The position numbers were made by a program, and so were the translations under genes. The notes below the pieces were generated by a model, which was not told where the DNA came from, searched no databases, and was given only the letters and a program-made list of their open reading frames with translations. This document shows, one piece after another, positions 1-56,344 of a stretch of 56,344 nt of DNA. Origin of the DNA: a virus; the IMG/VR virus record IMGVR_UViG_3300036790_000300, positions 1-56,344 of that record. One strand, written 5' to 3'. Within the stretch, counting starts at the first letter, position 1, and each line of letters starts with the position of its first letter.

Positions 1-1219
1 TCCAAAGGTTCGTCGCGAGGCGCATGAAGCGGTTGTCAGTCGAGATATTGTTTGGAATCGGCACAATGCGGTCATCCCACTCCCAGCCGGAGCCGGGCTT
101 CGGAGGCGTCATCACCAGCGTGTCCGGGTCGATGATGTACAGGACTTCGCCGGGGTTGATGGTTATGCCTGAGGGGATATTCGATCCGGTCGGCGACAGC
201 GTGCCTGCTCCGACCGTGGCGCCGTTGACCGTATAGGTCGGCGACATGAACGGAACCAGCTTGGTGCTCGATCCGGCGCCGTCCAGGAACTTCGCTGGGC
301 TTGCAGTGCCGTAGGCTGCCGGGTTTCCGCCGGGCAGGTAGTTCCATGCCGTGGAGGAAGGAGCCAAGGGATCTTCGTGAACCTGCCATCCGCCGAAGTT
401 CACCGAGCGCCAGCCGAAGTCGGTGCCCTCTTTCACTTCCAGATGCTGGATGACTGCGGCGGAGCGGAACATGACCGCGAGTGCGCCGAAGCCGAACGGG
501 TTGGCGAACGCGACCTTTGCTTTCGCTCCAAGGACCGACAACTGCGCCAGGCAATGCTCGAGGACCGGGTAGGTGATCGAGCCGACTGCGCCGGTGGCGG
601 TGCCGCAGTAGTAGGGAACTGAGTTGTTCGCCTGCCCTACGTTGCCGTTGCGCTTCTGGTAGCCGTAGTACTGATAGACGTTGCCGAACGGGCTGGTGTC
701 GATGCCGTTGTTATAAGCCTCGTCGAAGCCGTTGGCGGTCTTGTAGCGGTTGTCTGAAACGCCGACCGTCGATGGGGCGCCGGGCTGGCCTGAAGCCGCT
801 TGGCCATGACGATAGAAGTCCATCTCGATCATGGACTCGATCTTCTTCATCATGCAGTAGGTGTCGAGGTCTTCCTGCGAGAACTTCTGCGTGTCGCCGG
901 GAGCGTTGTACAGGCGGTAGGTGGTCTGATCGATCGGCAGGTTTGACTGGTAGAAGCGCTCGTCGAACTTGGTGTCCGATGCCATCTGCTTCCGCTGCGG
1001 AGTGATCGTGTCACCAGGCTGCGTCGCCGCGCCATCCGCGTAGTCGTAGATGTATGCCGACTCGACCCCGGTTCCCTGAAAGAGAACTTCCGTGATCCCA
1101 GCCTCCTTCAGCAGGCCAACGAGGGGAAAGTTGGTACCGAAGTTGTCGTGGATGATCCCGTACCGAATCAGCGACCTGGAGGCGGAATCCCTCTCGTTAA
1201 ATAGAGGATCATTCGGCAT
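1..1219 (-). CDS. Major capsid protein, N-terminal part (runs off left edge)
   Basis: The frame is open for 406 codons from an ATG at 1219 to the window edge, with an AAAGGG ribosome site just upstream. It follows portal and scaffold-like genes, the usual place of the major capsid protein. No capsid fold motif can be proved by eye, so the call rests mainly on position, length and likely abundance. The last full codon before the edge is Trp, and one base remains. Joined to base 56344 the frame continues without a break into the 282-codon segment ending at 55494, giving a 689-aa protein. Alternatively the capsid protein ends in sequence missing between the two edges. Confidence 0.7.
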   Translation of the reverse strand, partial: MPNDPLFNERDSASRSLIRYGIIHDNFGTNFPLVGLLKEAGITEVLFQGTGVESAYIYDYADGAATQPGDTITPQRKQMASDTKFDERFYQSNLPIDQTTYRLYNAPGDTQKFSQEDLDTYCMMKKIESMIEMDFYRHGQAASGQPGAPSTVGVSDNRYKTANGFDEAYNNGIDTSPFGNVYQYYGYQKRNGNVGQANNSVPYYCGTATGAVGSITYPVLEHCLAQLSVLGAKAKVAFANPFGFGALAVMFRSAAVIQHLEVKEGTDFGWRSVNFGGWQVHEDPLAPSSTAWNYLPGGNPAAYGTASPAKFLDGAGSSTKLVPFMSPTYTVNGATVGAGTLSPTGSNIPSGITINPGEVLYIIDPDTLVMTPPKPGSGWEWDDRIVPIPNNISTDNRFMRLATNLW

Positions 1220-1244
1220 TGTGTTTTACCCTTTCACTGCAAAC

Positions 1245-2048
1245 TTAGTCAGTGCTGCTTGCGACAGCCTGTCGTACACGAGAAACTGAGGCCGCTATGC
1301 GGTCGCGGGGTGACATCTTGCGGAAGTCGCTCTGCTCCTGCGCATCGCGCGGCTTGAAAATCTTGGAGTGCATGGAATCGCGTCCGCGAGCCAACCCGGG
1401 ATGCCCGGCGGTGACGGGGTTGTCCTCGCGCCACTTCTTCACGCCTGCGTCGATACCGGCCTGCACGCGCGCATCTTCCGCAGCTTTGGTCTGGCGGGTC
1501 TGCTCTTCCGAAAACTTGTACTTGCGTTCCGCGTAGTCGTTCACGCTCATCTTCGCGGCAATCGCTTCGTCAACCAGCTTCACCGGATCGTCCACGAACG
1601 GCTTGCCATAGACCGACTGGTAGCGCGTCTGCACGCGGAGCGCATCGCCCATCTGGGAGAATCCGGCGCGCATGGTGTCATGGAGAGTCTTGTTGGGATC
1701 TGCGGGAGTAGCGACAGAGGGTTGGCGGATGCCGGAGAGATCGATGTTCAAGCCAGACTCCTTCGCCTTATCAAGGGCGGACCTGTAGGCGGCGTTGGCG
1801 CTCTCTAGTTCCGCCACGCGCACTTCACTCACCCCAAACTTCTGAATCTGATCGTCGATGGCGGTCTGGTCTCGCTTCGCCTGCTCGAGTGTTTCGGCGG
1901 CTTCGCGTTGGGCGGTGGTGGCCTGGCTGTACTTCGTGTCAGCTTCCGACAAGTAGCCGTTCCACTTCGCTACCACGTCGGACTTCGCATGAAGAGTCGA
2001 GGGATCAATCCCTAACTCTTGTGCCAAAGTATCGAGTGTGAATGCCAT
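1245..2048 (-). CDS. Putative scaffold / capsid assembly protein
   Basis: This 267-aa protein lies between the portal region and the capsid gene. It is highly charged. Residues 30-95 are Ala/Glu/Gln-rich and look like a coiled coil (AQREAAETLEQAKRDQ), which suits a scaffold. The C-terminal part is basic (HSKIFKPRD, SPRDRIAASV), as in scaffolds whose C-terminus binds the shell. There is no protease motif. A motif A palindrome (1263-1273) is embedded in its last codons, just before the capsid start. Function is inferred from position and composition. Confidence 0.6.
   Translation of the reverse strand: MAFTLDTLAQELGIDPSTLHAKSDVVAKWNGYLSEADTKYSQATTAQREAAETLEQAKRDQTAIDDQIQKFGVSEVRVAELESANAAYRSALDKAKESGLNIDLSGIRQPSVATPADPNKTLHDTMRAGFSQMGDALRVQTRYQSVYGKPFVDDPVKLVDEAIAAKMSVNDYAERKYKFSEEQTRQTKAAEDARVQAGIDAGVKKWREDNPVTAGHPGLARGRDSMHSKIFKPRDAQEQSDFRKMSPRDRIAASVSRVRQAVASSTD
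1263..1273. repeat. Motif A palindrome GACA-GCC-TGTC
   Basis: Exact copy of the dispersed palindrome (arms GACA/TGTC, centre GCC). It lies inside the 3' end of the scaffold-like gene, 44 bp upstream of the capsid start codon on the minus strand. Confidence 0.7.
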
Positions 2049-2060
2049 TGGTTTCTCCGT

Positions 2061-2312
2061 TTACTGCTGAGCTGGTGCCTGAATCGGCTGTGCAGGTCCA
2101 GGTGCGGCCTGCGAGGATTTCTGGAGTGCTTGAATGACTGCGGAGGCTGCCTGCTGCATCTCAGGCTGAATCACGGTGTTCTGTGTCCCGATGGTGCGCA
2201 GCGCGATTGCCAACCGTCCCAGGATGGTCTGGAGTGGATTGGCTTGCTGCTGCTGGTCGCCGCCCCCCTGCTGAGGAGCGGCGTCCTGCGGTGATGGCAT
2301 GGAGGTTGCCAT
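2061..2312 (-). CDS. Small Gln/Ala/Pro-rich protein of unknown function
   Basis: An 83-aa protein. Both ends are low-complexity Gln/Pro/Ala stretches and the centre (NPLQTILGRLAIALRTIG) can form an amphipathic helix. It sits 12 bp upstream of the scaffold-like gene in the same direction, so it may be a head-assembly accessory. I do not recognise the family. Confidence 0.6.
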   Translation of the reverse strand: MATSMPSPQDAAPQQGGGDQQQQANPLQTILGRLAIALRTIGTQNTVIQPEMQQAASAVIQALQKSSQAAPGPAQPIQAPAQQ

Positions 2313-2314
2313 GT

Positions 2315-2419
2315 TTACTTCTTGTGGCTCTTGCGGCTGCGCTTGTGGCTCTTTTTGCCGCTCTTCTTGCTCTTTTTGTGGCCGGAAACTCCCTTGACCA
2401 TGAAACGACCCTTCGCCAT
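2315..2419 (-). CDS. 34-aa Lys/Ser/His-rich microprotein
   Basis: An ATG at 2419 opens 34 codons ending 2 bp before the next gene. After residue 12 nearly every residue is Lys, Ser, His or Arg (HKKSKKSGKKSHKRSRKSHKK is the C-terminus in pieces), which gives a very high positive charge. Similar tiny basic proteins lie at 51.4-52.2 kb in the same late operon. A nucleic-acid-binding or DNA-condensing virion component is possible but only inferred. It begins shortly downstream of a terminator-like hairpin. Confidence 0.6.
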   Translation of the reverse strand: MAKGRFMVKGVSGHKKSKKSGKKSHKRSRKSHKK

Positions 2420-2447
2420 TGTGTTTCTCCTTATCGCTGAAATAGAA

Positions 2448-2482
2448 AACGCCTCGCGACGTCTTCCTGTCTGCGAGGCGTT
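2448..2482 (-). terminator. Terminator-like hairpin before the capsid segment
   Basis: Ten-bp perfect inverted repeat AACGCCTCGC/GCGAGGCGTT with a 15-nt loop. Read on the minus strand the stem is followed by TTTTCTATTT. It lies in the 133-bp gap between the 72-aa gene and the Lys-rich microprotein, so it could attenuate late transcription ahead of scaffold and capsid, or be the processing site of a capsid mRNA. Confidence 0.6.
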
Positions 2483-2552
2483 AGCTGGTCCACAAGGAGG
2501 GCTATCGAATCTCTGAGAACTAAGAGAACACTACCCTAAAATTCTGTCAACA

Positions 2553-2771
2553 TTATTCGGGTAGCTTCTGCTCTGTCACGACATCACGCAACCCGCCTTG
2601 ATTGACGTGCCACGTAACAACGCCCGTAAATTTGCCTCTTCGCAGCACGGTCCACATGGCCTCCATGAGCCGCGGAATGCCTATCTGGCTGGGCGGGCGG
2701 AAGGTCTGTCGAAACGTGCGCACCGTCTCGCTGTTCACCAATGGCAGGTTTTCGGCTTCAATGTCGGTCAT
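2553..2771 (-). CDS. Unknown 72-aa late protein
   Basis: Starts at an ATG preceded by GAGGAGAACC, a very good ribosome site, and ends before the terminator-like hairpin. The sequence (PPSQIGIPRLMEAMWTVLRR, then WHVNQGGLRD) has no recognised motif. The 28-bp gap to the portal stop holds a motif A palindrome, so the site lies directly next to its ribosome site. Confidence 0.6.
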   Translation of the reverse strand: MTDIEAENLPLVNSETVRTFRQTFRPPSQIGIPRLMEAMWTVLRRGKFTGVVTWHVNQGGLRDVVTEQKLPE

Positions 2772-2784
2772 GGTTCTCCTCTAC

Positions 2785-2795
2785 GACAGGATGTC
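2785..2795. repeat. Motif A palindrome, reverse orientation (GACA-GGA-TGTC)
   Basis: Exact copy (centre GGA, the complement of TCC), followed on the plus strand by GTTTTC as in other extended copies. It fills the short gap between the portal stop and the ribosome site of the 72-aa gene. Confidence 0.7.
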
Positions 2796-2799
2796 GTTT

Positions 2800-4830
2800 T
2801 CAAGATGTCTTGTTCACTGCTCTGACCTGTCCATCCTGCGATCCTTTGACTGCACCCTTGTTGGGCTTCTTGTTCGAGTTGGGGCGCCCCCCGCCCTTGC
2901 CCTGTCCGGGTCCGCCGCCCTCTTCCGGCGCCTGAAGTCCCAGGTCTTTCGCCTTCTTGGCGAGCATGACCTGCACTTCGAGCTTCTTGATCGATTCCTT
3001 TTCCTGCTCTTCCCACCACTCTTCGTGCAGGGCTTCGTAGCCGCTGACGCCGAACTTCTCCATGTAGGCGGACTGTGGGAGCTGTGCGCCCTTCTGGAAG
3101 AGGAACATCCAGAGCATCTTCTCCTGCATCTGCGTGATGTCGAGAAGCTGCATTGGGGTCGAAACGATGCCGAGTCTTCCGAGGAACCAGCGTGCGCGCT
3201 GCGCCTTCGTGTACCGCGATTCCCCTTGCATCAATTCGTTCGGAAGATGCGAAGGAACCAGAGACGTCGGATCGTTGTCGTAGGTCTCGAGATCCACCGC
3301 TTCCGGGCCGATCATCGAGATCAGGTCATCCACCGGGATGTATTGCGCGATGTTGTACTTCAGCATCTGGGCAAGCCGGGAAGACGCGCGCCACATCACC
3401 ATCGCAATGCCTTTGGCCATCGGCCCAAGATTGGTGATGAATTTGTCGAAAGACTGCTCGGACATATTCGACTTCAGATCCCGCATCGACGCGATGTCCG
3501 CCAAACCCAACGTCGACTTGATCGCCGAGTCGTAGGCCTCTTGGCCCTTCCAGTCTTCTCCATTGACGATCATCGAATCGGGGAGCATGGAGGCCATCGC
3601 CTTCTTCGGGTCGCCCTTCACGCCGGCGCGGATGCCTTGCGCTCTGAGAAGGTCCAGCTTCTCCAACTGGGTGCGTGACGCACCTGAAGTGAAGTCGTAG
3701 CCCATCGGCGGGTCTTTGCGCACCGCCAGCGTCTCGTCGATCTCGGAAAGTCTCGCGCGTCTCGATCTTTCCAAACCTGCAACCTGCCGCACCGCCGAGT
3801 AGCCCCTTGCGGCCCACGGCCAGTCGTTTACGTCCAGTTGCACGACGGGCATCTCTCCATGCATGTCAAAGGCGGTGTCGTCGTACATCGGAACAGGTAC
3901 GGTCGGGCAGGTGATGATTTCGCGAAGCTGCGGGTAGACCCTACAGTCTTCCTCTTCCGCCTTGCGGGATTGCGGCATGCCGTTTTGCGGGTTCACGCTG
4001 ACCAGAAGGTCTCCGTAACTCGGAACGGTGAAGCCCCACGTTGACCCCGGCATGCCCATCTGCATGGTGCGCTTGGTCTCGTTGATCCTGAGGTCAGCAA
4101 TGAAGTGTCTGCGAATCTCGCAGTACTTGTTCTCCCAGCCCCAGCGGCCGGAGAAGCGGTTGCGGTCCCAGTTGTCCAGCCGAACTCCTCCGGCGGAGCC
4201 GTACTTGCGCCAATCGTAGCGGCTGATGGGGACAAGGTGCTCGGCGAACTCAGGGAACCTGGCGTGCGCCTCGGCGATCGGCATCGGGGTGATGACGGTG
4301 ATGGCGTAGCTGCCCTGGATGTCGTTGTTCAGCGGAAGTTGCTCTGGGAGGACTTCGAACGGTCCGAGTGCTTCGAAGAAGTTCCTGCCTTTCCCCCAGC
4401 CGTAGTTCGGACGCGAGAAGTGCATCCAGATGAAGCCGCTGCCCAGCATCGACCATTGCAGCGCGCGACGGATGTTGAAGACGTACTCGCTGGCCCAGTA
4501 GACGTGCTTCAGGGTCTTGTTGTAGGTGTTAGCGTAGGGCTTGTACTGCTCTGCGGTCACTCCTAGGGTGGCAATCTGGCGAAGGTCGGAGATGGTTTCG
4601 ACGAAGGTTCGGATGTTGGGCATCAGCAGGTTCGACTTCATGCTGTTGTCCTGATCCAGCCCTAAGAGCAGGCGAATGTCGCGCTCTAGGGTTTTCGTCC
4701 CCTCCTGGTCGCGTGCCCACTTGTCCCCGTTCTGCACGAGCTCATCGCACCAGCCCTTGACGTAGTGGCCGCCCACCTCCTTGCGGGGTACCTGCCACTC
4801 GATGAACTTCTCGTGGGAGATGGGGTTCAC
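2800..4830 (-). CDS. Portal protein (head-tail connector)
   Basis: A 676-aa protein downstream of the large terminase and upstream of scaffold and capsid. Portals form the dodecameric DNA channel at one capsid vertex. The length fits the large portals of podoviruses. It contains the long mixed alpha/beta core expected, a helical region around residues 440-560 (DLKSNMSEQSFDKF, LAQMLKYNIAQY), and a charged, Gly-rich and Lys-rich C-tail (EEGGGPGQGKGGGRPNSNKK). There is no diagnostic catalytic motif, so the call combines size and synteny. Its start overlaps the upstream gene by ATGA. A motif B palindrome is embedded at 3670-3684. Confidence 0.75.
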   Translation of the reverse strand: MNPISHEKFIEWQVPRKEVGGHYVKGWCDELVQNGDKWARDQEGTKTLERDIRLLLGLDQDNSMKSNLLMPNIRTFVETISDLRQIATLGVTAEQYKPYANTYNKTLKHVYWASEYVFNIRRALQWSMLGSGFIWMHFSRPNYGWGKGRNFFEALGPFEVLPEQLPLNNDIQGSYAITVITPMPIAEAHARFPEFAEHLVPISRYDWRKYGSAGGVRLDNWDRNRFSGRWGWENKYCEIRRHFIADLRINETKRTMQMGMPGSTWGFTVPSYGDLLVSVNPQNGMPQSRKAEEEDCRVYPQLREIITCPTVPVPMYDDTAFDMHGEMPVVQLDVNDWPWAARGYSAVRQVAGLERSRRARLSEIDETLAVRKDPPMGYDFTSGASRTQLEKLDLLRAQGIRAGVKGDPKKAMASMLPDSMIVNGEDWKGQEAYDSAIKSTLGLADIASMRDLKSNMSEQSFDKFITNLGPMAKGIAMVMWRASSRLAQMLKYNIAQYIPVDDLISMIGPEAVDLETYDNDPTSLVPSHLPNELMQGESRYTKAQRARWFLGRLGIVSTPMQLLDITQMQEKMLWMFLFQKGAQLPQSAYMEKFGVSGYEALHEEWWEEQEKESIKKLEVQVMLAKKAKDLGLQAPEEGGGPGQGKGGGRPNSNKKPNKGAVKGSQDGQVRAVNKTS
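3670..3684. repeat. Motif B palindrome GGTGCGT-G-ACGCACC
   Basis: Perfect 15-bp palindrome (7-bp arms, one centre base) inside the portal gene. The same 15-mer, with centre C, occurs at 15486-15500. Confidence 0.65.
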
Positions 4831-5108
4831 GCTGCCACACCCATGAGCGACGCTAGGCGGCGACGCAGTTCGCCCAGCGTCTTCCGGTAAAGACCGCCAG
4901 CGTTCCCGCTATCCGCAGCGCGGTGGGCAATCTCGGCGAAGCGCCCCGTTTCGATCATCTCGGCCACGCGGATAGCGGACATCTCGTCCACTACTGCCGC
5001 TGACAGCATGATTTTGTTGTGCCACTCGTGACCACGCAGGTCGGTCCAGATGTGAACGTTCAGGTCGCCGTCTTGCCAGATGTAGGGGTCTCCCCGGAAG
5101 TAGCTCAT
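4827..5108 (-). CDS. Unknown 93-aa protein between terminase and portal
   Basis: Starts at 5108 and its stop overlaps the portal start (ATGA). The N-terminus is aromatic and strand-rich (SYFRGDPYIWQDGDLNVHIW). The rest is helical with Ala/Arg/Glu (DEMSAIRVAEMIETGRFAEI). Not recognised. Tight coupling to the portal suggests a packaging or head-completion role. Confidence 0.65.
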   Translation of the reverse strand: MSYFRGDPYIWQDGDLNVHIWTDLRGHEWHNKIMLSAAVVDEMSAIRVAEMIETGRFAEIAHRAADSGNAGGLYRKTLGELRRRLASLMGVAA

Positions 5109-5638
5109 GACTTTTCGCCTTCCACCGTGCCGCCGTCAGCGATGCGCTCCGGACCGTGCTTGAAGTAGGGGCTGTCGAGCGCGACCTCGTGGGAGGTCTT
5201 GCCCTGCTCGTAGGCCTCTGCCGGGGTGTAAATCTGCGGTCGCAGCTTGGCCTGCATCATGCGGTCGTACTTCTCGTCCATGAGCCGGATCAGGGTGTTG
5301 TTCAGGTCGCGGTTGAACGGATTCACGTGCTGGTTGCGGGCGCGGATCGCCGAGGACAGAGACTTGCGGAAGATCGATTCCCGCTGAATCTGCCGGACCG
5401 TGGACTCGTAGGCGTCCCGCTCCTGCTGCTGCCGATACATCCCCACATGCCGCTCAATTTCGCGTGCAGATTGCAATGTTTTCTCTTTGTAGCGAATTCC
5501 TATCGGGAAAAGGGGCCTCGCGAATTCAGGCGTAAATCCCAGAATTCGATTCGTGTCCAATTCAAAATAGACTTTGACGGCTTCTTTTGAGGAGAGCGGC
5601 ATGACACAGAGAATAGCATCGAAGAAATTCCACCGCAT
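5105..5638 (-). CDS. Unknown 177-aa protein after large terminase
   Basis: ATG at 5638 overlaps the terminase stop (TAATG), but no ribosome site is clear there. An internal ATG at 5602 (MPLSSKEAVKVYF) gives a more natural N-terminus. Residues 50-130 are highly helical and charged (EIERHVGMYRQQQERDAYES), probably a coiled coil. Its stop overlaps the next gene by 4 bp. No family recognised. Confidence 0.65.
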   Translation of the reverse strand: MRWNFFDAILCVMPLSSKEAVKVYFELDTNRILGFTPEFARPLFPIGIRYKEKTLQSAREIERHVGMYRQQQERDAYESTVRQIQRESIFRKSLSSAIRARNQHVNPFNRDLNNTLIRLMDEKYDRMMQAKLRPQIYTPAEAYEQGKTSHEVALDSPYFKHGPERIADGGTVEGEKS

Positions 5639-7788
5639 TATTCAATTTCAACGGCCATCTCGCACCATTCTTCGCTGACTGGGCCGGAATCACTTGCCGG
5701 GGCGTAACGCCTTCCCAGCCGGTCCGCCTCATCCTCGATGTCGTGGGCAGTCAGGAGAGCCATCGCGCTGGCGAAGATATTGTCGTCATGCTCGCCCTTT
5801 TCGTGGATCATCTTGGCCTTGTCCTCGCCGACCTTGCGCCGGATGAAGGTCTTGAACTGCCGGATCAGGATAGGGTCGTTCGGCTTGAACCAGCCCATGT
5901 TCACGTAGTTCACAAATTTCGATAGCAGGATGTCCCGGGACCACTCGACGGTGCGCCAACCCTCTTTGGTGCCGCGGTTCACGTCCACAGGGCCTTTGTT
6001 GTCGTAGAAGTGCATGACGTGGTGGTTGTAGAAGCCCATCAGCTTCAACTGGTTCAGGCACTCATCTCCCGACTTTCTGATCTGCTCGATGATGAACCTC
6101 ATTCCCAAGGGATCGCCGGAGGTCTGCTCTCCGTTTCCGTCGGTGGTGTAGTAGGTGGCGATCGCGGCGGCGATGCGGCTCATCTGGGCAGAGTTGACAT
6201 CGAGGGAAGTGAAGCTGGCCACCTGGGTGTCTCTCGCCTTTCCATAGCCGTTGCGCAGGATCGAGTTAACCGCGCGGTCCTCGTTGGGAAGCCCCATGCC
6301 GCCGGCCGTGTCGATGCCGGACGAGTAGCGCTTGTCATCCATCGGCTCTTCGAACACCAGCAGCTTGTTGAAGCACGCTTCGTCTGTGGAGTCGTCGAAT
6401 GGTCTTAAGGGGATCAGTTCCCACGAGTAGACATTCCCATCGTTCGCCTCCCAGCGCAGCGGAATCCTCTCCGCGGCGTAATCAATCTCGCTCGTTGGCG
6501 GATCGTAGGGCTTATTGTCTCTACCCAGAATGATGGTTTTCCCGGTGATCGCGTAGGCCTTGTAATCTCTCTTTTGCTCCCGCGTGACGACTTCGATCAC
6601 CTCGGACGAGAAGACGGGGTCGTGCTTCGATTGGAAGGCGTCCTGATCGGTGACCGCGTTCATCGCGAGGAAGGTCTTTTCGGAATGCGATTTTACGGCT
6701 TCCTTATAGCCGAGGTGCCAGAACCACATGTACTCGAAGGGCATCTCCCAGTGAGGGCCGAGGAACCTCTCCAGATAGTCGGTCGATCGCACGAACAGCT
6801 CGGCTCGCCGTTTCATTCTCAGCACTTCTACTGGCGGGTTCCAGCCCTCTGGGATGGGGTTGCCCCGGAGCCAATCGGATGGAGGGTAGAGGTCTCCGGC
6901 GCATGACGGCGGGATAAACATGGTGCGGAATCTGCCGCCCTGACCCCAAGTCGACTTGTACTCTTCCCACTTCTGCTTCTGCCAGGGCGACGCCGTAGAT
7001 CCGGTTCCTTCCATGACAAAGAAGAGCGAGGCCAATTGGTGGGCGGCCGGGAACACGCCTTCCTCGATGGTCTTGATGGGGTTGTCGTAGTCGGCGATCT
7101 CTGAAAGATGGAGACAGCTTGGCGATGATCCTTGCGCGATGCCAATCGTCTGGGAGCCAGCTTGGATCGAAAGGGTCGACCCGTTCTGCCATTTCGGCTC
7201 ATACGCCCGCAGGGAAGACTTCGCCGGAGGGAGCCAGAAAGGAAGTCTCTCCCATGCGGTGTCGATCATGCCGTTCAGCTTTTTGGATTGCTCTACCTGG
7301 GCCGAGGCCATGATGGCGTGCGTGTTCGAGCGGAACAGGATGCGGTGGAAGAAGAACATCGCCGTGGCGGTGGAGATGCCCACCTGCCTGGCTTTGAGAG
7401 CGAAGACCTGGATAGCGAGCTGCTTTTCCTCTCGATCCCTGAGCATCTCGAGGAATATCTTCTGGCCCATCCGGAACTCGAATGAGCCGATTGATTCGTC
7501 GGCTTTTCTGATCTTGCAGTACCTGGTGATGAAATATTCGGCGTCGGCAAAGCAGAGGAAGCGCTCGTTATAGCACCAGCGCTTGATCCACTGGGCGCGC
7601 TTCGCGGTGGGCTCCTTTCCCTGCTTCCATTCGAACGAAGTGCCGTTTTTGTTCGTGAAGGGGACGGTAATCGACTTCAGGTAGGCGTCGAAGTCGTCTA
7701 TCTCCCACATTTCATGGTAGGCGGGGCGCCAGCCATTTTTCTTCGCAAATGCCTCGATGACGGATTCAACGATGCGTCGTGAATACAC
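5638..7788 (-). CDS. terL: Terminase large subunit (packaging ATPase-nuclease)
   Basis: A 716-aa protein that cuts the concatemer and pumps DNA into the prohead through the portal. The Walker A-like loop is KARQVGIST (residues 132-140), the deviant form common in terminases. Walker B is CLHLSEIA with catalytic Glu230. The RNase H-like nuclease has acidic residues in order: D493 in SSGIDTAGG, E568 in RFIIEQI and D668/D669 in GEHDDNIFASAMA. The length is above the usual 450-600 aa, mainly from a longer N-terminal part. The start follows the upstream stop directly (7789), and the stop overlaps the next start. Packaging strategy cannot be told from this alone. Confidence 0.93.
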   Translation of the reverse strand: MYSRRIVESVIEAFAKKNGWRPAYHEMWEIDDFDAYLKSITVPFTNKNGTSFEWKQGKEPTAKRAQWIKRWCYNERFLCFADAEYFITRYCKIRKADESIGSFEFRMGQKIFLEMLRDREEKQLAIQVFALKARQVGISTATAMFFFHRILFRSNTHAIMASAQVEQSKKLNGMIDTAWERLPFWLPPAKSSLRAYEPKWQNGSTLSIQAGSQTIGIAQGSSPSCLHLSEIADYDNPIKTIEEGVFPAAHQLASLFFVMEGTGSTASPWQKQKWEEYKSTWGQGGRFRTMFIPPSCAGDLYPPSDWLRGNPIPEGWNPPVEVLRMKRRAELFVRSTDYLERFLGPHWEMPFEYMWFWHLGYKEAVKSHSEKTFLAMNAVTDQDAFQSKHDPVFSSEVIEVVTREQKRDYKAYAITGKTIILGRDNKPYDPPTSEIDYAAERIPLRWEANDGNVYSWELIPLRPFDDSTDEACFNKLLVFEEPMDDKRYSSGIDTAGGMGLPNEDRAVNSILRNGYGKARDTQVASFTSLDVNSAQMSRIAAAIATYYTTDGNGEQTSGDPLGMRFIIEQIRKSGDECLNQLKLMGFYNHHVMHFYDNKGPVDVNRGTKEGWRTVEWSRDILLSKFVNYVNMGWFKPNDPILIRQFKTFIRRKVGEDKAKMIHEKGEHDDNIFASAMALLTAHDIEDEADRLGRRYAPASDSGPVSEEWCEMAVEIE

Positions 7789-7992
7789 TCACTTACCAGC
7801 CTCTTCTATGTATCGGCGGAAAATAGCGCCTGTTTGTTTCTCTACTTCCTCTCTCGCCTCGTCGATTGGCCAGCCAAGTCTTCGCGCCGTTGCTAATACG
7901 CGATCAGCATCTGGATCGTCCTTGCAGTCCTCGATTATGCCGATCGCTACAATTATTTTCTTGGCGGTAGAACCTCTGGCACCTGTAATCAT
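7789..7992 (-). CDS. Unknown 67-aa protein upstream of terL
   Basis: I place the start at the ATG at 7992 because it overlaps the upstream stop as ATGA. A longer version from 8031 would overlap the upstream gene by 43 bp. Sequence features: Val/Ile-rich strand (KKIIVAIGIIEDC), then a charged helix (RRLGWPIDEAREEVEKQTG). No family is recognised. It is coupled between the TerS candidate and terL. Confidence 0.6.
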   Translation of the reverse strand: MITGARGSTAKKIIVAIGIIEDCKDDPDADRVLATARRLGWPIDEAREEVEKQTGAIFRRYIEEAGK

Positions 7993-8735
7993 TTCCCGGC
8001 CTCTAAAAGTTTTCTCCGATCGTTGCCCCATCCCTCGATCTCCATCGGATCAGCACCAAAAACATCGTCCAGGTCCGGGGCTCCATCACCATGCTCTTCC
8101 TCGGACGTCTCTTTACTGGAGTCGAAGACGTTGACGTTCACGCTCGAGCCCTTCGGAGTGGGCAGCCAACCGACAGCCTTGTGAACCATCTCGCGGTCTT
8201 TCGATGCGAACTCCGACCTCTTGGCGAAGTCTACGGTGGCCTGCACCACGCTGGGGTGCTCGGTCATGGTGATCAACGCTGACTCCGCACGGGAGACGTC
8301 GCGCGCGGCCAGGATGAGCGCCCCGAAGATAGTCATGACATCCACTCCGGCCGCCAGGCACATCGCCTCGAATGGGACTTTCTCCCGGTTGGCAAATTTG
8401 ATCCGCTGGCAGAACTCGAGCAGCTTCTTCGCGTCGGGATGCTGAGAGAATTTCAGGGTCTCGATCGCCCTGAGACGTCCGCCGATCGCGCGCCGCAGGC
8501 TGTCTTCAATCTTGGGGCAGTTCTCGAGTTGCCGTTTGCCGATTTTGTACTGGGTGAGGAACCGGGAAAGATAGGCGTCGGCGGTGGTGGGAGTCGACCG
8601 GACGTCAGGTACGGTCATTTCTGGCGCGGTTGATGGCGTCTTGGAACCGTCCGGTGGAGTTGCTGGGAAAGTCACGATATTCTTGCGGGGTTTGCGGTTC
8701 CGGGAGCGGGTCGCCTTTTCTCCAGACTTCTCCAT
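7989..8735 (-). CDS. Candidate terminase small subunit
   Basis: A 248-aa protein just upstream of terL, the normal place for the DNA-recognising small subunit. Residues 85-160 are helical, with a possible HTH (VPFEAMCLAAGVDVMTIFGA). The C-terminal 40 residues are acidic (SEEEHGDGAPDLDDVFGADP), as in subunits that dock on TerL. The start is uncertain: ATG 8735 has a good ribosome site but overlaps the upstream gene by 131 bp; ATG 8618 leaves only 14 bp of overlap and removes a low-complexity basic N-terminus. TerS sequences are too diverse to confirm by eye. Confidence 0.5.
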   Translation of the reverse strand: MEKSGEKATRSRNRKPRKNIVTFPATPPDGSKTPSTAPEMTVPDVRSTPTTADAYLSRFLTQYKIGKRQLENCPKIEDSLRRAIGGRLRAIETLKFSQHPDAKKLLEFCQRIKFANREKVPFEAMCLAAGVDVMTIFGALILAARDVSRAESALITMTEHPSVVQATVDFAKRSEFASKDREMVHKAVGWLPTPKGSSVNVNVFDSSKETSEEEHGDGAPDLDDVFGADPMEIEGWGNDRRKLLEAGK

Positions 8736-8838
8736 GCTGTTCCTCTACCTTGGGGTACTTTCGGTCAATCCACTTGTCGAAGAGACTGAGGGCTCGATCC
8801 ACTGTTTCAAAGATCCGTGTCTGTGTTGGCTCGTCCAA
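8605..8838 (-). CDS. Unknown 77-aa late protein (TTG start)
   Basis: The only reasonable start is TTG at 8838, with AAAGGA about 11 bp upstream. The N-terminal helix is amphipathic (IFETVDRALSLFDKWIDRKY), followed by a Pro/Gln-rich tail. It overlaps both neighbours in other frames, so either it or the long N-terminus of the following gene is a false reading. I favour a real gene because its sequence looks protein-like throughout. Confidence 0.45.
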   Translation of the reverse strand: MDEPTQTRIFETVDRALSLFDKWIDRKYPKVEEQHGEVWRKGDPLPEPQTPQEYRDFPSNSTGRFQDAINRARNDRT

Positions 8839-9226
8839 TGCGGCTCGTCCTTTCCCGGCGATAGAAGACCGCTTTCTGCTCCATGGATCCGTCTTCTTTT
8901 TCGACGATCACTGGGATGGGCTGGCCGGTCTGACGACGGAACACGTTGGGGGGAGTGTAGGGGATTTCTCCTGATATTTGCATGTTTACCGGATCGTGAA
9001 ACTCTCCGTCCGACTCTACGCTGCCGGTAACCCTGTCGAGCCTAACTTCCCCGAAGTTGTCCAGGGTGAAGCTCATGCTCCAGTCTGCCTTGAATTTTGG
9101 GTAGGCGCAGCCGTAGAGGTTGCAGGTTTTTCCCATCGAGTCGAAGATGGCCTCAGCGATTTTGGCCACGAGGCCTTCCTTGATCTCGTCCGCCGAGAGC
9201 GGCTGGATGATCTCACGCTCCGGCAT
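8807..9226 (-). CDS. Unknown 139-aa protein
   Basis: ATG at 9226 is chosen because AGGAAAG sits 4 bp upstream; a longer start at 9256 lacks this. The N-terminus has a helix (SADEIKEGLVAKIAEAIFDS), followed by a strand-rich part with two Cys (CNLYGCAYPKFKADW) and repeated beta patterns (SFTLDNFGEVRLDRVTGSV). Not recognised. It overlaps the upstream RHH gene by 14 bp. Confidence 0.6.
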   Translation of the reverse strand: MPEREIIQPLSADEIKEGLVAKIAEAIFDSMGKTCNLYGCAYPKFKADWSMSFTLDNFGEVRLDRVTGSVESDGEFHDPVNMQISGEIPYTPPNVFRRQTGQPIPVIVEKEDGSMEQKAVFYRRERTSRIGRANTDTDL

Positions 9227-9422
9227 CGGCTTTCCTGTCTGCCGGGATGGAGCCAAAGACGGGATAGACGTTCACGGTCGATGTTTGAACCACGACCTCC
9301 TTCGATGTCCAGTATTGCCGCAGCGCCTCGACGATCGTCACGTTCACGCTTCTCCCGTTCTGCTCGCGCTTCAACATCTCCGCCACGTCATCTGGCAATA
9401 CCGCACTGATTTGCTTGCTCAT
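9213..9422 (-). CDS. Ribbon-helix-helix DNA-binding protein
   Basis: A 69-aa protein beginning at the ATG overlapping the upstream stop (ATGA), with a strong GGAGGCCC ribosome site. Residues 1-40 match the Arc/CopG pattern: a short strand (KQISAVLPDDV), then helix A (AEMLKREQ), a turn (NGRSVN) and helix B (VTIVEALRQYW). Such proteins bind DNA as dimers through the strand. It may regulate the late operon or be an antitoxin-like fold without partner. The partner-like neighbours show no toxin features. Confidence 0.6.
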   Translation of the reverse strand: MSKQISAVLPDDVAEMLKREQNGRSVNVTIVEALRQYWTSKEVVVQTSTVNVYPVFGSIPADRKADAGA

Positions 9423-9598
9423 TGGGCCTCCACGGTAAGTGCGCGCACACCCTTGTCGCTTATGGTGATCATGTCCACCTTTTGGGGCTTGGAACTCTGC
9501 CAGAGCGGATTTTGGCACCGCGGGCACTTCACCGGATTAGCCTTGCGCGGCGTCCAAGTGTATCCGCATCTCACGTGTGGGCATGTTTTAGTCTCCAT
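9419..9598 (-). CDS. Small zinc-ribbon protein
   Basis: A 59-aa protein from METKTCPH. Four zinc ligands are visible as C-P-x2-x-C near the N-terminus and C-P-R-C around residue 24-27 (CPHVRCGYTW ... VKCPRCQNPLW), a rubredoxin-like zinc ribbon. The role is unknown; such ribbons in phages often bind nucleic acid or RNA polymerase. The stop overlaps the RHH start, so the two are translationally coupled. Confidence 0.6.
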   Translation of the reverse strand: METKTCPHVRCGYTWTPRKANPVKCPRCQNPLWQSSKPQKVDMITISDKGVRALTVEAQ

Positions 9599-9893
9599 AT
9601 CGATCCAGTTCCGGACAGTATCGCGCCACGGTGCGATCCTCAGTGTGCATGTACCGGAAACCGCCATCGACTAGTGGGATATTCCTACCCCAGCCGACCC
9701 ACGCCCCGTTTAATACGGTGGGGTTGTAATACATGAAAGAGGGGGCCTCATACTGGATTCCAAAACCAAACCATGGCGTGAAGATGAAGAGGCTGGCAGC
9801 TTCCCATGAGAGGCCGAACATATATCCCCAACCAGACAATCCACCTGCACGTCGCAGCCGTAGCCAGTCCCGATCGTGTTGACCCATTACCAT
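9588..9893 (-). CDS. Unknown aromatic-rich 101-aa protein, first gene of late operon
   Basis: ATG at 9893 (or 9887) opens a 101-aa frame very rich in Trp, Phe, Tyr and Gly (FTPWFGFGIQYEAPSFMYYN). It overlaps the next start by 11 bp. No ribosome site is clear, and the opposite strand is not an alternative gene. The composition suggests a small beta or membrane-associated protein. It is moderately likely to be real. A 15-bp palindrome lies directly upstream. Confidence 0.45.
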   Translation of the reverse strand: MVMGQHDRDWLRLRRAGGLSGWGYMFGLSWEAASLFIFTPWFGFGIQYEAPSFMYYNPTVLNGAWVGWGRNIPLVDGGFRYMHTEDRTVARYCPELDRYGD

Positions 9894-9897
9894 CTGG

Positions 9898-9912
9898 CCG
9901 ATCTTAGATCGG
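9898..9912. promoter_or_regulatory. Perfect palindrome CCGATCT-T-AGATCGG at head of late operon
   Basis: Seven-bp perfect arms with one centre base, beginning 5 bp upstream of the first late start codon. It may be an operator or a leader hairpin. Confidence 0.5.
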
Positions 9913-9959
9913 ATGGTGGTGGAAATCCATCTCTATTTATCAAACAAAGATCTATTGAA

Positions 9960-9989
9960 TTTATGCTTGATTCTAGAGGGCTTGAGCAA
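9960..9989 (-). promoter_or_regulatory. Possible late promoter, minus strand
   Basis: On the minus strand TTGCTC is followed after 18 bp by CATAAA, about 65 bp upstream of the first late gene. The match is fair only. No better sigma70-like pair was seen in the block. Confidence 0.3.
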
Positions 9990-10028
9990 ACGAAAAGCAA
10001 GGGCACTCTACTCTTCGTTGCGAGCGGG

Positions 10029-10042
10029 GACAGTATGCTGTC
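10029..10042. repeat. Palindrome GACAG-TATG-CTGTC
   Basis: Five-bp arms that resemble motif A but with a 6-bp rather than 3-bp gap between GACA and TGTC. It could be a variant operator. Confidence 0.35.
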
Positions 10043-10159
10043 ATCCGTCGGGTCTCGCGTACGGCGCCTAAGGTCCATATTCGCGCGGCCCCCGCAGAGG
10101 TCGTGCCCTTCTCGACTCCGGACCGAGTGACGCACTCACAAGGGCAGCCGGATCAGCTC

Positions 10160-10190
10160 TAGGGAATCCCTATTGCCCGGATACACGGGC
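10160..10190. repeat. Two adjacent hairpins (TAGGGA-A-TCCCTA and GCCCG-N6-CGGGC)
   Basis: The first is a perfect 13-bp palindrome at 10160-10172. The second, at 10175-10190, has a 5-bp GC stem and a 6-nt loop. Both are in noncoding DNA. Confidence 0.45.
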
Positions 10191-10300
10191 CGGGGCGCAC
10201 AACTGCATCAGGGAGGCTTCTGTCCGAATTGTCGGGGAAATTTCCATGAATGTGGGCTTCGACGATTGAATAATAGCATCTCATTTGCTATTGTCAAGAT

Positions 10301-10366
10301 GCGGGGCGGTAGCCGCCAACGCTCCGGCTCCAGTGGGCTTCGACACCTCTCTTGGAGCAACCCCGC
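10301..10366 (+). ncRNA. Candidate structured RNA ahead of terminator
   Basis: GCGGGG (10301-10306) can pair with CCCCGC (10361-10366), enclosing GCTCC/GGAGC (10321-10325 with 10354-10358) and a small CGG/CCG hairpin. ACCTCT (10345-10350) can alternatively pair with AGAGGT (10382-10387). A strong intrinsic terminator follows 26 bp downstream, and there is no open frame. It does not fold as a tRNA. It could be a small RNA or the leader of the next gene; promoter not identified. Confidence 0.35.
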
Positions 10367-10391
10367 ACCGATTCAACCGTTAGAGGTTTCC

Positions 10392-10422
10392 CGCCTGCCC
10401 TTACCGGCAGGCGTTCTTTTTT
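10392..10422 (+). terminator. Strong intrinsic terminator, plus strand
   Basis: Eight-bp stem CGCCTGCC/GGCAGGCG, 6-nt loop, then TTCTTTTTT. Nothing upstream on the plus strand codes for a clear protein, which implies a noncoding transcript. Confidence 0.85.
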
Positions 10423-10424
10423 CC

Positions 10425-10435
10425 GACATCCTGTC
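10425..10435. repeat. Motif A palindrome GACA-TCC-TGTC (extended form)
   Basis: Extended form CGACATCCTGTCGTTTTCTG, directly after the terminator and 36 bp upstream of the next gene start. Confidence 0.75.
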
Positions 10436-10470
10436 GTTTTCTGCATCCCATGCTCACGAGGTATGTCCCA

Positions 10471-10641
10471 ATGACTCACAATTTTCTGCTCTTGGTTCTC
10501 GCGTTGGTATGCTTTATTTCATCCGCGATACTCGCCTTTGCCGCTCCCGCTCCCGCTCCTCCGGCCGCGCCGCGGGCGTGGTGGGCGCTGCTGCTGTCTC
10601 TCGGGTGCGCGCTCTACACCCTCGCGTCGATAATTCACTAG
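10471..10641 (+). CDS. Small two-TM membrane protein
   Basis: A 56-aa protein; ATG 10471 is preferred over 10450 because CGAGGT lies 8 bp upstream. Two hydrophobic helices are visible: residues 5-24 (LLLVLALVCFISSAILAFAA) and 37-55 (WWALLLSLGCALYTLASII), split by a Pro/Ala linker. Size and topology would fit a small class II holin, but the known lysis genes are elsewhere, so superinfection exclusion or another membrane role is equally likely. Confidence 0.6.
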   Translation: MTHNFLLLVLALVCFISSAILAFAAPAPAPPAAPRAWWALLLSLGCALYTLASIIH

Positions 10642-10674
10642 ATTTCAGTCGAACTGGACGCTACGATATGCGGC

Positions 10675-11172
10675 ATGAGAAACCTGCGTCTCGCGCTCAC
10701 TTTCGCCACGTACTTCGCTCTTGGATGGCTCGCTGTCGGTTGTGGGCACGCCCAGGTCACTCCTACCAATCACCAGGTGGCCCTGAGCTGGAGCGCTCCT
10801 GCTGCGTCTGGTACCTGGGCAGGATGCACGACTAGTGCGCCATGCACCTACATCATCAGCAGGCTGAACGTGACGGGGACCACCTGCCCGGCAGCCAATG
10901 TCAGCACACTGAACTACACCCCGCTGAACACGTCGAGCCCCGCGACGACCACCAGCTACAACGACACCAGTGCATCCGGTCTGACGGCTTGCTATATCGC
11001 ACAGACGGAGCAGGGAACCGCAGTCAGCGGACCATCGAACGTGGCTGGGCCTTTCGTGGTGCCTGCCAACCCCCTGGCTCCATCACTTACGGGTGCTGAG
11101 GCTGCTCTCGCGCCACCGGTAGTACCCGTCGGGGATGCCGTGGCTCCCGTTCTCACTGCGCGGCTCCGGTAG
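10675..11172 (+). CDS. Predicted lipoprotein with fibronectin-III-like domain
   Basis: A 165-aa protein with a hydrophobic N-terminus ending in LAVGC, a fair lipobox with Cys at about residue 23, so probably exported and lipid-anchored. Residues 32-130 have a FN3/Ig-like pattern (HQVALSWSAPAASGTW ... YIISRLNVTG ... ACYIAQTEQG). The C-terminus is Ala/Pro-rich and overlaps a convergent minus-strand gene by 90 bp. A lipoprotein expressed by a temperate phage often changes the host surface or blocks superinfection; that role is inference. Confidence 0.6.
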   Translation: MRNLRLALTFATYFALGWLAVGCGHAQVTPTNHQVALSWSAPAASGTWAGCTTSAPCTYIISRLNVTGTTCPAANVSTLNYTPLNTSSPATTTSYNDTSASGLTACYIAQTEQGTAVSGPSNVAGPFVVPANPLAPSLTGAEAALAPPVVPVGDAVAPVLTARLR

Positions 11173-11355
11173 GTTCCGGGGCTCACGCAGGGCCGGCAGC
11201 AGGCGAAATCCCAGGTGCGCGGATGCACGAGCGTATTTGAATGCCTCGGCTTCGCTATGAAAGCTCTGGATCGGGGTGCGGGTCCATCCATAGCAGACTT
11301 TCGTCAGGCAGAGACAGCGGTCGAAGAGTTCCTGGGTCCGCTTGGAGTAGGTCAC
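11083..11355 (-). CDS. Unknown 90-aa protein, last of a minus operon
   Basis: Starts at the ATG overlapping the upstream stop (ATGA). The N-terminal 50 residues look like a small mixed fold (QELFDRCLCLTKVCYGW, SFHSEAEAFKYARASAHLGF), perhaps a short KH- or dsRBD-like surface, which I cannot confirm. The C-terminal 30 residues lie opposite the lipoprotein gene and may be less constrained. Confidence 0.5.
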   Translation of the reverse strand: MTYSKRTQELFDRCLCLTKVCYGWTRTPIQSFHSEAEAFKYARASAHLGFRLLPALREPRNLPEPRSENGSHGIPDGYYRWRESSLSTRK

Positions 11356-11522
11356 GCCTTGGTCTTCCGTGACACTCCGAGCAGCAGGCGGCGCGCGGCT
11401 TCGGTCTTGCAGGCGGCGATCTGTTTCATGAACCGCTGGGTCATGCGCCGATATTTCGGCCTACTGAGGCCATACTTTTGGCTGAGGTGGCCACGGTACT
11501 CCAGCGGGCGTCCGACCTTCAC
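11352..11522 (-). CDS. Unknown basic 56-aa protein (GTG start)
   Basis: GTG at 11522 overlaps the upstream stop as GTGA, with GAGG 5 bp before it; longer starts would overlap the zinc protein by over 100 bp. The protein is very basic (LSRPKYRRMTQRFMKQIAAC, ARRLLLGVSRKTKA) and probably binds nucleic acid. Family not recognised. Confidence 0.55.
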   Translation of the reverse strand: MKVGRPLEYRGHLSQKYGLSRPKYRRMTQRFMKQIAACKTEAARRLLLGVSRKTKA

Positions 11523-11692
11523 TTCGCCTCGTGGTGTTCGCAACGAAACATCGGAAGGGTGAACAGGAAGGGCTGGCTCTCGGTCAAAGTGTAGAGGCAT
11601 CCCGGAGCACTCGAGCGCGTGCACATGCCCCACGGACCCTTCGATTCATCGGGCGCCGTCCACCATTGGCAGTCGTTGCAGTGTCCGTTCAT
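11519..11692 (-). CDS. Cys-rich 57-aa protein
   Basis: ATG 11692 overlaps the upstream stop (ATGA). Cys/His pairs in order: HCNDCQWW near residue 4, GMCTR and PGCLY in the middle, and FRCEHHEAK at the C-terminus, which suggests one zinc or iron-sulfur site. Similar short CxxCxxW proteins are common orphans in phage early operons. No function can be given. Confidence 0.55.
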   Translation of the reverse strand: MNGHCNDCQWWTAPDESKGPWGMCTRSSAPGCLYTLTESQPFLFTLPMFRCEHHEAK

Positions 11693-11919
11693 CGGCATTC
11701 CTCTTCCGTGAAGATCCGGCGCGGCGGGTCGAAAATACCCAGAGAGTCTTCGGCGTCCAGCCATTGCTCACCGCATCGCTGGCACACCGCATCGACGCCC
11801 GCCATCGGGTGCAAATGGAGTAGGTTCATGTGTTTCTCAGGAGAGATGCGAAACCTGCACCAGCGATGGCCCACGATCCAGCACAACGGCCGATACCATC
11901 TTTTGCGTGGGTTCTTCAT
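11689..11919 (-). CDS. Unknown 76-aa protein with CxxC
   Basis: Starts 4 bp after the upstream stop and ends overlapping the next start. N-terminal basic/aromatic part (KRWYRPLCWIVGHRWCRF), then VCQRCGEQW, a half zinc knuckle, and an acidic tail. This resembles small phage or prophage proteins of unknown role. Confidence 0.55.
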   Translation of the reverse strand: MKNPRKRWYRPLCWIVGHRWCRFRISPEKHMNLLHLHPMAGVDAVCQRCGEQWLDAEDSLGIFDPPRRIFTEEECR

Positions 11920-11923
11920 GCTG

Positions 11924-12142
11924 TCACCCCAGCGCCAGAATAGCCGCGTCGAGCTCTTCGATTTCCTTGGTCAGGCCAGCCCGCTTCTCGAGCAGCGATT
12001 CCCGGCGTTTGTTGAGGTGGTTCAGCGCGATCGTTACGTGCCGGCTGGGCTTCTTGGTATCGGTCTTGCGACGTTGGCGCTCGGCGTCGCAAGCATTCTG
12101 GCTCTGCGCTGCTGCGGCAAATGCCGCGTCCATGTCAGACAT
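11924..12142 (-). CDS. Small coiled-coil protein
   Basis: A 72-aa protein with an excellent AGGGGAG ribosome site. Residues 38-70 form a clear heptad-like helix (LNKRRESLLEKRAGLTKEIE). The middle is basic (ERQRRKTDTKKPSRH). Unknown function. Confidence 0.6.
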   Translation of the reverse strand: MSDMDAAFAAAAQSQNACDAERQRRKTDTKKPSRHVTIALNHLNKRRESLLEKRAGLTKEIEELDAAILALG

Positions 12143-12151
12143 ATGACTCCC

Positions 12152-12517
12152 CTACCCTTTCGAACATCCCTTTTGGTGACCGCTCAGACTCCCGCACTCT
12201 AAACATCCTCTTGCGGCCTTGGCTCGTTCCGCCACGGGAGTTGCGGGCACAGCACGAGGTAGACCGGCTGCTCCATGCCGAACGTCTCGCTGGCCTTGGC
12301 CGTCAGGTTGCGCATCGACCACAGCAGATTCCGCTCCGCTTCGGTCTCCGCCAGCAGCCTCACTCCCACCGGCACTCCGGCGAACATGATGAACTCGTTT
12401 GTCACGCACTCTCTCCCGATCCCAGTAGGGACTCCCGCACTGCCCACACCTCAACGCTCGACCGGTTCCCCGAAAGGCCCAATCCTTCGCGCACCGCAGA
12501 CAGTGATTGATTTGCAC
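12152..12517 (-). CDS. Zinc-ribbon ORF overlapping another gene
   Basis: Residues 1-37 form a convincing zinc ribbon (HCLRCAKDW, LRCGQCGSPYWDRER). The frame then runs for 70 codons over the 12199-12405 gene in another frame, where it looks like non-biological shadow sequence. It ends in a second Cys motif (GCLECGSLSGHQKGCSKG). Either the ribbon protein lost its stop and now carries a tail, or only the two ends are relics. The start is ATG 12517; no other gene lies upstream, so it is the operon's first gene. Confidence 0.45.
   Translation of the reverse strand: MQINHCLRCAKDWAFRGTGRALRCGQCGSPYWDRERVRDKRVHHVRRSAGGSEAAGGDRSGAESAVVDAQPDGQGQRDVRHGAAGLPRAVPATPVAERAKAARGCLECGSLSGHQKGCSKG
12199..12405 (-). 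CDS. Unknown 68-aa protein (GTG start)
   Basis: GTG at 12405 with GGGAGA just upstream. The sequence is regular and protein-like: TNEFIMFAGVPVGVRLLAE, then a helix (AERNLLWSMRNLTAKA), then a strand (EQPVYLVLCPQLPW). Not recognised. It is nested within a second open frame on the same strand (12152-12517). Confidence 0.55.
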   Translation of the reverse strand: MTNEFIMFAGVPVGVRLLAETEAERNLLWSMRNLTAKASETFGMEQPVYLVLCPQLPWRNEPRPQEDV

Positions 12518-12591
12518 ATCTGTACTCTAAATGAGTGCTCAATAAAAGTACAGCAAATACGTTTCTAAAATCTGTTCAGAAAATATGTTCC

Positions 12592-12602
12592 GACATCCCG
12601 TC
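12592..12602. repeat. Motif A variant GACA-TCC-CGTC
   Basis: One mismatch in the right arm, but the flank TCATTTTCTG matches the extended form. It lies in the 181-bp gap between the divergent operons starting at 12517 (minus) and 12699 (plus), where both promoters must be. Confidence 0.55.
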
Positions 12603-12698
12603 ATTTTCTGGAAATGTCGGGGGTGGCGCGAAACGGGCCCAAGCCGCCGCCGCACCGGGGTTGTGGACAACTTCCGAGATCCGCATTATCGTCTGCAC

Positions 12699-12980
12699 AT
12701 GGACAAGCGCAATCAGCCGGCGCCCAGCTACCCCTGCGGACATTGCGGGCAGCTCATCTATCGAGTGCAGGCGCTGCGTCAAGGTGGCTATTGTCGGGCC
12801 TGCGAGTTCATGACCAGGGCGGAAGTGCAACAGTATCTTGGCATTACAGAGCCTACCGTCCGCTGCCGCCTGCCGGTGATCCGCATCGCCAGACGTGTGT
12901 TTGTGCACCGTTCAGAGGTCGAGCAGATGAGAGCAAGGCTGCTCGCGAAGAAGAGCTGGCTCTCGCTTTCGGTTGCATAG
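12699..12980 (+). CDS. Zn-ribbon plus HTH regulator, copy 1
   Basis: A 93-aa protein. Residues 13-35 form a Cys4 zinc ribbon (YPCGHCGQLI ... YCRACEFM). Residues 36-80 are an excisionase/MerR-like winged HTH (MTRAEVQQYLGITEPTVRCR, then VIRIARRVFVHRSEVEQM, where the wing and recognition of the next helix are typical). The following gene has the same layout, so the pair arose by duplication. Probably a DNA-binding regulator or an excisionase-type factor. No clear ribosome site is seen, so the start may be leaderless. Confidence 0.65.
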   Translation: MDKRNQPAPSYPCGHCGQLIYRVQALRQGGYCRACEFMTRAEVQQYLGITEPTVRCRLPVIRIARRVFVHRSEVEQMRARLLAKKSWLSLSVA

Positions 12981-12987
12981 AGGGGCT

Positions 12988-13233
12988 ATGACAGTCTGCC
13001 AAGGCTGCGAGAAGCCTATTCGCAAGTATCACAAGTACTGCAGATCGTGCGGCTACATGACCGTTGGTGATGTTTGCCGGGAGCTGCGCGTTTGTGGTGA
13101 GAGTGCCTACCGGCTTATGAGGCGTGGTCTGTTGCGGCGTTCGTATCTCTCGTGTGGTGGTGTGAGGGTACGTCGAGAGGATGTGGAGGCTCTTCTGCAT
13201 CCGGAGTGGGGATGGGGCCCGAAGCGTAAATGA
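12988..13233 (+). CDS. Zn-ribbon plus HTH regulator, copy 2
   Basis: An 81-aa paralogue of the gene 7 bp upstream: zinc ribbon (VCQGCEKPI ... YCRSCGYM), HTH (MTVGDVCRELRVCGESAYRL) and wing (GVRVRREDVEALL). ATG 12988 follows AGAGGGG. The stop codon TGA is the first part of a motif A palindrome (13232-13242). It may be the protein that binds one of the palindrome families, which is only a proposal. Confidence 0.65.
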   Translation: MTVCQGCEKPIRKYHKYCRSCGYMTVGDVCRELRVCGESAYRLMRRGLLRRSYLSCGGVRVRREDVEALLHPEWGWGPKRK

Positions 13234-13242
13234 CATCCTGTC
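13232..13242. repeat. Motif A palindrome GACA-TCC-TGTC
   Basis: Exact copy starting inside the stop codon of the second Zn-HTH gene. The next gene starts 125 bp downstream, after AT-rich stretches that may hold its promoter. Confidence 0.7.
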
Positions 13243-13366
13243 GGCGATAAATGCACGCTTATTACCTGCGTACCGTGCTCGCCATAAATAGCCATGGATT
13301 AATGGTGGTGGTGGTGCGATATTGGTGAGGCATTAAGAGAGGTAGCCAACCTCATGGAGAAGCAGA

Positions 13367-13561
13367 ATGACATTCACACTTGAGATCGAGATGGGTACGG
13401 ATGGAGTAGCCAACAGGGGTGACCTGGAGCGCGCGCTCCAGCGTGTGGCCAGTGAACTCGGCCATGCGGTCAGCCAAGGATTTAGCACTATTCCATATGA
13501 ATCCGAGCACATTCTAGGCGAACAGGGCCTTATTGTCGGCAAGTGGGAGGTGTCCCGATGA
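13367..13561 (+). CDS. Unknown 64-aa protein
   Basis: ATG with GGAG 7 bp upstream. Beta-alpha-beta-like pattern (TFTLEIEMGTDG, DLERALQRVASELGHAVSQG, GLIVGKWEVSR). It is the first of a set of tightly overlapping small early genes. Not recognised. Confidence 0.6.
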   Translation: MTFTLEIEMGTDGVANRGDLERALQRVASELGHAVSQGFSTIPYESEHILGEQGLIVGKWEVSR

Positions 13562-13701
13562 AGCAATACCGCATCCTCTACCGATGGCAGTCCCGCGATT
13601 ACGCCACTACCATGCCCGCCCGTGACGGCAACAGCGCACGCAACCTTGCAGCAGTGACCATCATGCCAGGCGCCGCTATCTACGCCGTGGAGGTGCTTTG
13701 A
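13558..13701 (+). CDS. Unknown 47-aa protein
   Basis: Starts in an ATGA overlap and ends in TGATG with the next gene. The pattern (YRILYRWQSRDYATTMPARD, ARNLAAVTIMPGAAIYAVEV) looks like a small beta-alpha-beta fold of the type seen in orphan phage proteins. No function can be assigned. Confidence 0.6.
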   Translation: MKQYRILYRWQSRDYATTMPARDGNSARNLAAVTIMPGAAIYAVEVL

Positions 13702-13943
13702 TGGATTGCCTCGTGGTCGCCAATCAGCCCGCTTGCAGCAACGTCCTACTGATCGAAGACGGCCGCGTGGTTCGCTTGTATCAGCAAGCTCGGGAGGTCT
13801 GCGCAGCGTTCGCGATCGGATTCGCCGCCGCCAGCCCAGCCACGCTCAAGGTGCGGGAAGCCAACTTCGCCAAAGGTGATCTGCTGGCCCTTCATACCGG
13901 GGAGGAAATACTCGCCGCGTCTGTGCCGCTGAGTACCGTATGA
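13701..13943 (+). CDS. Unknown 80-aa protein
   Basis: ATG at 13701 (TGATG overlap). Ala-rich, with an N-terminal strand-like part (NVLLIEDGRVVRLY) and a possible helix (AREVCAAFAIGFAAAS). Not recognised. Confidence 0.55.
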   Translation: MDCLVVANQPACSNVLLIEDGRVVRLYQQAREVCAAFAIGFAAASPATLKVREANFAKGDLLALHTGEEILAASVPLSTV

Positions 13944-14068
13944 TCCTCCTTCCCCCGATCTCCATAATCATCTTCTGGGCTGCCACCCGTCGGCGTAGCC
14001 CGAAACCGATACTACAGCCAGTTCACGTCCACTCGCCGGAATGTCGGCACGGAGTCGAAGCGTTATGA
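13940..14068 (+). CDS. 42-aa protein with hydrophobic N-terminus
   Basis: Lies in ATGA overlaps with both neighbours. Residues 1-15 are hydrophobic (MILLPPISIIIFWAA), followed by an Arg-rich stretch: one membrane segment with the positive end inside. Unknown role. Confidence 0.5.
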   Translation: MILLPPISIIIFWAATRRRSPKPILQPVHVHSPECRHGVEAL

Positions 14069-14322
14069 GTCACACACCGGGACCGTGGCGAACAGGCCAC
14101 TTCGCAGCTGGGCGCTCCGTAGTTCGAGATACAGCGTGTGCTGTTGAGGTCATCTGCGGGGGAATCACAGGATACGACGATGCGCGCCTAATCGCGGCGG
14201 CTCCCGAACTGCTAAACCAGCTACAGCAGACTCTGGCATGCATCGAACGCGCCGGAGAGTGCCTTGGGGATATGGACGGCATGAGAGCAGTCATCGCCAA
14301 AGCTACAGGATCTCAGTCTTAG
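14065..14322 (+). CDS. Conserved phage protein of the SHTPGPW...IAAAPELL type
   Basis: An 85-aa protein starting MSHTPGPWRTG and containing YDDARLIAAAPELLNQLQ. This two-block pattern is widespread in phages and prophages and has no established function. Start fixed by the ATGA overlap. The C-terminal half is one helix. Confidence 0.75.
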   Translation: MSHTPGPWRTGHFAAGRSVVRDTACAVEVICGGITGYDDARLIAAAPELLNQLQQTLACIERAGECLGDMDGMRAVIAKATGSQS

Positions 14323-14355
14323 CTGGCGCCATCTCCAAAGGGCCCAGCATAGCCT

Positions 14356-14391
14356 CCGACTGGCAGTCGGTGCCGAGTAGGTAACCTCGGC
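14356..14391 (+). promoter_or_regulatory. Two tandem hairpins in an early leader
   Basis: CCGACT-GGC-AGTCGG (14356-14370) is a perfect 6-bp stem, followed directly by GCCGAG-N8-CTCGGC (14372-14391). No T-run follows. They end 10 bp before the AGGAGG ribosome site of the next gene, so translation control or mRNA protection is possible. Confidence 0.5.
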
Positions 14392-14409
14392 GCAAATCAG
14401 GAGGCAGCA

Positions 14410-14553
14410 ATGGTCGAGATCTACGGATTGCCTCTCACTGGCATTGCTATTTTCCTGTTCCTGATATGGCTCACGCTGATCAGTGTTGCGAGAAGCCTCG
14501 GCGAGATATCTGCCGCCCTGAAGCAGAAGAACGATCGAAAGGGAGTGGCATGA
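14410..14553 (+). CDS. Single-TM 47-aa protein
   Basis: ATG preceded by AGGAGGCAGCA. Residues 6-27 form one membrane helix (LPLTGIAIFLFLIWLTLISV), followed by a charged helix (LGEISAALKQKNDRK). Small membrane proteins in this position may act in superinfection exclusion; nothing in the sequence proves it. Confidence 0.6.
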   Translation: MVEIYGLPLTGIAIFLFLIWLTLISVARSLGEISAALKQKNDRKGVA

Positions 14554-14681
14554 GAGTCGTCGTGGATCGATGGACCTACCCTGCAAAACCCCGCGTCGGC
14601 CTCCGCAAGTTGATTACGTGGCGACACGGCTTCTTCTTTTGGCTCTCCCGCCACCGGACTATCGCGGTCTACTGGCGCTAG
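14550..14681 (+). CDS. Unknown basic 43-aa protein
   Basis: Starts in an ATGA overlap. Many Arg and aromatic residues (VGLRKLITWRHGFFFWLSRH). Its stop TAG overlaps the stop of the convergent minus-strand gene. Not recognised. Confidence 0.5.
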   Translation: MRVVVDRWTYPAKPRVGLRKLITWRHGFFFWLSRHRTIAVYWR

Positions 14682-15472
14682 CTCTTCCAGGCGTGGATGT
14701 TGAGCGTCTTGATGAATACCGTCGAAGCAACCGTCCCGGCGCTCAGCCCCACATACTGCAATTGCTGATTCAAGAGGTTCACGCCCCACTTCGCGCTTGG
14801 CTGCGATGGCACCGTGATGCCCAGCGGGTAGTAGACGCCCGTGTCGCTCAGATAGATGCCGATGTACTCGACATTCTTGCCGTCCACATTCCGCACGTAG
14901 ATCCGCGTTGTGTACCAAACGCCAGCCTTGCGGCCGGTCGGGTTCGCCTTTACCGGGGTGGTCTGCCACTTTTGATTTTGGGTGATGTCTACACACGAGT
15001 TGTAGTGGTCGAGCTGCGTCGCCATGTCCACGTACACGCCAGAAGCCGCTACCTGCTCGAGATCTTTCTCCATGCAGGCAAGATTCGAAGCGTCCACGAA
15101 ATACTCGATCGCTTCATAGCAGAACGTATTGTAGGCAGAAGCGTTGGCCAGCACATTCGCGTGGTAAAGTGCACCACCCTTCGCAATGTTCGTAAAGGCA
15201 AATTCCCCGCAGTTGGTCGTTCCGTCCGGCGCAGTCTTTGGGTAGGCAAACGTGCCGCTGGCGTCACCAGGCGTCCCCGTATCGTGCTTGCAGCTCCATG
15301 CTTTGCTCAGCAGCATGTTGGTCGTCAGGGCGGTCGAAGGTATGGCGGGCTCAGGATTCACGACCGGCGGCGGCACGCTGTTCGGTGGCGGGGTGGTCGT
15401 CAGTTCAATCGTGCCCGAAAGGTTGGTCACAGAGCCGTCAGTGTTGGTAATCGTCGCCGAAATCGTTGCCAT
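14678..15472 (-). CDS. Unknown 264-aa protein, lone minus gene in early region
   Basis: Starts at 15472 with GGAGG upstream. The N-terminal 45 residues are a Thr/Pro-rich beta stretch (ATITNTDGSVTNLSGTIELT, then TTPPPNSVPPPV), typical of the hinge of a virion or surface protein. The main domain holds several Cys and strand patterns (TRIYVRNVDGKNVEYIGIYL). There is no signal peptide. It stands alone, opposite to the early operon, with both palindrome families in its leader, so it is probably an independently controlled moron. Family not recognised. Confidence 0.65.
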   Translation of the reverse strand: MATISATITNTDGSVTNLSGTIELTTTPPPNSVPPPVVNPEPAIPSTALTTNMLLSKAWSCKHDTGTPGDASGTFAYPKTAPDGTTNCGEFAFTNIAKGGALYHANVLANASAYNTFCYEAIEYFVDASNLACMEKDLEQVAASGVYVDMATQLDHYNSCVDITQNQKWQTTPVKANPTGRKAGVWYTTRIYVRNVDGKNVEYIGIYLSDTGVYYPLGITVPSQPSAKWGVNLLNQQLQYVGLSAGTVASTVFIKTLNIHAWKS

Positions 15473-15485
15473 TTACTTGCCTCCA

Positions 15486-15500
15486 GGTGCGTCACGCACC
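15486..15500. repeat. Motif B palindrome GGTGCGT-C-ACGCACC
   Basis: Perfect 15-bp palindrome in the leader of the 264-aa gene. On the minus strand it directly precedes the GGAGG ribosome site, so the hairpin could also mask translation. Motif A follows 7 bp away. Confidence 0.7.
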
Positions 15501-15507
15501 TACTTAC

Positions 15508-15518
15508 GACATCCTGTC
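15508..15518. repeat. Motif A palindrome GACA-TCC-TGTC (extended form)
   Basis: Exact copy with flank CATTTTCG. It forms a composite with motif B, in the same order and nearly the same spacing as at 36930-36964. Confidence 0.75.
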
Positions 15519-15552
15519 ATTTTCGCCTTAATTGGCGCGCTCCGGCAATCAA

Positions 15553-15723
15553 TCATTTGGACTTCATCCACTTTTCAATCTTGAGGTAGGTCTCCAGTGC
15601 CATCGGCTTGCCCTTCTCCACGCTGTGCAGGGTCTGAAATGGGATTCCGATATGCTGCGAGGCTTCCTTCAGCGTCAGGCGGCGGCAGGTGCGCCACGCC
15701 AGGAGTAGTTCTGGAATCTTCAT
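15553..15723 (-). CDS. XRE-family HTH repressor (Cro/CI type)
   Basis: A 56-aa protein that is almost only a helix-turn-helix domain: residues 14-50, with LTLKEASQHIGIPFQTLHSV and then EKGKPMALETYLKIEKW. It lies divergent from the Erf/recombination operon, the classic position of a phage switch repressor. No oligomerisation or self-cleavage domain is present, so it is Cro-like or a minimal repressor. No ribosome site is visible. Expected targets are the inverted half-sites at 15755-15762 and 15794-15801. Confidence 0.75.
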   Translation of the reverse strand: MKIPELLLAWRTCRRLTLKEASQHIGIPFQTLHSVEKGKPMALETYLKIEKWMKSK

Positions 15724-15754
15724 GAACTACATGGTGACATAAGTAATTCCGGTA

Positions 15755-15801
15755 TGCGAGAAAAATGATTGCTTAATTAAAAATGCGGGGGTATTCTCGC
15801 A
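15755..15801. promoter_or_regulatory. Inverted half-sites bracketing the early promoter
   Basis: TGCGAGAA at 15755-15762 and its exact reverse complement TTCTCGCA at 15794-15801. The left copy lies just upstream of the -35 box and the right copy overlaps the -10 box, so a dimer bridging both would shut the early promoter. This is the likely operator of the neighbouring XRE protein. Confidence 0.6.
15769..15797 (+). promoter_or_regulatory. Early rightward promoter
   Basis: TTGCTT, 17-bp spacer, TATTCT; the Erf start is 25 bp beyond the -10 box. The spacing is ideal and both boxes match the sigma70 consensus at four of six or better. Confidence 0.6.
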
Positions 15802-15822
15802 CAAGAAAACGGGAGATATTCA

Positions 15823-16560
15823 ATGGCTGCAGCAGCGGCAATCATACCAGCAGAACCCCAGCAAAATGCGTCGCTCATGACAGTTATCGAGCGGCTGTCC
15901 AGCAACCCCAACGTGGATATTGACAAGATTCGTCAGATGCTCGAGATGCAGGAGCGTTGGGAAGTCAACAAGGATCGGTCGGCGCTGAGCTATGCGATGG
16001 CTGAGTTCAAGAAGAACCCGCCCGAGATCATAAAGAAGCGCACGGCGACGATCAACCCGACCTTCAGCTACAGCTATGCCGACCTGGAGAACATCACCAG
16101 CGCCATCATTGGGGCGCTTGCGCAGTACGGCGTGACTCACTCGTGGAAGATCGCTGAGGGCGAAAAGGGCATTTCCGTCACCTGCATCCTGCGATTCGGC
16201 CTGTACGAAACCGACGGGGTGACGCTCACCTCCATGCCCGACACCTCTGGGCAGAAGAACGCAATTCAGGCGAAGGGCTCGGCTATCTCCTACCTCGAAA
16301 AGTACACCCTCTTGGCAGCCACGGGCATGGCCGCAGGGATGCCGGACTCGGACGGCAATGGTGAAGGCCCCAAGATGGACGGCGAAGCCTGGAATGCCCA
16401 CATAAAGCTGATCCGTGAGGCTGGCACGGCGGAAGCGCTGAAGGGATTCTGGCAGACCGCAGTGAAGGAAGCGCGCGCCAACAAGGACGCGGTGAGCGAG
16501 AAGAAGTTCACCGAGGCCAAAGACAAGCGCAAGGCCGAGTTGGAGCAGGTGGCCGCGTGA
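15823..16560 (+). CDS. erf: Erf-family single-strand annealing protein
   Basis: A 245-aa recombinase that anneals complementary single strands at resected ends. The Erf core is clear: ALSYAMAEFKKNPPEIIKK (about 55-73), FSYSYADLENITSAI (about 82-96), ISVTCILRFG and the GSAISYLEKYTLLAATGM block around 153-172. The C-terminal 60 residues are a charged helix as in other Erf proteins. ATG has GGGAGA upstream. It pairs with the exonuclease overlapping its stop (GTGA), the usual two-component recombination module. Confidence 0.9.
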   Translation: MAAAAAIIPAEPQQNASLMTVIERLSSNPNVDIDKIRQMLEMQERWEVNKDRSALSYAMAEFKKNPPEIIKKRTATINPTFSYSYADLENITSAIIGALAQYGVTHSWKIAEGEKGISVTCILRFGLYETDGVTLTSMPDTSGQKNAIQAKGSAISYLEKYTLLAATGMAAGMPDSDGNGEGPKMDGEAWNAHIKLIREAGTAEALKGFWQTAVKEARANKDAVSEKKFTEAKDKRKAELEQVAA

Positions 16561-17198
16561 AAGTTGTCGATTGCGAGCAGGGATCCGGACCATGGCTAGC
16601 AGCGCGCGCTGGGCGCATCACGGCCTCCCGCATGGCCGAGGTTATGTCCTACCTGAAAAATGGTGCAGAGTCCCAGAAGCGCATCGACTATCGCGTGGAG
16701 CTGGTCTCTGAGCGCCTGAGCGGCCGCGCCAATGAGCAGTACGTGACGTTTGCCATGAAAGAGGGCACGCGCCTAGAGCCAGAAGCGCGCACCGAGTACG
16801 AATTGGTAAAAGACGTTCTGGTCGATCGCATCGGGCTGGCGATTCACCCGAGCATGGACTTCTCTGCTGCGTCGCCTGACGGGCTGGTAGGCCGGGATGG
16901 TGGGGTGGAGATCAAATGCCCTACTCCCACAACGCACATCGAATGGCTTCTGGCTGGCGTCGTTCCACCCGCGCACATCCCGCAGATGGATTGGGGAATG
17001 GTCTGCTGCGAGCGCATGTGGTGGGACTTCGTCTCCTACTGCCCGATCTTCCCTGAACCACTGAACCTACTGATTGTTCGACTGCCACGAGATGAGAGCC
17101 GCATCGACGTTCTTGACGCTGAGGTGCGCAAGTTCCACGCAGAAACTGAAGCCATGATTGCTCAATTGAAAGGAACCTATGCCGAACGTGCAGCCTGA
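16557..17198 (+). CDS. YqaJ/lambda-Exo type alkaline exonuclease
   Basis: A 213-aa exonuclease that resects double-stranded ends to feed the annealase. Family motifs: GSGPWLAARAGRITAS (residues 9-24), EGTRLEPEAR (69-78) and the PD-(D/E)XK core SPDGLV with D108 and GGVEIKCP with E118 and K120. Starts at GTG in a GTGA overlap with erf. The last 20 bp overlap the next gene and hold a motif A palindrome at the boundary. Confidence 0.9.
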   Translation: MKVVDCEQGSGPWLAARAGRITASRMAEVMSYLKNGAESQKRIDYRVELVSERLSGRANEQYVTFAMKEGTRLEPEARTEYELVKDVLVDRIGLAIHPSMDFSAASPDGLVGRDGGVEIKCPTPTTHIEWLLAGVVPPAHIPQMDWGMVCCERMWWDFVSYCPIFPEPLNLLIVRLPRDESRIDVLDAEVRKFHAETEAMIAQLKGTYAERAA

Positions 17199-17475
17199 AA
17201 TGACAGCCTGTCGTATTCCATTCACTGCAGCCCTTGCCGCGTCAGAATGGCAGGAATATCTGCTTCGCTTCACCAACCAAACCAACTGCACCCACTGCAA
17301 GCATGAGTTCATCGAAGACACCTCCGACCGTTGCTGGTATCGCTCCGAAGACTGCGAGTTTGGGATGGAGCCGCGCTGGTCGGAATCGATCACCCCGGTT
17401 ATTGCGCAGCAGGGCTGGTTCTGTGGGGAAGAGTGCCACGATGAGTACCTGGCGAAGACTGAGGGGGCAGCATGA
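17179..17475 (+). CDS. Unknown 98-aa protein with Cys motifs
   Basis: ATG 17179 has AAAGGA 4 bp upstream and overlaps the exonuclease end by 20 bp. Two Cys pairs (NCTHCKHEF around residue 37 and FCGEECHDEY around 82) suggest a zinc site. The neighbourhood hints at a DNA-metabolism accessory; otherwise unknown. Confidence 0.6.
   Translation: MPNVQPEMTACRIPFTAALAASEWQEYLLRFTNQTNCTHCKHEFIEDTSDRCWYRSEDCEFGMEPRWSESITPVIAQQGWFCGEECHDEYLAKTEGAA
17202..17212. repeat. Motif A palindrome GACA-GCC-TGTC
   Basis: Exact copy immediately after the exonuclease stop and inside the 5' end of the next gene. Confidence 0.7.
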
Positions 17476-17654
17476 AGGTCTACCAGAAAACGGGATTTCT
17501 GATCGAGCGAGGCACAGAGTACTCGACAGTCGTCTGGGCGTTGCGGAAGGCCGGGGAGGTCGAGCTGGCAAACAAGTTGGACCGCATCCGAGCGCAAACC
17601 TATTACGAACCGGTTCCGAGGTCGCTCGACGTGGAATTGGAGATTGTCGCGTGA
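17472..17654 (+). CDS. Unknown 60-aa protein
   Basis: ATGA overlap with the preceding gene. Helical core (STVVWALRKAGEVELANKLD) flanked by strand-like ends. No match recognised. Confidence 0.55.
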   Translation: MKVYQKTGFLIERGTEYSTVVWALRKAGEVELANKLDRIRAQTYYEPVPRSLDVELEIVA

Positions 17655-17800
17655 TCCGGTTCGCGTGCATTCTCGTGAACATGCTCACGTGCGGGTATGC
17701 CACCTATCGCTTTGGCCTCACGGGCGGCGCTCTCGTACTCGCCAATGGCCTCGCTGGAATAACTTATTGCTACTTCCGGGTAAATGAAGACAATGACTGA
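17651..17800 (+). CDS. Small membrane protein (GTG start)
   Basis: A 49-aa protein in a GTGA overlap. Hydrophobic throughout residues 3-42 with a break at TYRFGLTGG, consistent with two short membrane helices. Unknown role. Confidence 0.5.
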   Translation: MIRFACILVNMLTCGYATYRFGLTGGALVLANGLAGITYCYFRVNEDND

Positions 17801-17993
17801 TCACAAGCACACGTTCGACTCCGAGCAGGGCTTCCTGCCGCAGGTTGTCGGTCTGTCGCTCAGATGCAAGTGCGGGCACTGGATCACTGTCGGCAACGAG
17901 AAAACCGGACGCGTGCCGAAGGATCACAGCGATACGTGGGCAAGTCTTCTCGCATGCGCCCTGTTTCTTTTCGCGCTCTGGGCTCTGGGGTAG
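17784..17993 (+). CDS. 69-aa protein with C-terminal TM helix
   Basis: Two starts are possible: ATG 17784 or ATG 17793. A Cys/His stretch (LRCKCGHWITVG) precedes a C-terminal membrane helix (SLLACALFLFALWALG). Tail-anchored topology. Not recognised. Confidence 0.5.
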   Translation: MKTMTDHKHTFDSEQGFLPQVVGLSLRCKCGHWITVGNEKTGRVPKDHSDTWASLLACALFLFALWALG

Positions 17994-18003
17994 GAGGCTG
18001 CAA

Positions 18004-18267
18004 ATGGATATGCGATACGTAAAAGGTCGGCGAACGAATCTAGTCTCTGTGGGATGGCTGGACCATGTCCTTCAGGTTGAGTTTCGCAGCGGCCAGAGGT
18101 TTCAGTATGGCGGGGTATCGAAAGAAGTCTGCGAGAAGCTGCTGCGTGTGCCGTACCCCGACAAGCTGTTCTCCCAGATAGTGCGCGGCAAATACGTATC
18201 GAAGCGCGTAGACGAGATGCCCCGCGCAAAGCAACCAGCAATTGACATGGACAGCCTGCCATTCTGA
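18004..18267 (+). CDS. KTSC-domain protein
   Basis: An 87-aa protein with a TAGGAGG ribosome site. Residues 8-65 follow the KTSC pattern (NLVSVGWLDHVLQVEF, SGQRFQYGGVSKEVCEKLL, then FSQIVRGKY). The domain is named after C-terminal fusions to lysyl-tRNA synthetase and is frequent in phages; its biochemical role is poorly known. The 3' end carries a motif A near-match. Confidence 0.75.
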   Translation: MDMRYVKGRRTNLVSVGWLDHVLQVEFRSGQRFQYGGVSKEVCEKLLRVPYPDKLFSQIVRGKYVSKRVDEMPRAKQPAIDMDSLPF

Positions 18268-19802
18268 TGCAAAACCATCTCTTCGAACCACAGGTCGAGA
18301 ACAAGATGCGCCCACTGCGGCCACGGCAGTTGCAGGCCATCGCAGAGGTCAGGGACGCCATCAAGGCCGGCCACAAGCGCATCGTGCTCCAAGCGCCGAC
18401 GGGGTTCGGAAAGACGCTGGTATCGGCGCACATTATCGACGCGGCGCTACGCAAAGACTCCAAACCGTTGTTCACTTGCCCCGCCATCTCGCTGGTCGAT
18501 CAAACACTGGCAGCCTTCGAGAAAGAGGGCATACGCGATATCGGGGTAATGCAGGCTGCCCATGTGCGCACGAATCGCAGCGCGGCCGTACAGATCGCCA
18601 GCGTGCAGACACTGATACGCCGTGCAGCACCGGATGTGGACTTCGCGCTGATCGATGAATGCCACGAATCCTTTGACGGGCTGGAGACGCTTCTCGACTC
18701 ACCGGAGTGGAAGAACAAGATTGTCATCGGTCTGTCGGCTACGCCCTGGGCGAAGGGGATGGGATTGAGGTGGACGAAGTTGGTCATAGCCGCCACCATC
18801 AACGACCTCATTGCAGATGGTCACGCCACGCCAGCACTGATCTATGGCCCGCAAGTGGACTTTGATCGAGGGTCGCTGACTGTAGCGCGCGGAGAGTTCG
18901 AAGAGGGTAGTTTGGCTGAGAGGATGAGCGACAAGGCCATCATCGGGGACGTGCTGAAAGAGTGGCAGGAGAAGAGCCCTCGCGAGAAGACGTTCGCCTT
19001 TTGCGTGAATCGCGCGCACGCACAGGTGCAGATGGAGGCGTTCCATGATGCCGGCATTCCGTTTGGTTACATCGATGCCCTGACGCCGCAGGATCAACGC
19101 AAGAGGATCTTCGCACAGATGCGCAGCGGAGAGATTGCCGGCATTGCCTCCGTCGGCTGTCTCATCCGCGGGGTGGATGAAGACGTTCGGTGCATTCTCG
19201 ACTTACAGCCAACTAGATCGGAGATGAGGCATGTTCAAAAGTGGGGAAGAGGCGTCCGCTGCGCTGATGGAAAAACAGTACTTGTGGGGCTCGATCACGC
19301 AGGAAATAATGCTGCCCTCGGGCTATTTACTGACATCTACCACGATCACCTTGACGTACGTAAACCCGGAGACCGGGGAGAGTCTTACAAGGACGATTAC
19401 AAACCCGCCAAGCCTAAGAAGTGCGCCAAGTGCCACAACCTGATCCCGCCCAGAATGCGAAACTGCCCGTCGTGCAATGAGCGCGTCGCCCTGCATACCG
19501 GCGTGACTGTGGTCGATGGCAGGCTAGTCGAGATAGGCTCCGGGCCAAAGATTGACGTGAAAGAACGCCAGGAGTGGTACAGCAGCCTGCTCTGGATTGC
19601 GAAGCAGAAGAACCTGCGTGATGGCTGGGCAGCCCATTCGTACAAAGAGAAGTTTGGAGCGTGGCCGAAGAACCTGCGCGTGCGGGCAAAGAAGCCTTCC
19701 GATGCAGTGGTCGAGTACACGAAGCAACGCAGGGAAGAGTACCTGAAGCGGATTGCGGTGCCAGTGGCAGCGGCTCCGGAAGTACATGAGGTGACAGCAT
19801 GA
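18267..19802 (+). CDS. SF2 DEAD/DEAH helicase with zinc finger
   Basis: A 511-aa ATP-dependent helicase. Motif I APTGFGKT (43-50), motif II DECH (130-133), motif III SATP (157-160), and motif VI QKWGRGVR (324-331) place it near Res/UvsW-type enzymes. A Cys4 finger follows the motor (CAKCHNLIPPRMRNCPSC, about 387-404), then a basic C-terminal part. A partner of the zinc-finger primase-like protein in replication initiation, or a branch-migration enzyme, are both reasonable. Starts in a TGATG overlap. Confidence 0.88.
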   Translation: MQNHLFEPQVENKMRPLRPRQLQAIAEVRDAIKAGHKRIVLQAPTGFGKTLVSAHIIDAALRKDSKPLFTCPAISLVDQTLAAFEKEGIRDIGVMQAAHVRTNRSAAVQIASVQTLIRRAAPDVDFALIDECHESFDGLETLLDSPEWKNKIVIGLSATPWAKGMGLRWTKLVIAATINDLIADGHATPALIYGPQVDFDRGSLTVARGEFEEGSLAERMSDKAIIGDVLKEWQEKSPREKTFAFCVNRAHAQVQMEAFHDAGIPFGYIDALTPQDQRKRIFAQMRSGEIAGIASVGCLIRGVDEDVRCILDLQPTRSEMRHVQKWGRGVRCADGKTVLVGLDHAGNNAALGLFTDIYHDHLDVRKPGDRGESYKDDYKPAKPKKCAKCHNLIPPRMRNCPSCNERVALHTGVTVVDGRLVEIGSGPKIDVKERQEWYSSLLWIAKQKNLRDGWAAHSYKEKFGAWPKNLRVRAKKPSDAVVEYTKQRREEYLKRIAVPVAAAPEVHEVTA

Positions 19803-20017
19803 CCCAGCACTACACGAAGAACACGATCGAAGCATCAGCATGGTGCAAGATTTGCGTGAAGGCCACGCCGCACGCCGTGAACGACGGGCGCATTGGCTCA
19901 TGCCTCACCTGCATCACGCGGCTGAATCTACAGCACGACTTGCCGGGAATTGAGAGAGCGAAAGAGCCGGTGCAGATGGAATTGATGGAACGATACGGGT
20001 CGATCGACATCGGATGA
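19799..20017 (+). CDS. Small zinc-finger protein
   Basis: A 72-aa protein in an ATGA overlap. CKIC (16-19) and CLTC (35-38) make a four-Cys zinc site; the C-terminal half is charged and helical. Placed between helicase and primase-like gene. Confidence 0.6.
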   Translation: MTQHYTKNTIEASAWCKICVKATPHAVNDGRIGSCLTCITRLNLQHDLPGIERAKEPVQMELMERYGSIDIG

Positions 20018-20502
20018 TGCCGGCAGACGTGGCGCGTGCCCTCAGGGGGCGCAGGTATGGTCGAGGCAAGTGGATGGCAAAATGCCCGGCCCATCGGGAG
20101 AAGACTGCCTCGCTATCCATAACGGATATGGGCGGAGGGAAGACGAGACTGTACTGCTTCGGGGGAGGATGCGAGCAGCAAAAGATTCTCAGGGCGGCAG
20201 GGCTGACATGGAAGGACTTGAGGCCGGGGGATGTATCGCCAGAGGTTCGGAACAGGATCTCGGGCGAGGAGAAGCTGGAAAGACTGCAACGGCAGCAGTG
20301 GATGATGCAGTGGATGCAGTCGCTTGAACCAGAGAAACGGCGGTACTGGCAGGCGGCAGAACGCAGGGTGATTGCCGAGATGGAGCCGCTGTATTGGGAA
20401 GTAATGCCGGACAAAGAACGGGTGGAGAAGATGACGCAGTTCGAGATGGATGACTACAGGGCGAAGCGGCTGGACTGGCTACGGGAAAGAGGGCAGGCGT
20501 GA
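20014..20502 (+). CDS. CHC2 zinc-finger (DnaG-type) domain protein
   Basis: A 162-aa protein. The CHC2 primase zinc ribbon spans residues 17-60: AKCPAHREKTASLSIT gives C24 and H27, and LYCFGGGC gives C48 and C53. This module reads the template in DnaG-type primases. The rest (about 75-162) is Gln/Glu/Arg-rich helix with no TOPRIM or other catalytic site, so the protein alone cannot be a primase. It may recruit the host primase or work with the adjacent helicase. Confidence 0.7.
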   Translation: MMPADVARALRGRRYGRGKWMAKCPAHREKTASLSITDMGGGKTRLYCFGGGCEQQKILRAAGLTWKDLRPGDVSPEVRNRISGEEKLERLQRQQWMMQWMQSLEPEKRRYWQAAERRVIAEMEPLYWEVMPDKERVEKMTQFEMDDYRAKRLDWLRERGQA

Positions 20503-20945
20503 TTCTCTCAGGGGCAGACGTAAGGCAATACATCGCTTACGGGGGTTTACGGTTCTCTCCCGAACTGCAGGATGACCAGTTTCAGCAGAACGGCGTGGAC
20601 TTGATACTCGGCAAAGTGGAAGCTAGCCAGCGCGGCACAGGGGAGCTGTATCCCGGTGAATTCGTTCTCGGGTGCACGCTGGAGCGAATCGAGATGCCTA
20701 ATGACCTGATGGCGTTCGTGCAATTGCGCTCCACTTGGGCACGGCGCGGATTCATGCTCCCTCCCACGGTCATTGACGCCGGTTTCCGAGGTCAGATCAC
20801 TCTGGAAATAGTGTCCTTCGCCCATAACATGCTTCCCCTGCAGGAACGATTCGCGCACCTCATTTTCGCCAAACTAGCCAGTCCCTCCGAGCCCTATGCG
20901 GGTAAGTATCAAGAACAAATGGGAATCACTAAGGCGGCACAATGA
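20499..20945 (+). CDS. dCTP deaminase / dUTPase-like enzyme
   Basis: A 148-aa protein. Family pattern: NGVDLILGKV (31-40), VQLRSTWARRG (75-85) and VIDAGFRGQITLEI (91-104), with the conserved Arg-Ser-x-Trp and catalytic-type Glu103. It makes dUMP/dUTP precursors for thymidylate or lowers uracil in DNA. It is shorter than bacterial Dcd (about 190 aa) and lacks part of the C-terminus, so a trimmed member. GTG start in a GTGA overlap. Confidence 0.75.
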   Translation: MILSGADVRQYIAYGGLRFSPELQDDQFQQNGVDLILGKVEASQRGTGELYPGEFVLGCTLERIEMPNDLMAFVQLRSTWARRGFMLPPTVIDAGFRGQITLEIVSFAHNMLPLQERFAHLIFAKLASPSEPYAGKYQEQMGITKAAQ

Positions 20946-21646
20946 CAACTATGCAAGTGCGTCGCGCACCCGGCCCGCTGGCGATTCTCTCGTCCAACCT
21001 CGATGAACTGCTGGCCCTCGCCGATCCTGAAGCAGCAGAGTCTTTGAATGCGTGGATGGGTGCCCTCAAGCGCGTCGAAGAGGTTTACGAGGTTAGCTAC
21101 GGTCAGCGCCTGGTGATCATCCGCAACTTCGAAGAGCGCGGCCTCTGGCGGTATCTCACCGACCCGGACACCGATCAGGTATTCCCAAACCTGACGGCGT
21201 GGCTAAGTTCAGGATTCATCGGATGCCGTCGCGTGAACATGGAAGCGCACAAGGATGCGCGGGCGCTGGCCGACATCCCGCCGGAGAAGCTGATCGATGT
21301 ACCAAAGAGCAACATCCACACGCTGACGCAACTCTCCACCGCGGTGCGCAACGACCCTGGCATCCTGGCAGCAGCAAGAAATCTTTCGCAGGATGACTTT
21401 CTGGAGAAGGTCGAGAAGGAGCAGCCCAACCAGCATTTAGAAGTGCGCAGACCCCTTCGATTCAATCCCGGCCGCAGTGGAGCAAAGATAGTCGAGGAAG
21501 TGATCACTTACGCGCTGGAGCACAACATCGCCGGCAGCCGAGATGAGGCCTTGGTTCGAATGGCTGAGACGGCGAAGAACCAGTGGGATCTCGAGGACGA
21601 GCTCCGAAGCATGCCGGCAGAAACTACAGAAAACGCCGTTCAGTAG
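20942..21646 (+). CDS. Unknown 234-aa early protein
   Basis: ATGA overlap with the deaminase-like gene. Mostly helical; residues 120-190 (LIDVPKSNIHTLTQLSTAVR, RNLSQDDFLEKVEKEQ) have the look of a DNA-binding or ParB-linker-like helical bundle, and the C-terminus (KIVEEVITYALEHNIAGSRD) is another helix pair. I cannot assign a family. A motif B palindrome lies in codons 6-10. Confidence 0.6.
   Translation: MTTMQVRRAPGPLAILSSNLDELLALADPEAAESLNAWMGALKRVEEVYEVSYGQRLVIIRNFEERGLWRYLTDPDTDQVFPNLTAWLSSGFIGCRRVNMEAHKDARALADIPPEKLIDVPKSNIHTLTQLSTAVRNDPGILAAARNLSQDDFLEKVEKEQPNQHLEVRRPLRFNPGRSGAKIVEEVITYALEHNIAGSRDEALVRMAETAKNQWDLEDELRSMPAETTENAVQ
20957..20969. repeat. Motif B palindrome GTGCGT-C-GCGCAC
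   Basis: One mismatch between the arms. Located 15 bp inside the 234-aa gene. Confidence 0.55.
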
Positions 21647-21673
21647 GGCTGGGGGATGAGGAGAAAACAGAAA

Positions 21674-21850
21674 ATGAGCGACGAGACGGAAGAGGTAGTG
21701 GTGACCACGGCGACGCTGATAAAGGCTCTGGTTCTGTGCAACGAGTCGCGCAACCGGCTGACGGGGTTCCATTCCACGCCAGATTTCTGGATCCTCGAAG
21801 CATGGGGCGAAATTTCCAAGTCCGGGGAGGCTACCAGTGGCGAGCGGTGA
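21674..21850 (+). CDS. Unknown 58-aa protein
   Basis: ATG 21674 has AGGAG about 10 bp upstream; ATG 21656 would add six basic residues. N-terminal acidic part, then a helix (TTATLIKALVLCNESRNRL). Not recognised. Confidence 0.5.
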   Translation: MSDETEEVVVTTATLIKALVLCNESRNRLTGFHSTPDFWILEAWGEISKSGEATSGER

Positions 21851-21874
21851 TATGAGATGCACGGAGGTTAAACA

Positions 21875-22450
21875 ATGCCTGACTTAGGACCGTGGTTTGA
21901 ACGCAGAATTAACGAGATTGAGGCCGAGCCAGCCGCCTCGTCCGCCATTGAAGTAGCTCCAGGACGGCGCGTGTTTGTAGTGCAGAGCACAGCGGGTGTA
22001 GTCGAGGGAGTCTATTCATCGGAGGCGAATGCTCAATCCGCTTTCACTCATTGGCAGCACCTGGAAATCCGGGAGGGAATCATGGACTACGGCATTCGCC
22101 CCTCGGTAGTTCCAGGGGAAGCGCAGCGGAAGTGCGGGAGATGCAAAGCGGCGATTACATATAACCCGATCACTACTAAGTGGCATGGTAGTGACGATAT
22201 AGCGGTGTGCCATGAGCGCTTCGGGCCAAACGAACACTGGCATGACCCCGCCGTGCCCTCTGAAGTAGCCCCTAGCCGGGAACGGCGGTTGGAAGATGCG
22301 CTGCGGAATAACGCTGATCAAACATTAGCCGACGGAACCAAGTGCTACTGCCTCGAAGAGCGCATGGCGAAAGGCTACAAGTGCGGAGAGGTTGGAGGAG
22401 AACATATGCCGTGGTGCATCGAAGCTCGCAGCGTTCTGGAGGCAAAGTAA
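21875..22450 (+). CDS. Unknown 191-aa protein with Cys/His clusters
   Basis: GGAGG ribosome site. N-terminal region (APGRRVFVVQSTAGVVEGVY) is a beta-hairpin; the centre has KCGRCKAAITY and VCHERFGPNEHWH, a plausible zinc site; the C-terminus has CYCLEERMAKGYKCG and PWCIEARS. Stop TAA overlaps the next ATG. Family unknown. Confidence 0.6.
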   Translation: MPDLGPWFERRINEIEAEPAASSAIEVAPGRRVFVVQSTAGVVEGVYSSEANAQSAFTHWQHLEIREGIMDYGIRPSVVPGEAQRKCGRCKAAITYNPITTKWHGSDDIAVCHERFGPNEHWHDPAVPSEVAPSRERRLEDALRNNADQTLADGTKCYCLEERMAKGYKCGEVGGEHMPWCIEARSVLEAK

Positions 22451-22791
22451 TGGCAGGCGACATTCGAGTAGCCCCTAGCTCAGAGCCTTCGATTCCAGCG
22501 GACCCGAAAGACGAGTATCGACGCGGGTGGAACGATGCTATCAAGGCTGCCGGGGAATCAGATTTTGATCAACTCATCAAGCGCATAGCAGAACTGGAAG
22601 GGGCTTTGAGGCTGTACGCAAAGTATGCGCCGCGGTCGGGAGCTATGGCGCTATTAATTCGAGCCAGTCAGGCTGGAGGACAGGAAGCAGCTGAGTACGC
22701 CGACGCGATGATACTCCACTACAGCCGCTTAGACGATGCTAACGATCTCGCCCGCGCAGCCCTCGCCGCGCCATCCGGGGTCAAGCCGTGA
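22450..22791 (+). CDS. Unknown 113-aa protein
   Basis: ATG overlaps the preceding TAA. Contains KDEYRRGWNDAIKAAGE, a pattern seen in many phage orphans, followed by helices with Ala-rich faces (ELEGALRLYAKYAPR). Ends in Ala/Pro. Function unknown. Confidence 0.6.
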   Translation: MAGDIRVAPSSEPSIPADPKDEYRRGWNDAIKAAGESDFDQLIKRIAELEGALRLYAKYAPRSGAMALLIRASQAGGQEAAEYADAMILHYSRLDDANDLARAALAAPSGVKP

Positions 22792-23066
22792 GCATATCGG
22801 ATAACAAAGCGCGCTACGAGGGGACAGTATTTCAGCAACTAATGGAGCGCTCGGGTCACATGATCTGCGACCGCTGCTATTGCTGTGATGCCGTGAGCGA
22901 GTCTAGGCCCTGCTGGCAATGTGGAGGCTTCGAGGAAGACGAAGAGGAATGGGCCGATGCTTGCTCCGTTTGCCACGGGGATGGCGAGCTGCATTACACA
23001 GACTGCCTTGGCCGCTGCGATGAGGATGGTAACCACTCCAGGGCTTCCACCCCTCTGACTGCATAG
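22788..23066 (+). CDS. Cys-rich DnaJ-like zinc protein
   Basis: A 92-aa protein starting at GTG (GTGA overlap). Repeated Cys pairs: CDRCYCCD, CWQCGGFEE, CSVCHGDGEL and CLGRCDEDG. The CxxCxGxG-like spacing recalls the DnaJ zinc centre. Possibly a metal-binding adaptor; role unknown. Confidence 0.6.
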   Translation: MSISDNKARYEGTVFQQLMERSGHMICDRCYCCDAVSESRPCWQCGGFEEDEEEWADACSVCHGDGELHYTDCLGRCDEDGNHSRASTPLTA

Positions 23067-23093
23067 CTAAACCCAGTACGACGAAAGGGAAAG

Positions 23094-23339
23094 ATGACCG
23101 ACGAGATGCCGTTAAGCGGTTGGTGGCCTGACGAGGCTCCAATGTGTCAGTGGCTGCGCAAAGATGGGAGAAATATTGCGCAGGTTGTCAAACAGGGTCC
23201 GCGTGGTTGGCGTGCCTTCAGCATGGTGGAATTAAACCAGAGTGGCACCACGGGTAAGCCGCTTTCGGACACGGTGCCCACCCAGGATGCGGCCAAGAAG
23301 TATTGCGAGGAATACGCCTCCACGTGGGTGCCCCAATGA
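23094..23339 (+). CDS. Unknown 81-aa protein
   Basis: GAAAGGGAAAG precedes the ATG. Aromatic and strand-rich (LSGWWPDEAPMCQWLRKDGR, GPRGWRAFSMVE) with a terminal helix (AAKKYCEEYAS). Not recognised. Confidence 0.55.
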   Translation: MTDEMPLSGWWPDEAPMCQWLRKDGRNIAQVVKQGPRGWRAFSMVELNQSGTTGKPLSDTVPTQDAAKKYCEEYASTWVPQ

Positions 23340-23382
23340 CCAACCCCACCCCTAAACACTCCACCGAGCGATGTGAGGGAAA

Positions 23383-23625
23383 ATGAGCGACGTTAGCGCA
23401 ATTCCATCATTCTACGAGCATCTTAAAATGGCCGACCGCTCGCGCGCGCAGCAGCGATTCATCGAAACCCTAAATGCCAAGGCAGGCATTCTAGTGACCA
23501 TCGATGACATCATGACAGCCGTATCTTTTAGTCGAGACGAGTTGTTCATGATCGCGGTGCTTACGATTGCCTGTCAGCGCAAGGAAAGAGAAGTTCCCAA
23601 CGCCGAACGATGTGAGGGCAAATGA
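23383..23625 (+). CDS. Unknown 80-aa protein
   Basis: GAGGGAAA precedes the ATG; ends in an ATGA overlap. Helical (FYEHLKMADRSRAQQRFIET) with a hydrophobic turn (ELFMIAVLTIACQ). No function assignable. Confidence 0.55.
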   Translation: MSDVSAIPSFYEHLKMADRSRAQQRFIETLNAKAGILVTIDDIMTAVSFSRDELFMIAVLTIACQRKEREVPNAERCEGK

Positions 23626-23801
23626 GCAGGCAGGAAATATTTAGTCCGCGATGGGAACCGCTCGACTTAGGCCAGCAGTATTTAATCCGTCAAGACATGG
23701 CGATTGCGAACCGGACGGTGAGGGTGCTGGCTAAGTTCTACAGCGTTTCGGAGCAGGAAATCCGCGACGTGGTGGACCGAAAGGGAAATTATGCCAACTA
23801 A
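23622..23801 (+). CDS. Unknown 59-aa protein with HTH-like helix pair
   Basis: Starts in an ATGA overlap and runs to TAA at 23801, overlapping the next gene by 11 bp. Residues 33-52 (VRVLAKFYSVSEQEIRDVV) fit a short HTH, as in small DNA-binding phage proteins, though the evidence is weak. Confidence 0.5.
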   Translation: MSRQEIFSPRWEPLDLGQQYLIRQDMAIANRTVRVLAKFYSVSEQEIRDVVDRKGNYAN

Positions 23802-24510
23802 CCCACCCGATGCAGTGAGTGGTGCCGCCACGCCAGCCCAGCAGGCCAATGGAGTGTGTATCGATTGCGGGAAAACGTATATCGAGCACCGAAAGTTCCT
23901 GTCCACGGACAAGAAGTCCTATTGCCGTCCTCCAGATACGCGCCATTGGTTCATTCTCGCCGAGCCCGCCGCCACGCCAGAAGCGCAGATACCGGAGTGC
24001 GTGCAGGCACCTGAAATACCCTGGGCAGAACGGCACGCGCAGCTCGAAGTCGAATACCACGAGTGGGAGGCTAGCCAGCGTGCGGCTGGCAAACTATGGA
24101 GGGAAATTGGCCCCTATACCGAGTGGGTATATCGCCGCCTCGACATGGCCGAATCTCAGCTTGCCGCTCTACGGGTAGAACGAGACCGGCTAAGTATTGA
24201 ACGGGACGCGCTGAAGAATGCGCTGGATTTGGAAAAGCAGTTTGTGGTGAACCTGTTTACTGAGCGGGACAAGGCTCTCGAGGATAGAGACCGGGCGGAA
24301 GAAGCCCTACACAAGGTTGAAGATTTGGCCCTAACCTTGAGGGTAGAACGAGACCAGGCGTGGGCGGCGTTGCGGACAATAGAGGAGAGCGACTACAAGT
24401 GCGAGTGCGATGACCACCTAGCCCCAGACTGCTGTGCCACGGTAATTGGTCGGGACCCAGGATTCTTTTGCGCGCGCTGCTTTGCTGGCGCAATTATAGC
24501 GAGGAGGTAG
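23791..24510 (+). CDS. Zinc-knuckle and coiled-coil protein
   Basis: A 239-aa protein. N-terminal CIDCGKTYIEH with a later SYC gives one zinc site; residues 120-200 are a long coiled coil (RVERDRLSIERDALKNALDL, ERDKALEDRDRAEEALHKVE); the C-terminus has CECDDHLAPDCC and FCARC. It may tether partners. AAAGGGAAAT lies before the ATG. Internal repeats in the coil (LRVERDRL and LRVERDQA) suggest expansion by duplication. Confidence 0.6.
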   Translation: MPTNPPDAVSGAATPAQQANGVCIDCGKTYIEHRKFLSTDKKSYCRPPDTRHWFILAEPAATPEAQIPECVQAPEIPWAERHAQLEVEYHEWEASQRAAGKLWREIGPYTEWVYRRLDMAESQLAALRVERDRLSIERDALKNALDLEKQFVVNLFTERDKALEDRDRAEEALHKVEDLALTLRVERDQAWAALRTIEESDYKCECDDHLAPDCCATVIGRDPGFFCARCFAGAIIARR

Positions 24511-24512
24511 CC

Positions 24513-24731
24513 ATGCGCCCAGATCAGATCGAAACCGGACGCGTATATTTCCACGGGAATAAGCACCGCATGGTAGTTGGGATATACCATCCAATCCCCG
24601 GAATTGATTCAGACAGCTTCGTGGAATACCGAGTGCGCGGCGACCTCAGAGTAAAGAGGATGTGGCTGAAAGACTTTGCGGGGTGGGCGCGGCCTATTCC
24701 TGCTGAGAAGCCGGACGGGGAGACGAAGTGA
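24513..24731 (+). CDS. Unknown 72-aa protein
   Basis: ATG with GAGGAGG upstream. Beta-rich (GRVYFHGNKHRMVVGIYHP, FVEYRVRGDLRVKRMWLKDF), like a small barrel. Ends overlapping the next GTG. Unknown. Confidence 0.6.
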   Translation: MRPDQIETGRVYFHGNKHRMVVGIYHPIPGIDSDSFVEYRVRGDLRVKRMWLKDFAGWARPIPAEKPDGETK

Positions 24732-25105
24732 CGGCCTTCCCAAAGCCGAAGGACGCAAAAAGACAGCCTGTCGACGCGGTAGCGGTTCGGCCTGACGGAC
24801 GGGAGGTTTGCGACCTCAACACCTCCGCCGGTCGAGCTGAATACAGGCGCAGGGCGAGGAACATGGCCGACCGACAGGGTCATATTTGCTGCCTCTTCGG
24901 GCATTCACCGGTTTGCCATCCACGCGGTCTACTGCTGGGGTACACGATTACTTTCGAGCATGAGCATGGCCGTGGCGGAGGCAAGCGCGACGACAGAACC
25001 ACCCTGCCCGGCGGAGCTTGGGTAAACGGTGCCGCGCACATGAATTGCAATTCATGGAAGGGCTCGCGCTTCATCGACTACAACAGGGGTTTTCAGAATG
25101 GTTAG
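24728..25105 (+). CDS. HNH-type endonuclease
   Basis: A 125-aa protein (GTG start). The core is FEHEHGRGGG (76-85) followed by VNGAAHMNCNSWKGSR (99-114), which fits an HNH beta-beta-alpha-metal site with conserved His and Asn. Cys pairs (CC at 54-55) may bind zinc. It could be a homing-like, packaging or recombination nuclease; the next gene is also a nuclease. A motif A copy sits in codons 12-15. Confidence 0.65.
   Translation: MTAFPKPKDAKRQPVDAVAVRPDGREVCDLNTSAGRAEYRRRARNMADRQGHICCLFGHSPVCHPRGLLLGYTITFEHEHGRGGGKRDDRTTLPGGAWVNGAAHMNCNSWKGSRFIDYNRGFQNG
24762..24772. repeat. Motif A palindrome GACA-GCC-TGTC
   Basis: Exact copy, 34 bp inside the HNH gene. Confidence 0.7.
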
Positions 25106-25448
25106 GCTGCCGATGGGCCTCAGCGTAGGTGAAGAGACGTTTGCGCAGCACTGCCAAGCGTACAAGCTCAGGCCGGAGCGCGAGTTCCTGTTCCTCGCCG
25201 ACAGGAAGTGGAGATTTGATTTTGCGTGGCCCTCCCAAAAGCTGGCTCTTGAGGTCGAAGGCGGCACGGCGTTCGGGCGAAGTCGGCATTCCAAGGGAAA
25301 AGGGTTCGAGTCCGACGCAGCGAAATATAACCGGGCCGCGCGGGAAGGATGGATCGTTCTCCGCTACTCGACACGCATGGTCACTAGCGGCGAGGCGATC
25401 GATGAGGTTCTGGAAGTGCTCAACGAGATAAGTGCGTCACGCACCTGA
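25098..25448 (+). CDS. PD-(D/E)XK nuclease, resolvase-like
   Basis: A 116-aa protein. Core: WRFDFAWPSQKLALEVEGG with D41 and E52/E54, then a conserved RHSKGKGFESDAAKYN and GWIVLRYS. The layout matches small Vsr/DUF559-like nucleases that phages often keep beside recombination genes, so Holliday-junction or branched-DNA resolution is a fair guess. Overlaps the HNH gene by 8 bp. A motif B palindrome forms its last codons. Confidence 0.75.
   Translation: MVRLPMGLSVGEETFAQHCQAYKLRPEREFLFLADRKWRFDFAWPSQKLALEVEGGTAFGRSRHSKGKGFESDAAKYNRAAREGWIVLRYSTRMVTSGEAIDEVLEVLNEISASRT
25432..25444. repeat. Motif B palindrome GTGCGT-C-ACGCAC
   Basis: Perfect arms; lies at the extreme 3' end of the nuclease gene, just upstream of the integrase promoter. 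Confidence 0.65.
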
Positions 25449-25464
25449 ATCGATATTAGTAATT

Positions 25465-25492
25465 TTGTGGTTACTATGTCTAACATTATACA
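25465..25492 (+). promoter_or_regulatory. Integrase promoter
   Basis: TTGTGG, 16-bp spacer, TATACA; integrase start 59 bp beyond. It gives the integrase its own transcript in addition to read-through from the early operon. Confidence 0.5.
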
Positions 25493-25550
25493 AGACTTAC
25501 GTGCTGCTACACTCCCCGCGTGCAATGGGGTCAACGGGTCAGGAGTATCA

Positions 25551-26723
25551 ATGGCTCGAAGACGGTACCAGCGGGGCCAGTTGATCCGCAGTGGGGACAA
25601 CTGGCTAGGACGGTGGCGCGAAGACGTAGAAGACGACACCGGAGCAGTGAAACGGGTGCATAAGAAGGAGGTCATCGGCACCGTCGAAGACTTTCCAACG
25701 AAGCGGCTTGCGGAACGCGAATTACAGCGCAGACTGGAGCCAATCAACAACGTGGAGTACCGGCCACAGAGGCGGATCACCTTCGAAGTGTTCTCGCAGA
25801 AGTGGCTGAAAGAGGTTTTGGTGCATCAGAAGCGGTCCAGCCAGTCCAGCGCGCGCAGTCACGTCCGGGTGCATCTCATCCCGGCGTTTGGCGCAATGAG
25901 CCTGGCGGACCTCCGCATGGAAGTGATTCAGCAGTTCGTAACCGGCTCGAAGATGTCCCCCAAGACGGTGAAGAACGTTGTCGTCACGCTGATGTCCATG
26001 TGGTCGACCGCTCAGGCTTGGGGCTACGTCCAGCACAACCCGTTCCCCCGCGGCGCGTCTGGGAGGCTCCTGCTGAAGCTGCCAGCGGCTGCACCATGCG
26101 AGACGTACCACTTCACTCCGGAGGAGTACCACCGGATCGTGGAGAAGGCTGAGGGTCCATGGAAGGCGTTCTTCCGTGTGCTGGCCAAAACGGGAGTGCG
26201 TCCCGGAGAACTCGCCGGGTTGCGGCGCGACGCGGTCGGGGATCACACCCTGACCATCACTCAGAGTGTTTGGGGGCAAAAGTTGCAAACGCCGAAGTCG
26301 AGGGCTGGGGTGCGAACCGTGGCCATCGACAGCCGCCTGGCATCGGAGTTGCGCAAGCTGGTGGACGGGACTCCGGAAAACAAGTTTGGCCTGATGTTCG
26401 TAACCAAGGCCGGGAAGCCACTGTCGATCGACAATTTCCGCCAGAGGGTGCTTAACCCTATTCTTGCGGAGTTGAAGATCGACCAAAAGCTGAAGGGCCT
26501 CGGTATAAAGCGGTGCGGCCTGTATGCCTTCCGACATATGAACGCGACGCTGATGGACACGATAAACGCGCCAATGAAGACGAGAATGAAGCGGCTGGGT
26601 CACGCGCAAATCGAGACCACGCTCAAACATTACACGCACGCGCAAGATGCTGATGATTTAGCGGTCGCCGAAACTATTGGGGTCTTGCTGGATACGAAGC
26701 AGAGCGGGGAGGTAGTGCAATGA
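25551..26723 (+). CDS. int: Tyrosine-recombinase integrase
   Basis: A 390-aa site-specific recombinase. ATG 25551 follows AGGAG; an earlier ATG at 25467 lies within the promoter. N-terminal arm-binding and SAM-like core-binding regions precede the catalytic domain. Catalytic residues: R217 (TGVRPGELAGL), K249 (TPKSRAGVRT), R328 (LYAFRHMNAT), H351 (RLGHAQIETT) and nucleophile Y361 (LKHYTH). The usual His of the HxxR box is Tyr325, a known tolerated change. It targets the tRNA-Met-like site 1.1 kb downstream. Confidence 0.93.
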   Translation: MARRRYQRGQLIRSGDNWLGRWREDVEDDTGAVKRVHKKEVIGTVEDFPTKRLAERELQRRLEPINNVEYRPQRRITFEVFSQKWLKEVLVHQKRSSQSSARSHVRVHLIPAFGAMSLADLRMEVIQQFVTGSKMSPKTVKNVVVTLMSMWSTAQAWGYVQHNPFPRGASGRLLLKLPAAAPCETYHFTPEEYHRIVEKAEGPWKAFFRVLAKTGVRPGELAGLRRDAVGDHTLTITQSVWGQKLQTPKSRAGVRTVAIDSRLASELRKLVDGTPENKFGLMFVTKAGKPLSIDNFRQRVLNPILAELKIDQKLKGLGIKRCGLYAFRHMNATLMDTINAPMKTRMKRLGHAQIETTLKHYTHAQDADDLAVAETIGVLLDTKQSGEVVQ

Positions 26724-26893
26724 CCGATCCAACAGAAGGCGCGGACTGGGAGTGGTCTTGGGCCGCAGCCGGATGGAAGTTTCAGGAATTCCTGAAGGCT
26801 GATCCAAAACACGGAGAACTTCCAGATCCGGAAATCCGCGAAGCATTCCAAAAGTGGGCAGAAGAGAAGTTTGGAAAGGGGAAACCACAATGA
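26720..26893 (+). CDS. Unknown 57-aa protein after integrase
   Basis: ATGA overlaps on both sides. Trp-rich N-terminus (GADWEWSWAAAGWKFQEFLK) and a charged helix. It could be a small excision or regulatory factor by position, but no HTH is visible. Confidence 0.55.
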   Translation: MTDPTEGADWEWSWAAAGWKFQEFLKADPKHGELPDPEIREAFQKWAEEKFGKGKPQ

Positions 26894-27213
26894 CACCCGA
26901 CGAAGAGAGGCGCTACAAAGAAGGCGGAGATTGGCAAGACAAAGCGTTTGTCGCTCTGCCTTCGGGGTGGATGGCTCAATTCAAAGACGCTGGCGACGGG
27001 AGTACTTTCACCGTCCCAATTCCGGGCGTTTTAATCCAGAGCAATGGGGAGGACACTCGGGCCGTAGCCGCGGAATTTATGGGATTTGAATTAATTCCGA
27101 TGGACTGCGAAGACCAGTTGATTAAGATTTTCTACGAACACAGGAACCGCTTTCGAGGACAGGATGGGAGGCAGTCCAGTGAAAAAGAAAAATCCGTACT
27201 ACCTGAAAACTGA
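26890..27213 (+). CDS. Unknown 107-aa protein
   Basis: Starts in an ATGA overlap. Beta-rich centre (FVALPSGWMAQFKDAGDGST, FTVPIPGVLIQSNGED) and a charged C-terminus that overlaps the next gene by 35 bp. Not recognised. Confidence 0.55.
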   Translation: MTPDEERRYKEGGDWQDKAFVALPSGWMAQFKDAGDGSTFTVPIPGVLIQSNGEDTRAVAAEFMGFELIPMDCEDQLIKIFYEHRNRFRGQDGRQSSEKEKSVLPEN

Positions 27214-27433
27214 ATCGCTGACGCTGCGGAAACTTGGCAAGGCCGAGGAGGATGGAGATGTCATGTCGCGTGTCATCCTCCGCAGGCTTCTCCTGTACCA
27301 AAAAATGTATTCCCTGTTAAAGCGACTTCAGGAGACGCAGCACACCACTACGGCCAGAGGGTGGGACGAAGTGGATGCGCTTCTCCTGAAGATCGATAGG
27401 CCCGATTTATTTCGCAAGGAGGCCATACAGTGA
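27179..27433 (+). CDS. Unknown helical 84-aa protein (GTG start)
   Basis: GTG 27179 has GGGAGG 7 bp upstream; ATG 27164 is an alternative. Basic N-terminus and a helical core (RRLLLYQKMYSLLKRLQETQ). Not recognised. Confidence 0.5.
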   Translation: MKKKNPYYLKTESLTLRKLGKAEEDGDVMSRVILRRLLLYQKMYSLLKRLQETQHTTTARGWDEVDALLLKIDRPDLFRKEAIQ

Positions 27434-27648
27434 GCGCAATACTGCTGGCAGCATTTCTCTTCAGGGCGACGTTCGTAGCACCCCCCAAGCCCACCCTGCA
27501 CGATATGTACGCCTATGCTGGATTCACCGATTCGCAGTGCTGGGTAACCGATTGGGGATGGTGGGACTGGCAAAACCCCACCGAGGCTCAGTGCGACGAC
27601 GGACATGGGCGATGGGCCCAATTTTTGCTCGGACCGGAGGTGCAATGA
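27430..27648 (+). CDS. Small exported or membrane protein (GTG start)
   Basis: A 72-aa protein; residues 1-16 form a short hydrophobic segment (MSAILLAAFLFRATFV), followed by a Trp-rich, Cys-pair-containing domain (CWVTDWGWWDWQNPTEAQC). Probably outside the membrane. Unknown role. Confidence 0.5.
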   Translation: MSAILLAAFLFRATFVAPPKPTLHDMYAYAGFTDSQCWVTDWGWWDWQNPTEAQCDDGHGRWAQFLLGPEVQ

Positions 27649-27830
27649 GCGTCATCGGTTGCACCAAATGCGGCAACAAAACATCGGCAGTGATCAGGGT
27701 TCCGGGAACGTCACGGTGCTACTGCATCAGATGCTTCGACGCTTACGAGTTATTAACCAAAAAGGTTCAATTGGACCCCATTGTGCCCTCAAAGGAAAAC
27801 GGCCCAGAGTCGGAAGCTCTAAGCCGTTGA
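27645..27830 (+). CDS. Small zinc-finger protein, last early gene
   Basis: A 61-aa protein; CTKCG (6-10) and CYCIRCFDAYE (25-35) form a zinc finger. Its 3' end overlaps a terminator-like hairpin, so it closes the early operon. Confidence 0.6.
   Translation: MSVIGCTKCGNKTSAVIRVPGTSRCYCIRCFDAYELLTKKVQLDPIVPSKENGPESEALSR
27798..27828 (+). terminator. Terminator-like hairpin ending the early operon
   Basis: AACGGC pairs with GCCGTT, with an inner AGAG/CTCT stem; followed by GATTTGATTGTCTTTG, a loose T-rich tract. It would stop early transcripts before attP. Confidence 0.45.
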
Positions 27831-27845
27831 TTTGATTGTCTTTGC

Positions 27846-27894
27846 TGGTTGCGGGGGTAGGATTTGAACCTACGACCTTTGGGTTATGAGCCCA
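27846..27894 (-). other. attP core: 3' half of a tRNA-Met(CAT) gene
   Basis: On the minus strand these 49 bp read as anticodon stem-loop GGGCTCATAACCC (anticodon CAT), variable loop, a full T-arm with GGTTCAAATCC, acceptor strand and encoded CCA end. The 5' half (D-arm and acceptor 5' strand) is absent, so it is no tRNA gene. Phages that integrate into tRNA genes carry exactly such a 3' piece, which rebuilds the gene on integration. It lies 1.1 kb from the integrase. Confidence 0.85.
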
Positions 27895-27998
27895 TAGATT
27901 TTGACGATTTAAAATGCTATCTCGTTGACTCTATTGCACATGGCTCATAATTCATCGGTATTTATTTGTGCCCTTATTGGACCCTAGGAGGAATCATT

Positions 27999-28199
27999 AT
28001 GAGCATCATCAAAAGAAACGGTAGAGTCGTGGTGAGGACAGGTCGTGACGCGCTTAGTTTTGGTCGAGCATATGAGCGCGAGCGTGAAGACGCGCCAAAG
28101 CTATGCAGGTTGTGCGACCAGCCGATGAAGCCGAAGGGCGTCAAGAAGCTACCTAACGAGTACGACCACGCCCTTGGATGCCCGTACGGCAAGCGGTGA
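27999..28199 (+). CDS. Unknown basic 66-aa protein
   Basis: ATG with TAGGAGG upstream. Arg-rich N-terminus, one CRLCDQP knuckle and a second Cys in LGCPYGKR: one zinc site. It lies just past attP, so in a lysogen it would be next to the host junction, a typical lysogenic-conversion position. Confidence 0.55.
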   Translation: MSIIKRNGRVVVRTGRDALSFGRAYEREREDAPKLCRLCDQPMKPKGVKKLPNEYDHALGCPYGKR

Positions 28200-28240
28200 G
28201 TTCTGGACCCCGTTCTGTGCCCGACTGATAGACTGCCGCA

Positions 28241-28420
28241 ATGCTGCATAGAAGGCATCTCCTCCGGCGAAGGCACCGCAAGTACGTATGGCTGGCGTTC
28301 GGACTCGCCTGCCTCTTTGTCGTCTACTTCATGATGCTGACGAACATCAACGACGACAACAAGGCTCACCCTTTCCAAGAGCGCGCGCACGATGCCAACG
28401 GCGTGCCGATCGGGCCTTAA
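28241..28420 (+). CDS. Small single-TM protein
   Basis: A 59-aa protein: basic start (HRRHLLRRRHRKY), membrane helix at residues 15-34 (VWLAFGLACLFVVYFMMLT), then a short polar tail. No ribosome site is evident. Its stop overlaps the stop of the convergent 28-aa gene. Confidence 0.5.
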   Translation: MLHRRHLLRRRHRKYVWLAFGLACLFVVYFMMLTNINDDNKAHPFQERAHDANGVPIGP

Positions 28421-28503
28421 GGCGCGAGGTAGCTCGCCAGAAACAGCCACACGGCCCCCAGCAGAAGCAGGGCCACCAGGATCCATCTCCAGTCCCACTT
28501 CAT
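28417..28503 (-). CDS. 28-aa membrane microprotein
   Basis: MKWDWRW start, then a single hydrophobic helix (ILVALLLLGAVWLFLASYL). It begins 2 bp downstream of the stop of the AT-hook gene, on the same transcript. Small size makes it uncertain, but the clean TM helix and spacing support it. Confidence 0.45.
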   Translation of the reverse strand: MKWDWRWILVALLLLGAVWLFLASYLAP

Positions 28504-28505
28504 GG

Positions 28506-29261
28506 CTATTCCTTGATCTTGCGGGGCCGGCCGCGGCGGATCAGCACTCCATCAGGGATAGGCACGCGGGTGACGTGGATGGTGCCTCCTACGGCCTGCG
28601 CCTCCATCGTCCAGCCTGCGACCCTGTTGAGGAAGTGGCGCCGCTCTGCGCTGGTTGTGAGGCCACAGCCGCGCATGTAGTTGATCAGGGCGTTCGTAGC
28701 CATCTTCGATGCATCGTCTACGTCCCGGTGCCGGGTGATGCCTTTGTGCTTGCGCTGGCGCTGCTCGAAGATCTTCGCGTCCAGAGTCTCGAGGTATTTC
28801 TCGGCGTCTTTCTCTGTCGCTGCTGGCAAGGCGGGCAACTCTCTCACGGCGTTGCGGATGTCTCCCAGGGCTGCATGGGCGATGCGGTCGAAGCGGCTCA
28901 TGACTTCGTGGCCGAGGGACGTCAGACGTTTCAGCACTGAGTACGGAATATTCGCGACAATCTGCCCAAAGGCTTCCTGTTTGCGCTCAACAGTGCGCTG
29001 GTGCTTGTCCGGGTAAAGACGGCGAAGGTAGTCACCCATCTTCATCTCTTCGCCTTCCAACAACTGCGAAACCTGGTAGAGCTCCATCAACTCGCCAAAC
29101 TCGCCCAGCATCTGAAGCTGCCGGTTCTGCTGTATATGCGAGGTGTGCTCAAGCAGGGCATCCTGCTTCTTCCGGCTGAGTACGATCCAGCCAGGAGTGT
29201 CCTGCAGCCCCTCGACAAAGAGAGCTATGACGCCCTGCTCGGGGGTCTTGTCGTTCTTCAT
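28506..29261 (-). CDS. Unknown 251-aa protein with C-terminal AT-hook
   Basis: ATG 29261 follows GGAGGA. Mostly helical and charged (SHIQQNRQLQMLGEFGELME, DKHQRTVERKQEAFGQIV). The extreme C-terminus, RRGRPRKIKE, is a canonical AT-hook that binds AT-rich minor groove. It is transcribed alone near attP from an AT-rich control region, so it may be active in the lysogen. Family unknown; regulator or nucleoid-like function is inference. Confidence 0.65.
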   Translation of the reverse strand: MKNDKTPEQGVIALFVEGLQDTPGWIVLSRKKQDALLEHTSHIQQNRQLQMLGEFGELMELYQVSQLLEGEEMKMGDYLRRLYPDKHQRTVERKQEAFGQIVANIPYSVLKRLTSLGHEVMSRFDRIAHAALGDIRNAVRELPALPAATEKDAEKYLETLDAKIFEQRQRKHKGITRHRDVDDASKMATNALINYMRGCGLTTSAERRHFLNRVAGWTMEAQAVGGTIHVTRVPIPDGVLIRRGRPRKIKE

Positions 29262-29278
29262 GTCTTCCTCCAAGGAAT

Positions 29279-29291
29279 AATTGTAACAATT
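29279..29291 (-). promoter_or_regulatory. Palindrome AATTGT-A-ACAATT over an extended -10
   Basis: On the minus strand TG-T-TACAAT (29288-29280) is an extended -10 box directly upstream of the AT-hook gene. It lies within a perfect 13-bp palindrome, so a dimeric repressor there would block it. Confidence 0.5.
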
Positions 29292-29448
29292 GTCTCAGAT
29301 GTAACACCCGTGTCAAGTGGTATATTTCCCTCTTTGGTACGGTTACCATAATGAAATCGTTCTGTTACTTTAGATCGTTTTATCAATTCTAGTTAAATCC
29401 AAACAATAAGCGCATAATTTACAAAGGTTCGCAGCCTTTGGAGGGCCG

Positions 29449-29670
29449 ATGAAGACTGAAGTGGTGAGGATTAAGACGGGGCAAATGGAGAAGCTACGGA
29501 TGCTGTCCGATCTGACCGGACATACCGTCAAATGGATGGTGGAGCAATCAATCGATTTGTTCCTTATGCAGGAGGCTCCTGTCCACGAGGCAGCCTACAG
29601 GGCAGCGCAGAAGAAACTGAAAAGGTTGGTCCCAAAACGACATCCTGTCAAAGTGGGATTGGCGTCGTAG
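29449..29670 (+). CDS. Ribbon-helix-helix-like small regulator
   Basis: A 73-aa protein, divergent from the AT-hook gene. Residues 3-40 show strand (EVVRIKTGQME), helix (KLRMLSDLTG), turn and helix (VKWMVEQSIDLFLMQ), the RHH order. The rest is a basic helix. The ribosome site GGAGG is preceded by an AAAGG/CCTTT hairpin (29423-29439). A motif A copy is embedded near the 3' end. Confidence 0.55.
   Translation: MKTEVVRIKTGQMEKLRMLSDLTGHTVKWMVEQSIDLFLMQEAPVHEAAYRAAQKKLKRLVPKRHPVKVGLAS
29639..29649. repeat. Motif A palindrome GACA-TCC-TGTC
   Basis: Exact copy inside the 3' end of the RHH-like gene, close to the convergent end of the lysis operon. Confidence 0.7.
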
Positions 29671-29677
29671 CCGGGGA

Positions 29678-29702
29678 AGCCCGCGAGGCCGAGGCGCGGG
29701 CT
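29678..29702. terminator. Hairpin between convergent operons
   Basis: Perfect 8-bp stem AGCCCGCG/CGCGGGCT with a 9-nt loop, just past the RHH stop and overlapping the stop of the leftward gene. The T-tracts are weak, so it may be a bidirectional terminator or an mRNA 3'-end stabiliser. Confidence 0.55.
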
Positions 29703-31356
29703 ATTCGTTTGTCTGGATTGGTGAAGACGCGCGCAAGGTAGTTCCATCCCACATGAAGTTCTGCACGCTGCACAACCCCGCCCCGGTGCCTATCGTGCCT
29801 CCACCGGTCGAGTTGCTGGGCCACGCTAAGGTGAACGGTCCGCCAGTGGCAGGCTGACAGACCATGAAGGTGAAGTTGCTGAAGGCGGCATTGCTACCTG
29901 GGGTAGAAATGGTGAACGTGGACGTAGCGTTTGCGGACAGCGTGGCTTTCTGCCAATTGCTCCCAGAACTGAAGGCGCACGCGCTCGTGCAGGAGTAGGT
30001 GGCTGAATTTCCGGTATACATGCCACCGTTCTTCAGCCAAGTCGATCCGAAGTTGATCTGGCTGGCAGTGGTCGAACTTCCGGTAAATCCGAATATGCAG
30101 GTGCCGGTGCCGTTTTGCTTGGTCACAACATTCGATTCATCGAAAATATTGCACCACGTTGTCTTGGTCGCATTGAATCCTAGATTAGTGTCCGCGGCCC
30201 ATCGGTTGGACGTGGAGCCATAGATGCGGATGCCGTTCACCATGGCCTGAGGCTCTGTTGATTGATCGAACTGGATGGCCGTAGCCACATCGTCTGGACC
30301 GCTCGTGCCCATGTATGCCGTACCGCCCAGAATGCGCGTCAGCAATCCGCGAATATGAAAGCCGTAGGTGGTCGGGGAATCGCAGTACTCCTCGGCCAGC
30401 GTTCCACCGCCGGCATACTCGTCGAAGCAGGCCGTCATTACGGTGTCCCATGCATGGTTGAAGCTGAAGTAATTGTTCCCGCCCACGTGGTCCTGCCAGC
30501 CAATCGAGCAATTATGCAGGACGTTATATGACACGTTGTCATCGGTGAAACTTCCCTGCGTACCATTCCCGCCTGAGATGTAAACGCATGTGCTTCCTGC
30601 GGGACCAGGTGTCAGTCCCAGACTCAGGCCAAATCCAACATGGGAGACGAATCCCTCATTTCCGCCCGCACCAACACCGGCATCATCTCCCCAGTAAACG
30701 CCTTTGCCGTTCACCGCTAGATTAATGATGTTGGACACGGCGATGTTCACATGGTGGCCCTGCATCACCCAGACGAGAACGGGGGAGAGGCTGTTCCCGT
30801 TTATCGTTCCCGGGCCATAAATACCAACGTGATTCGGTGTCTGCGATGTGCCGGTGCTTACAAGCGCCGTGCTTGCAGCCGTGCCGCCAGAGAGCGTCAT
30901 AGGCCCATCTCCATCGACAATCCAGTTGCCCAGAAATGGCACCGTGCAACTCGTTCCGAAGTAGGCTGTCGACGGAGGAAAGTAGAGCACGGCTCCAACA
31001 CTCAAAGCATACGTGGCCGCGTTCGTGAGCGCCGTGCAGTTGTCCGTCGCCCCATCCCCAACGGCGCCGAACCAGCGAACGTCGGTGCGCGGCAGTTTCA
31101 GGACCGCATCTGGGGCGCTTATCGGAACGGCGAATGCCGGTCCGCCGGTGGTGCCTATTGATCCCCAGGTGCCGTTCTGGCAGGTGTAAAGACCTCCATT
31201 GGGGGTCTGGAGTCTGATCGGAAGGACTGTCGTGCATGCACCGGTAGGAGCGCTGGAGACAGGCAGGATTTGCGGGTTGGTGACCTGGGCATACGCTGCA
31301 AGAGGTGTGAATAGCGCCGCTAGGAGCCCAAGTCTGAGCCATGCAAGTTTTGGCAT
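29701..31356 (-). CDS. Exported right-handed beta-helix (pectate-lyase-fold) protein
   Basis: A 551-aa protein. Residues 1-23 are a clear Sec signal peptide (LGLLAALFTPLAAYA, cut before Q). A 45-aa module (QVTNPQILPVSSAPTGACT ... LYTCQNGTWG) is shared with the next gene. Then comes DVRWFGAVGDGATDN, the usual entry to tailspike or glycanase beta-helices, and repeated Gly/Asn strands up to about residue 400, ending in a beta-rich C-domain. It is probably a polysaccharide-degrading enzyme or tailspike. A signal peptide is odd for a virion part that assembles in the cytoplasm. Confidence 0.75.
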   Translation of the reverse strand: MPKLAWLRLGLLAALFTPLAAYAQVTNPQILPVSSAPTGACTTVLPIRLQTPNGGLYTCQNGTWGSIGTTGGPAFAVPISAPDAVLKLPRTDVRWFGAVGDGATDNCTALTNAATYALSVGAVLYFPPSTAYFGTSCTVPFLGNWIVDGDGPMTLSGGTAASTALVSTGTSQTPNHVGIYGPGTINGNSLSPVLVWVMQGHHVNIAVSNIINLAVNGKGVYWGDDAGVGAGGNEGFVSHVGFGLSLGLTPGPAGSTCVYISGGNGTQGSFTDDNVSYNVLHNCSIGWQDHVGGNNYFSFNHAWDTVMTACFDEYAGGGTLAEEYCDSPTTYGFHIRGLLTRILGGTAYMGTSGPDDVATAIQFDQSTEPQAMVNGIRIYGSTSNRWAADTNLGFNATKTTWCNIFDESNVVTKQNGTGTCIFGFTGSSTTASQINFGSTWLKNGGMYTGNSATYSCTSACAFSSGSNWQKATLSANATSTFTISTPGSNAAFSNFTFMVCQPATGGPFTLAWPSNSTGGGTIGTGAGLCSVQNFMWDGTTLRASSPIQTNE

Positions 31357-31363
31357 GCTTGGC

Positions 31364-31981
31364 CTAATGTATCCGTGTCACGACGGGCTCGGTTTCCCAG
31401 GTAGGAGTGCCGGTGCCGCTTAAAGCCAGGACCGCGAAAGACAGGGTCGAATTAGCCGCTACAGCAAGCGGTATGCAGGTAGAAAACTGCAGCCCGGTGC
31501 TCGTTAGGTTTGCCGTGGGACCAATCGTGCTGGTCGATCTGCTCGTGCCTCCCGGTGTCGTATAGGTGGCCTGCACGGCTACCGTACCTCCCGATCCCGC
31601 CGTGGCGATAAACACCAATGGGCAGAACTGAAAGGTGGCTCCAGCGGGGGCGCTGGTGGTGTAAAGCGTCTGCACTCCCGTTGTACCCGATGCCCCAAGC
31701 CCGGTGAATGAGCCTTGATAGACAACGCAGGGCGTGGTCACGGTCGTTGCCGCGAGACAGGCTGCCGGCGTTAAGTTTGACGCTGGAGTCAGCACTCCCC
31801 AGGTACCGCTTTGGCAGCTATAGAGAACGCCGGCGGGCGCCAGTAGCTCGAGCGGCAGATTGGCGGTACACGCGCCCGAAGGGGCTGCGGATACCACGAT
31901 GATGCTGGGATTGGTCACTTGCGCCAGCGCTGGGATGGAAGAGAGCAGCAGGGCCAGGATCGCTAAAGCGTATCTCTTCAC
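31364..31981 (-). CDS. Exported 205-aa protein with shared N-terminal module
   Basis: GTG 31981 (GTGA overlap, AAAGGA upstream). Signal peptide residues 1-20 (RYALAILALLLSSIPALA, cut before Q). The following QVTNPSIIVVSAAPSGACT ... LYSCQSGTWG module matches the 551-aa protein. The C-terminal 120 residues form a beta-sandwich-like domain (FCPLVFIATAGSGGTVAVQA), perhaps carbohydrate-binding. It may work with the downstream beta-helix protein. Confidence 0.65.
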   Translation of the reverse strand: MKRYALAILALLLSSIPALAQVTNPSIIVVSAAPSGACTANLPLELLAPAGVLYSCQSGTWGVLTPASNLTPAACLAATTVTTPCVVYQGSFTGLGASGTTGVQTLYTTSAPAGATFQFCPLVFIATAGSGGTVAVQATYTTPGGTSRSTSTIGPTANLTSTGLQFSTCIPLAVAANSTLSFAVLALSGTGTPTWETEPVVTRIH

Positions 31982-32103
31982 GAGAGAATCCTTTCCAGAA
32001 TCCACATCCCAGCCCACAAAACCATGCTGGAGGCAACGCCGAACACGAGAGACCTGGGGCCTCCCATGCGGTCATCGACCTCCGGCATGTAGAGCATCTT
32101 CAT
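31978..32103 (-). CDS. Single-TM 41-aa protein
   Basis: Coupled on both sides (TAATG and GTGA). N-terminal polar part, then a membrane helix (SLVFGVASSMVLWAGMWILE). Unknown. Confidence 0.55.
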   Translation of the reverse strand: MKMLYMPEVDDRMGGPRSLVFGVASSMVLWAGMWILERILS

Positions 32104-32579
32104 TATGTGCTCTGGCCGAAGACGATGCCCGTCGGCGTCGCGGTGGGGATTGATGGCGTGATGGTGGCCGTAATCGACGTTGGCGAGGTGGACGGGCTGG
32201 GCGTGATGCCAGACGCCGTGTAGACCACGTTGAACGGATTGGCTGGATCGTCAACGAAGGTCGACGGCAGCGGAATGGTAACGATCAGGCCAGTCGTGTC
32301 AACGGTTGGGGTGACGGTCGGGTCGCTCGACACCACGGCGAAGGTTGTCCCGGCGGGAAAGGCAGATCCGGCGGGGGAGAGTGTTCCGGTATAGACGAGA
32401 GTGTTGCCTGCGACGGGAGGAAGCATTGTTGTCTCCTGAAACGTGATGACGGTTGGGGTTGAAACCTTTGGCTCTTCATCCTTGACGAGCCGGTGTAATA
32501 GGCGATTGTTCTCGCGCAACTCCTTCAGAATCTCGTAAAGCAGGCGATCCGTCGGAAAGAAGTATTTCTTGTCTTCCAC
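32103..32579 (-). CDS. Coiled-coil plus Ig-like domain protein
   Basis: A 158-aa protein. Residues 8-35 form a short coil (DRLLYEILKELRENNRLLHR); residues 45-158 are Thr/Pro/Ser-rich beta strands (LVYTGTLSPAGSAFPAGTTF, SITATITPSIPTATP) like an Ig-like surface domain. No signal peptide. Possibly a virion decoration or fibre part. Confidence 0.6.
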   Translation of the reverse strand: MEDKKYFFPTDRLLYEILKELRENNRLLHRLVKDEEPKVSTPTVITFQETTMLPPVAGNTLVYTGTLSPAGSAFPAGTTFAVVSSDPTVTPTVDTTGLIVTIPLPSTFVDDPANPFNVVYTASGITPSPSTSPTSITATITPSIPTATPTGIVFGQST

Positions 32580-32580
32580 C

Positions 32581-32838
32581 TCAAACCTGCGTTTCTACCC
32601 ACGATTTCAGGTCGTCGCAGAACTTGTCGAAGTTCTTCAGGTGCGGTCCATGCAGCACGGTCAGCACGAGAGTTTGCGTGGCCGGGATATAGTCCCACTT
32701 CACGTCCGCGCCAAACTTGGCAGCCCCTCCCTCGTCGCCCACCATTTTGAGACCCTTGGTGCTGACCGTAGTCTCGAGCCGCGCGAAGCGGTCTGGCGCG
32801 TAGTTGGTGATGGTGATGGTCTCGGTGGGGCTGCTCAC
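32581..32838 (-). CDS. Unknown 85-aa protein
   Basis: Strand-rich (TETITITNYAPDRFARLETT, TQTLVLTVLHGPHL) then a helix (KNFDKFCDDLKSWVE). Coupled by GTGA with its upstream neighbour, whose stop it overlaps. Family unknown. Confidence 0.6.
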   Translation of the reverse strand: MSSPTETITITNYAPDRFARLETTVSTKGLKMVGDEGGAAKFGADVKWDYIPATQTLVLTVLHGPHLKNFDKFCDDLKSWVETQV

Positions 32839-33275
32839 GCAGGCACCTTCACCGTGGTCACAGTGCTGGTCCCTGCGGCCGCTGTCGGCGCCGGGAGAGC
32901 GTTGAGCGAATCAACGATGGCCTGCACGTACGCCTCGATCTCCGCCAGGGTCGGAGTGGTTCCATACTCCTTTTGGTAGTAGGCGACAAATATCGGCTCG
33001 AGTCCGTTGACTACCGCCGCCAGCTTCGTGGTTCCTCCGCCCGACGTAGAAGACAGGATGCTCTGGCCCGTCGCTTCCGCTTGCAAGATGGACGACTCGA
33101 CGAGGTTGTAGAGCGGCGCTATTGTTGGAAATGCGGTGTCCACGATTGGTTCCGCAACCTCACCCAGCTCGGCGCCCTCTTTAACCACGTCGTTGACGAT
33201 CGGAGCGGCCTTCTTAAACAGGTCCACGATCTTGGATCCGAAATGCTGCAGCAGTGTAGCGACCGGGTTCGACAT
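32835..33275 (-). CDS. Unknown 146-aa protein
   Basis: ATG 33275 with AAAGGAG upstream (GTG 33278 also possible). N-terminal amphipathic helix (LLQHFGSKIVDLFKKAAPIV) and several Ala/Val helices with a Gly/Thr linker in the centre. Not recognised; lysis-cassette location suggests a membrane-linked role. Confidence 0.6.
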   Translation of the reverse strand: MSNPVATLLQHFGSKIVDLFKKAAPIVNDVVKEGAELGEVAEPIVDTAFPTIAPLYNLVESSILQAEATGQSILSSTSGGGTTKLAAVVNGLEPIFVAYYQKEYGTTPTLAEIEAYVQAIVDSLNALPAPTAAAGTSTVTTVKVPA

Positions 33276-33544
33276 CACTTCTCCTTTGGGACGGGCATCG
33301 CTTCGTTGGTTATCTGGGGGACTTTCTGGGCCTGCTTCAGGCCGAACATCGGTACAGCCAGCGAGGGGTACTGGGCTCGAATGCTCAGCGACACCGCGGC
33401 GACCGTGTTCACGATGAAGGTCTCGTAGAACTTCTTGAAGCGGGGATAGTCGTCGTAGGTCGAAGCAGGCGGGAGAATATTCGCCGCCGCCGATGCCCCT
33501 GCCACTACCGCTGTGGCTATATTGAACACGTTTGCCAGCGTCAT
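33275..33544 (-). CDS. Unknown 89-aa protein with hydrophobic N-terminus
   Basis: Residues 1-24 (LANVFNIATAVVAGASAAANI) could be a membrane or signal segment; a second hydrophobic stretch follows (FIVNTVAAVSLSIRA). Overlaps on both sides by ATGA/TGATG. Unknown. Confidence 0.55.
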   Translation of the reverse strand: MTLANVFNIATAVVAGASAAANILPPASTYDDYPRFKKFYETFIVNTVAAVSLSIRAQYPSLAVPMFGLKQAQKVPQITNEAMPVPKEK

Positions 33545-33708
33545 TGTTTCTTACCGATCCTCTCTTTGGCCGGTTCCGCTTTGGCGAAACATCCGGACCT
33601 TTCCGTCAGAGCCCAGTCAACCTTGTCCCACGGATAGTGATTCCAACCGTCTTCGTAGGGCCAGCACACGATGGACTGGCCGCACCGGCTGCACTCTGCA
33701 ATGTCCAT
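33541..33708 (-). CDS. Small Cys/Trp-rich protein
   Basis: A 55-aa protein; CSRCGQSIVCW near the N-terminus and Cys40 (SGCFAK) make a zinc-type site. Trp-rich centre. It sits directly downstream of the endolysin. Confidence 0.55.
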   Translation of the reverse strand: MDIAECSRCGQSIVCWPYEDGWNHYPWDKVDWALTERSGCFAKAEPAKERIGKKQ

Positions 33709-33734
33709 ATTCGGCCCCGATAATGATTGACACT

Positions 33735-34121
33735 TTACGCGAAAAAAGTGTGCTTGCCTATGATTGCTTTTACCGGGTGCTGCGAAACATTCTTAACGAT
33801 TGAATTGAAGAACCAGCCGGATGTGGCGGTGGAGAGGTTGGCATAATAGAGCGCCCCGTTCGCGATGTCTTCCACGGGTCCAGCATAGAAGCCGTTCGCG
33901 ATCGCTACCGCTTGCAGATATTGGGGGTCGTTCTGGGCCGGTTGGGGTCCGGCGCCATCCATCGAAGTGAACTGGTTCTTGCCGGTGACCACCTGCTCCA
34001 CGGTCTGGTTCCATGCGTGGTGGCGATTCCAGATGACGCACGCCACGGCCATCATGCCGCAGTAGCCTTCACCGCGGGCTTCGCCCCAGAGACATCGTGC
34101 AAAATCGGTCTGCTCGCTCAT
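33735..34121 (-). CDS. SleB/CwlJ-type cell-wall hydrolase (endolysin)
   Basis: A 128-aa enzyme that cleaves peptidoglycan, probably as a lytic transglycosylase-type hydrolase. The family signature is near-complete: FARCLWGEARGEGYCGMMAV with Glu14/Glu18, VIWNR, GKNQFTSMDG and DIANGALYYAN. No signal peptide, so a holin is needed; two membrane proteins directly upstream are candidates. The start overlaps the preceding stop. Confidence 0.85.
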   Translation of the reverse strand: MSEQTDFARCLWGEARGEGYCGMMAVACVIWNRHHAWNQTVEQVVTGKNQFTSMDGAGPQPAQNDPQYLQAVAIANGFYAGPVEDIANGALYYANLSTATSGWFFNSIVKNVSQHPVKAIIGKHTFFA

Positions 34122-34334
34122 TTAGTGAATGTGGTGCGCGAGGGCGTAAATGGATACGGCTGTTGCCAGCACAGCAACTCCTATGCCGGTGTTCAGCGTG
34201 GCGAGCACGAGTTTTCCTCTCCAGTCGTGATGCCAGGTCGTCTTTGGCTCCTTCGATTGCATGGGAAAGAGTTTCGCTGGCTGACGGTTCTTGAGGGCAT
34301 GGCCCATAATCTCTCCTTCAACCCACTCAGCCAT
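34122..34334 (-). CDS. Single-TM protein, holin or spanin candidate
   Basis: ATG 34334 has AAGGAA 5 bp upstream. Basic, polar N-terminus and one C-terminal membrane helix (LVLATLNTGIGVAVLATAVS). It is immediately upstream of the endolysin, the usual holin place. The single helix with a long polar part is unusual, so the call is tentative. Confidence 0.55.
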   Translation of the reverse strand: MAEWVEGEIMGHALKNRQPAKLFPMQSKEPKTTWHHDWRGKLVLATLNTGIGVAVLATAVSIYALAHHIH

Positions 34335-34701
34335 TAGATTCCTTTCCACGGAAAAATTGCATCCTGAACCCCAATAAATTTATGACGGTCAAAAACCCGC
34401 TGATTACTCCGAACACGTACTTGTACACGTCCAGGGTTTCGTGGTTATCATCGGCGGTTTTTCGTATCTCCTTTATTTGCCCCGCGAGGTCATTGTTGTA
34501 CTTCTCCACCGTCTGATCCGTGGTGTCGATGTGGTGTTCCTGCTCGCGCACCTTCTCGTATATGACCCCGTCATGCTGGGCCCCGATCGGTATCGCAAAT
34601 ATCAGCACAGTGACGCAGACGAAGATAGCGTGGACTATCAGGCCGAGGTGCCGGGTCCACCAACGGTCAATGCCTTCTGGGATGGGGGTTTCTCTGTACA
34701 T
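34327..34701 (-). CDS. Two-TM coiled-coil protein, holin-like
   Basis: A 124-aa protein (ATG 34701; GTG 34734 possible). TM1 at about 17-40 (GLIVHAIFVCVTVLIFAIPI), a coiled coil (EKVREQEHHIDTTDQTVEKY), and TM2 at about 95-115 (VFGVISGFLTVINLLGF). Membrane-anchored coil proteins of this type occur beside phage endolysins. Holin or lysis regulator is likely. Confidence 0.55.
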   Translation of the reverse strand: MYRETPIPEGIDRWWTRHLGLIVHAIFVCVTVLIFAIPIGAQHDGVIYEKVREQEHHIDTTDQTVEKYNNDLAGQIKEIRKTADDNHETLDVYKYVFGVISGFLTVINLLGFRMQFFRGKESNG

Positions 34702-34747
34702 TGGCCATTTGTTGTTACCGTGTAGTATAGGCACCCTGCGTGGCCCG

Positions 34748-34762
34748 CGCTATGGAATAGCG
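34748..34762. repeat. Perfect palindrome CGCTAT-GGA-ATAGCG
   Basis: Six-bp arms with a 3-bp centre, in the gap between the 684-aa gene and the holin-like gene. No T-run follows on either strand, so an operator or processing hairpin is more likely than a terminator. Confidence 0.45.
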
Positions 34763-34793
34763 TCCTATCTTCCCATCCTGAAACTAACTCCTC

Positions 34794-36848
34794 CTAATTG
34801 CAATTGATCTCAGCTAGAGTCGGTCCTGCCGCCCACCACGTAGATATACCGGTTCCGGTTATGGCAGAGCCGGTGCAGGTTTTGATGTTGGTGTTGTTGG
34901 AGATGGTGTCATTGGCGCCGACGTTGATGGTTACGAAGACGTCGTTATAAAGACCATCGAACGCGGTGTAGGTTGTGGCTGAAGTATCCTGCAGGCTGAG
35001 GTGCTTGTAGTAGCTGAAGTGCAGCGTGCCGCCTGTATTGCTCGCTATGTTGGTCGTCACGTCGTACAAGGACAGACTCACGTCCGCGCCAGGGTTTCCG
35101 AAGTTGTTGCCGCCGATAGCGCCGCCGATATAGCCGGACGTGCCGATAGCGCCAAAGGTATTTACCGGCTGCTGGACTGTAGACGGGGGTTCCCCAATTA
35201 CGTTGTTGGGGAAGAACATATTCCAGACCGCCCAGAAAGGCCAGAGGCCGCCATCCTGCGTGAATTGGTTCAATATGAACCTGGATCCAAGCATTCCCTC
35301 GGTGCCGCCAGTGGCAAAGTCCGGACCTTCGCCGCCGATACCGGAACATGCCGGATCGGTACTCACTCCACCGGGGTTGGAACTGAAATTGGCGGGGTTC
35401 AGGGTAGGCGAAGTGCAGAACCCATTGATGGTGTTTTTGAAGTAGTTGCCGCCGGAGCCGGTGCCGAGATGGATGGCATCCCACCAAGAATCGTCCAGCC
35501 GGTTATCAGACACGTCCTCGTTGCCGTCGACGTTCGAGTAGTACCAGATATTGTGCGGTGCGATCTGGAGGAAGCTGTCTCGAAACCACGACCCCTGCCC
35601 TCCGGCGAGACAGACATTTCCGAGATAGTAGCGGTTGTAAAAGCCGCTGTCCTGCAGTTGACCGAATCCAAGCACGTGGTCCCAGTGCGAATCGAGGTCG
35701 GTCAGATCCACGCTGCAGTGAGGTTGGGTGTCCGTGAATCCGGATGCGTTATATGCTCCGCTGTTGTAATACCACTGCAGGTCGGCAGCGAAGAAGATCA
35801 TGGTGCCGCCGCTGTCCTGGCCGCTCGCGCTCTGCGATACGGTTCTTCCGGGTCCACCAAAGTTCTGGAAGCCGATGTTGTGTATCCACGAGTCAGTAGC
35901 GTTGCCCGTATCGTTGATGAGACCAATGTCGGCAGCGTGCCCAGAGCCGGCGCCGTTCAGGAGCACTCCGCCCATCGTGGTTTGACCGGAGTTGGCCGTA
36001 TACACGGTCCCATTGCAGGTGAAGGTCATCGATCCGTTCTGGGTAAACATGGCCTGCGTGGGATCGGACGTATTCAGCGTCGTGCTGTTTCCGTAAGGCG
36101 CCCCCGCTGGGCCTTCGATATCGACCGGTGCGGGTATCTGGATATTGCCGCCTATGGAATACGTGCCGGCCGGGATGTGAATCACCGGCGTGATGCTCTG
36201 CCCCTGGGTAAAGTACTGGCACATTGCAAGCTGGATCGTATTCACCATGGCTGTAGATGGGTTCGACGCCCAGCCGTGGCACCTGACGTCCCAGTTGCCG
36301 GCGTTGTGATCCTCGTTGCAGGTGTAGGTAGTGACCCCGCCGGACGTCTGGACCGTGGTCTCAGGTACCGGCGCGAGGGTGTTGTTGGTGACCCCACCCG
36401 CGACGCCTTCATTGGCGGCCGTCGACCCGCCTATATCTCCACCGCCGCTTCCGCCGCCAGGAGAGCAATCTGTACACACGGTGACCGGCTGGCTGTAGGA
36501 GTTTGGCGGTATCCCTCCGCTGCCAACCACATCGACTGGCGCGCCGGTGGCAGTCCAGAACAGCCATCCGCCGGGATTGATGGAATTAATGGCGTTCGCG
36601 GTGAACGGGTTAGGAAGTGACGTTCCGGTCGAGTTCGAGAAGATGGCTGCCTTGGTCTGCGTGCCGGTCAAATACACGGTCACCTGGCAGGATGGGACTA
36701 TGCCCTGCAGCGTGTTGGTGCTCTGGGTGCCCTGCACTTTTGCGGTGGTCCCGCCCTGCGAGCAATAGCCACTGATCGCTGCGGTGGTTTGCGCGAATAC
36801 AGGCAGCGTGAAGACCGCCATGAAGGACAATAGGAGCAATCTGCGCAT
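34794..36848 (-). CDS. Exported beta-helix tailspike-like protein
   Basis: A 684-aa protein with a signal peptide (residues 1-19, LLLLSFMAVFTLPVFA, cut before Q). Residues 20-130 are a beta-rich domain with Cys pairs, followed by a Gly-rich linker (SPGGGSGGGDIGG). From about 190 to 600 the repeated short strands and Asn/Gly turns (IHIPAGTYSIGGNIQIPAPV, DSWWDAIHLGTGSGGN) indicate a right-handed beta-helix. It heads the lysis operon. Tailspike, or secreted polysaccharide lyase; the signal peptide favours secretion. Confidence 0.72.
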   Translation of the reverse strand: MRRLLLLSFMAVFTLPVFAQTTAAISGYCSQGGTTAKVQGTQSTNTLQGIVPSCQVTVYLTGTQTKAAIFSNSTGTSLPNPFTANAINSINPGGWLFWTATGAPVDVVGSGGIPPNSYSQPVTVCTDCSPGGGSGGGDIGGSTAANEGVAGGVTNNTLAPVPETTVQTSGGVTTYTCNEDHNAGNWDVRCHGWASNPSTAMVNTIQLAMCQYFTQGQSITPVIHIPAGTYSIGGNIQIPAPVDIEGPAGAPYGNSTTLNTSDPTQAMFTQNGSMTFTCNGTVYTANSGQTTMGGVLLNGAGSGHAADIGLINDTGNATDSWIHNIGFQNFGGPGRTVSQSASGQDSGGTMIFFAADLQWYYNSGAYNASGFTDTQPHCSVDLTDLDSHWDHVLGFGQLQDSGFYNRYYLGNVCLAGGQGSWFRDSFLQIAPHNIWYYSNVDGNEDVSDNRLDDSWWDAIHLGTGSGGNYFKNTINGFCTSPTLNPANFSSNPGGVSTDPACSGIGGEGPDFATGGTEGMLGSRFILNQFTQDGGLWPFWAVWNMFFPNNVIGEPPSTVQQPVNTFGAIGTSGYIGGAIGGNNFGNPGADVSLSLYDVTTNIASNTGGTLHFSYYKHLSLQDTSATTYTAFDGLYNDVFVTINVGANDTISNNTNIKTCTGSAITGTGISTWWAAGPTLAEINCN

Positions 36849-36912
36849 GAATCCTCGAGGAAGAGGGGGCGCGCAGTCTACCGGGGTAGGGCGGGCGGAA
36901 TCTCGCTTAAAC

Positions 36913-36921
36913 TGTATACCA
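36913..36921 (-). promoter_or_regulatory. Extended -10 promoter for the lysis operon
   Basis: On the minus strand TGG-TATACA forms an extended -10 box about 65 bp upstream of the 684-aa gene. The -35 region is poor, as expected of the extended -10 type. The motif B-like palindrome lies at its -35 position. Confidence 0.45.
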
Positions 36922-36929
36922 ACTGACAG

Positions 36930-36944
36930 AAAGCGTCACGCTTT
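36930..36944. repeat. Motif B-like palindrome AAAGCGT-C-ACGCTTT
   Basis: Shares the GCGT-C-ACGC core of motif B but with AAA/TTT ends. It is followed 9 bp later by motif A. Confidence 0.55.
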
Positions 36945-36953
36945 TCCTTGCCC

Positions 36954-36964
36954 GACATCCTGTC
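36954..36964. repeat. Motif A palindrome GACA-TCC-TGTC (extended form)
   Basis: Exact copy with flank CGACATCCTGTCGTTTTCTG, identical over 20 bp to the copy at 10425. It lies between the divergent lysis and glycan-cassette promoters. Confidence 0.78.
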
Positions 36965-36985
36965 GTTTTCTGATTTCCAATTTAA

Positions 36986-37015
36986 TTCACTCCATTTCAA
37001 AATATGCTTTACAAT
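36986..37015 (+). promoter_or_regulatory. Promoter of the glycan cassette
   Basis: TTCACT, 18-bp spacer, TACAAT; start codon 19 bp beyond. AT-rich surroundings contrast with the GC-rich genes. Confidence 0.5.
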
Positions 37016-37033
37016 TTCCTGCGAGGAATTGAA

Positions 37034-37549
37034 ATGGAAAACGATACAGCGAATTCGCCGCGACCAAAGAGGAAATATTCCCCGCGTCAACCCAAAGCTC
37101 CAGAAGTGAATTCCAATATTACGCAATTGGAAAGCGGCCTGATACCGCTCATGAATGCGCGACGCGAAGTGAACGGCAGAATGAATTTGGCTGCGCACAA
37201 AGCAAATCTGGCAAATCAGGAATTGCAGGCCGTGCAGGGTGAATTTGCGCAAATTGATGGCGAGATCAATTACACCCTACAGGTCATCTCGCAATTGAAG
37301 GGTGGCGCGCCAACTCCGCAAGGTTCATACATTGCGCCGGGGCCTCCGCAGCAATTCGGATACCCGCAATACCAGCAGCCGCCGTCTCCGCCGTACACCA
37401 ACGCCATTCCGTATCCGCAATTCCCCGGTCCGGCTGAAGGGGTGTCGAGCATGCCTGCGCCGAACCGCGGTCTTTACCCCGACGCAACGGATCGCCTTGA
37501 GAGTGCCGAAGATGTGCGTCAATTCGAGCTCGGGCAAAGAGGCCGGTAA
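37034..37549 (+). CDS. Coiled-coil, Pro/Gln/Tyr-rich protein heading the glycan cassette
   Basis: A 171-aa protein (ATG 37034, CGAGGAA upstream). Basic N-terminus (SPRPKRKYSPRQPKAP), a helical coil from about 35 to 90 (ANQELQAVQGEFAQIDGEIN), then a low-complexity tail of Pro, Gln, Tyr and Ser (QYQQPPSPPYTNAIPYPQFP). No enzyme motif. As first gene of a sugar-modification operon it may be the acceptor that is glycosylated, or a scaffold for the enzymes; both are inference. Confidence 0.65.
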   Translation: MENDTANSPRPKRKYSPRQPKAPEVNSNITQLESGLIPLMNARREVNGRMNLAAHKANLANQELQAVQGEFAQIDGEINYTLQVISQLKGGAPTPQGSYIAPGPPQQFGYPQYQQPPSPPYTNAIPYPQFPGPAEGVSSMPAPNRGLYPDATDRLESAEDVRQFELGQRGR

Positions 37550-38707
37550 GTGGCTGAAAAGAGAAAGATACTCTTCCTCGGCGACAGCGTGTCTGGTTTC
37601 AGCGGCCTCGGGCGCATCCACCGCGACGTAGCCACCAGGTGCGTCGCGCACTTGAGCGATGTGTTCAATGTGGCCACCATCGGCATCGGCGCGCCACCGA
37701 GCGCAGAGATTCCCTTGCGCCAGTATCCTGTGACGCACTGCGACGACTGGATCATCCACGACCTGCCGTATGCGTGGAAGGACCACGTCGGAGACCGGGC
37801 GGATGGGATTCTCTTCTCTTTCTGGGACGTCAGCCGGCTGCTGTGGATGGTCTACCCGGAGCAATGCCCGAATCTCGTGGTGCGGGACTTCCTGCTCAAT
37901 TTCAAGGGGGAAAAGTGGGTCTATCCCGCCGTGGATGGCGCTGGGCCGAACGGGCGTATGCCTGCCATGCTTGCCGACGCGCTCAGCAGGTTCGATCGCG
38001 TTCTGAACTACACCGAGTTCTCCGCGAGGATCACCGGCTATCCCGACGTCTGCACGCATGGCATCGATACCAGCGTCTTCTATCCGCGTAGCGGAGCGCG
38101 CGAAGCCATCGCGGCCAAGTTCGCCATGAATCTCGAGCCCGGAGAGCGCCTGATTGGCATCGTGGCGACAAACCAGCCGCGCAAGGACTGGGCTCTGGCA
38201 TTCGGTGCTTTGGCTCTTTTGAAGCAGCAGGGAATCAAGGCGACAGTGTGGATTCATACCGACACCGACATGCGGCACTGGGATCTGAAGGCACTCTACG
38301 TCGACTTTGGCCTCGCTCCCGATATCAGGGCGTTTGTGACGCCGTACGGGCTGCCAGATGACGACCTTGCCGCGCTCTACAGCGCGTGCGATGTGACGAT
38401 TGGACCGGGTGTCGAAGGGTTCGGCTACCCTGCGGCGGAGTCTCTATGCTGCGGGACACCGCACGTCACCGGAAGCTACGGCGGTCAAGCTGATTTTGTT
38501 CCCGAACCTATGCAGATCCATCCGATTGCCTATCGCTACGAGGGAGTCTTCGCGGTGCAGCGCCCGGTCCATGATTCGGCGAAGTTTGCCGAGCGCATCC
38601 GGTACTGGCTCCCGGACCGGTGGACTGGACCGGCGTGCGGGTGGGACGCCGTGGCATGGAACTCCGTCTGGCCCAAGTGGGAGCAGTGGTTCAGGGATGG
38701 CCTGTGA
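37550..38707 (+). CDS. GT-B glycosyltransferase (GT4-like)
   Basis: A 385-aa sugar transferase. N-terminal Rossmann half begins KILFLGDSVSGFSGLGRIH. The C-terminal half holds GIVATNQPRKDW, and GPGVEGFGYPAAESLCCGTP with the E289-x7-E297 motif that binds the nucleotide sugar in GT4 enzymes. GTG start abuts the preceding TAA. Activated-sugar donor and acceptor are unknown. A motif B copy lies in codons 31-34. Confidence 0.82.
   Translation: MAEKRKILFLGDSVSGFSGLGRIHRDVATRCVAHLSDVFNVATIGIGAPPSAEIPLRQYPVTHCDDWIIHDLPYAWKDHVGDRADGILFSFWDVSRLLWMVYPEQCPNLVVRDFLLNFKGEKWVYPAVDGAGPNGRMPAMLADALSRFDRVLNYTEFSARITGYPDVCTHGIDTSVFYPRSGAREAIAAKFAMNLEPGERLIGIVATNQPRKDWALAFGALALLKQQGIKATVWIHTDTDMRHWDLKALYVDFGLAPDIRAFVTPYGLPDDDLAALYSACDVTIGPGVEGFGYPAAESLCCGTPHVTGSYGGQADFVPEPMQIHPIAYRYEGVFAVQRPVHDSAKFAERIRYWLPDRWTGPACGWDAVAWNSVWPKWEQWFRDGL
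37639..37651. repeat. Motif B palindrome GTGCGT-C-GCGCAC
   Basis: One arm mismatch; inside the glycosyltransferase gene, 89 bp from its start. Confidence 0.55.
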
Positions 38708-39144
38708 GGCTCAACCTTGGCTGCTCCTCGAACCTGCGCGTTGGATTTGTGAACGTGGATATCGTCCAACCGTGCAACCAGCAGGCGGACCTCCGCGAGT
38801 TATGGCCGTGGCGGGACTCCTTCATCGACTACGTGCTGGCGATCGACATCATCGAACATTTGCCGGACAAGATCCGCACGATGAATCAGTTGTGGCGCGT
38901 CCTGAAGCCCGGCGCCATTGCTGAGATCGAGGTTCCGACCACCAACGGGGAATGCGCTTTCGCTGACCCGACGCATGTCTCGTACTGGAATCGGACGAGC
39001 TTCTACTACTTCCAGAAGGATCACGAACTGCACCGCTATGCCGAGCCTTACGGGATAAAAGCCTGTTTCGAAGTGGTAGAGGAGTACACCCGCACGATGC
39101 GCGACGGCCCCAAGTTGCTGATCAAGCTGAAGGCGGTCAAGTGA
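38704..39144 (+). CDS. SAM-dependent methyltransferase
   Basis: A 146-aa class I methyltransferase (GTG start, GTGA overlap). Motif I LNLGCSSN (3-10), acidic strand end VNVDI (17-20), and motif DIIEHLPD (48-55) followed by LWRVLKPGA. Shorter than typical (about 200 aa) but with the complete SAM site. The closest general class methylates sugars or small molecules, fitting the glycan context. Confidence 0.82.
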   Translation: MRLNLGCSSNLRVGFVNVDIVQPCNQQADLRELWPWRDSFIDYVLAIDIIEHLPDKIRTMNQLWRVLKPGAIAEIEVPTTNGECAFADPTHVSYWNRTSFYYFQKDHELHRYAEPYGIKACFEVVEEYTRTMRDGPKLLIKLKAVK

Positions 39145-40064
39145 CCGAGTACGTCTCGCTGGCGTCCAAAATCCCGCTTGCGGCTCCTATGGCGGTGTTT
39201 TTGGAGTTCACCAACCGGTGCAACTTTCGCTGCTCCTTCTGTCCTGAAAGTCTGCCGGACTACGCCGACAAGGCTGGCGGGATTCACAAGCTGTCATGGG
39301 GCCTGTTCGGGAAAATCTGCCGAGACATGAGGCAGATGCAGGGGATCAAGGTGCTCCGCTTCTACGGTCTAGGGGAAACCCTGATGCACCCCTCTGCCGT
39401 GTCTATGATCGCCGAAGCGTGTTCGATGAATCTGGCCGAGCGAACAGAGATGACGAGCAACGGCAGCCTGCTTTCCCCAAACACGTCCGCCAATCTCATT
39501 GCATCCGGACTGGGCACTTTGCACGTCAGCGTCTACGGGACCACGCAGGCGGAGATGAAGGAGTTCACCCTGTCGCCTATCCCGCCGGAGCGGATACGGG
39601 ACAACCTGTGGGCCTTCCTCGCCATCCGAGGGAAGTTCCGCAAACCGAAGCTGATCGTGAAGATCACGACGGAGCCTGACAAAGTCGATCGCTTTGCTTT
39701 CATGTTCCGCGACGTATGTGATGAATTGGACATCAAGCCGCTGCACAACTGGACCGGGCAGGACCGCCTGACCACCATCGGCAGACCTCACCAAAAGGCT
39801 GTCTGTCCGTCCCCGTTCTACATCATGAAAATCAACTCCGACGGCATTATCACCTGCTGCGCCACCGACTGGCGGCGCGACACCGCGGTGGGCAACGTCG
39901 CAGAGGAATCGCTCTCTGATATCTGGAATGGACAGCGCATGAGGGACTTCCGCCTGATGCACCTGAATCACAGGCGCTGCGACAACGCCGCGTGTGCGAA
40001 TTGCGACTTCATCGACAGCTTCCATGACGATCTGGACGCTGTCAGCCCGGAGGTTCTGGCGTGA
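39141..40064 (+). CDS. Radical-SAM/SPASM enzyme
   Basis: A 307-aa protein (GTG start). The CxxxCxxC iron-sulfur motif that cleaves SAM is C27-C31-C34 (TNRCNFRCSFC). GLGETLMHP (77-84) is the GGE-type motif. A C-terminal auxiliary cluster region has C222, C239/C240, C280, C285 and C288, a SPASM domain. SPASM enzymes modify peptides, or dehydrogenate or epimerise sugars. In this operon a sugar- or glycoprotein-modifying role is the best guess. Confidence 0.85.
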   Translation: MTEYVSLASKIPLAAPMAVFLEFTNRCNFRCSFCPESLPDYADKAGGIHKLSWGLFGKICRDMRQMQGIKVLRFYGLGETLMHPSAVSMIAEACSMNLAERTEMTSNGSLLSPNTSANLIASGLGTLHVSVYGTTQAEMKEFTLSPIPPERIRDNLWAFLAIRGKFRKPKLIVKITTEPDKVDRFAFMFRDVCDELDIKPLHNWTGQDRLTTIGRPHQKAVCPSPFYIMKINSDGIITCCATDWRRDTAVGNVAEESLSDIWNGQRMRDFRLMHLNHRRCDNAACANCDFIDSFHDDLDAVSPEVLA

Positions 40065-40855
40065 AGCTGAACCTCTGTTGCATGTTCCACGACGAAGTTC
40101 CGTATCTCAAAGAGTGGATCGAATTCCACCGAATGATGGGAGTCGAGAAATTCTATCTCTACAACCGTCTATCCAATGATGCCTGGCAGCCCATCCTTCA
40201 GCCCTACATTGAGTGGGGAATCGTGGAACTGACGGACTGGCCATACCAGCGGCTGTATCAGGGCCATCGCGAAGCGTTCATCGACTCGCACCAGCACTGC
40301 ATCGACAGACTTCGCGGAAGTCATGAATGGCTGGCTATGATCGATTGCGACGAGTTCCTATTCTCTCCGGCTTACGCGACAGTCGCTGAGGCCATATCCA
40401 AGATGCCAGAGTCATGGGGAGCGATCGGAGCGCACTGGGTGGTCTTTGGGCCGGGAGACGAAACGGCGTACCGAAACGCACCGGTGATTGAGCGCTTTAC
40501 CTGGCGGCCGAACGCGGTGAACTATTTCAACCGCTGGTACAAGAGCATCGTGCGCCTTGACGATCCCGATCTCAACACGCTGGGCAGCACACACCGCTAT
40601 CGGACTCAGGCCGGGACGTTCAACGAAGACGGTCTGCTGCTCGATGGCAACGAATCTCCTCCGGTATCTTCATTCCTGCGAATCAACCACTACTTCACGA
40701 AGTCGCGCCCGGAGTGGGAAATCAGGCACCCTCTGGTTGAAGACGGCATCCCGTATGAGCGCGATGAAAGACGTTGGAACGATGTGCAACGGCGGGACGT
40801 GGATGACAGAACGATCCAGCGGTTTCTGCCTGAATTGAAAGAGAGGCTGAAGTGA
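40061..40855 (+). CDS. GT92/DUF23-like glycosyltransferase
   Basis: A 264-aa GT-A type enzyme (GTG start). EVPYLKEWIEFHRMMGVEKF (12-31) is the hallmark N-terminal block of GT92/GT-A-like families; the metal-binding DxD-like motif is DCDEF (95-99). The C-terminal part with RINHYFTKSRPEW fits the acceptor side. Known members add galactose-type sugars; the substrate here is unknown. Confidence 0.8.
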   Translation: MKLNLCCMFHDEVPYLKEWIEFHRMMGVEKFYLYNRLSNDAWQPILQPYIEWGIVELTDWPYQRLYQGHREAFIDSHQHCIDRLRGSHEWLAMIDCDEFLFSPAYATVAEAISKMPESWGAIGAHWVVFGPGDETAYRNAPVIERFTWRPNAVNYFNRWYKSIVRLDDPDLNTLGSTHRYRTQAGTFNEDGLLLDGNESPPVSSFLRINHYFTKSRPEWEIRHPLVEDGIPYERDERRWNDVQRRDVDDRTIQRFLPELKERLK

Positions 40856-41484
40856 TCCCAGTTTTCATTCCATACGTGAACCGCCCCGATCTGCTTCAAC
40901 GCGCAGTGGGCAGTGTGCCTGATTCCAGCGAGTGCCGGGCACAGATAATAAACAACTCTGGAGCGTGGATTCCCTTCGATGGCGTTGTTGAACCATCCGT
41001 GCCTCTCACTTTTTCCCAGTCTCAGAACTGGATGTTGAGTTTGGCCTGGGATCGGTGGGACGCCCCGTTCTACCTCTTCATGCACTCGGACGCCGAGGCT
41101 GGGGAGGGGACTGTGGAGAAACTTGTGGAAATGGCGCGAAACCAGACGGGTCAGTGGGGAGCTATCTTCACCGCTTACGACGCCCTGGCAGCCTTCAACG
41201 TGGAGGCCATGACGGCCATCCGCGGCTGGGACACGATGCTCAGTTGGTACTGCGGAGACAATGACTGTTACCGCCGCCTGCGCCTCGCCGGATACCCTAC
41301 GCTGGAGTCGAATCTACCGGTCAAGCACACGCCCTCGCAGACGCTCAACAGCGACCCCGAAGTGGCGCGCCGGGTGAACCTTGAGATTCCGTTCCGCGAG
41401 TCCTACTATAGGGCCAAGTGGGGCGGTAATCCGGGTCAGGAAATCTTCACGAATCCATTTGACTCGGTGGGTTCTTTGAAGTAG
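40852..41484 (+). CDS. GT2-like glycosyltransferase
   Basis: A 210-aa protein (GTG start). It begins VFIPYVNRPDLLQRAVGSV, a GT2 nucleotide-binding start; FYLFMHSDAE (73-82) has the metal-binding Asp region; WYCGDNDCYRRLRLAGYP (about 130-147) matches the GT2 EDxD-RxRxxG acceptor block. Small for GT2, but all landmarks are in order. Its last 49 bp overlap the convergent late operon, and no terminator separates them. Confidence 0.72.
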   Translation: MIPVFIPYVNRPDLLQRAVGSVPDSSECRAQIINNSGAWIPFDGVVEPSVPLTFSQSQNWMLSLAWDRWDAPFYLFMHSDAEAGEGTVEKLVEMARNQTGQWGAIFTAYDALAAFNVEAMTAIRGWDTMLSWYCGDNDCYRRLRLAGYPTLESNLPVKHTPSQTLNSDPEVARRVNLEIPFRESYYRAKWGGNPGQEIFTNPFDSVGSLK

Positions 41485-42344
41485 GCACATGGAAAGCGAA
41501 ACTGACATGGATGAACAGAATCGAAGCATCGACTCAAGTGACGGGGCAACTCTTTACCCGAGCACCGCTCGACATCTGCGAGATTTTCTGAAGCTAGGTC
41601 GGCTATTTTGGATCGCTCGTCCTGGTCCCAGGTTATCTCCGGATGAATCAGAAACGCCTCCGTCGCCAGACCATCCGCGTTCATAGCCTCGACCCACTCC
41701 TCGCGTGTGCCCTCGTAGCGCTCCCGGAAGACGGGCTCCCAATTGCCATCAAATCCCCCGCCGTCTCGCTTGCGGAAGCGCAATTCCTGACTGCGTGGGT
41801 GCAGCCAGCCTTTCGTCAGCGGGCCATGCCTGCGGCCCTCGCGCATCGATCCCAGTACGACGGCCACGATCGTCACCGGCAGGCCGTACAGCGCCCCTTC
41901 CAGCGTCCGCCAGTCTCGCATCTCCTGTAAGGCCCTACGCTCGTTCCAGCGGTCGCAGAGCACCACCCTGCGCAGTCCTCCAGGCACGGTGAAGCACGAG
42001 GGTATCCAATCTCCCAGCGGTGCAGGATGACGCCACGCAGGGCCGGTGCGCAGGCACCACACGATGATTTCAGCCAGAGCGGAACAATGCTCCGCCAGCC
42101 CCAGCAGGTCGCTCTGCTCGGTCTCGATTGGCCGAGAAAGCGCCAGGCGCATGACTTCATCGCTGGCAGCCTTCCCTGGGTCGTCGGAAGTGTGTTGGAG
42201 GCCGTGCTCTACGCCGCGGGTGAGCAGTTGATGGAAACTGAGCGCTTCTCGCTCAAGACGAGCGGCCAGTTGCGCCTGCTTCGGGCAGATGTCGAGGCTA
42301 TTGAGGAGCGCTGCGCTGGGCGGCACGGAGTCTTTCCAGTTCAC
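41436..42344 (-). CDS. Cas4/AddB-like Fe-S PD-(D/E)XK protein (tentative)
   Basis: A 302-aa protein; GTG 42344 or, with a better ribosome site, GTG 42326. Cys20 in SLDICPKQAQL and the terminal trio in RCFDSVHPCQFRFPC are arranged like the Fe-S cluster of Cas4/AddB nucleases. RVVLCDRWNERR and WRTLEGALYGLP resemble the Asp and the Q/ExxxY region, but a clean ExK is missing, so it may be inactive or unrelated. It ends the late operon, beside ejection proteins. Confidence 0.5.
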   Translation of the reverse strand: MNWKDSVPPSAALLNSLDICPKQAQLAARLEREALSFHQLLTRGVEHGLQHTSDDPGKAASDEVMRLALSRPIETEQSDLLGLAEHCSALAEIIVWCLRTGPAWRHPAPLGDWIPSCFTVPGGLRRVVLCDRWNERRALQEMRDWRTLEGALYGLPVTIVAVVLGSMREGRRHGPLTKGWLHPRSQELRFRKRDGGGFDGNWEPVFRERYEGTREEWVEAMNADGLATEAFLIHPEITWDQDERSKIADLASENLADVERCSGKELPRHLSRCFDSVHPCQFRFPCAYFKEPTESNGFVKIS

Positions 42345-43098
42345 GCTGCTTGGGCAGTTGCGGAACGTTTCCCCCGAGAAGTGGGTCTGGCCGATAGTCC
42401 AGCCCGGGAGTTCCGTACGCCGGTAGACCTGGAGCCCTGGGCGCGGAGGGCGCTTCTGGCATGCTGATACCCAACATGGTGCCGATCGAACGAAGCGCGC
42501 TGTACTTTGGGACGTCGGAGAGTTGCTGGACGAACGGGTGGTATGCTTCGCGCACCTGCTCCATCATCTTCGACATACCTGGCGTAGCTTTTCCAGCAGC
42601 TACGGCCTCCTCGTATTGATCCTGCATCTCCTTGTAGTCGGCAACAATGTCGGCTTGCTGCTCCCGGTTGAAATCGGCCACCGTTTTCCCCTGCTGACGC
42701 GCCTGCAGTAAACCTTGCACTCCCCCGTACGCATAGTTGCGGTGATTCCCGGATCGGTACTGATCTTCGGAGTACGGCTTCACTTGGCCGGGAAGATCGA
42801 GATTGTAGCCGCCAGGTAGCTTTAGTCCGCCAATGTCCTGGACCTGCTGAAGCTGATGCGTCATCTCGTGATTTCGAACGGGGACGCCGTATTCTTTCGG
42901 ACGGAATACCGAGATGACTCCTGGATTCGACTCCGCCACTGTGTGATAGCCCAACTCTGTGGCACCGTGGACATCAGACCCCGGAGCGACTTTCTGCAGC
43001 ACCTTGCCCACATTCACCTTATCGCTGATAAGAGTTGGGACGGTGGACGCGTCAAGAACCGCTGGGTCCAGCTTGTATCCGTCGGGAGGCGTGGGCAT
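42298..43098 (-). CDS. HExxH metalloprotease-like virion protein
   Basis: A 266-aa protein (ATG 43098, TAATG overlap). H77-E-M-T-H81 followed by QLQQV is a zinc-protease motif similar to the HELTHVVQQ of DUF4157-type domains. The C-terminal 60 residues are Pro-rich (GLPAYGTPGLDYRPDPLLGG). As part of the ejection-protein block it may enter the host with the DNA or process virion proteins. A third zinc ligand could not be fixed. Confidence 0.65.
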   Translation of the reverse strand: MPTPPDGYKLDPAVLDASTVPTLISDKVNVGKVLQKVAPGSDVHGATELGYHTVAESNPGVISVFRPKEYGVPVRNHEMTHQLQQVQDIGGLKLPGGYNLDLPGQVKPYSEDQYRSGNHRNYAYGGVQGLLQARQQGKTVADFNREQQADIVADYKEMQDQYEEAVAAGKATPGMSKMMEQVREAYHPFVQQLSDVPKYSALRSIGTMLGISMPEAPSAPRAPGLPAYGTPGLDYRPDPLLGGNVPQLPKQRELERLRAAQRSAPQ

Positions 43099-45023
43099 TA
43101 TTTGGTAGCACCTGTCTCTACATCGAACCACTGCTGGCCGTCATGCGAGCCGATGCGGTGCCCGTCGCCATTGGTGGCAGTGTGCGGGTAGCGCGCCAAC
43201 GCGCCAGCCTGCATCATCCTTGCCAGCAGCGGAGCGATCTTGATCCCAGCCTTGTCGGCAACCTGCTTCAGTCCGTCCGTGATCTTGATCCGGTCGGCGT
43301 AGGGGACTTTTGACAGGTCGGCGAGTTCTCCTGCCGGGGGACGAGTCAGCCATTCCCTGACCGCTGGAGATTCGGCAAGTTTGGCGATCATGGCCGGACC
43401 AAACGCAGCTCCAATCGTCGCGCCAGCACCCGCTCCGAGTTCGCCATGCAGCACCCCGCCGATCAGCGCGCCTATTCCGCCGCTGGTGAGGCGGGTGATC
43501 TGGAACTTGTTCAGCGAAGATTCCCCTTTGGCCCAGCGGTCGACAAGCTGCTCGCGGATCTCGCGGGTGTTCACTTCGGGCGCGTGGATCTGTTTTGCCT
43601 CTGGCTTGGGAGGGTTTGGTTTCACTACTTCCCGGAGCGGCTTTGGCTTGCCGAGCGCTTCTACCCCTTGGCGAAGGTTAGAGATGTGCTCCACCGTCTG
43701 AGGGATGGATGGGTCGAACGATCCGAGGAGTCTGACGCGGTTCGCCTGCTCCTCTTCCGCTGCATTCCCAGTGGCCTTTTCCAGCGTCACGTTCGCCGCG
43801 TCGGTCGGGTTGTACGGCCTGCCAAACGTCTGCTTCATGCGCCGCCAGTAGTTGCGCGCATCGGTTAGTTGCGCACCCTTTCCCTGCGAGTCGGCGATGC
43901 GCTGCATCTCGTCGCCGATGGACTCGTGGAGGGTGTCGAGGGCGTGGTACACGTCGCCGGGAAGAGTGCCCTTTGAGAGTTCCTTTCCGAGTTCCGAATA
44001 GTATCCCTGGAGGTCGCTGTAATCGAAGGACTCATCCTTGAATACGCGATCGGACATGTCTTTTAGAATCGCTGGTTTGGTGTTGCTGCCGGAAATCTTC
44101 TCGCTGGCGGCCTCGACAGCGCCGACCATCTTCTCTCCGTCCGCAGGGAAGTTGCTCAAGGCCTCATTCACGGTGTTGTACTTCTCGTTGCCGACCTTCA
44201 GCGCCTTGTTGCGCGCCGTCTCGATCTGCGCCTGCAGTTCACGGCCAGCGGTCTTTAGCTTCTCCTGCGTCGGCGCGATCTTGTCTTGCGCGCGCTTCGC
44301 CTCAGCGTTCTCCTGCTTCACGTCGGCAGTCTTTCCCGCATGCTCCGCGGTGGCTTCACGGTTGGACTTGATGGTGGCCTTTGCCTCCTTGCCGGCGTCC
44401 GCGGCAGTCTTTGTGACGCTGGACTTCACGGCACTCTCGCCCGCCCCAACCGCCGTCTGAGATCCTTTGCGCACGGTCTCCTTCAGTGAGCGGGTCATGG
44501 GCCCAACGAACCTGCCGGCAATCTCCGGCGCGGCGTATGTGGTGATACCTTCGGCGGCAGCGCCGGCGGCTTCCGGGGAGGCCAACTCGGTTCCGCCTTG
44601 CTCGGCCTTTTGCACCATTCCGCCCACGACAGGGGCCTGCTCTAACCCCGCGAGAGCGGCAGCAGTCACTCGCTGGCCCATGGGCGCGGCGGCATTGTCG
44701 CGGTATTCCTGACGGACAGCTTTTACCGTATCCGCTCCCTGCTTCGCCAGTCCAGTAACCGTATCAATCGGGTGCCTGACGGTATCGACCGCTCCCACCA
44801 CGTCGTTCTTCAGCCCTCGCCCGACACCGCGCGCGATCTCGCTGCCGTAGTTGCCCAGGGTGCGCGCTTCCGGCTGCAAGCGTGGAGACTCCGCCGGCGT
44901 CGACAGCTTTTCCATGATCGCGCGCTTTACTTCGGGAGAGAGGCGCCCGAGGATGGCGCGCTGCCGATCTTCAGGAAGACCTTTCAGCGCCTGGATTGCC
45001 TGATCTGGCGACAGGTCGGGCAT
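43098..45023 (-). CDS. Large internal virion / ejection protein
   Basis: A 641-aa protein starting at ATG 45023 (TGATG); the frame extends further upstream but overlaps the preceding gene. Long Ala/Lys/Glu helices fill 200-330 (AADAGKEAKATIKSNREATA). A glycine-zipper membrane segment lies at about 540-570 (GGIGALIGGVLHGELGAGAG). This resembles inner-core proteins that form a channel across the envelope during DNA ejection. Function by analogy. Confidence 0.6.
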   Translation of the reverse strand: MPDLSPDQAIQALKGLPEDRQRAILGRLSPEVKRAIMEKLSTPAESPRLQPEARTLGNYGSEIARGVGRGLKNDVVGAVDTVRHPIDTVTGLAKQGADTVKAVRQEYRDNAAAPMGQRVTAAALAGLEQAPVVGGMVQKAEQGGTELASPEAAGAAAEGITTYAAPEIAGRFVGPMTRSLKETVRKGSQTAVGAGESAVKSSVTKTAADAGKEAKATIKSNREATAEHAGKTADVKQENAEAKRAQDKIAPTQEKLKTAGRELQAQIETARNKALKVGNEKYNTVNEALSNFPADGEKMVGAVEAASEKISGSNTKPAILKDMSDRVFKDESFDYSDLQGYYSELGKELSKGTLPGDVYHALDTLHESIGDEMQRIADSQGKGAQLTDARNYWRRMKQTFGRPYNPTDAANVTLEKATGNAAEEEQANRVRLLGSFDPSIPQTVEHISNLRQGVEALGKPKPLREVVKPNPPKPEAKQIHAPEVNTREIREQLVDRWAKGESSLNKFQITRLTSGGIGALIGGVLHGELGAGAGATIGAAFGPAMIAKLAESPAVREWLTRPPAGELADLSKVPYADRIKITDGLKQVADKAGIKIAPLLARMMQAGALARYPHTATNGDGHRIGSHDGQQWFDVETGATK

Positions 45024-46360
45024 CAGTGCCCTCCGCTGAGAGCCTTGACGATGGCGTCGTCGGATAGCCCACCCTGCTGCTTGCTGCGGGTATCTCCGAG
45101 GGCGTTCGCCTTCGGTCCGGCGCTGCTGGACTGAAGCGTCTTCATTTTCGCGTCGATGGCATCCTGCGCGGCCTTCGCGATCTGCTTGCGCTGTTCGTCG
45201 CTGAACCACGTGCCCGTCGTAGCGTGATGCAACTTCGCCTGCCAGCTATTCAGCCAGCTTTGCGATCCCTGAAGGATGTCCTGCTGCACCTTTGTCATCC
45301 GGAAGCCTGTAGATGGCTGCGTGGCGGTGAAGAACTCGTGCTGCAACGCGAGATCACCCGGGCCGTCAAACACGCCGTTGTCCAGATAGGTCTTAATGTT
45401 CAAGTTCGCGGCGTCCAGCGGCGCTATCTGCTTGGCGAAGTACCCGGACTTGTGCATCCCGCCAGGAGCCTCTTTCTGCTCCCCGGTCTTCGAATTGAAG
45501 AGGACGGGATTTCCGTTACCGTCTTCCGCGACACTCCACGTGCCCTGATTGGCTTGCCCGGCAAGGGTATGGGCCAGTCTCTCCTGCGACTGGTTGATGC
45601 GCTCCTGGGCCTCTTTATCTTTCTGGTCGAGGCGCGCCTGCTTGCCTGCCTGGATCGCCTGAATGGTAGACCATATCTGCTTCGCCTGCGGAGGGGCGTC
45701 ACCATTGGGTCCGAGTTGCTGCGGGAGATACTGCTTCCCGGTGTCTTCATCCTGCACGCCCAGCGCCATCCCGCCCTGCTCCATGGCCTTGAAGCCCTTC
45801 GTAACCTTCGGCGGCTTGTTCTTGTTTTTCTCGTCTTCGAGGGCTCGCGCGGCTTCTGCTTTCTGTGTTTCTAGCGCCTTCGCGTCCGCAGCCTTTTTCG
45901 CTTCGAGCATCGCCCCGGAAGTTTGCCCGAACGGAACAGATCCCTGAGCGATGGATTGCGCTTGCGACTCATCCTGCTTCGCACCGGAGGCCTGCTGCGC
46001 TTTTTCCTTGTCCTGCCGGTTTTTCAGAGTGGTCAGGTGCAGTTTGTCGGTGATGCCGCGTTCGAAGAAGTTGCCCTGTGGATTCTCATCCGGATGGATC
46101 ATTTGGCGCACTTCTGCCAGGTTCCTTGCGATGTCGTGCGTGATCGCCGCCTGCTCGTGTGGGTCGGTCGTCGCTGACAGCTTTTGCTGGAGGCCTTTGA
46201 TCGCTACCGCGTGCGGAAATACCTTAGCCCGCAATTCGTCCTGCTTCGCTTTACGCGCGGCATCATTCTGCGCTTCGAGTTTCTGGGCAACTTGGGTATT
46301 GCCTGCCTGCTCGTTAATCCCAGCAAGCGCCCCGCGAACGATTCCAGCAAAGCCACCCAT
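45023..46360 (-). CDS. Helical internal virion protein
   Basis: A 445-aa protein. Gly/Ala N-terminus, then long charged coils (AKKAADAKALETQKAEAARA, QERINQSQERLAHTLAGQA) with a small beta region at about 280-310 (GTWSVAEDGNGNPVLFNSKT). Second member of the ejection block. Its stop overlaps the 641-aa start. Confidence 0.6.
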   Translation of the reverse strand: MGGFAGIVRGALAGINEQAGNTQVAQKLEAQNDAARKAKQDELRAKVFPHAVAIKGLQQKLSATTDPHEQAAITHDIARNLAEVRQMIHPDENPQGNFFERGITDKLHLTTLKNRQDKEKAQQASGAKQDESQAQSIAQGSVPFGQTSGAMLEAKKAADAKALETQKAEAARALEDEKNKNKPPKVTKGFKAMEQGGMALGVQDEDTGKQYLPQQLGPNGDAPPQAKQIWSTIQAIQAGKQARLDQKDKEAQERINQSQERLAHTLAGQANQGTWSVAEDGNGNPVLFNSKTGEQKEAPGGMHKSGYFAKQIAPLDAANLNIKTYLDNGVFDGPGDLALQHEFFTATQPSTGFRMTKVQQDILQGSQSWLNSWQAKLHHATTGTWFSDEQRKQIAKAAQDAIDAKMKTLQSSSAGPKANALGDTRSKQQGGLSDDAIVKALSGGH

Positions 46361-46361
46361 A

Positions 46362-46901
46362 TTACGCTCCGCTCAGCATGTTGCTGAGGACGTCCCCAGC
46401 CCCACCGGGATTACCGGGGAGGCCTCCAACGACACCTCCAGCGGTTGATGCGATGCTGCTGATAAGGTCGCTCCACTGCGAAGCCTTTTGGCCCTGAATA
46501 GTCTTCGCTTCACCGAATCCAGCCTCTTCTCCCTGCACTCCGGTACTCAAGAGACTCGATCCCGTCGAGGCAAGCTCGCTGGCCGCGCCAGTCTGCGTCT
46601 TGCCCATCAAGTTGATGATGTCGCCGCGAGCAGTGGAGTTCGCAGCCTCGCCAGCCGCCGCTGTGCCGCCGGAGCGCGTGCCAAATTCCGCTCTGGTCTT
46701 GTTGGCCTCACCTACTTGCTTCTGGCTGGCCGAGACTTCCGGCGCCAGCGCCTTCATCGGGTCGCTCAGCAGGTTGGAAAAGAAGGTGGACGACTGGGTC
46801 AGGTTGTTCTGCCCCAGCCCGGTAGCGAACTGGCTGGATGAATTGAGGAGGTTGTACTGTCCGTTTTCCTGACTGGACGGACCCATGTCGATTCCGAACA
46901 C
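46362..46901 (-). CDS. Small internal virion protein
   Basis: A 179-aa protein rich in Ser, Gly, Ala and Gln (SSQENGQYNLLNSSSQFATG, SSIASTAGGVVGGLPGNPGG). The amphipathic C-terminus may insert in membranes. It precedes the two larger ejection-type proteins, as the small inner-core protein does in T7-like phages. Confidence 0.55.
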   Translation of the reverse strand: MFGIDMGPSSQENGQYNLLNSSSQFATGLGQNNLTQSSTFFSNLLSDPMKALAPEVSASQKQVGEANKTRAEFGTRSGGTAAAGEAANSTARGDIINLMGKTQTGAASELASTGSSLLSTGVQGEEAGFGEAKTIQGQKASQWSDLISSIASTAGGVVGGLPGNPGGAGDVLSNMLSGA

Positions 46902-46910
46902 TGTTTCCTC

Positions 46911-47750
46911 CTACGTTGCGGGCGTCTGCGCCGTCAAGATGCCGCCAACGAACGTCATTGATCCCTGCGTCCCCGTAACTGTGAGGGCCGCCGTGGTTAT
47001 TGTGACTGAAATACCTGCCGTAGTCGATGCCGAAAACGCCCCGGTTGTAGCGTCATAGCCCGTCAAGTACTCGCCAGTCACGGGTGCTTTGGTGGCCGGA
47101 AGCGTTGGCGTGCCTGAAATATCCGAGTAGGCTGGCTGCGCAGCGGTGAATGCTCCGGTTGCGGCGTTGTAGGCAGTCAGGAACTCGTGGGTCACCGCTG
47201 TGAAGGATGTTGGAACCACTGGCAGCGTCTCGGCCCACCAGTTTGTCCCGTCGAAAACGATCATCGCGGAGTAGCCCTGCTTCAGCGTCAGGTTCGCCGC
47301 GGCGAGGTTGCCGATGGACGATATGGTCCCGCTGGCCGGGGTGAGCGTTACCAATCCAGCACCCCAGTTGACCGCAAATAGCAGGAAGGGAACTGTCAAT
47401 TTGGTCAGGCTGACAGCCACCGCTGAAGCGTCCGAGAGGATTAACAGTGCGCCGTCATCGCTCTGCAGCGTCGCATACGATGTGGCTCCGGTCTGGTTGT
47501 TGACCGTCCCGAATCCGATCCACTGGCTCGGCGCAATTTCCTCCGTCGTCACGTTCTCGGTGACCGTGGTGGCGGAAGCTGCGTTCTGCTGTGCCGCGGT
47601 GATTTGGCTCTTCAGCTCAACAATGGACGAGTTCAGGTCGGTGATCGACTTGTCGTTGGCGCGGATCGCCTCTCGCACGCTGGAATGCGCCGCATTCGCA
47701 GGGATGACGTGGGTCTTTCGAAAGGACGGGGTTAGTGGGTTGCTGCTCAC
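46911..47750 (-). CDS. Short tail-fibre-like protein
   Basis: A 279-aa protein; GTG 47750 overlaps the upstream stop (GTGA). Coil at residues 20-60 (AIRANDKSITDLNSSIVELK) then a beta-rich shaft. Two similar repeats (HEFLTAYNAATGAFTA and GEYLTGYDATTGAFSA) are typical of phage fibre shafts. Probably a trimeric fibre or attachment protein at the tail tip. Confidence 0.65.
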   Translation of the reverse strand: MSSNPLTPSFRKTHVIPANAAHSSVREAIRANDKSITDLNSSIVELKSQITAAQQNAASATTVTENVTTEEIAPSQWIGFGTVNNQTGATSYATLQSDDGALLILSDASAVAVSLTKLTVPFLLFAVNWGAGLVTLTPASGTISSIGNLAAANLTLKQGYSAMIVFDGTNWWAETLPVVPTSFTAVTHEFLTAYNAATGAFTAAQPAYSDISGTPTLPATKAPVTGEYLTGYDATTGAFSASTTAGISVTITTAALTVTGTQGSMTFVGGILTAQTPAT

Positions 47751-47917
47751 TTGACCACCTTCCCCGGATTCTTCTTGGCCCACGTAGTGCAGTCAGCGCA
47801 CAGCGGAATCTTCCGCAGGTGATCCTCGCCCGTCGCCTGCGTGTGGATCGGATGAGGGCCTACGGACACGGTTCCACACCGCTTGCAGCGCCGGGATGTG
47901 ATCGATCCGTACTTCAT
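47747..47917 (-). CDS. Small zinc-ribbon protein in late operon
   Basis: A 56-aa protein with CKRC (11-14) and CADC (40-43). Coupled by ATGA and GTGA to its neighbours. Its presence between nozzle and fibre genes suggests a conserved co-expressed accessory; role unknown. Confidence 0.6.
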   Translation of the reverse strand: MKYGSITSRRCKRCGTVSVGPHPIHTQATGEDHLRKIPLCADCTTWAKKNPGKVVK

Positions 47918-50900
47918 CCTTCACTTCCAAGTCCGCCAGATGGCGCAAACGGCTGCACCGGCCTGTACGCCTGGCTAGATCCCCAATCCCTCGTGGTCAG
48001 GGCCAGACCATCCAGATTCACCACCAGGCCGTCATCCAGGCCGGAAGTGAAGCCAACCTGCAACAGTTTCCACTTATTCGGCGTCACCGGGTACCACATC
48101 TTCGTCAGCACTCCCCCGGTCGATTCAAGCGCTATTGTCTGCGGTGCGTAGCTGCCGTTCTCCGCGTCCGCCACCGCAAAGTACACCGAGGCATCACCGT
48201 CAAGCCGATATTCCACAGTGATCCCGCGCGCGTGCTGATATCCCACTCCACCCACAGCGCCGGTGGCAAGATTCATCGTTCCCGACCCGCCGGCCGCAGA
48301 GGTGAATTCCCGGGCGGTGAATCCGGAACCAATCAGCACCCCTTGGACGCCGAATCCAGCATTGGACGAGTGCGTGCGCGCACCTGCCGCCAATTCGCTG
48401 TAGTTGTCGAATATCCACGCCATCGCTTCAATGTCGAAGACGAGGGTATACAGCTTTGCGTCCGTCCCCAGGTAGTCGTAATAGAGCCACTGACTCTCGA
48501 TGTTGAACTGCTGCAACTGCGGCGCGTTGGCGTCGTCTGGCGGGTAGATCGTTACCCCGTTTCTGACCACCGGGCCAGGCGTTGAGCCCTCGTGCGGGAA
48601 GAGCGGATACAGCGTCTCATCGGTGATGGACTTCGACCCTGCGCCGACGACTGACACGATAATGCCGTCCTGCACGCGCGTGAATGTCTTGCCGCCGCCT
48701 TCCACGGCTACGCACCGCGGCATGTAGATTCCGCGCGGGATCTCCGTCGCCTGCGAACTGAAGGTGTTGCCTATGGTCCCTGTTGCTGTCGCCAAGGCGT
48801 TGAAGTAGTTGGGCTCGATGATCCATTGCCGACTGATCGAACCAATCATTGCCAGACCGCCGGTCATCGCGCCGTTGACCAGCGGCTCCCCGGGATCGGT
48901 CAGGTCCGCCTGATTCGTGTCCGGAGCGGCGTCCAGGTTCTCACCCTTGCACCAGTAGTACGTTCCCGGCCGGAGCGGATCGCCTACCGCCAACTCGAAG
49001 TTGATGTTGTCAGTCGGCCCAAAGGTATACGGAAGCGGCTGCGCGGCCAAGATCGGCTCTGGGATGTTGTAGACCAGATTGTCTCCCGCCTGCACGCCGG
49101 GTAGCACGATCGTATTTACGTCCGTCGGTCTTGAGATGAGCGTGTATGCGAGCTGCGGCGGCGCGGGGTTCTGCGCTGGCAATCCGATTTCGATCACCGT
49201 TCCCGGCAGCCAGCGAACGTTGAACGGATCACCGCTGACTCGCGTGACCACTCCTCCGGTCACCGAGACGATTCCAGACTTGGGGGTGTCGATCGAAGGG
49301 AACGGCTCGAAGTTGTCGAAATCTACGGTTGGGTTGTTCGCCGCGGCCGACGAGAGCAGATTGTCCTCGATCGGCGTGTTTTGCCCCGTCCCTGCTCCCT
49401 GATCGTTCGGCCCGGTCCCGATGAGCGTCAGGTTGGCGAGCTCAGAATCCTGGCGGTAGTAGTCGACTTTGTCGATCTGAGGGTCCGGAGACCAGTCTGA
49501 TCCAACCACGCTGCCCGTTGACGGAGTGGTGATTGGAGCAGAGGCAGGGCTGGGGTTCGATTCCGCTCCCGTCAGCGAGGAGCGGAAAACGTAAACATAG
49601 GACCGGTCAGTCGTCGCGGTGGCGGTGATTGGCGGAATGATTGCCGGCGCCCCGCCGGGGACAGGTGATCCCTGAAGGAGGAGAATTCTTCCCGAGTGGA
49701 ACCAGTAGTCGTAATCGATCTCGATCGGCACGACGCCGGTAGCTGGGAAATGAATGGTCAGCACCGACTGCGTGCACTGCCCGCCCTCGTTATAAAACGA
49801 CCCCCCGGGAGCCTGTAGCGGGGCTACTGGAATCAGGGGCAGCCCGCTGATCACGCTCTCTGTCTGGCCGAATGTCGAGATGTCCGCGAGGGTCAAAGCT
49901 CTCGTGTGATCAATGTTGCTTTCGTTGCTTCCGTACCAGTTTCCTGTACCGGAGACGAAGGACGCTCCTCCGCCAAGTCCAAGAAGGCAGTTGTCCTTGT
50001 TCGTCAGCACCAGTGTGTAGTTTCCCGGCTGCGGCACGAAGAGGAAGCCAGTCACGCAGAAGTTAAAGTTCTGATAAGCCGTGTTGCCGTCGACCCCTTT
50101 CAGCGCAGGAGAAAAGACTGGGATGGTTCCGGTAATGTTTCCGTTCTCGTCAAGCTGGCTCCACTGCATTGCCGCCTGGGTTGGGTCGGAGCTGTTGGTG
50201 ATGTCAATGCTCGGCAGAACTGGCTGGCCCGCAGTGATCGTCGCGTCAAAGATGAACGAGTTCCCAGTTGTCTGCCCTGCCGCGGTGGATGCGGTGCGCG
50301 TCGGTCCGGACCCGAGATCGTTCGGGTTCTTCCAGATGTACTCGCCAACTGATCCGCTCACCGGTGAGTCGCCAAAGTAGTCGATGGTCAACTGGCCAAG
50401 GATGGAGAGAGCCGTCGCAATGTTGCTGGTGGTGATCTTGTAGGAAAGATCGAACGACCCCGTATTGGTGCCGATCGTTGCGTCCGGTGTATTGATGCCG
50501 AACTGGAGCTGCGTCGCGCCTTCGGGAACGGTCAGCGCCAGGCCGATCGATCCGATACCGAAGATTTCGCCTTCGGACGGACTGGCAGAGGGAGATTGAA
50601 TATTTCCAGAACCGTCGGTGAACGCACACATCAGCAGCGGGGAAGTCGCCGCGCCGGTGGATGGGAAGACCCACCAGCCAGGGTTGACGTTCACTGTGTT
50701 CGTTACGGAGGCGTTGAAGCTGTGCGGAGTGCCACCGACAACGACGGTCCCCGTCACAGCGGTGATGGTCACCGTCTGCCCCTGCTGCACAGGGATCGAG
50801 GTCATGGCGGATTGCAACTGTGTCGCGCCGAATGGCCAGCTCGTGTTGATTCCGCCGACGTTGGTGTAGGGCTCCTGCGTGCCGTCGACAGTCAGGGAGC

Positions 50901-51435
50901 CGGTGGTCGTGCTCGAAGCCGTGGAGACCGTGGGCGCGTCCTGCGGCTCCTTCACGCCGATCTTGTAGATCAGGCCGTCTGATCTGACTTTGACCATCCC
51001 TGAGCACTGGAAGGTCGTCGGGGTGCTGTCGATCGCGTATTTGGTGTGGATGGTGACATTGCCGTCAGGACTTGCATCCGCAACGTACTCCCATCCCTGC
51101 ACCGAGGCATTGGGACGGAAGGTCACCATCGCCTTTGGGAAGTGCGTCATGCCGGTGGCGATCGGAGTAAGCGTTCCGGAAGATCCGCAGTAGAGGTTTC
51201 CGGCATCGTCCGAAATGACGTAGGTGTAGCCGGCCGGCGGCCCTTGCGGGGTCGAGTCGTTCAGCCGGCGGATGGTGTTGATGTTGCCGCCATTGACCGA
51301 AAATATAGGCGCAGAGGCGTAGTTGCGGGCCTGAAACGAACCTCTCGCATAGGCGCGAACGTTCTCGCACACTGCGACGAATCCCGCCAATAAACGATTG
51401 ACGGGCCGGGTTAAATCAAGCCCTCTCAGGTTCAT
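47914..51435 (-). CDS. Very large tail nozzle-like structural protein
   Basis: An 1173-aa protein, the largest in the genome. The N-terminus (RGLDLTRPVNRLLAGFVAVC, ENVRAYARGSFQAR) has the pattern of podoviral tail-tube B/nozzle proteins that begin by referring to the injection channel. Beyond residue 100 it is almost all beta strands with Gly/Thr/Pro turns. Nozzle proteins are usually 600-900 aa, so extra beta domains appear inserted at about 150-560. No tape measure exists, which supports a short tail. Confidence 0.65.
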   Translation of the reverse strand: MNLRGLDLTRPVNRLLAGFVAVCENVRAYARGSFQARNYASAPIFSVNGGNINTIRRLNDSTPQGPPAGYTYVISDDAGNLYCGSSGTLTPIATGMTHFPKAMVTFRPNASVQGWEYVADASPDGNVTIHTKYAIDSTPTTFQCSGMVKVRSDGLIYKIGVKEPQDAPTVSTASSTTTGSLTVDGTQEPYTNVGGINTSWPFGATQLQSAMTSIPVQQGQTVTITAVTGTVVVGGTPHSFNASVTNTVNVNPGWWVFPSTGAATSPLLMCAFTDGSGNIQSPSASPSEGEIFGIGSIGLALTVPEGATQLQFGINTPDATIGTNTGSFDLSYKITTSNIATALSILGQLTIDYFGDSPVSGSVGEYIWKNPNDLGSGPTRTASTAAGQTTGNSFIFDATITAGQPVLPSIDITNSSDPTQAAMQWSQLDENGNITGTIPVFSPALKGVDGNTAYQNFNFCVTGFLFVPQPGNYTLVLTNKDNCLLGLGGGASFVSGTGNWYGSNESNIDHTRALTLADISTFGQTESVISGLPLIPVAPLQAPGGSFYNEGGQCTQSVLTIHFPATGVVPIEIDYDYWFHSGRILLLQGSPVPGGAPAIIPPITATATTDRSYVYVFRSSLTGAESNPSPASAPITTPSTGSVVGSDWSPDPQIDKVDYYRQDSELANLTLIGTGPNDQGAGTGQNTPIEDNLLSSAAANNPTVDFDNFEPFPSIDTPKSGIVSVTGGVVTRVSGDPFNVRWLPGTVIEIGLPAQNPAPPQLAYTLISRPTDVNTIVLPGVQAGDNLVYNIPEPILAAQPLPYTFGPTDNINFELAVGDPLRPGTYYWCKGENLDAAPDTNQADLTDPGEPLVNGAMTGGLAMIGSISRQWIIEPNYFNALATATGTIGNTFSSQATEIPRGIYMPRCVAVEGGGKTFTRVQDGIIVSVVGAGSKSITDETLYPLFPHEGSTPGPVVRNGVTIYPPDDANAPQLQQFNIESQWLYYDYLGTDAKLYTLVFDIEAMAWIFDNYSELAAGARTHSSNAGFGVQGVLIGSGFTAREFTSAAGGSGTMNLATGAVGGVGYQHARGITVEYRLDGDASVYFAVADAENGSYAPQTIALESTGGVLTKMWYPVTPNKWKLLQVGFTSGLDDGLVVNLDGLALTTRDWGSSQAYRPVQPFAPSGGLGSEG

Positions 51436-51438
51436 GGT

Positions 51439-51549
51439 TTACCGATAAAACTTCTTGCCGGCTGCCTTCTTCGTGCTCTTCTTGTGACCTGGAGACTTGT
51501 GACCTGCGCTTCCGCTGCGTACCTGCTTGCCGATTCCCTTTTTCCTCAT
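51439..51549 (-). CDS. 36-aa Lys-rich microprotein
   Basis: MRKKGIGKQVRSGSAGHKSP start and a C-terminus full of Lys (KKSTKKAAGKKFYR). ATG 51549, ending 4 bp before the nozzle gene. Similar in style to the 34-aa protein at 2315-2419. Confidence 0.55.
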   Translation of the reverse strand: MRKKGIGKQVRSGSAGHKSPGHKKSTKKAAGKKFYR

Positions 51550-51557
51550 GTGTTTCC

Positions 51558-51827
51558 TCACTTTCCGTAACGTTTTGAACTGCGCTTCTTGCCTTCACGC
51601 TTGTGCTTCAGCGCGATCTTTTTCATGTTTTGAGCGAAGACGGCTTTCTTCTCCGCCTTGCCACCCTTCTTTTTCCCGGAATCGTCCCAGCTCTTGTAGA
51701 CCTTGTAATCCTTGATGCCCTCAGAGGCGATTGCCCCGTCCTTGCTATACATGCGCTTCTTTGCGCTAGCGAGGAGCGAGTCTATCTCCTTCTGCCTGTT
51801 TGCATACCCCTTCTCTTTTTGCGCCAT
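51558..51827 (-). CDS. 89-aa basic protein ending in KRYGK
   Basis: ATG 51827 with GAGGAGCAAGG upstream. Charged helices (NRQKEIDSLLASAKKRMYSK) and a Lys-rich C-terminus ending SSKRYGK. The next upstream gene has the same KRYGK end. Confidence 0.6.
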   Translation of the reverse strand: MAQKEKGYANRQKEIDSLLASAKKRMYSKDGAIASEGIKDYKVYKSWDDSGKKKGGKAEKKAVFAQNMKKIALKHKREGKKRSSKRYGK

Positions 51828-51855
51828 AACCTTGCTCCTCGTGCTGGAATCACGT

Positions 51856-52035
51856 TCACTTCCCATAACGCTTCGCTGCCGTCTTGCGCTTCTTTGCTTT
51901 CGTGGAACGGTTGACCTTGTGGCATCCGTTGCCCTTGATGCAGACCTTATCGGCGTGCGTCTTGATCCCGTGAATATGGGTATAGGCACGGTCCTTTCGA
52001 TACGCCTCTTTGGATCTATAGGTCTCGACTGGCAT
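51856..52035 (-). CDS. 59-aa basic protein ending in KRYGK
   Basis: ATG 52035 and TGA at 51856-51858. Highly basic with Cys32 and Cys38 (VCIKGNGCHK) and the same terminal AAKRYGK as the 89-aa neighbour. The shared end suggests one binding partner or a common origin. Confidence 0.6.
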   Translation of the reverse strand: MPVETYRSKEAYRKDRAYTHIHGIKTHADKVCIKGNGCHKVNRSTKAKKRKTAAKRYGK

Positions 52036-52038
52036 GGA

Positions 52039-52188
52039 TCACTTTTTCTTCTTTGGCGGCTCATGGCGCACGGGACTTCGCTTCACACCGCCGGAGTTCC
52101 CTTGGCCGAGTCGATTGAGAGCGCTCATTCTCTGCAATCCCTCGCGCTTCTGCTGATCCCACTTCTGCTTCCAATCATCGAGTTTCAT
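52039..52188 (-). CDS. 49-aa basic protein
   Basis: ATG 52188 (GGAGCAACC upstream), overlapping the upstream stop by ATGA. A helical part (DDWKQKWDQQKREGLQRMSA) is followed by a Lys tail (PPKKKK). Part of the Lys-rich run. Confidence 0.6.
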   Translation of the reverse strand: MKLDDWKQKWDQQKREGLQRMSALNRLGQGNSGGVKRSPVRHEPPKKKK

Positions 52189-53486
52189 CGCGGTTGCTCC
52201 TTGTCTTGTTTCTGTCCTGCGGTGTTGAGCACATCCACATACAGGCCGTAGGTGGTTGTGCGCTTGTTCTTGCGCTGGCAATATTCGAAAAACTCGTCGA
52301 GAAGGCCTAGGGTGGCGAAGAACTCCGCGCCGCCCATCTTGAAGCTGGCAATGTGCTGGATGTAGTTCAAGACCTGATCCCAGTCGTCTCTGGCAACCTG
52401 CACGAACGCATTCGTCGGGTCCAGGAACGGGGCGTTCTGCACTACCGTCAGCAGCACGGAATTGGAGCCTGGGGGAGAGACGTTGAACGCATCGATCCCA
52501 TCCGTGACCACAGCGGGGATAGCACCGGTGTTCTCCTGCCAGCCAATCGACCAGCGGTCCTTCTTCTCAAGTGACGGAGTATCTGCTACCGCTCCGCCGA
52601 TGAGCGCCTGCACGAACCAGTTGGACTTGCGCATCATGTCCAGGCCGTCCTGGTAGCGCTTGGCGCAATACTCTGCTCTCTGCCTATCAGTCGATTCTGT
52701 CTCTTCGCTCAGCAGGTCTGCCAGCGCCCCGTACATCGGGATAAAGCTCCAGTCATCCGGCATGCCGAGAAGCGAGGGATTCGTTCCAAACTGCGGTCCC
52801 GACTGGAGAACGAGAACGTCATACTGACCGGGAGTGTTCGGTGCCACGTCCACATCGAATGACAATGGCGGCTCGCTGGCCACGCTCCATTGAATGGGAG
52901 TGCCAACGTCCTGCAAGTAGTCGGAGTTGAAGTAGTGGAACGCCTGCGTATCGGAGCGCTTCATGTAGGAAATGACAACGCCCGAGTTGAACGTTTGCAG
53001 GAAGCGGATGCGACGGATCTCGAGAACCGTATCTGCGAGCGCTGTTCTGCGCGTACCCGGAGTCGTGTTGATCGGAGCGAGATTCACCGTGTTGCACCCG
53101 GCAACCTGGATCACCTCGTTGCGGCGCACCGACAGCGCGGTCTGCAATTTCTCGACGTCGAACTGGTTCGTGCCTGTCCAAGATCCGATACCTACGGCCG
53201 GCTCGAGCAGCATGTACTCCATCTGCGTGCAGAGTTGGGCGTCGGTCACGGTTCGAAGTCTGGGAGAGTCTGTGATCAGGCCGAGGTTCTGCCACACCGA
53301 TCCCGCCGCGGTAAAGGTGAACTCCGCCTTCCAGCTTTCCGTGAGCGCGTTCAGCAGGCGCAGCCCTTCGAGCAGATAGCCCTGGACTTCGGCGACGGAC
53401 CAAAAGACTCCCCCATCGTTCAGCCGATCCTGGATCTGCTGAACCGCGGTCGCCAGCGGGAGCCAACTGTAGGGCGTCGGCGGCAT
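52185..53486 (-). CDS. Head-tail adaptor-like protein
   Basis: A 433-aa protein. N-terminal helical part (LATAVQQIQDRLNDGGVFWS, EVQGYLLEGLRLLNALTESW) resembles the start of podoviral tail-tube A/adaptor-type proteins. The middle is beta-rich, the C-terminal part helical. It overlaps both neighbours (TAATG, ATGA). Confidence 0.55.
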   Translation of the reverse strand: MPPTPYSWLPLATAVQQIQDRLNDGGVFWSVAEVQGYLLEGLRLLNALTESWKAEFTFTAAGSVWQNLGLITDSPRLRTVTDAQLCTQMEYMLLEPAVGIGSWTGTNQFDVEKLQTALSVRRNEVIQVAGCNTVNLAPINTTPGTRRTALADTVLEIRRIRFLQTFNSGVVISYMKRSDTQAFHYFNSDYLQDVGTPIQWSVASEPPLSFDVDVAPNTPGQYDVLVLQSGPQFGTNPSLLGMPDDWSFIPMYGALADLLSEETESTDRQRAEYCAKRYQDGLDMMRKSNWFVQALIGGAVADTPSLEKKDRWSIGWQENTGAIPAVVTDGIDAFNVSPPGSNSVLLTVVQNAPFLDPTNAFVQVARDDWDQVLNYIQHIASFKMGGAEFFATLGLLDEFFEYCQRKNKRTTTYGLYVDVLNTAGQKQDKEQPR

Positions 53487-53779
53487 TAGGGGATAACCAT
53501 CAAATCCAGCGTGTCGCCGACGGTGCCGTTCACGTAGAACTCGCTGAGGTCGCCGGAGAATTGGAGCTGATTCGAGATGTTCCCTACACTTCCGGTCGGA
53601 AACAGCAGCAGCCCTTTCGTGGTCGAAATGGTTGCGTCGCCAAATCGCATATTGTTCGCGCCGGTATTCTGCGGAATCAGGCCTTGAAACGGGTGCGTCG
53701 ATTGTGACGGCACGACCGCGGGAGGAAGTATTGGCTGGTTCACCCCGGTTGCCGCAATTGTTACCTGCAATGAATACAT
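53486..53779 (-). CDS. Unknown beta-rich 97-aa protein
   Basis: AAGGAG before the ATG. Nearly all strands (LQVTIAATGVNQPILPPAVV, GDLSEFYVNGTVGDTLDLMV). Coupled to the adaptor-like gene. Possibly a head-tail joining or decoration protein. Confidence 0.6.
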   Translation of the reverse strand: MYSLQVTIAATGVNQPILPPAVVPSQSTHPFQGLIPQNTGANNMRFGDATISTTKGLLLFPTGSVGNISNQLQFSGDLSEFYVNGTVGDTLDLMVIP

Positions 53780-53788
53780 GATTTCTCC

Positions 53789-55057
53789 TTAATCGTTCGA
53801 GGGATAGCCGCCGACATTCAATCCGCCAAGCTGGTTGGAATACGGAGCATTTGAAATTGGAATTGCGCGACCGGGGAGTCTGGTAAATGCTTCGTTATTC
53901 AAATTGATGTCAATTGCAATGAGCTTGTCCAGAATTCTGGCGTATTCCTTCGTCGCGTATTGCGCCAGCATCAGCCAATTCGCTCCTGATCCGCGCGCTT
54001 CCTGCTTATCCCTCTGCGCTTCTTTGAATTGGTAGAGGACTTCCTTCGTCCTGAATCCCAAAAGTTCCTGCGTCAGCGGGGCTGGCAATTCGAATGTTTG
54101 GAAATCCTGATACGTCTCTGGAATGAATCCTCGCCTGCGGAAGCTGAACGAGTATGGGAGGTAGTCCAGTTGCGCAGGCCACAATTCGAACATCTGGTAT
54201 CCCGGCGTCGAGGTGTTCGGCCTCTGATCCACGCCGGCTGCAACGCAGAAAGTGGGATTTGCGAATTCCGTCCGCTGCGGGTCTCGGATGGCCAGTTCCG
54301 CTTGGGTCATGGTCCAGAAATCGATCATGGCGGAGTTGGTCGTGTCTCGAATCTCAATGAACTTGTGGAAGTCCTTCACCGGCGCGACCTGGTACGCCTG
54401 GTAGATCATGAACGGCTGCCCCGGGCCGGAAGTGGGCTCGAGCCATGGACGGTCGAGTGTCAGGACGATATTCTGAAAAGCTTTGAAGGTCGCCGGGGTG
54501 CCACCCTCGGCAAAGATGAAGTAGGGGTTGCTGTAACCCGAGCCGGCCGCGAGCACCACCGGAGTCGCCGTCACGGTTCCGCCAGCGTTCACCACCACCT
54601 GGACTGACCCACCCGTTCCGGTTCCGCCGTTGTCCAGCACCGCCACGGTGTAGGTTCCTGGGGTCTGCCCTGAGCCGGCCGTCAGCAGGTTGACGTAGGA
54701 GACCGTCCCATCTCCGCCAACTCCGACGATGTTGTAGATCGAATAGGCTGGGTCTCGGTACTGGAGAGTGGTTAGAATGGCAGAGCCGGGCAGCGCGATG
54801 TAGCCATTAATCTGCTGCGTCGCCGCCTGGCTCCCGGTAACCGTGTTCGAGTACGGCGTTACGCTGAAGGTGCCGCTCGACGCCACCTGTCCGGGATTCA
54901 GCCAGTTCGCATAGGTGATCGTCCGCTGGAAGGACCAGTCCACCTCATCGTAGATTTTCCCCAGAGCCTCGCCCATCTTCCACATGACGAGGTCGAGGTC
55001 TGCCCCCGGAACTTCCCCGGAAATCTTGTTCGCGAGATTGTAGAGCGAGACTGCCAT
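53789..55057 (-). CDS. Adaptor-like protein with inserted beta module
   Basis: A 422-aa protein (ATG 55057, GGGAGAG upstream). Helical N- and C-terminal parts flank a beta insert at about residues 95-190 containing SGYSNPYFIFAEGG and GSGQTPGTYTVAVLDNGG. The same GxGY...GTY module occurs in the capsid C-terminal segment. Adaptor role inferred from position downstream of the capsid and from the helical ends. Confidence 0.55.
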   Translation of the reverse strand: MAVSLYNLANKISGEVPGADLDLVMWKMGEALGKIYDEVDWSFQRTITYANWLNPGQVASSGTFSVTPYSNTVTGSQAATQQINGYIALPGSAILTTLQYRDPAYSIYNIVGVGGDGTVSYVNLLTAGSGQTPGTYTVAVLDNGGTGTGGSVQVVVNAGGTVTATPVVLAAGSGYSNPYFIFAEGGTPATFKAFQNIVLTLDRPWLEPTSGPGQPFMIYQAYQVAPVKDFHKFIEIRDTTNSAMIDFWTMTQAELAIRDPQRTEFANPTFCVAAGVDQRPNTSTPGYQMFELWPAQLDYLPYSFSFRRRGFIPETYQDFQTFELPAPLTQELLGFRTKEVLYQFKEAQRDKQEARGSGANWLMLAQYATKEYARILDKLIAIDINLNNEAFTRLPGRAIPISNAPYSNQLGGLNVGGYPSND

Positions 55058-55071
55058 TGACTCTCCCAATG

Positions 55072-55101
55072 AAAAAGCCGAGCCGTATTGCCCGGCTCGG
55101 C
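55072..55101 (-). terminator. Intrinsic terminator after the capsid segment
   Basis: Eight-bp stem GCCGAGCC/GGCTCGGC with a 9-nt loop and TTTTTC on the minus strand. It lies in the gap between the 122-aa gene and the adaptor-like gene, so it can reduce tail-gene expression relative to capsid. Confidence 0.75.
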
Positions 55102-55123
55102 CATAGCCCACTACCGCAATTTC

Positions 55124-55492
55124 TTAAAGCTGCGTGATCAACGCTCCAAACTGAATCTGCTCTGCTGACAAGTTGACTCCGCCAGCCACTTCGCTGCCTG
55201 TGGATACCACGAACCAGCGCGCCGTCCAGCCGGAGACGATGGTCGCGCCCGGATTGGTTGTGCCGCCTGCCCTGATCTGACCGACTGCCGTGGGATAGAA
55301 CTCCACGCGGTAGGTCGCGCTCAGGGTCTCGGCCGACATCGGAAACGCGATCCAGTCGCCAGTGCCGGGGTTCTGCACGGGGTCGCGGGTCGTTTGGGAG
55401 TAGGAGGTCGGGCCAGCCGTTCCGAGAAGGATGGCTGGCTTGAGGTCTCCGAACTGCACCGTCTGCCCCGTAGGGACGTATTGAGTCTGCAT
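55124..55492 (-). CDS. Beta-rich small head protein (decoration or completion)
   Basis: A 122-aa protein 1 bp after the capsid frame's stop. Strand-rich with Gly/Thr turns (PTGQTVQFGDLKPAILLG, ATYRVEFYPTAVGQIRAGG). Likely a head-decoration or completion protein by position before the terminator. Confidence 0.55.
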   Translation of the reverse strand: MQTQYVPTGQTVQFGDLKPAILLGTAGPTSYSQTTRDPVQNPGTGDWIAFPMSAETLSATYRVEFYPTAVGQIRAGGTTNPGATIVSGWTARWFVVSTGSEVAGGVNLSAEQIQFGALITQL

Positions 55493-55493
55493 A

Positions 55494-56344
55494 TTAGTCG
55501 TCGACCTCTGGGATCGTCAGTTTCACCGGGAACGTCGCATTGGTGGTGTTCGTTGCGGTGGTAGCCAGCGTGAACCCCACTTCGAGGGCGCTGTATCCTG
55601 GCGCCTGAGTTACGCACTTGCCGCCCGCCGCGTTGTTGACTCCGATCACTTGCGCTCCCGGAGTGGCAGAACCGGCAGTGAGGATGTTCACCTGCGCTAC
55701 GCCGGATTCCTGAACCACGATCCATGAACCAGCGGTGATCTGCGCCTGCGTCGGAGCCGCGTAGGTAATGCCGCGGATGAGTGACACGCCAGTGGTATTC
55801 GCCAACGCTGTCGAGTCGAAGGACGATACGTAGTGGGCCGACTGGAAGAGCTGCGCCAGAACCGATCCGCCAGAGCCGCCGGTCAGTTCGGAAAGCGAGA
55901 AGGTTGGCGCGACGAGAAACGCCCCTCCGCCCTGCACGATGGTTGCGGAGATGATCGCTCCACCTGACACGACAACTTGAGCGATGGCAGGCGACTGACT
56001 TCCGATGTTGTAGGTCGAAACGCAGTTGTAGGTACCGTTTGCGTAGCCGGAGCCGGCAACCGTGACAATGGCACCTTGGACAAACGTCCCCGCTGTCCAG
56101 CCGACCACCCCGCCCTTACCGGCGATCTGCGGCAGGTTGGCCTGGATAGCGTTCGTCGCCAGCCGGCAGATGCGATATCGGCCGCCCTTAAGTTGCGTTC
56201 CGTAGGCGTTGTTCCACTGCTGCGCGTCTTCATTCGACACGTCGGCATAGTTGCCCTCGATGAAATCCGTGCCGAGGTAGATGCCGCCCGTGATCGGGTC
56301 CGACTGTGCGGTCGGGCTCGGGTAGACGGCCAGCGGGCCTTGAA
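55494..56344 (-). CDS. Major capsid protein, C-terminal part (runs off right edge)
   Basis: The frame is open from 56342 to the stop at 55494 (282 codons). It begins QGPLAVYPSPTAQSDPITGG and no start codon with a ribosome site occurs near the edge. It continues the frame of the 1-1219 segment exactly if the ends join (ATT at the seam). Residues after about 60 include the GxGY-GTY module seen in the adaptor-like protein, as if a surface domain were inserted or appended. Confidence 0.7.
   Translation of the reverse strand, partial: QGPLAVYPSPTAQSDPITGGIYLGTDFIEGNYADVSNEDAQQWNNAYGTQLKGGRYRICRLATNAIQANLPQIAGKGGVVGWTAGTFVQGAIVTVAGSGYANGTYNCVSTYNIGSQSPAIAQVVVSGGAIISATIVQGGGAFLVAPTFSLSELTGGSGGSVLAQLFQSAHYVSSFDSTALANTTGVSLIRGITYAAPTQAQITAGSWIVVQESGVAQVNILTAGSATPGAQVIGVNNAAGGKCVTQAPGYSALEVGFTLATTATNTTNATFPVKLTIPEVDD

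Follow-up and report, generated by a model that had tools for sequence, protein, structure and literature searches.

The 56,344-nucleotide stretch of viral DNA analysed here (IMG/VR record IMGVR_UViG_3300036790_000300; the window) carries six abutting genes at 37034-41484 on the plus strand, which are on balance best read as a phage glycosylation cassette with a virion protein, of the capsid or the tail, as the likeliest acceptor. That the cassette builds a glycan and edits its sugar is well supported at the sequence level, because the family profiles, the bacterial neighbourhoods of the radical-SAM enzyme's relatives and the sugar enzymes of sister cassettes all point to it. The window belongs to a soil phage whose host is probably one of the Acidobacteriota. 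It shares terminase, portal, head and tail genes with the Tunturi_1/2-like phages of this phylum: TerL is 27% identical to that of Tunturi_1 over 97% of its length, and eleven further window genes match this phage, in which no glycosyltransferase is annotated. The features of the region are the following:

34794..36848, minus strand: fibre-like flank protein with a signal peptide and a conserved N-terminus, divergent from the cassette in sister phages
36986..37015, plus strand: promoter-like site TTCACT-18-TACAAT in the divergent gap before ORF1 (consensus scan)
37034..37549, plus strand: ORF1, 171 aa, coiled coil and Pro/Gln/Tyr-rich tail (ATG start, AGGAA upstream)
37550..38707, plus strand: GT-B (GT4-type) glycosyltransferase, 385 aa, first conserved bookend (Pfam, PHROG and PDB profiles)
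38704..39144, plus strand: class I SAM methyltransferase, 146 aa, GTG start (Pfam profile)
39141..40064, plus strand: BtrN-like radical-SAM enzyme with a Twitch domain, 307 aa (Pfam and PDB profiles)
40061..40855, plus strand: GT92 / GT2_4 glycosyltransferase, 264 aa, DxD at residues 95-97 (DCD) (Pfam, motif)
40852..41484, plus strand: divergent GT2 (GT-A fold) glycosyltransferase, 210 aa, second conserved bookend (PHROG, model)
41436..42344, minus strand: flank protein at the opposite cassette edge, distant homologue of Tunturi_1 gp38 (annotated exonuclease)

All six genes lie where the first-pass annotation had placed them, and their families are those it proposed, apart from some refinements. 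The TAA stop of ORF1 directly abuts the GTG start of the GT-B gene, and the other four of the five junctions are 4-base GTGA overlaps (at 38704, 39141, 40061 and 40852). A longer methyltransferase reading from 38620 was rejected, as this start falls inside the GT-B gene. No membrane segment is predicted in the whole cassette. The cassette sits among the late genes of the window (putative MCP at 2-1219) but antisense to them, and hence not in a head-gene operon on the same strand. Such a site, seen in S-CBS4 and phiPsal1, is not shared by all relatives and counts as optional for this kind of cassette. This orientation does require a separate promoter, as had been proposed; the promoter-like site itself, however, is at chance level in the consensus scan (2 sites found vs. 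1.9 expected). The term complete pathway was too strong: the cassette contains no nucleotide-sugar synthesis gene, so host sugar nucleotides must be used.

The GT-B enzyme matches PF00534 (7.9e-9) and phrog_2170 (1.4e-21). Its closest solved relative is the chlorella-virus glycosyltransferase B736L (best PDB match, 2.4e-9), although the match lies mainly in the nucleotide-sugar half and B736L comes from a eukaryotic virus. The methyltransferase (PF13489, 7e-8) has a 67% identical relative at the same cassette position in the sister locus L038. The GT92 enzyme (PF01697, 7e-19) has a relative in the L069 cassette (47%) and no significant match in the PDB. For the last gene, Pfam gives a weak match (0.097), whereas PHROG assigns it to the galactosyltransferase family phrog_29879 (1.7e-13); its model, built from a 26-row alignment, reaches a pLDDT of 91.7, with GT-A enzymes as PDB matches. 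A relative of this terminal GT2 is found in L006 (59%).

The fourth enzyme had been called radical-SAM/SPASM, of which the first half holds. It matches PF04055 (2e-9) and PF13186 (7e-14), and the CX3CX2C motif of the superfamily (C27, C31, C34) is present and conserved in two bacterial relatives. Of the seven cysteines that define SPASM with its two auxiliary clusters (PMC6231123), only the first four are present; the auxiliary-cluster cysteines C222, C240, C285 and C288 are conserved and correspond to a BtrN-like Twitch domain instead. The best solved match in a PDB profile search is indeed BtrN (7e-25, spanning both domains), which has the same pattern of four auxiliary-cluster cysteines but is distant in sequence; DesII and cytosylglucuronate decarboxylase are also among the matches. 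BtrN, the butirosin radical-SAM Twitch dehydrogenase (DOIA dehydrogenase), oxidises an aminocyclitol. A fold search adds weak support, since the model used, from a three-row alignment, is of low confidence (pLDDT 62). The bacterial homologues sit in surface-glycan clusters, next to epimerases, C- and FkbM methyltransferases, and GT4 or NeuB. The radical enzyme probably changes the sugar itself. No viral relative was recovered by single sequence or two-row profile, and matches elsewhere were weak and distant.

The order of the cassette was compared among 79 viral loci with a related GT-B, a check that the first-pass annotation had proposed. The GT-B and terminal GT2 recur as a pair across related loci, the one followed by the other in a single run, as in the window. 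Among the related cassettes inspected in site groups A-C, all complete ones but L043 have the pair, with 0 to about 10 genes in between; the GT2 of L042 is located immediately upstream. The genes enclosed (glycosyltransferases, methyltransferases and nucleotide-sugar enzymes) are highly variable, and sister cassettes encode UDP-galactopyranose mutase, UDP-glucose dehydrogenase, an epimerase, a DegT aminotransferase and acetyltransferases. The ends of the cassette are a conserved pair and the middle is exchangeable cargo. Radical-SAM enzymes occur in five cassettes and fall into two unrelated classes: besides the Twitch enzyme of the window, there is a B12-type enzyme in four sister cassettes, and for the one of these four that was tested, from L052, the best solved match is the sugar-acting AprD4.

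The genomic sites of the pair bear on the acceptor, for which both the virion and the host surface had been considered. In group C, it lies on the same strand between portal/head-morphogenesis and head-protease/major-head genes, and in group B between terminase and portal. A virion protein is favoured over host-surface conversion or DNA modification because other phages, many of them unrelated, have the pair amid portal, protease and capsid genes. The group C GT-Bs form one clade in the tree (99), and the terminal GT2s of this group require at least four label changes. Both the window and L035 received the automatic label of group B, as their sequence includes the portal gene, and the other label counts of the trees were set aside. 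Two observations at these sites speak against a virion acceptor. In the other group A phages, as in the window, the cassette runs opposite to the late genes, as a moron under separate regulation would. The GT-B relatives of group D (14 loci) lie near a Sak4-like early gene and not near head genes.

Similar cassettes are visible in annotated isolates. In Synechococcus phage S-CBS4 (portal-hp-GT-GT2-MT-...-protease-MCP), gp14-gp16 are a glycosyltransferase, a galactosyltransferase and a SAM methyltransferase; profile comparison identifies its GT-B and GT2, in one run, as homologues of the window bookends, and the methyltransferase adjoins them. In contrast to the window, this putative glycosylation set lies inside the head operon of another phage lineage and lacks the radical-SAM and GT92 enzymes. 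Genes 010-012 of Pontimonas phage phiPsal1 (GT4, MT, GT2; order MCP-GT-MT-GT2-neck) form the same GT-B/methyltransferase/GT2 set, and profiles confirm the homology of its two glycosyltransferases; here, the methyltransferase is on the other strand, and radical-SAM and GT92 genes are again missing. The earlier statement that no described phage system has exactly this set is thus right for the exact combination, the radical-SAM enzyme being without a phage relative in these searches, but not for the kind of cassette, which is known but little studied; the copy in the window adds a rare radical enzyme. In mycobacteriophage virions, according to Freeman et al. 2023 as cited in PMC12619734, phage-encoded glycosyltransferases place glycans on the C-termini of capsid and tail-tube subunits. 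Phage-encoded glycosyltransferases are common to both systems. To our knowledge, no radical-SAM editing has been reported for mycobacteriophage virion glycosylation.

Lysogenic conversion, in which the enzymes would alter the host surface polysaccharide (LPS core or O-antigen) and block adsorption of rival phages, is possible but rather unlikely. The window encodes an integrase, the antisense placement and separate promoter region of the cassette are common for morons, and the surface-glycan clusters of the bacterial radical-SAM homologues would fit as well; moreover, PMC11924767 reports a GtrB-like conversion protein in Acidobacteriota vOTUs. However, no tyrosine or serine recombinase was found in several related records of 50-57 kb, and the same GT pair is co-oriented within the head operon of other phages. 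The gtr O-antigen conversion clusters of temperate phages, which also carry phage-borne glycosyltransferases, consist of a GtrA flippase and membrane-bound glycosyltransferases. The window cassette has no membrane protein, and no GtrA-type flippase was found in it or in 25 related records. For a peripheral soluble set of this kind, a lipid-linked or LPS-core acceptor at the inner membrane face would be conceivable as well, which counts against a virion acceptor.

DNA hypermodification, with glycosyltransferases decorating modified bases against restriction, is highly improbable. Virus-encoded glycosyltransferases with diverse DNA glycans are known (Pyle 2024, as cited in PMC12619734), but a search that detected its positive controls found no thymidylate-synthase-family hydroxymethylase (dCMP/dUMP), either in the window or among 24 related records. 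A search for TET/JBP dioxygenases gave no match, nor did its positive controls. Partners such as GT92, the Twitch radical-SAM enzyme and FkbM suggest ordinary carbohydrate, and the association with head genes also argues against DNA. It is just as doubtful that the cassette is a patchwork of drifting morons without joint function: the cargo is highly variable, and neither the radical-SAM gene nor ORF1 turned up in any other phage of the collections searched, but the four perfect overlaps, the intact motifs of each enzyme and the conserved ends in sister phages argue otherwise.

ORF1 is a possible accessory or acceptor protein. Its tail is Pro/Gln/Tyr-rich, as had been noted (29% P, 12% Q, 10% Y), its coding score is weak, and it abuts the GT-B gene; its membership in the cassette is nevertheless uncertain, because no relatives are detectable in the collections searched. 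Next to seven related cassettes there are small coiled-coil proteins from a different family; ORF1 was rejected as a member, its profile score not exceeding composition-matched shuffles. That the radical-SAM enzyme and glycosyltransferases modify the tail of ORF1 into a RiPP-like or glycopeptide product is the least credible reading, for which its Tyr-rich, disordered tail, its first place in the coupled message and these flanking proteins would speak, since ORF1 is missing from all cassette relatives found and has no precursor-like Cys (none at all).

In the favoured reading, glycosylation of a virion protein, a single translationally coupled message would yield soluble cytosolic enzymes. A short glycan would be started and extended on the protein acceptor by one or both of the conserved glycosyltransferases, with host sugar nucleotides as donors, and the GT92 enzyme would add a further residue. 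The radical-SAM Twitch enzyme may oxidise or otherwise edit a sugar carbon, like BtrN, and the methyltransferase may cap the sugar with an O-methyl group. The particle would then most likely carry an unusual sugar. We infer the substrate, reaction order and acceptor, as well as the benefit, which could be masking of the virion or tuning of adsorption.

Few phages have been shown to glycosylate their virions. The hosts of phages with the two-glycosyltransferase frame include cyanobacteria, actinobacteria and, by inference, Acidobacteriota. Tentatively, phages may have repeatedly recruited two unrelated radical-SAM classes (BtrN-like Twitch and B12-type AprD4-like) to build non-standard keto, deoxy or C-modified virion sugars, with the cargo swapped between two conserved glycosyltransferases and a fast-changing particle coat as the outcome. 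If true, this conserved frame with swappable cargo would be a simple genetic handle predicting which virions are glycosylated and by what chemistry, and a radical-SAM enzyme in a virion role would extend the sugar editing of antibiotic pathways to virus particles.

The six plus-strand ORFs proposed in the first-pass annotation are indeed present, and their enzyme families are backed by Pfam and PHROGs: GT-B/GT4, methyltransferase (146 aa, start GTG at 38704), radical SAM, GT92 and a divergent GT2. They fill the space between two late-region genes:

34794-36848, minus strand: fibre-like gene, one flank of the cassette
37034-41484, plus strand: the six ORFs
41436-42344, minus strand: exonuclease-like gene, other flank

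Past ORF1, the junctions are a TAA/GTG and then four GTGA overlaps, which implies that these genes would share one coupled message. The terminal GT2 gene and the exonuclease-like gene converge, and their 3' ends share 49 bases (41436-41484). The cassette enzymes are predicted to be soluble, and the confident model of the terminal GT2 (pLDDT 91.7) has a GT-A fold by structure comparison. ORF1 fits its earlier description as a Pro/Gln/Tyr-rich coiled-coil protein; a search for relatives found none, and its place in the set is reduced to that of a possible accessory. A small coiled-coil family with a conserved EIPxLxxTIxAL core and an acidic C-terminus stands at one edge of seven related cassettes; kinship with ORF1 was not demonstrable, and one member, searched against Pfam, gave no match. 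Its members, by compared locus, are:

L025: 6337-7017
L029: 8951-9649
L031: 9599-9985
L037: 14788-15423
L039: 10468-11100
L042: 9549-9995
L043: 7019-7426

The 56,344-b window is an entire IMG/VR virus record. It has its late genes on the minus strand and carries genes for an integrase, Erf annealing protein, helicase and endolysin; the phage is temperate. Tunturi_1 matches were found for twelve genes. The host is probably an acidobacterium, since the terminase (TerL: 27% identity, 97% covered), portal, head and tail genes are similar to their counterparts in the Tunturiibacter phages Tunturi_1/2. The Tunturi_1 annotation lists no glycosyltransferase. In presumed Acidobacteriota phages, fibre/spike-like genes open with Sec-like signal peptides (e.g., MRRLLLLSFMAVFTLPVFAQ), possibly a lineage-wide trait; to our knowledge, these are unusual on phage tail proteins. 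They occur in:

Window, minus strand: 34794-36848, 31364-31981, 29701-31356
Compared loci: L007-L010, L014, L015
Tunturi_1 (L105): 10371-18690, gp12-gp14

The GT-B profile matched 79 viral loci, whose genes, called with a simple caller of our own and then clustered, have approximate limits. Sister cassettes occupy three late-gene sites: site A, antisense between fibre-like and exonuclease-like genes as in the window; site B, on the same strand between a terminase and a portal gene, both homologous to the window's own; and site C, in an unrelated lineage, on the same strand, after portal/head-morphogenesis genes and before head protease/major head genes (by annotation). Nearly all complete cassettes at these sites begin with the GT-B and include the terminal GT2. 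The shortest have nothing in between (e.g., L010, L019, L024); the longest carry other GT2s, a PLOD-type GT, GT92, several methyltransferases (Methyltransf_24, FkbM, Methyltransf_11), epimerase, UDP-glucose dehydrogenase, UDP-galactopyranose mutase, DegT aminotransferase and GNAT acetyltransferases. In group D (14 loci), the GT-B has no neighbouring GT2, and a Sak4-like gene is nearby. In L006/L048, the pair is split by a stretch of ~4 kb with small phage genes that are unrelated, among them one for a probable phage Gp37/Gp68-like protein (judged by eye).

Isolated phages also have the pair. Synechococcus phage S-CBS4 has the order portal, hypothetical protein, GT, galactosyltransferase, methyltransferase, protease, major capsid protein (MCP), and Pontimonas phage phiPsal1 the order MCP, GT, methyltransferase, GT2, neck protein. 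Profiles from the compared loci recognised their GT-Bs (1.7e-25 and 4.3e-28, respectively) and GT2s (1.6e-30 and 4.7e-34). In Microcystis phage Mae-JY09, the GT-B adjoins the MCP. A literature search, mostly outside subscription journals, found no paper treating the pair as a system.

The radical-SAM cysteines (C27/C31/C34) and a C-terminal C222-X12-G-X4-C240 plus C285-X2-C288 pattern are conserved in two bacterial relatives, and the C-terminal domain is classed from sequence as a Twitch rather than a full SPASM domain (definitions in PMC6231123, PMC9012708). Against solved structures, the three-sequence profile retrieved BtrN (7e-25), then MoaA and DesII, with cytosylglucuronate decarboxylase lower. 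Three of these four act on sugars or cyclitols. As sequence predicts function poorly in this subfamily (PMC6231123), "dehydrogenase" is a guess; a sugar substrate, from context, is better supported. The closest bacterial relative (39% identity) has an FkbM methyltransferase on one side and an acyltransferase-like gene on the other, with a NeuB sialate-synthase-type gene in the vicinity. Relatives (E<=1e-30) occur in 12 of 299 genomes sampled from its phylum, several of them having NAD-dependent epimerases, C-methyltransferases (Methyltransf_13/14), FkbM methyltransferases or a GT4 as neighbours, which is a setting of bacterial surface glycans. The viral collections searched yielded no relative, and isolate phages weak distant matches at most. 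The proposed glycan role is thus well supported by the enzyme families, the sister cargo and this setting.

The acceptor is likely a virion protein: the pair lies in the head operon of unrelated phages, the enzymes are predicted to be soluble, no GtrA was found in the related records searched, and many cassette-bearing records, which may be incomplete, have no detectable recombinase. Against this stand the antisense position to the late genes and the temperate lifestyle; morons are often antisense to late genes. Mycobacteriophages offer a precedent, with glycans on the C-termini of capsid and tail-tube proteins (Freeman 2023, cited in PMC12619734). DNA modification is unlikely, as a search found no thymidylate-synthase-family gene; a TET/JBP search gave no match, its positive control being silent too.

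Site-C GT-Bs form a single clade, whereas their terminal GT2s split between two distant subtypes; the window GT2 clusters with site-A and two site-C GT2s. The window GT2 and its L006 counterpart share 59% identity, but the flanking virion proteins of the two phages only 29-39%. The cassette end and cargo are thus exchanged more readily than the frame. Four sister cassettes (L009, L025, L043, L052) carry a B12-binding radical-SAM enzyme, the best solved match in L052 being AprD4 (1.3e-10), whose substrate is the pseudosaccharide paromamine. With the Twitch type of the window, radical-SAM enzymes of two unrelated classes have been taken up into this kind of cassette. The kind is already known, and the exact combination with the Twitch enzyme is new.
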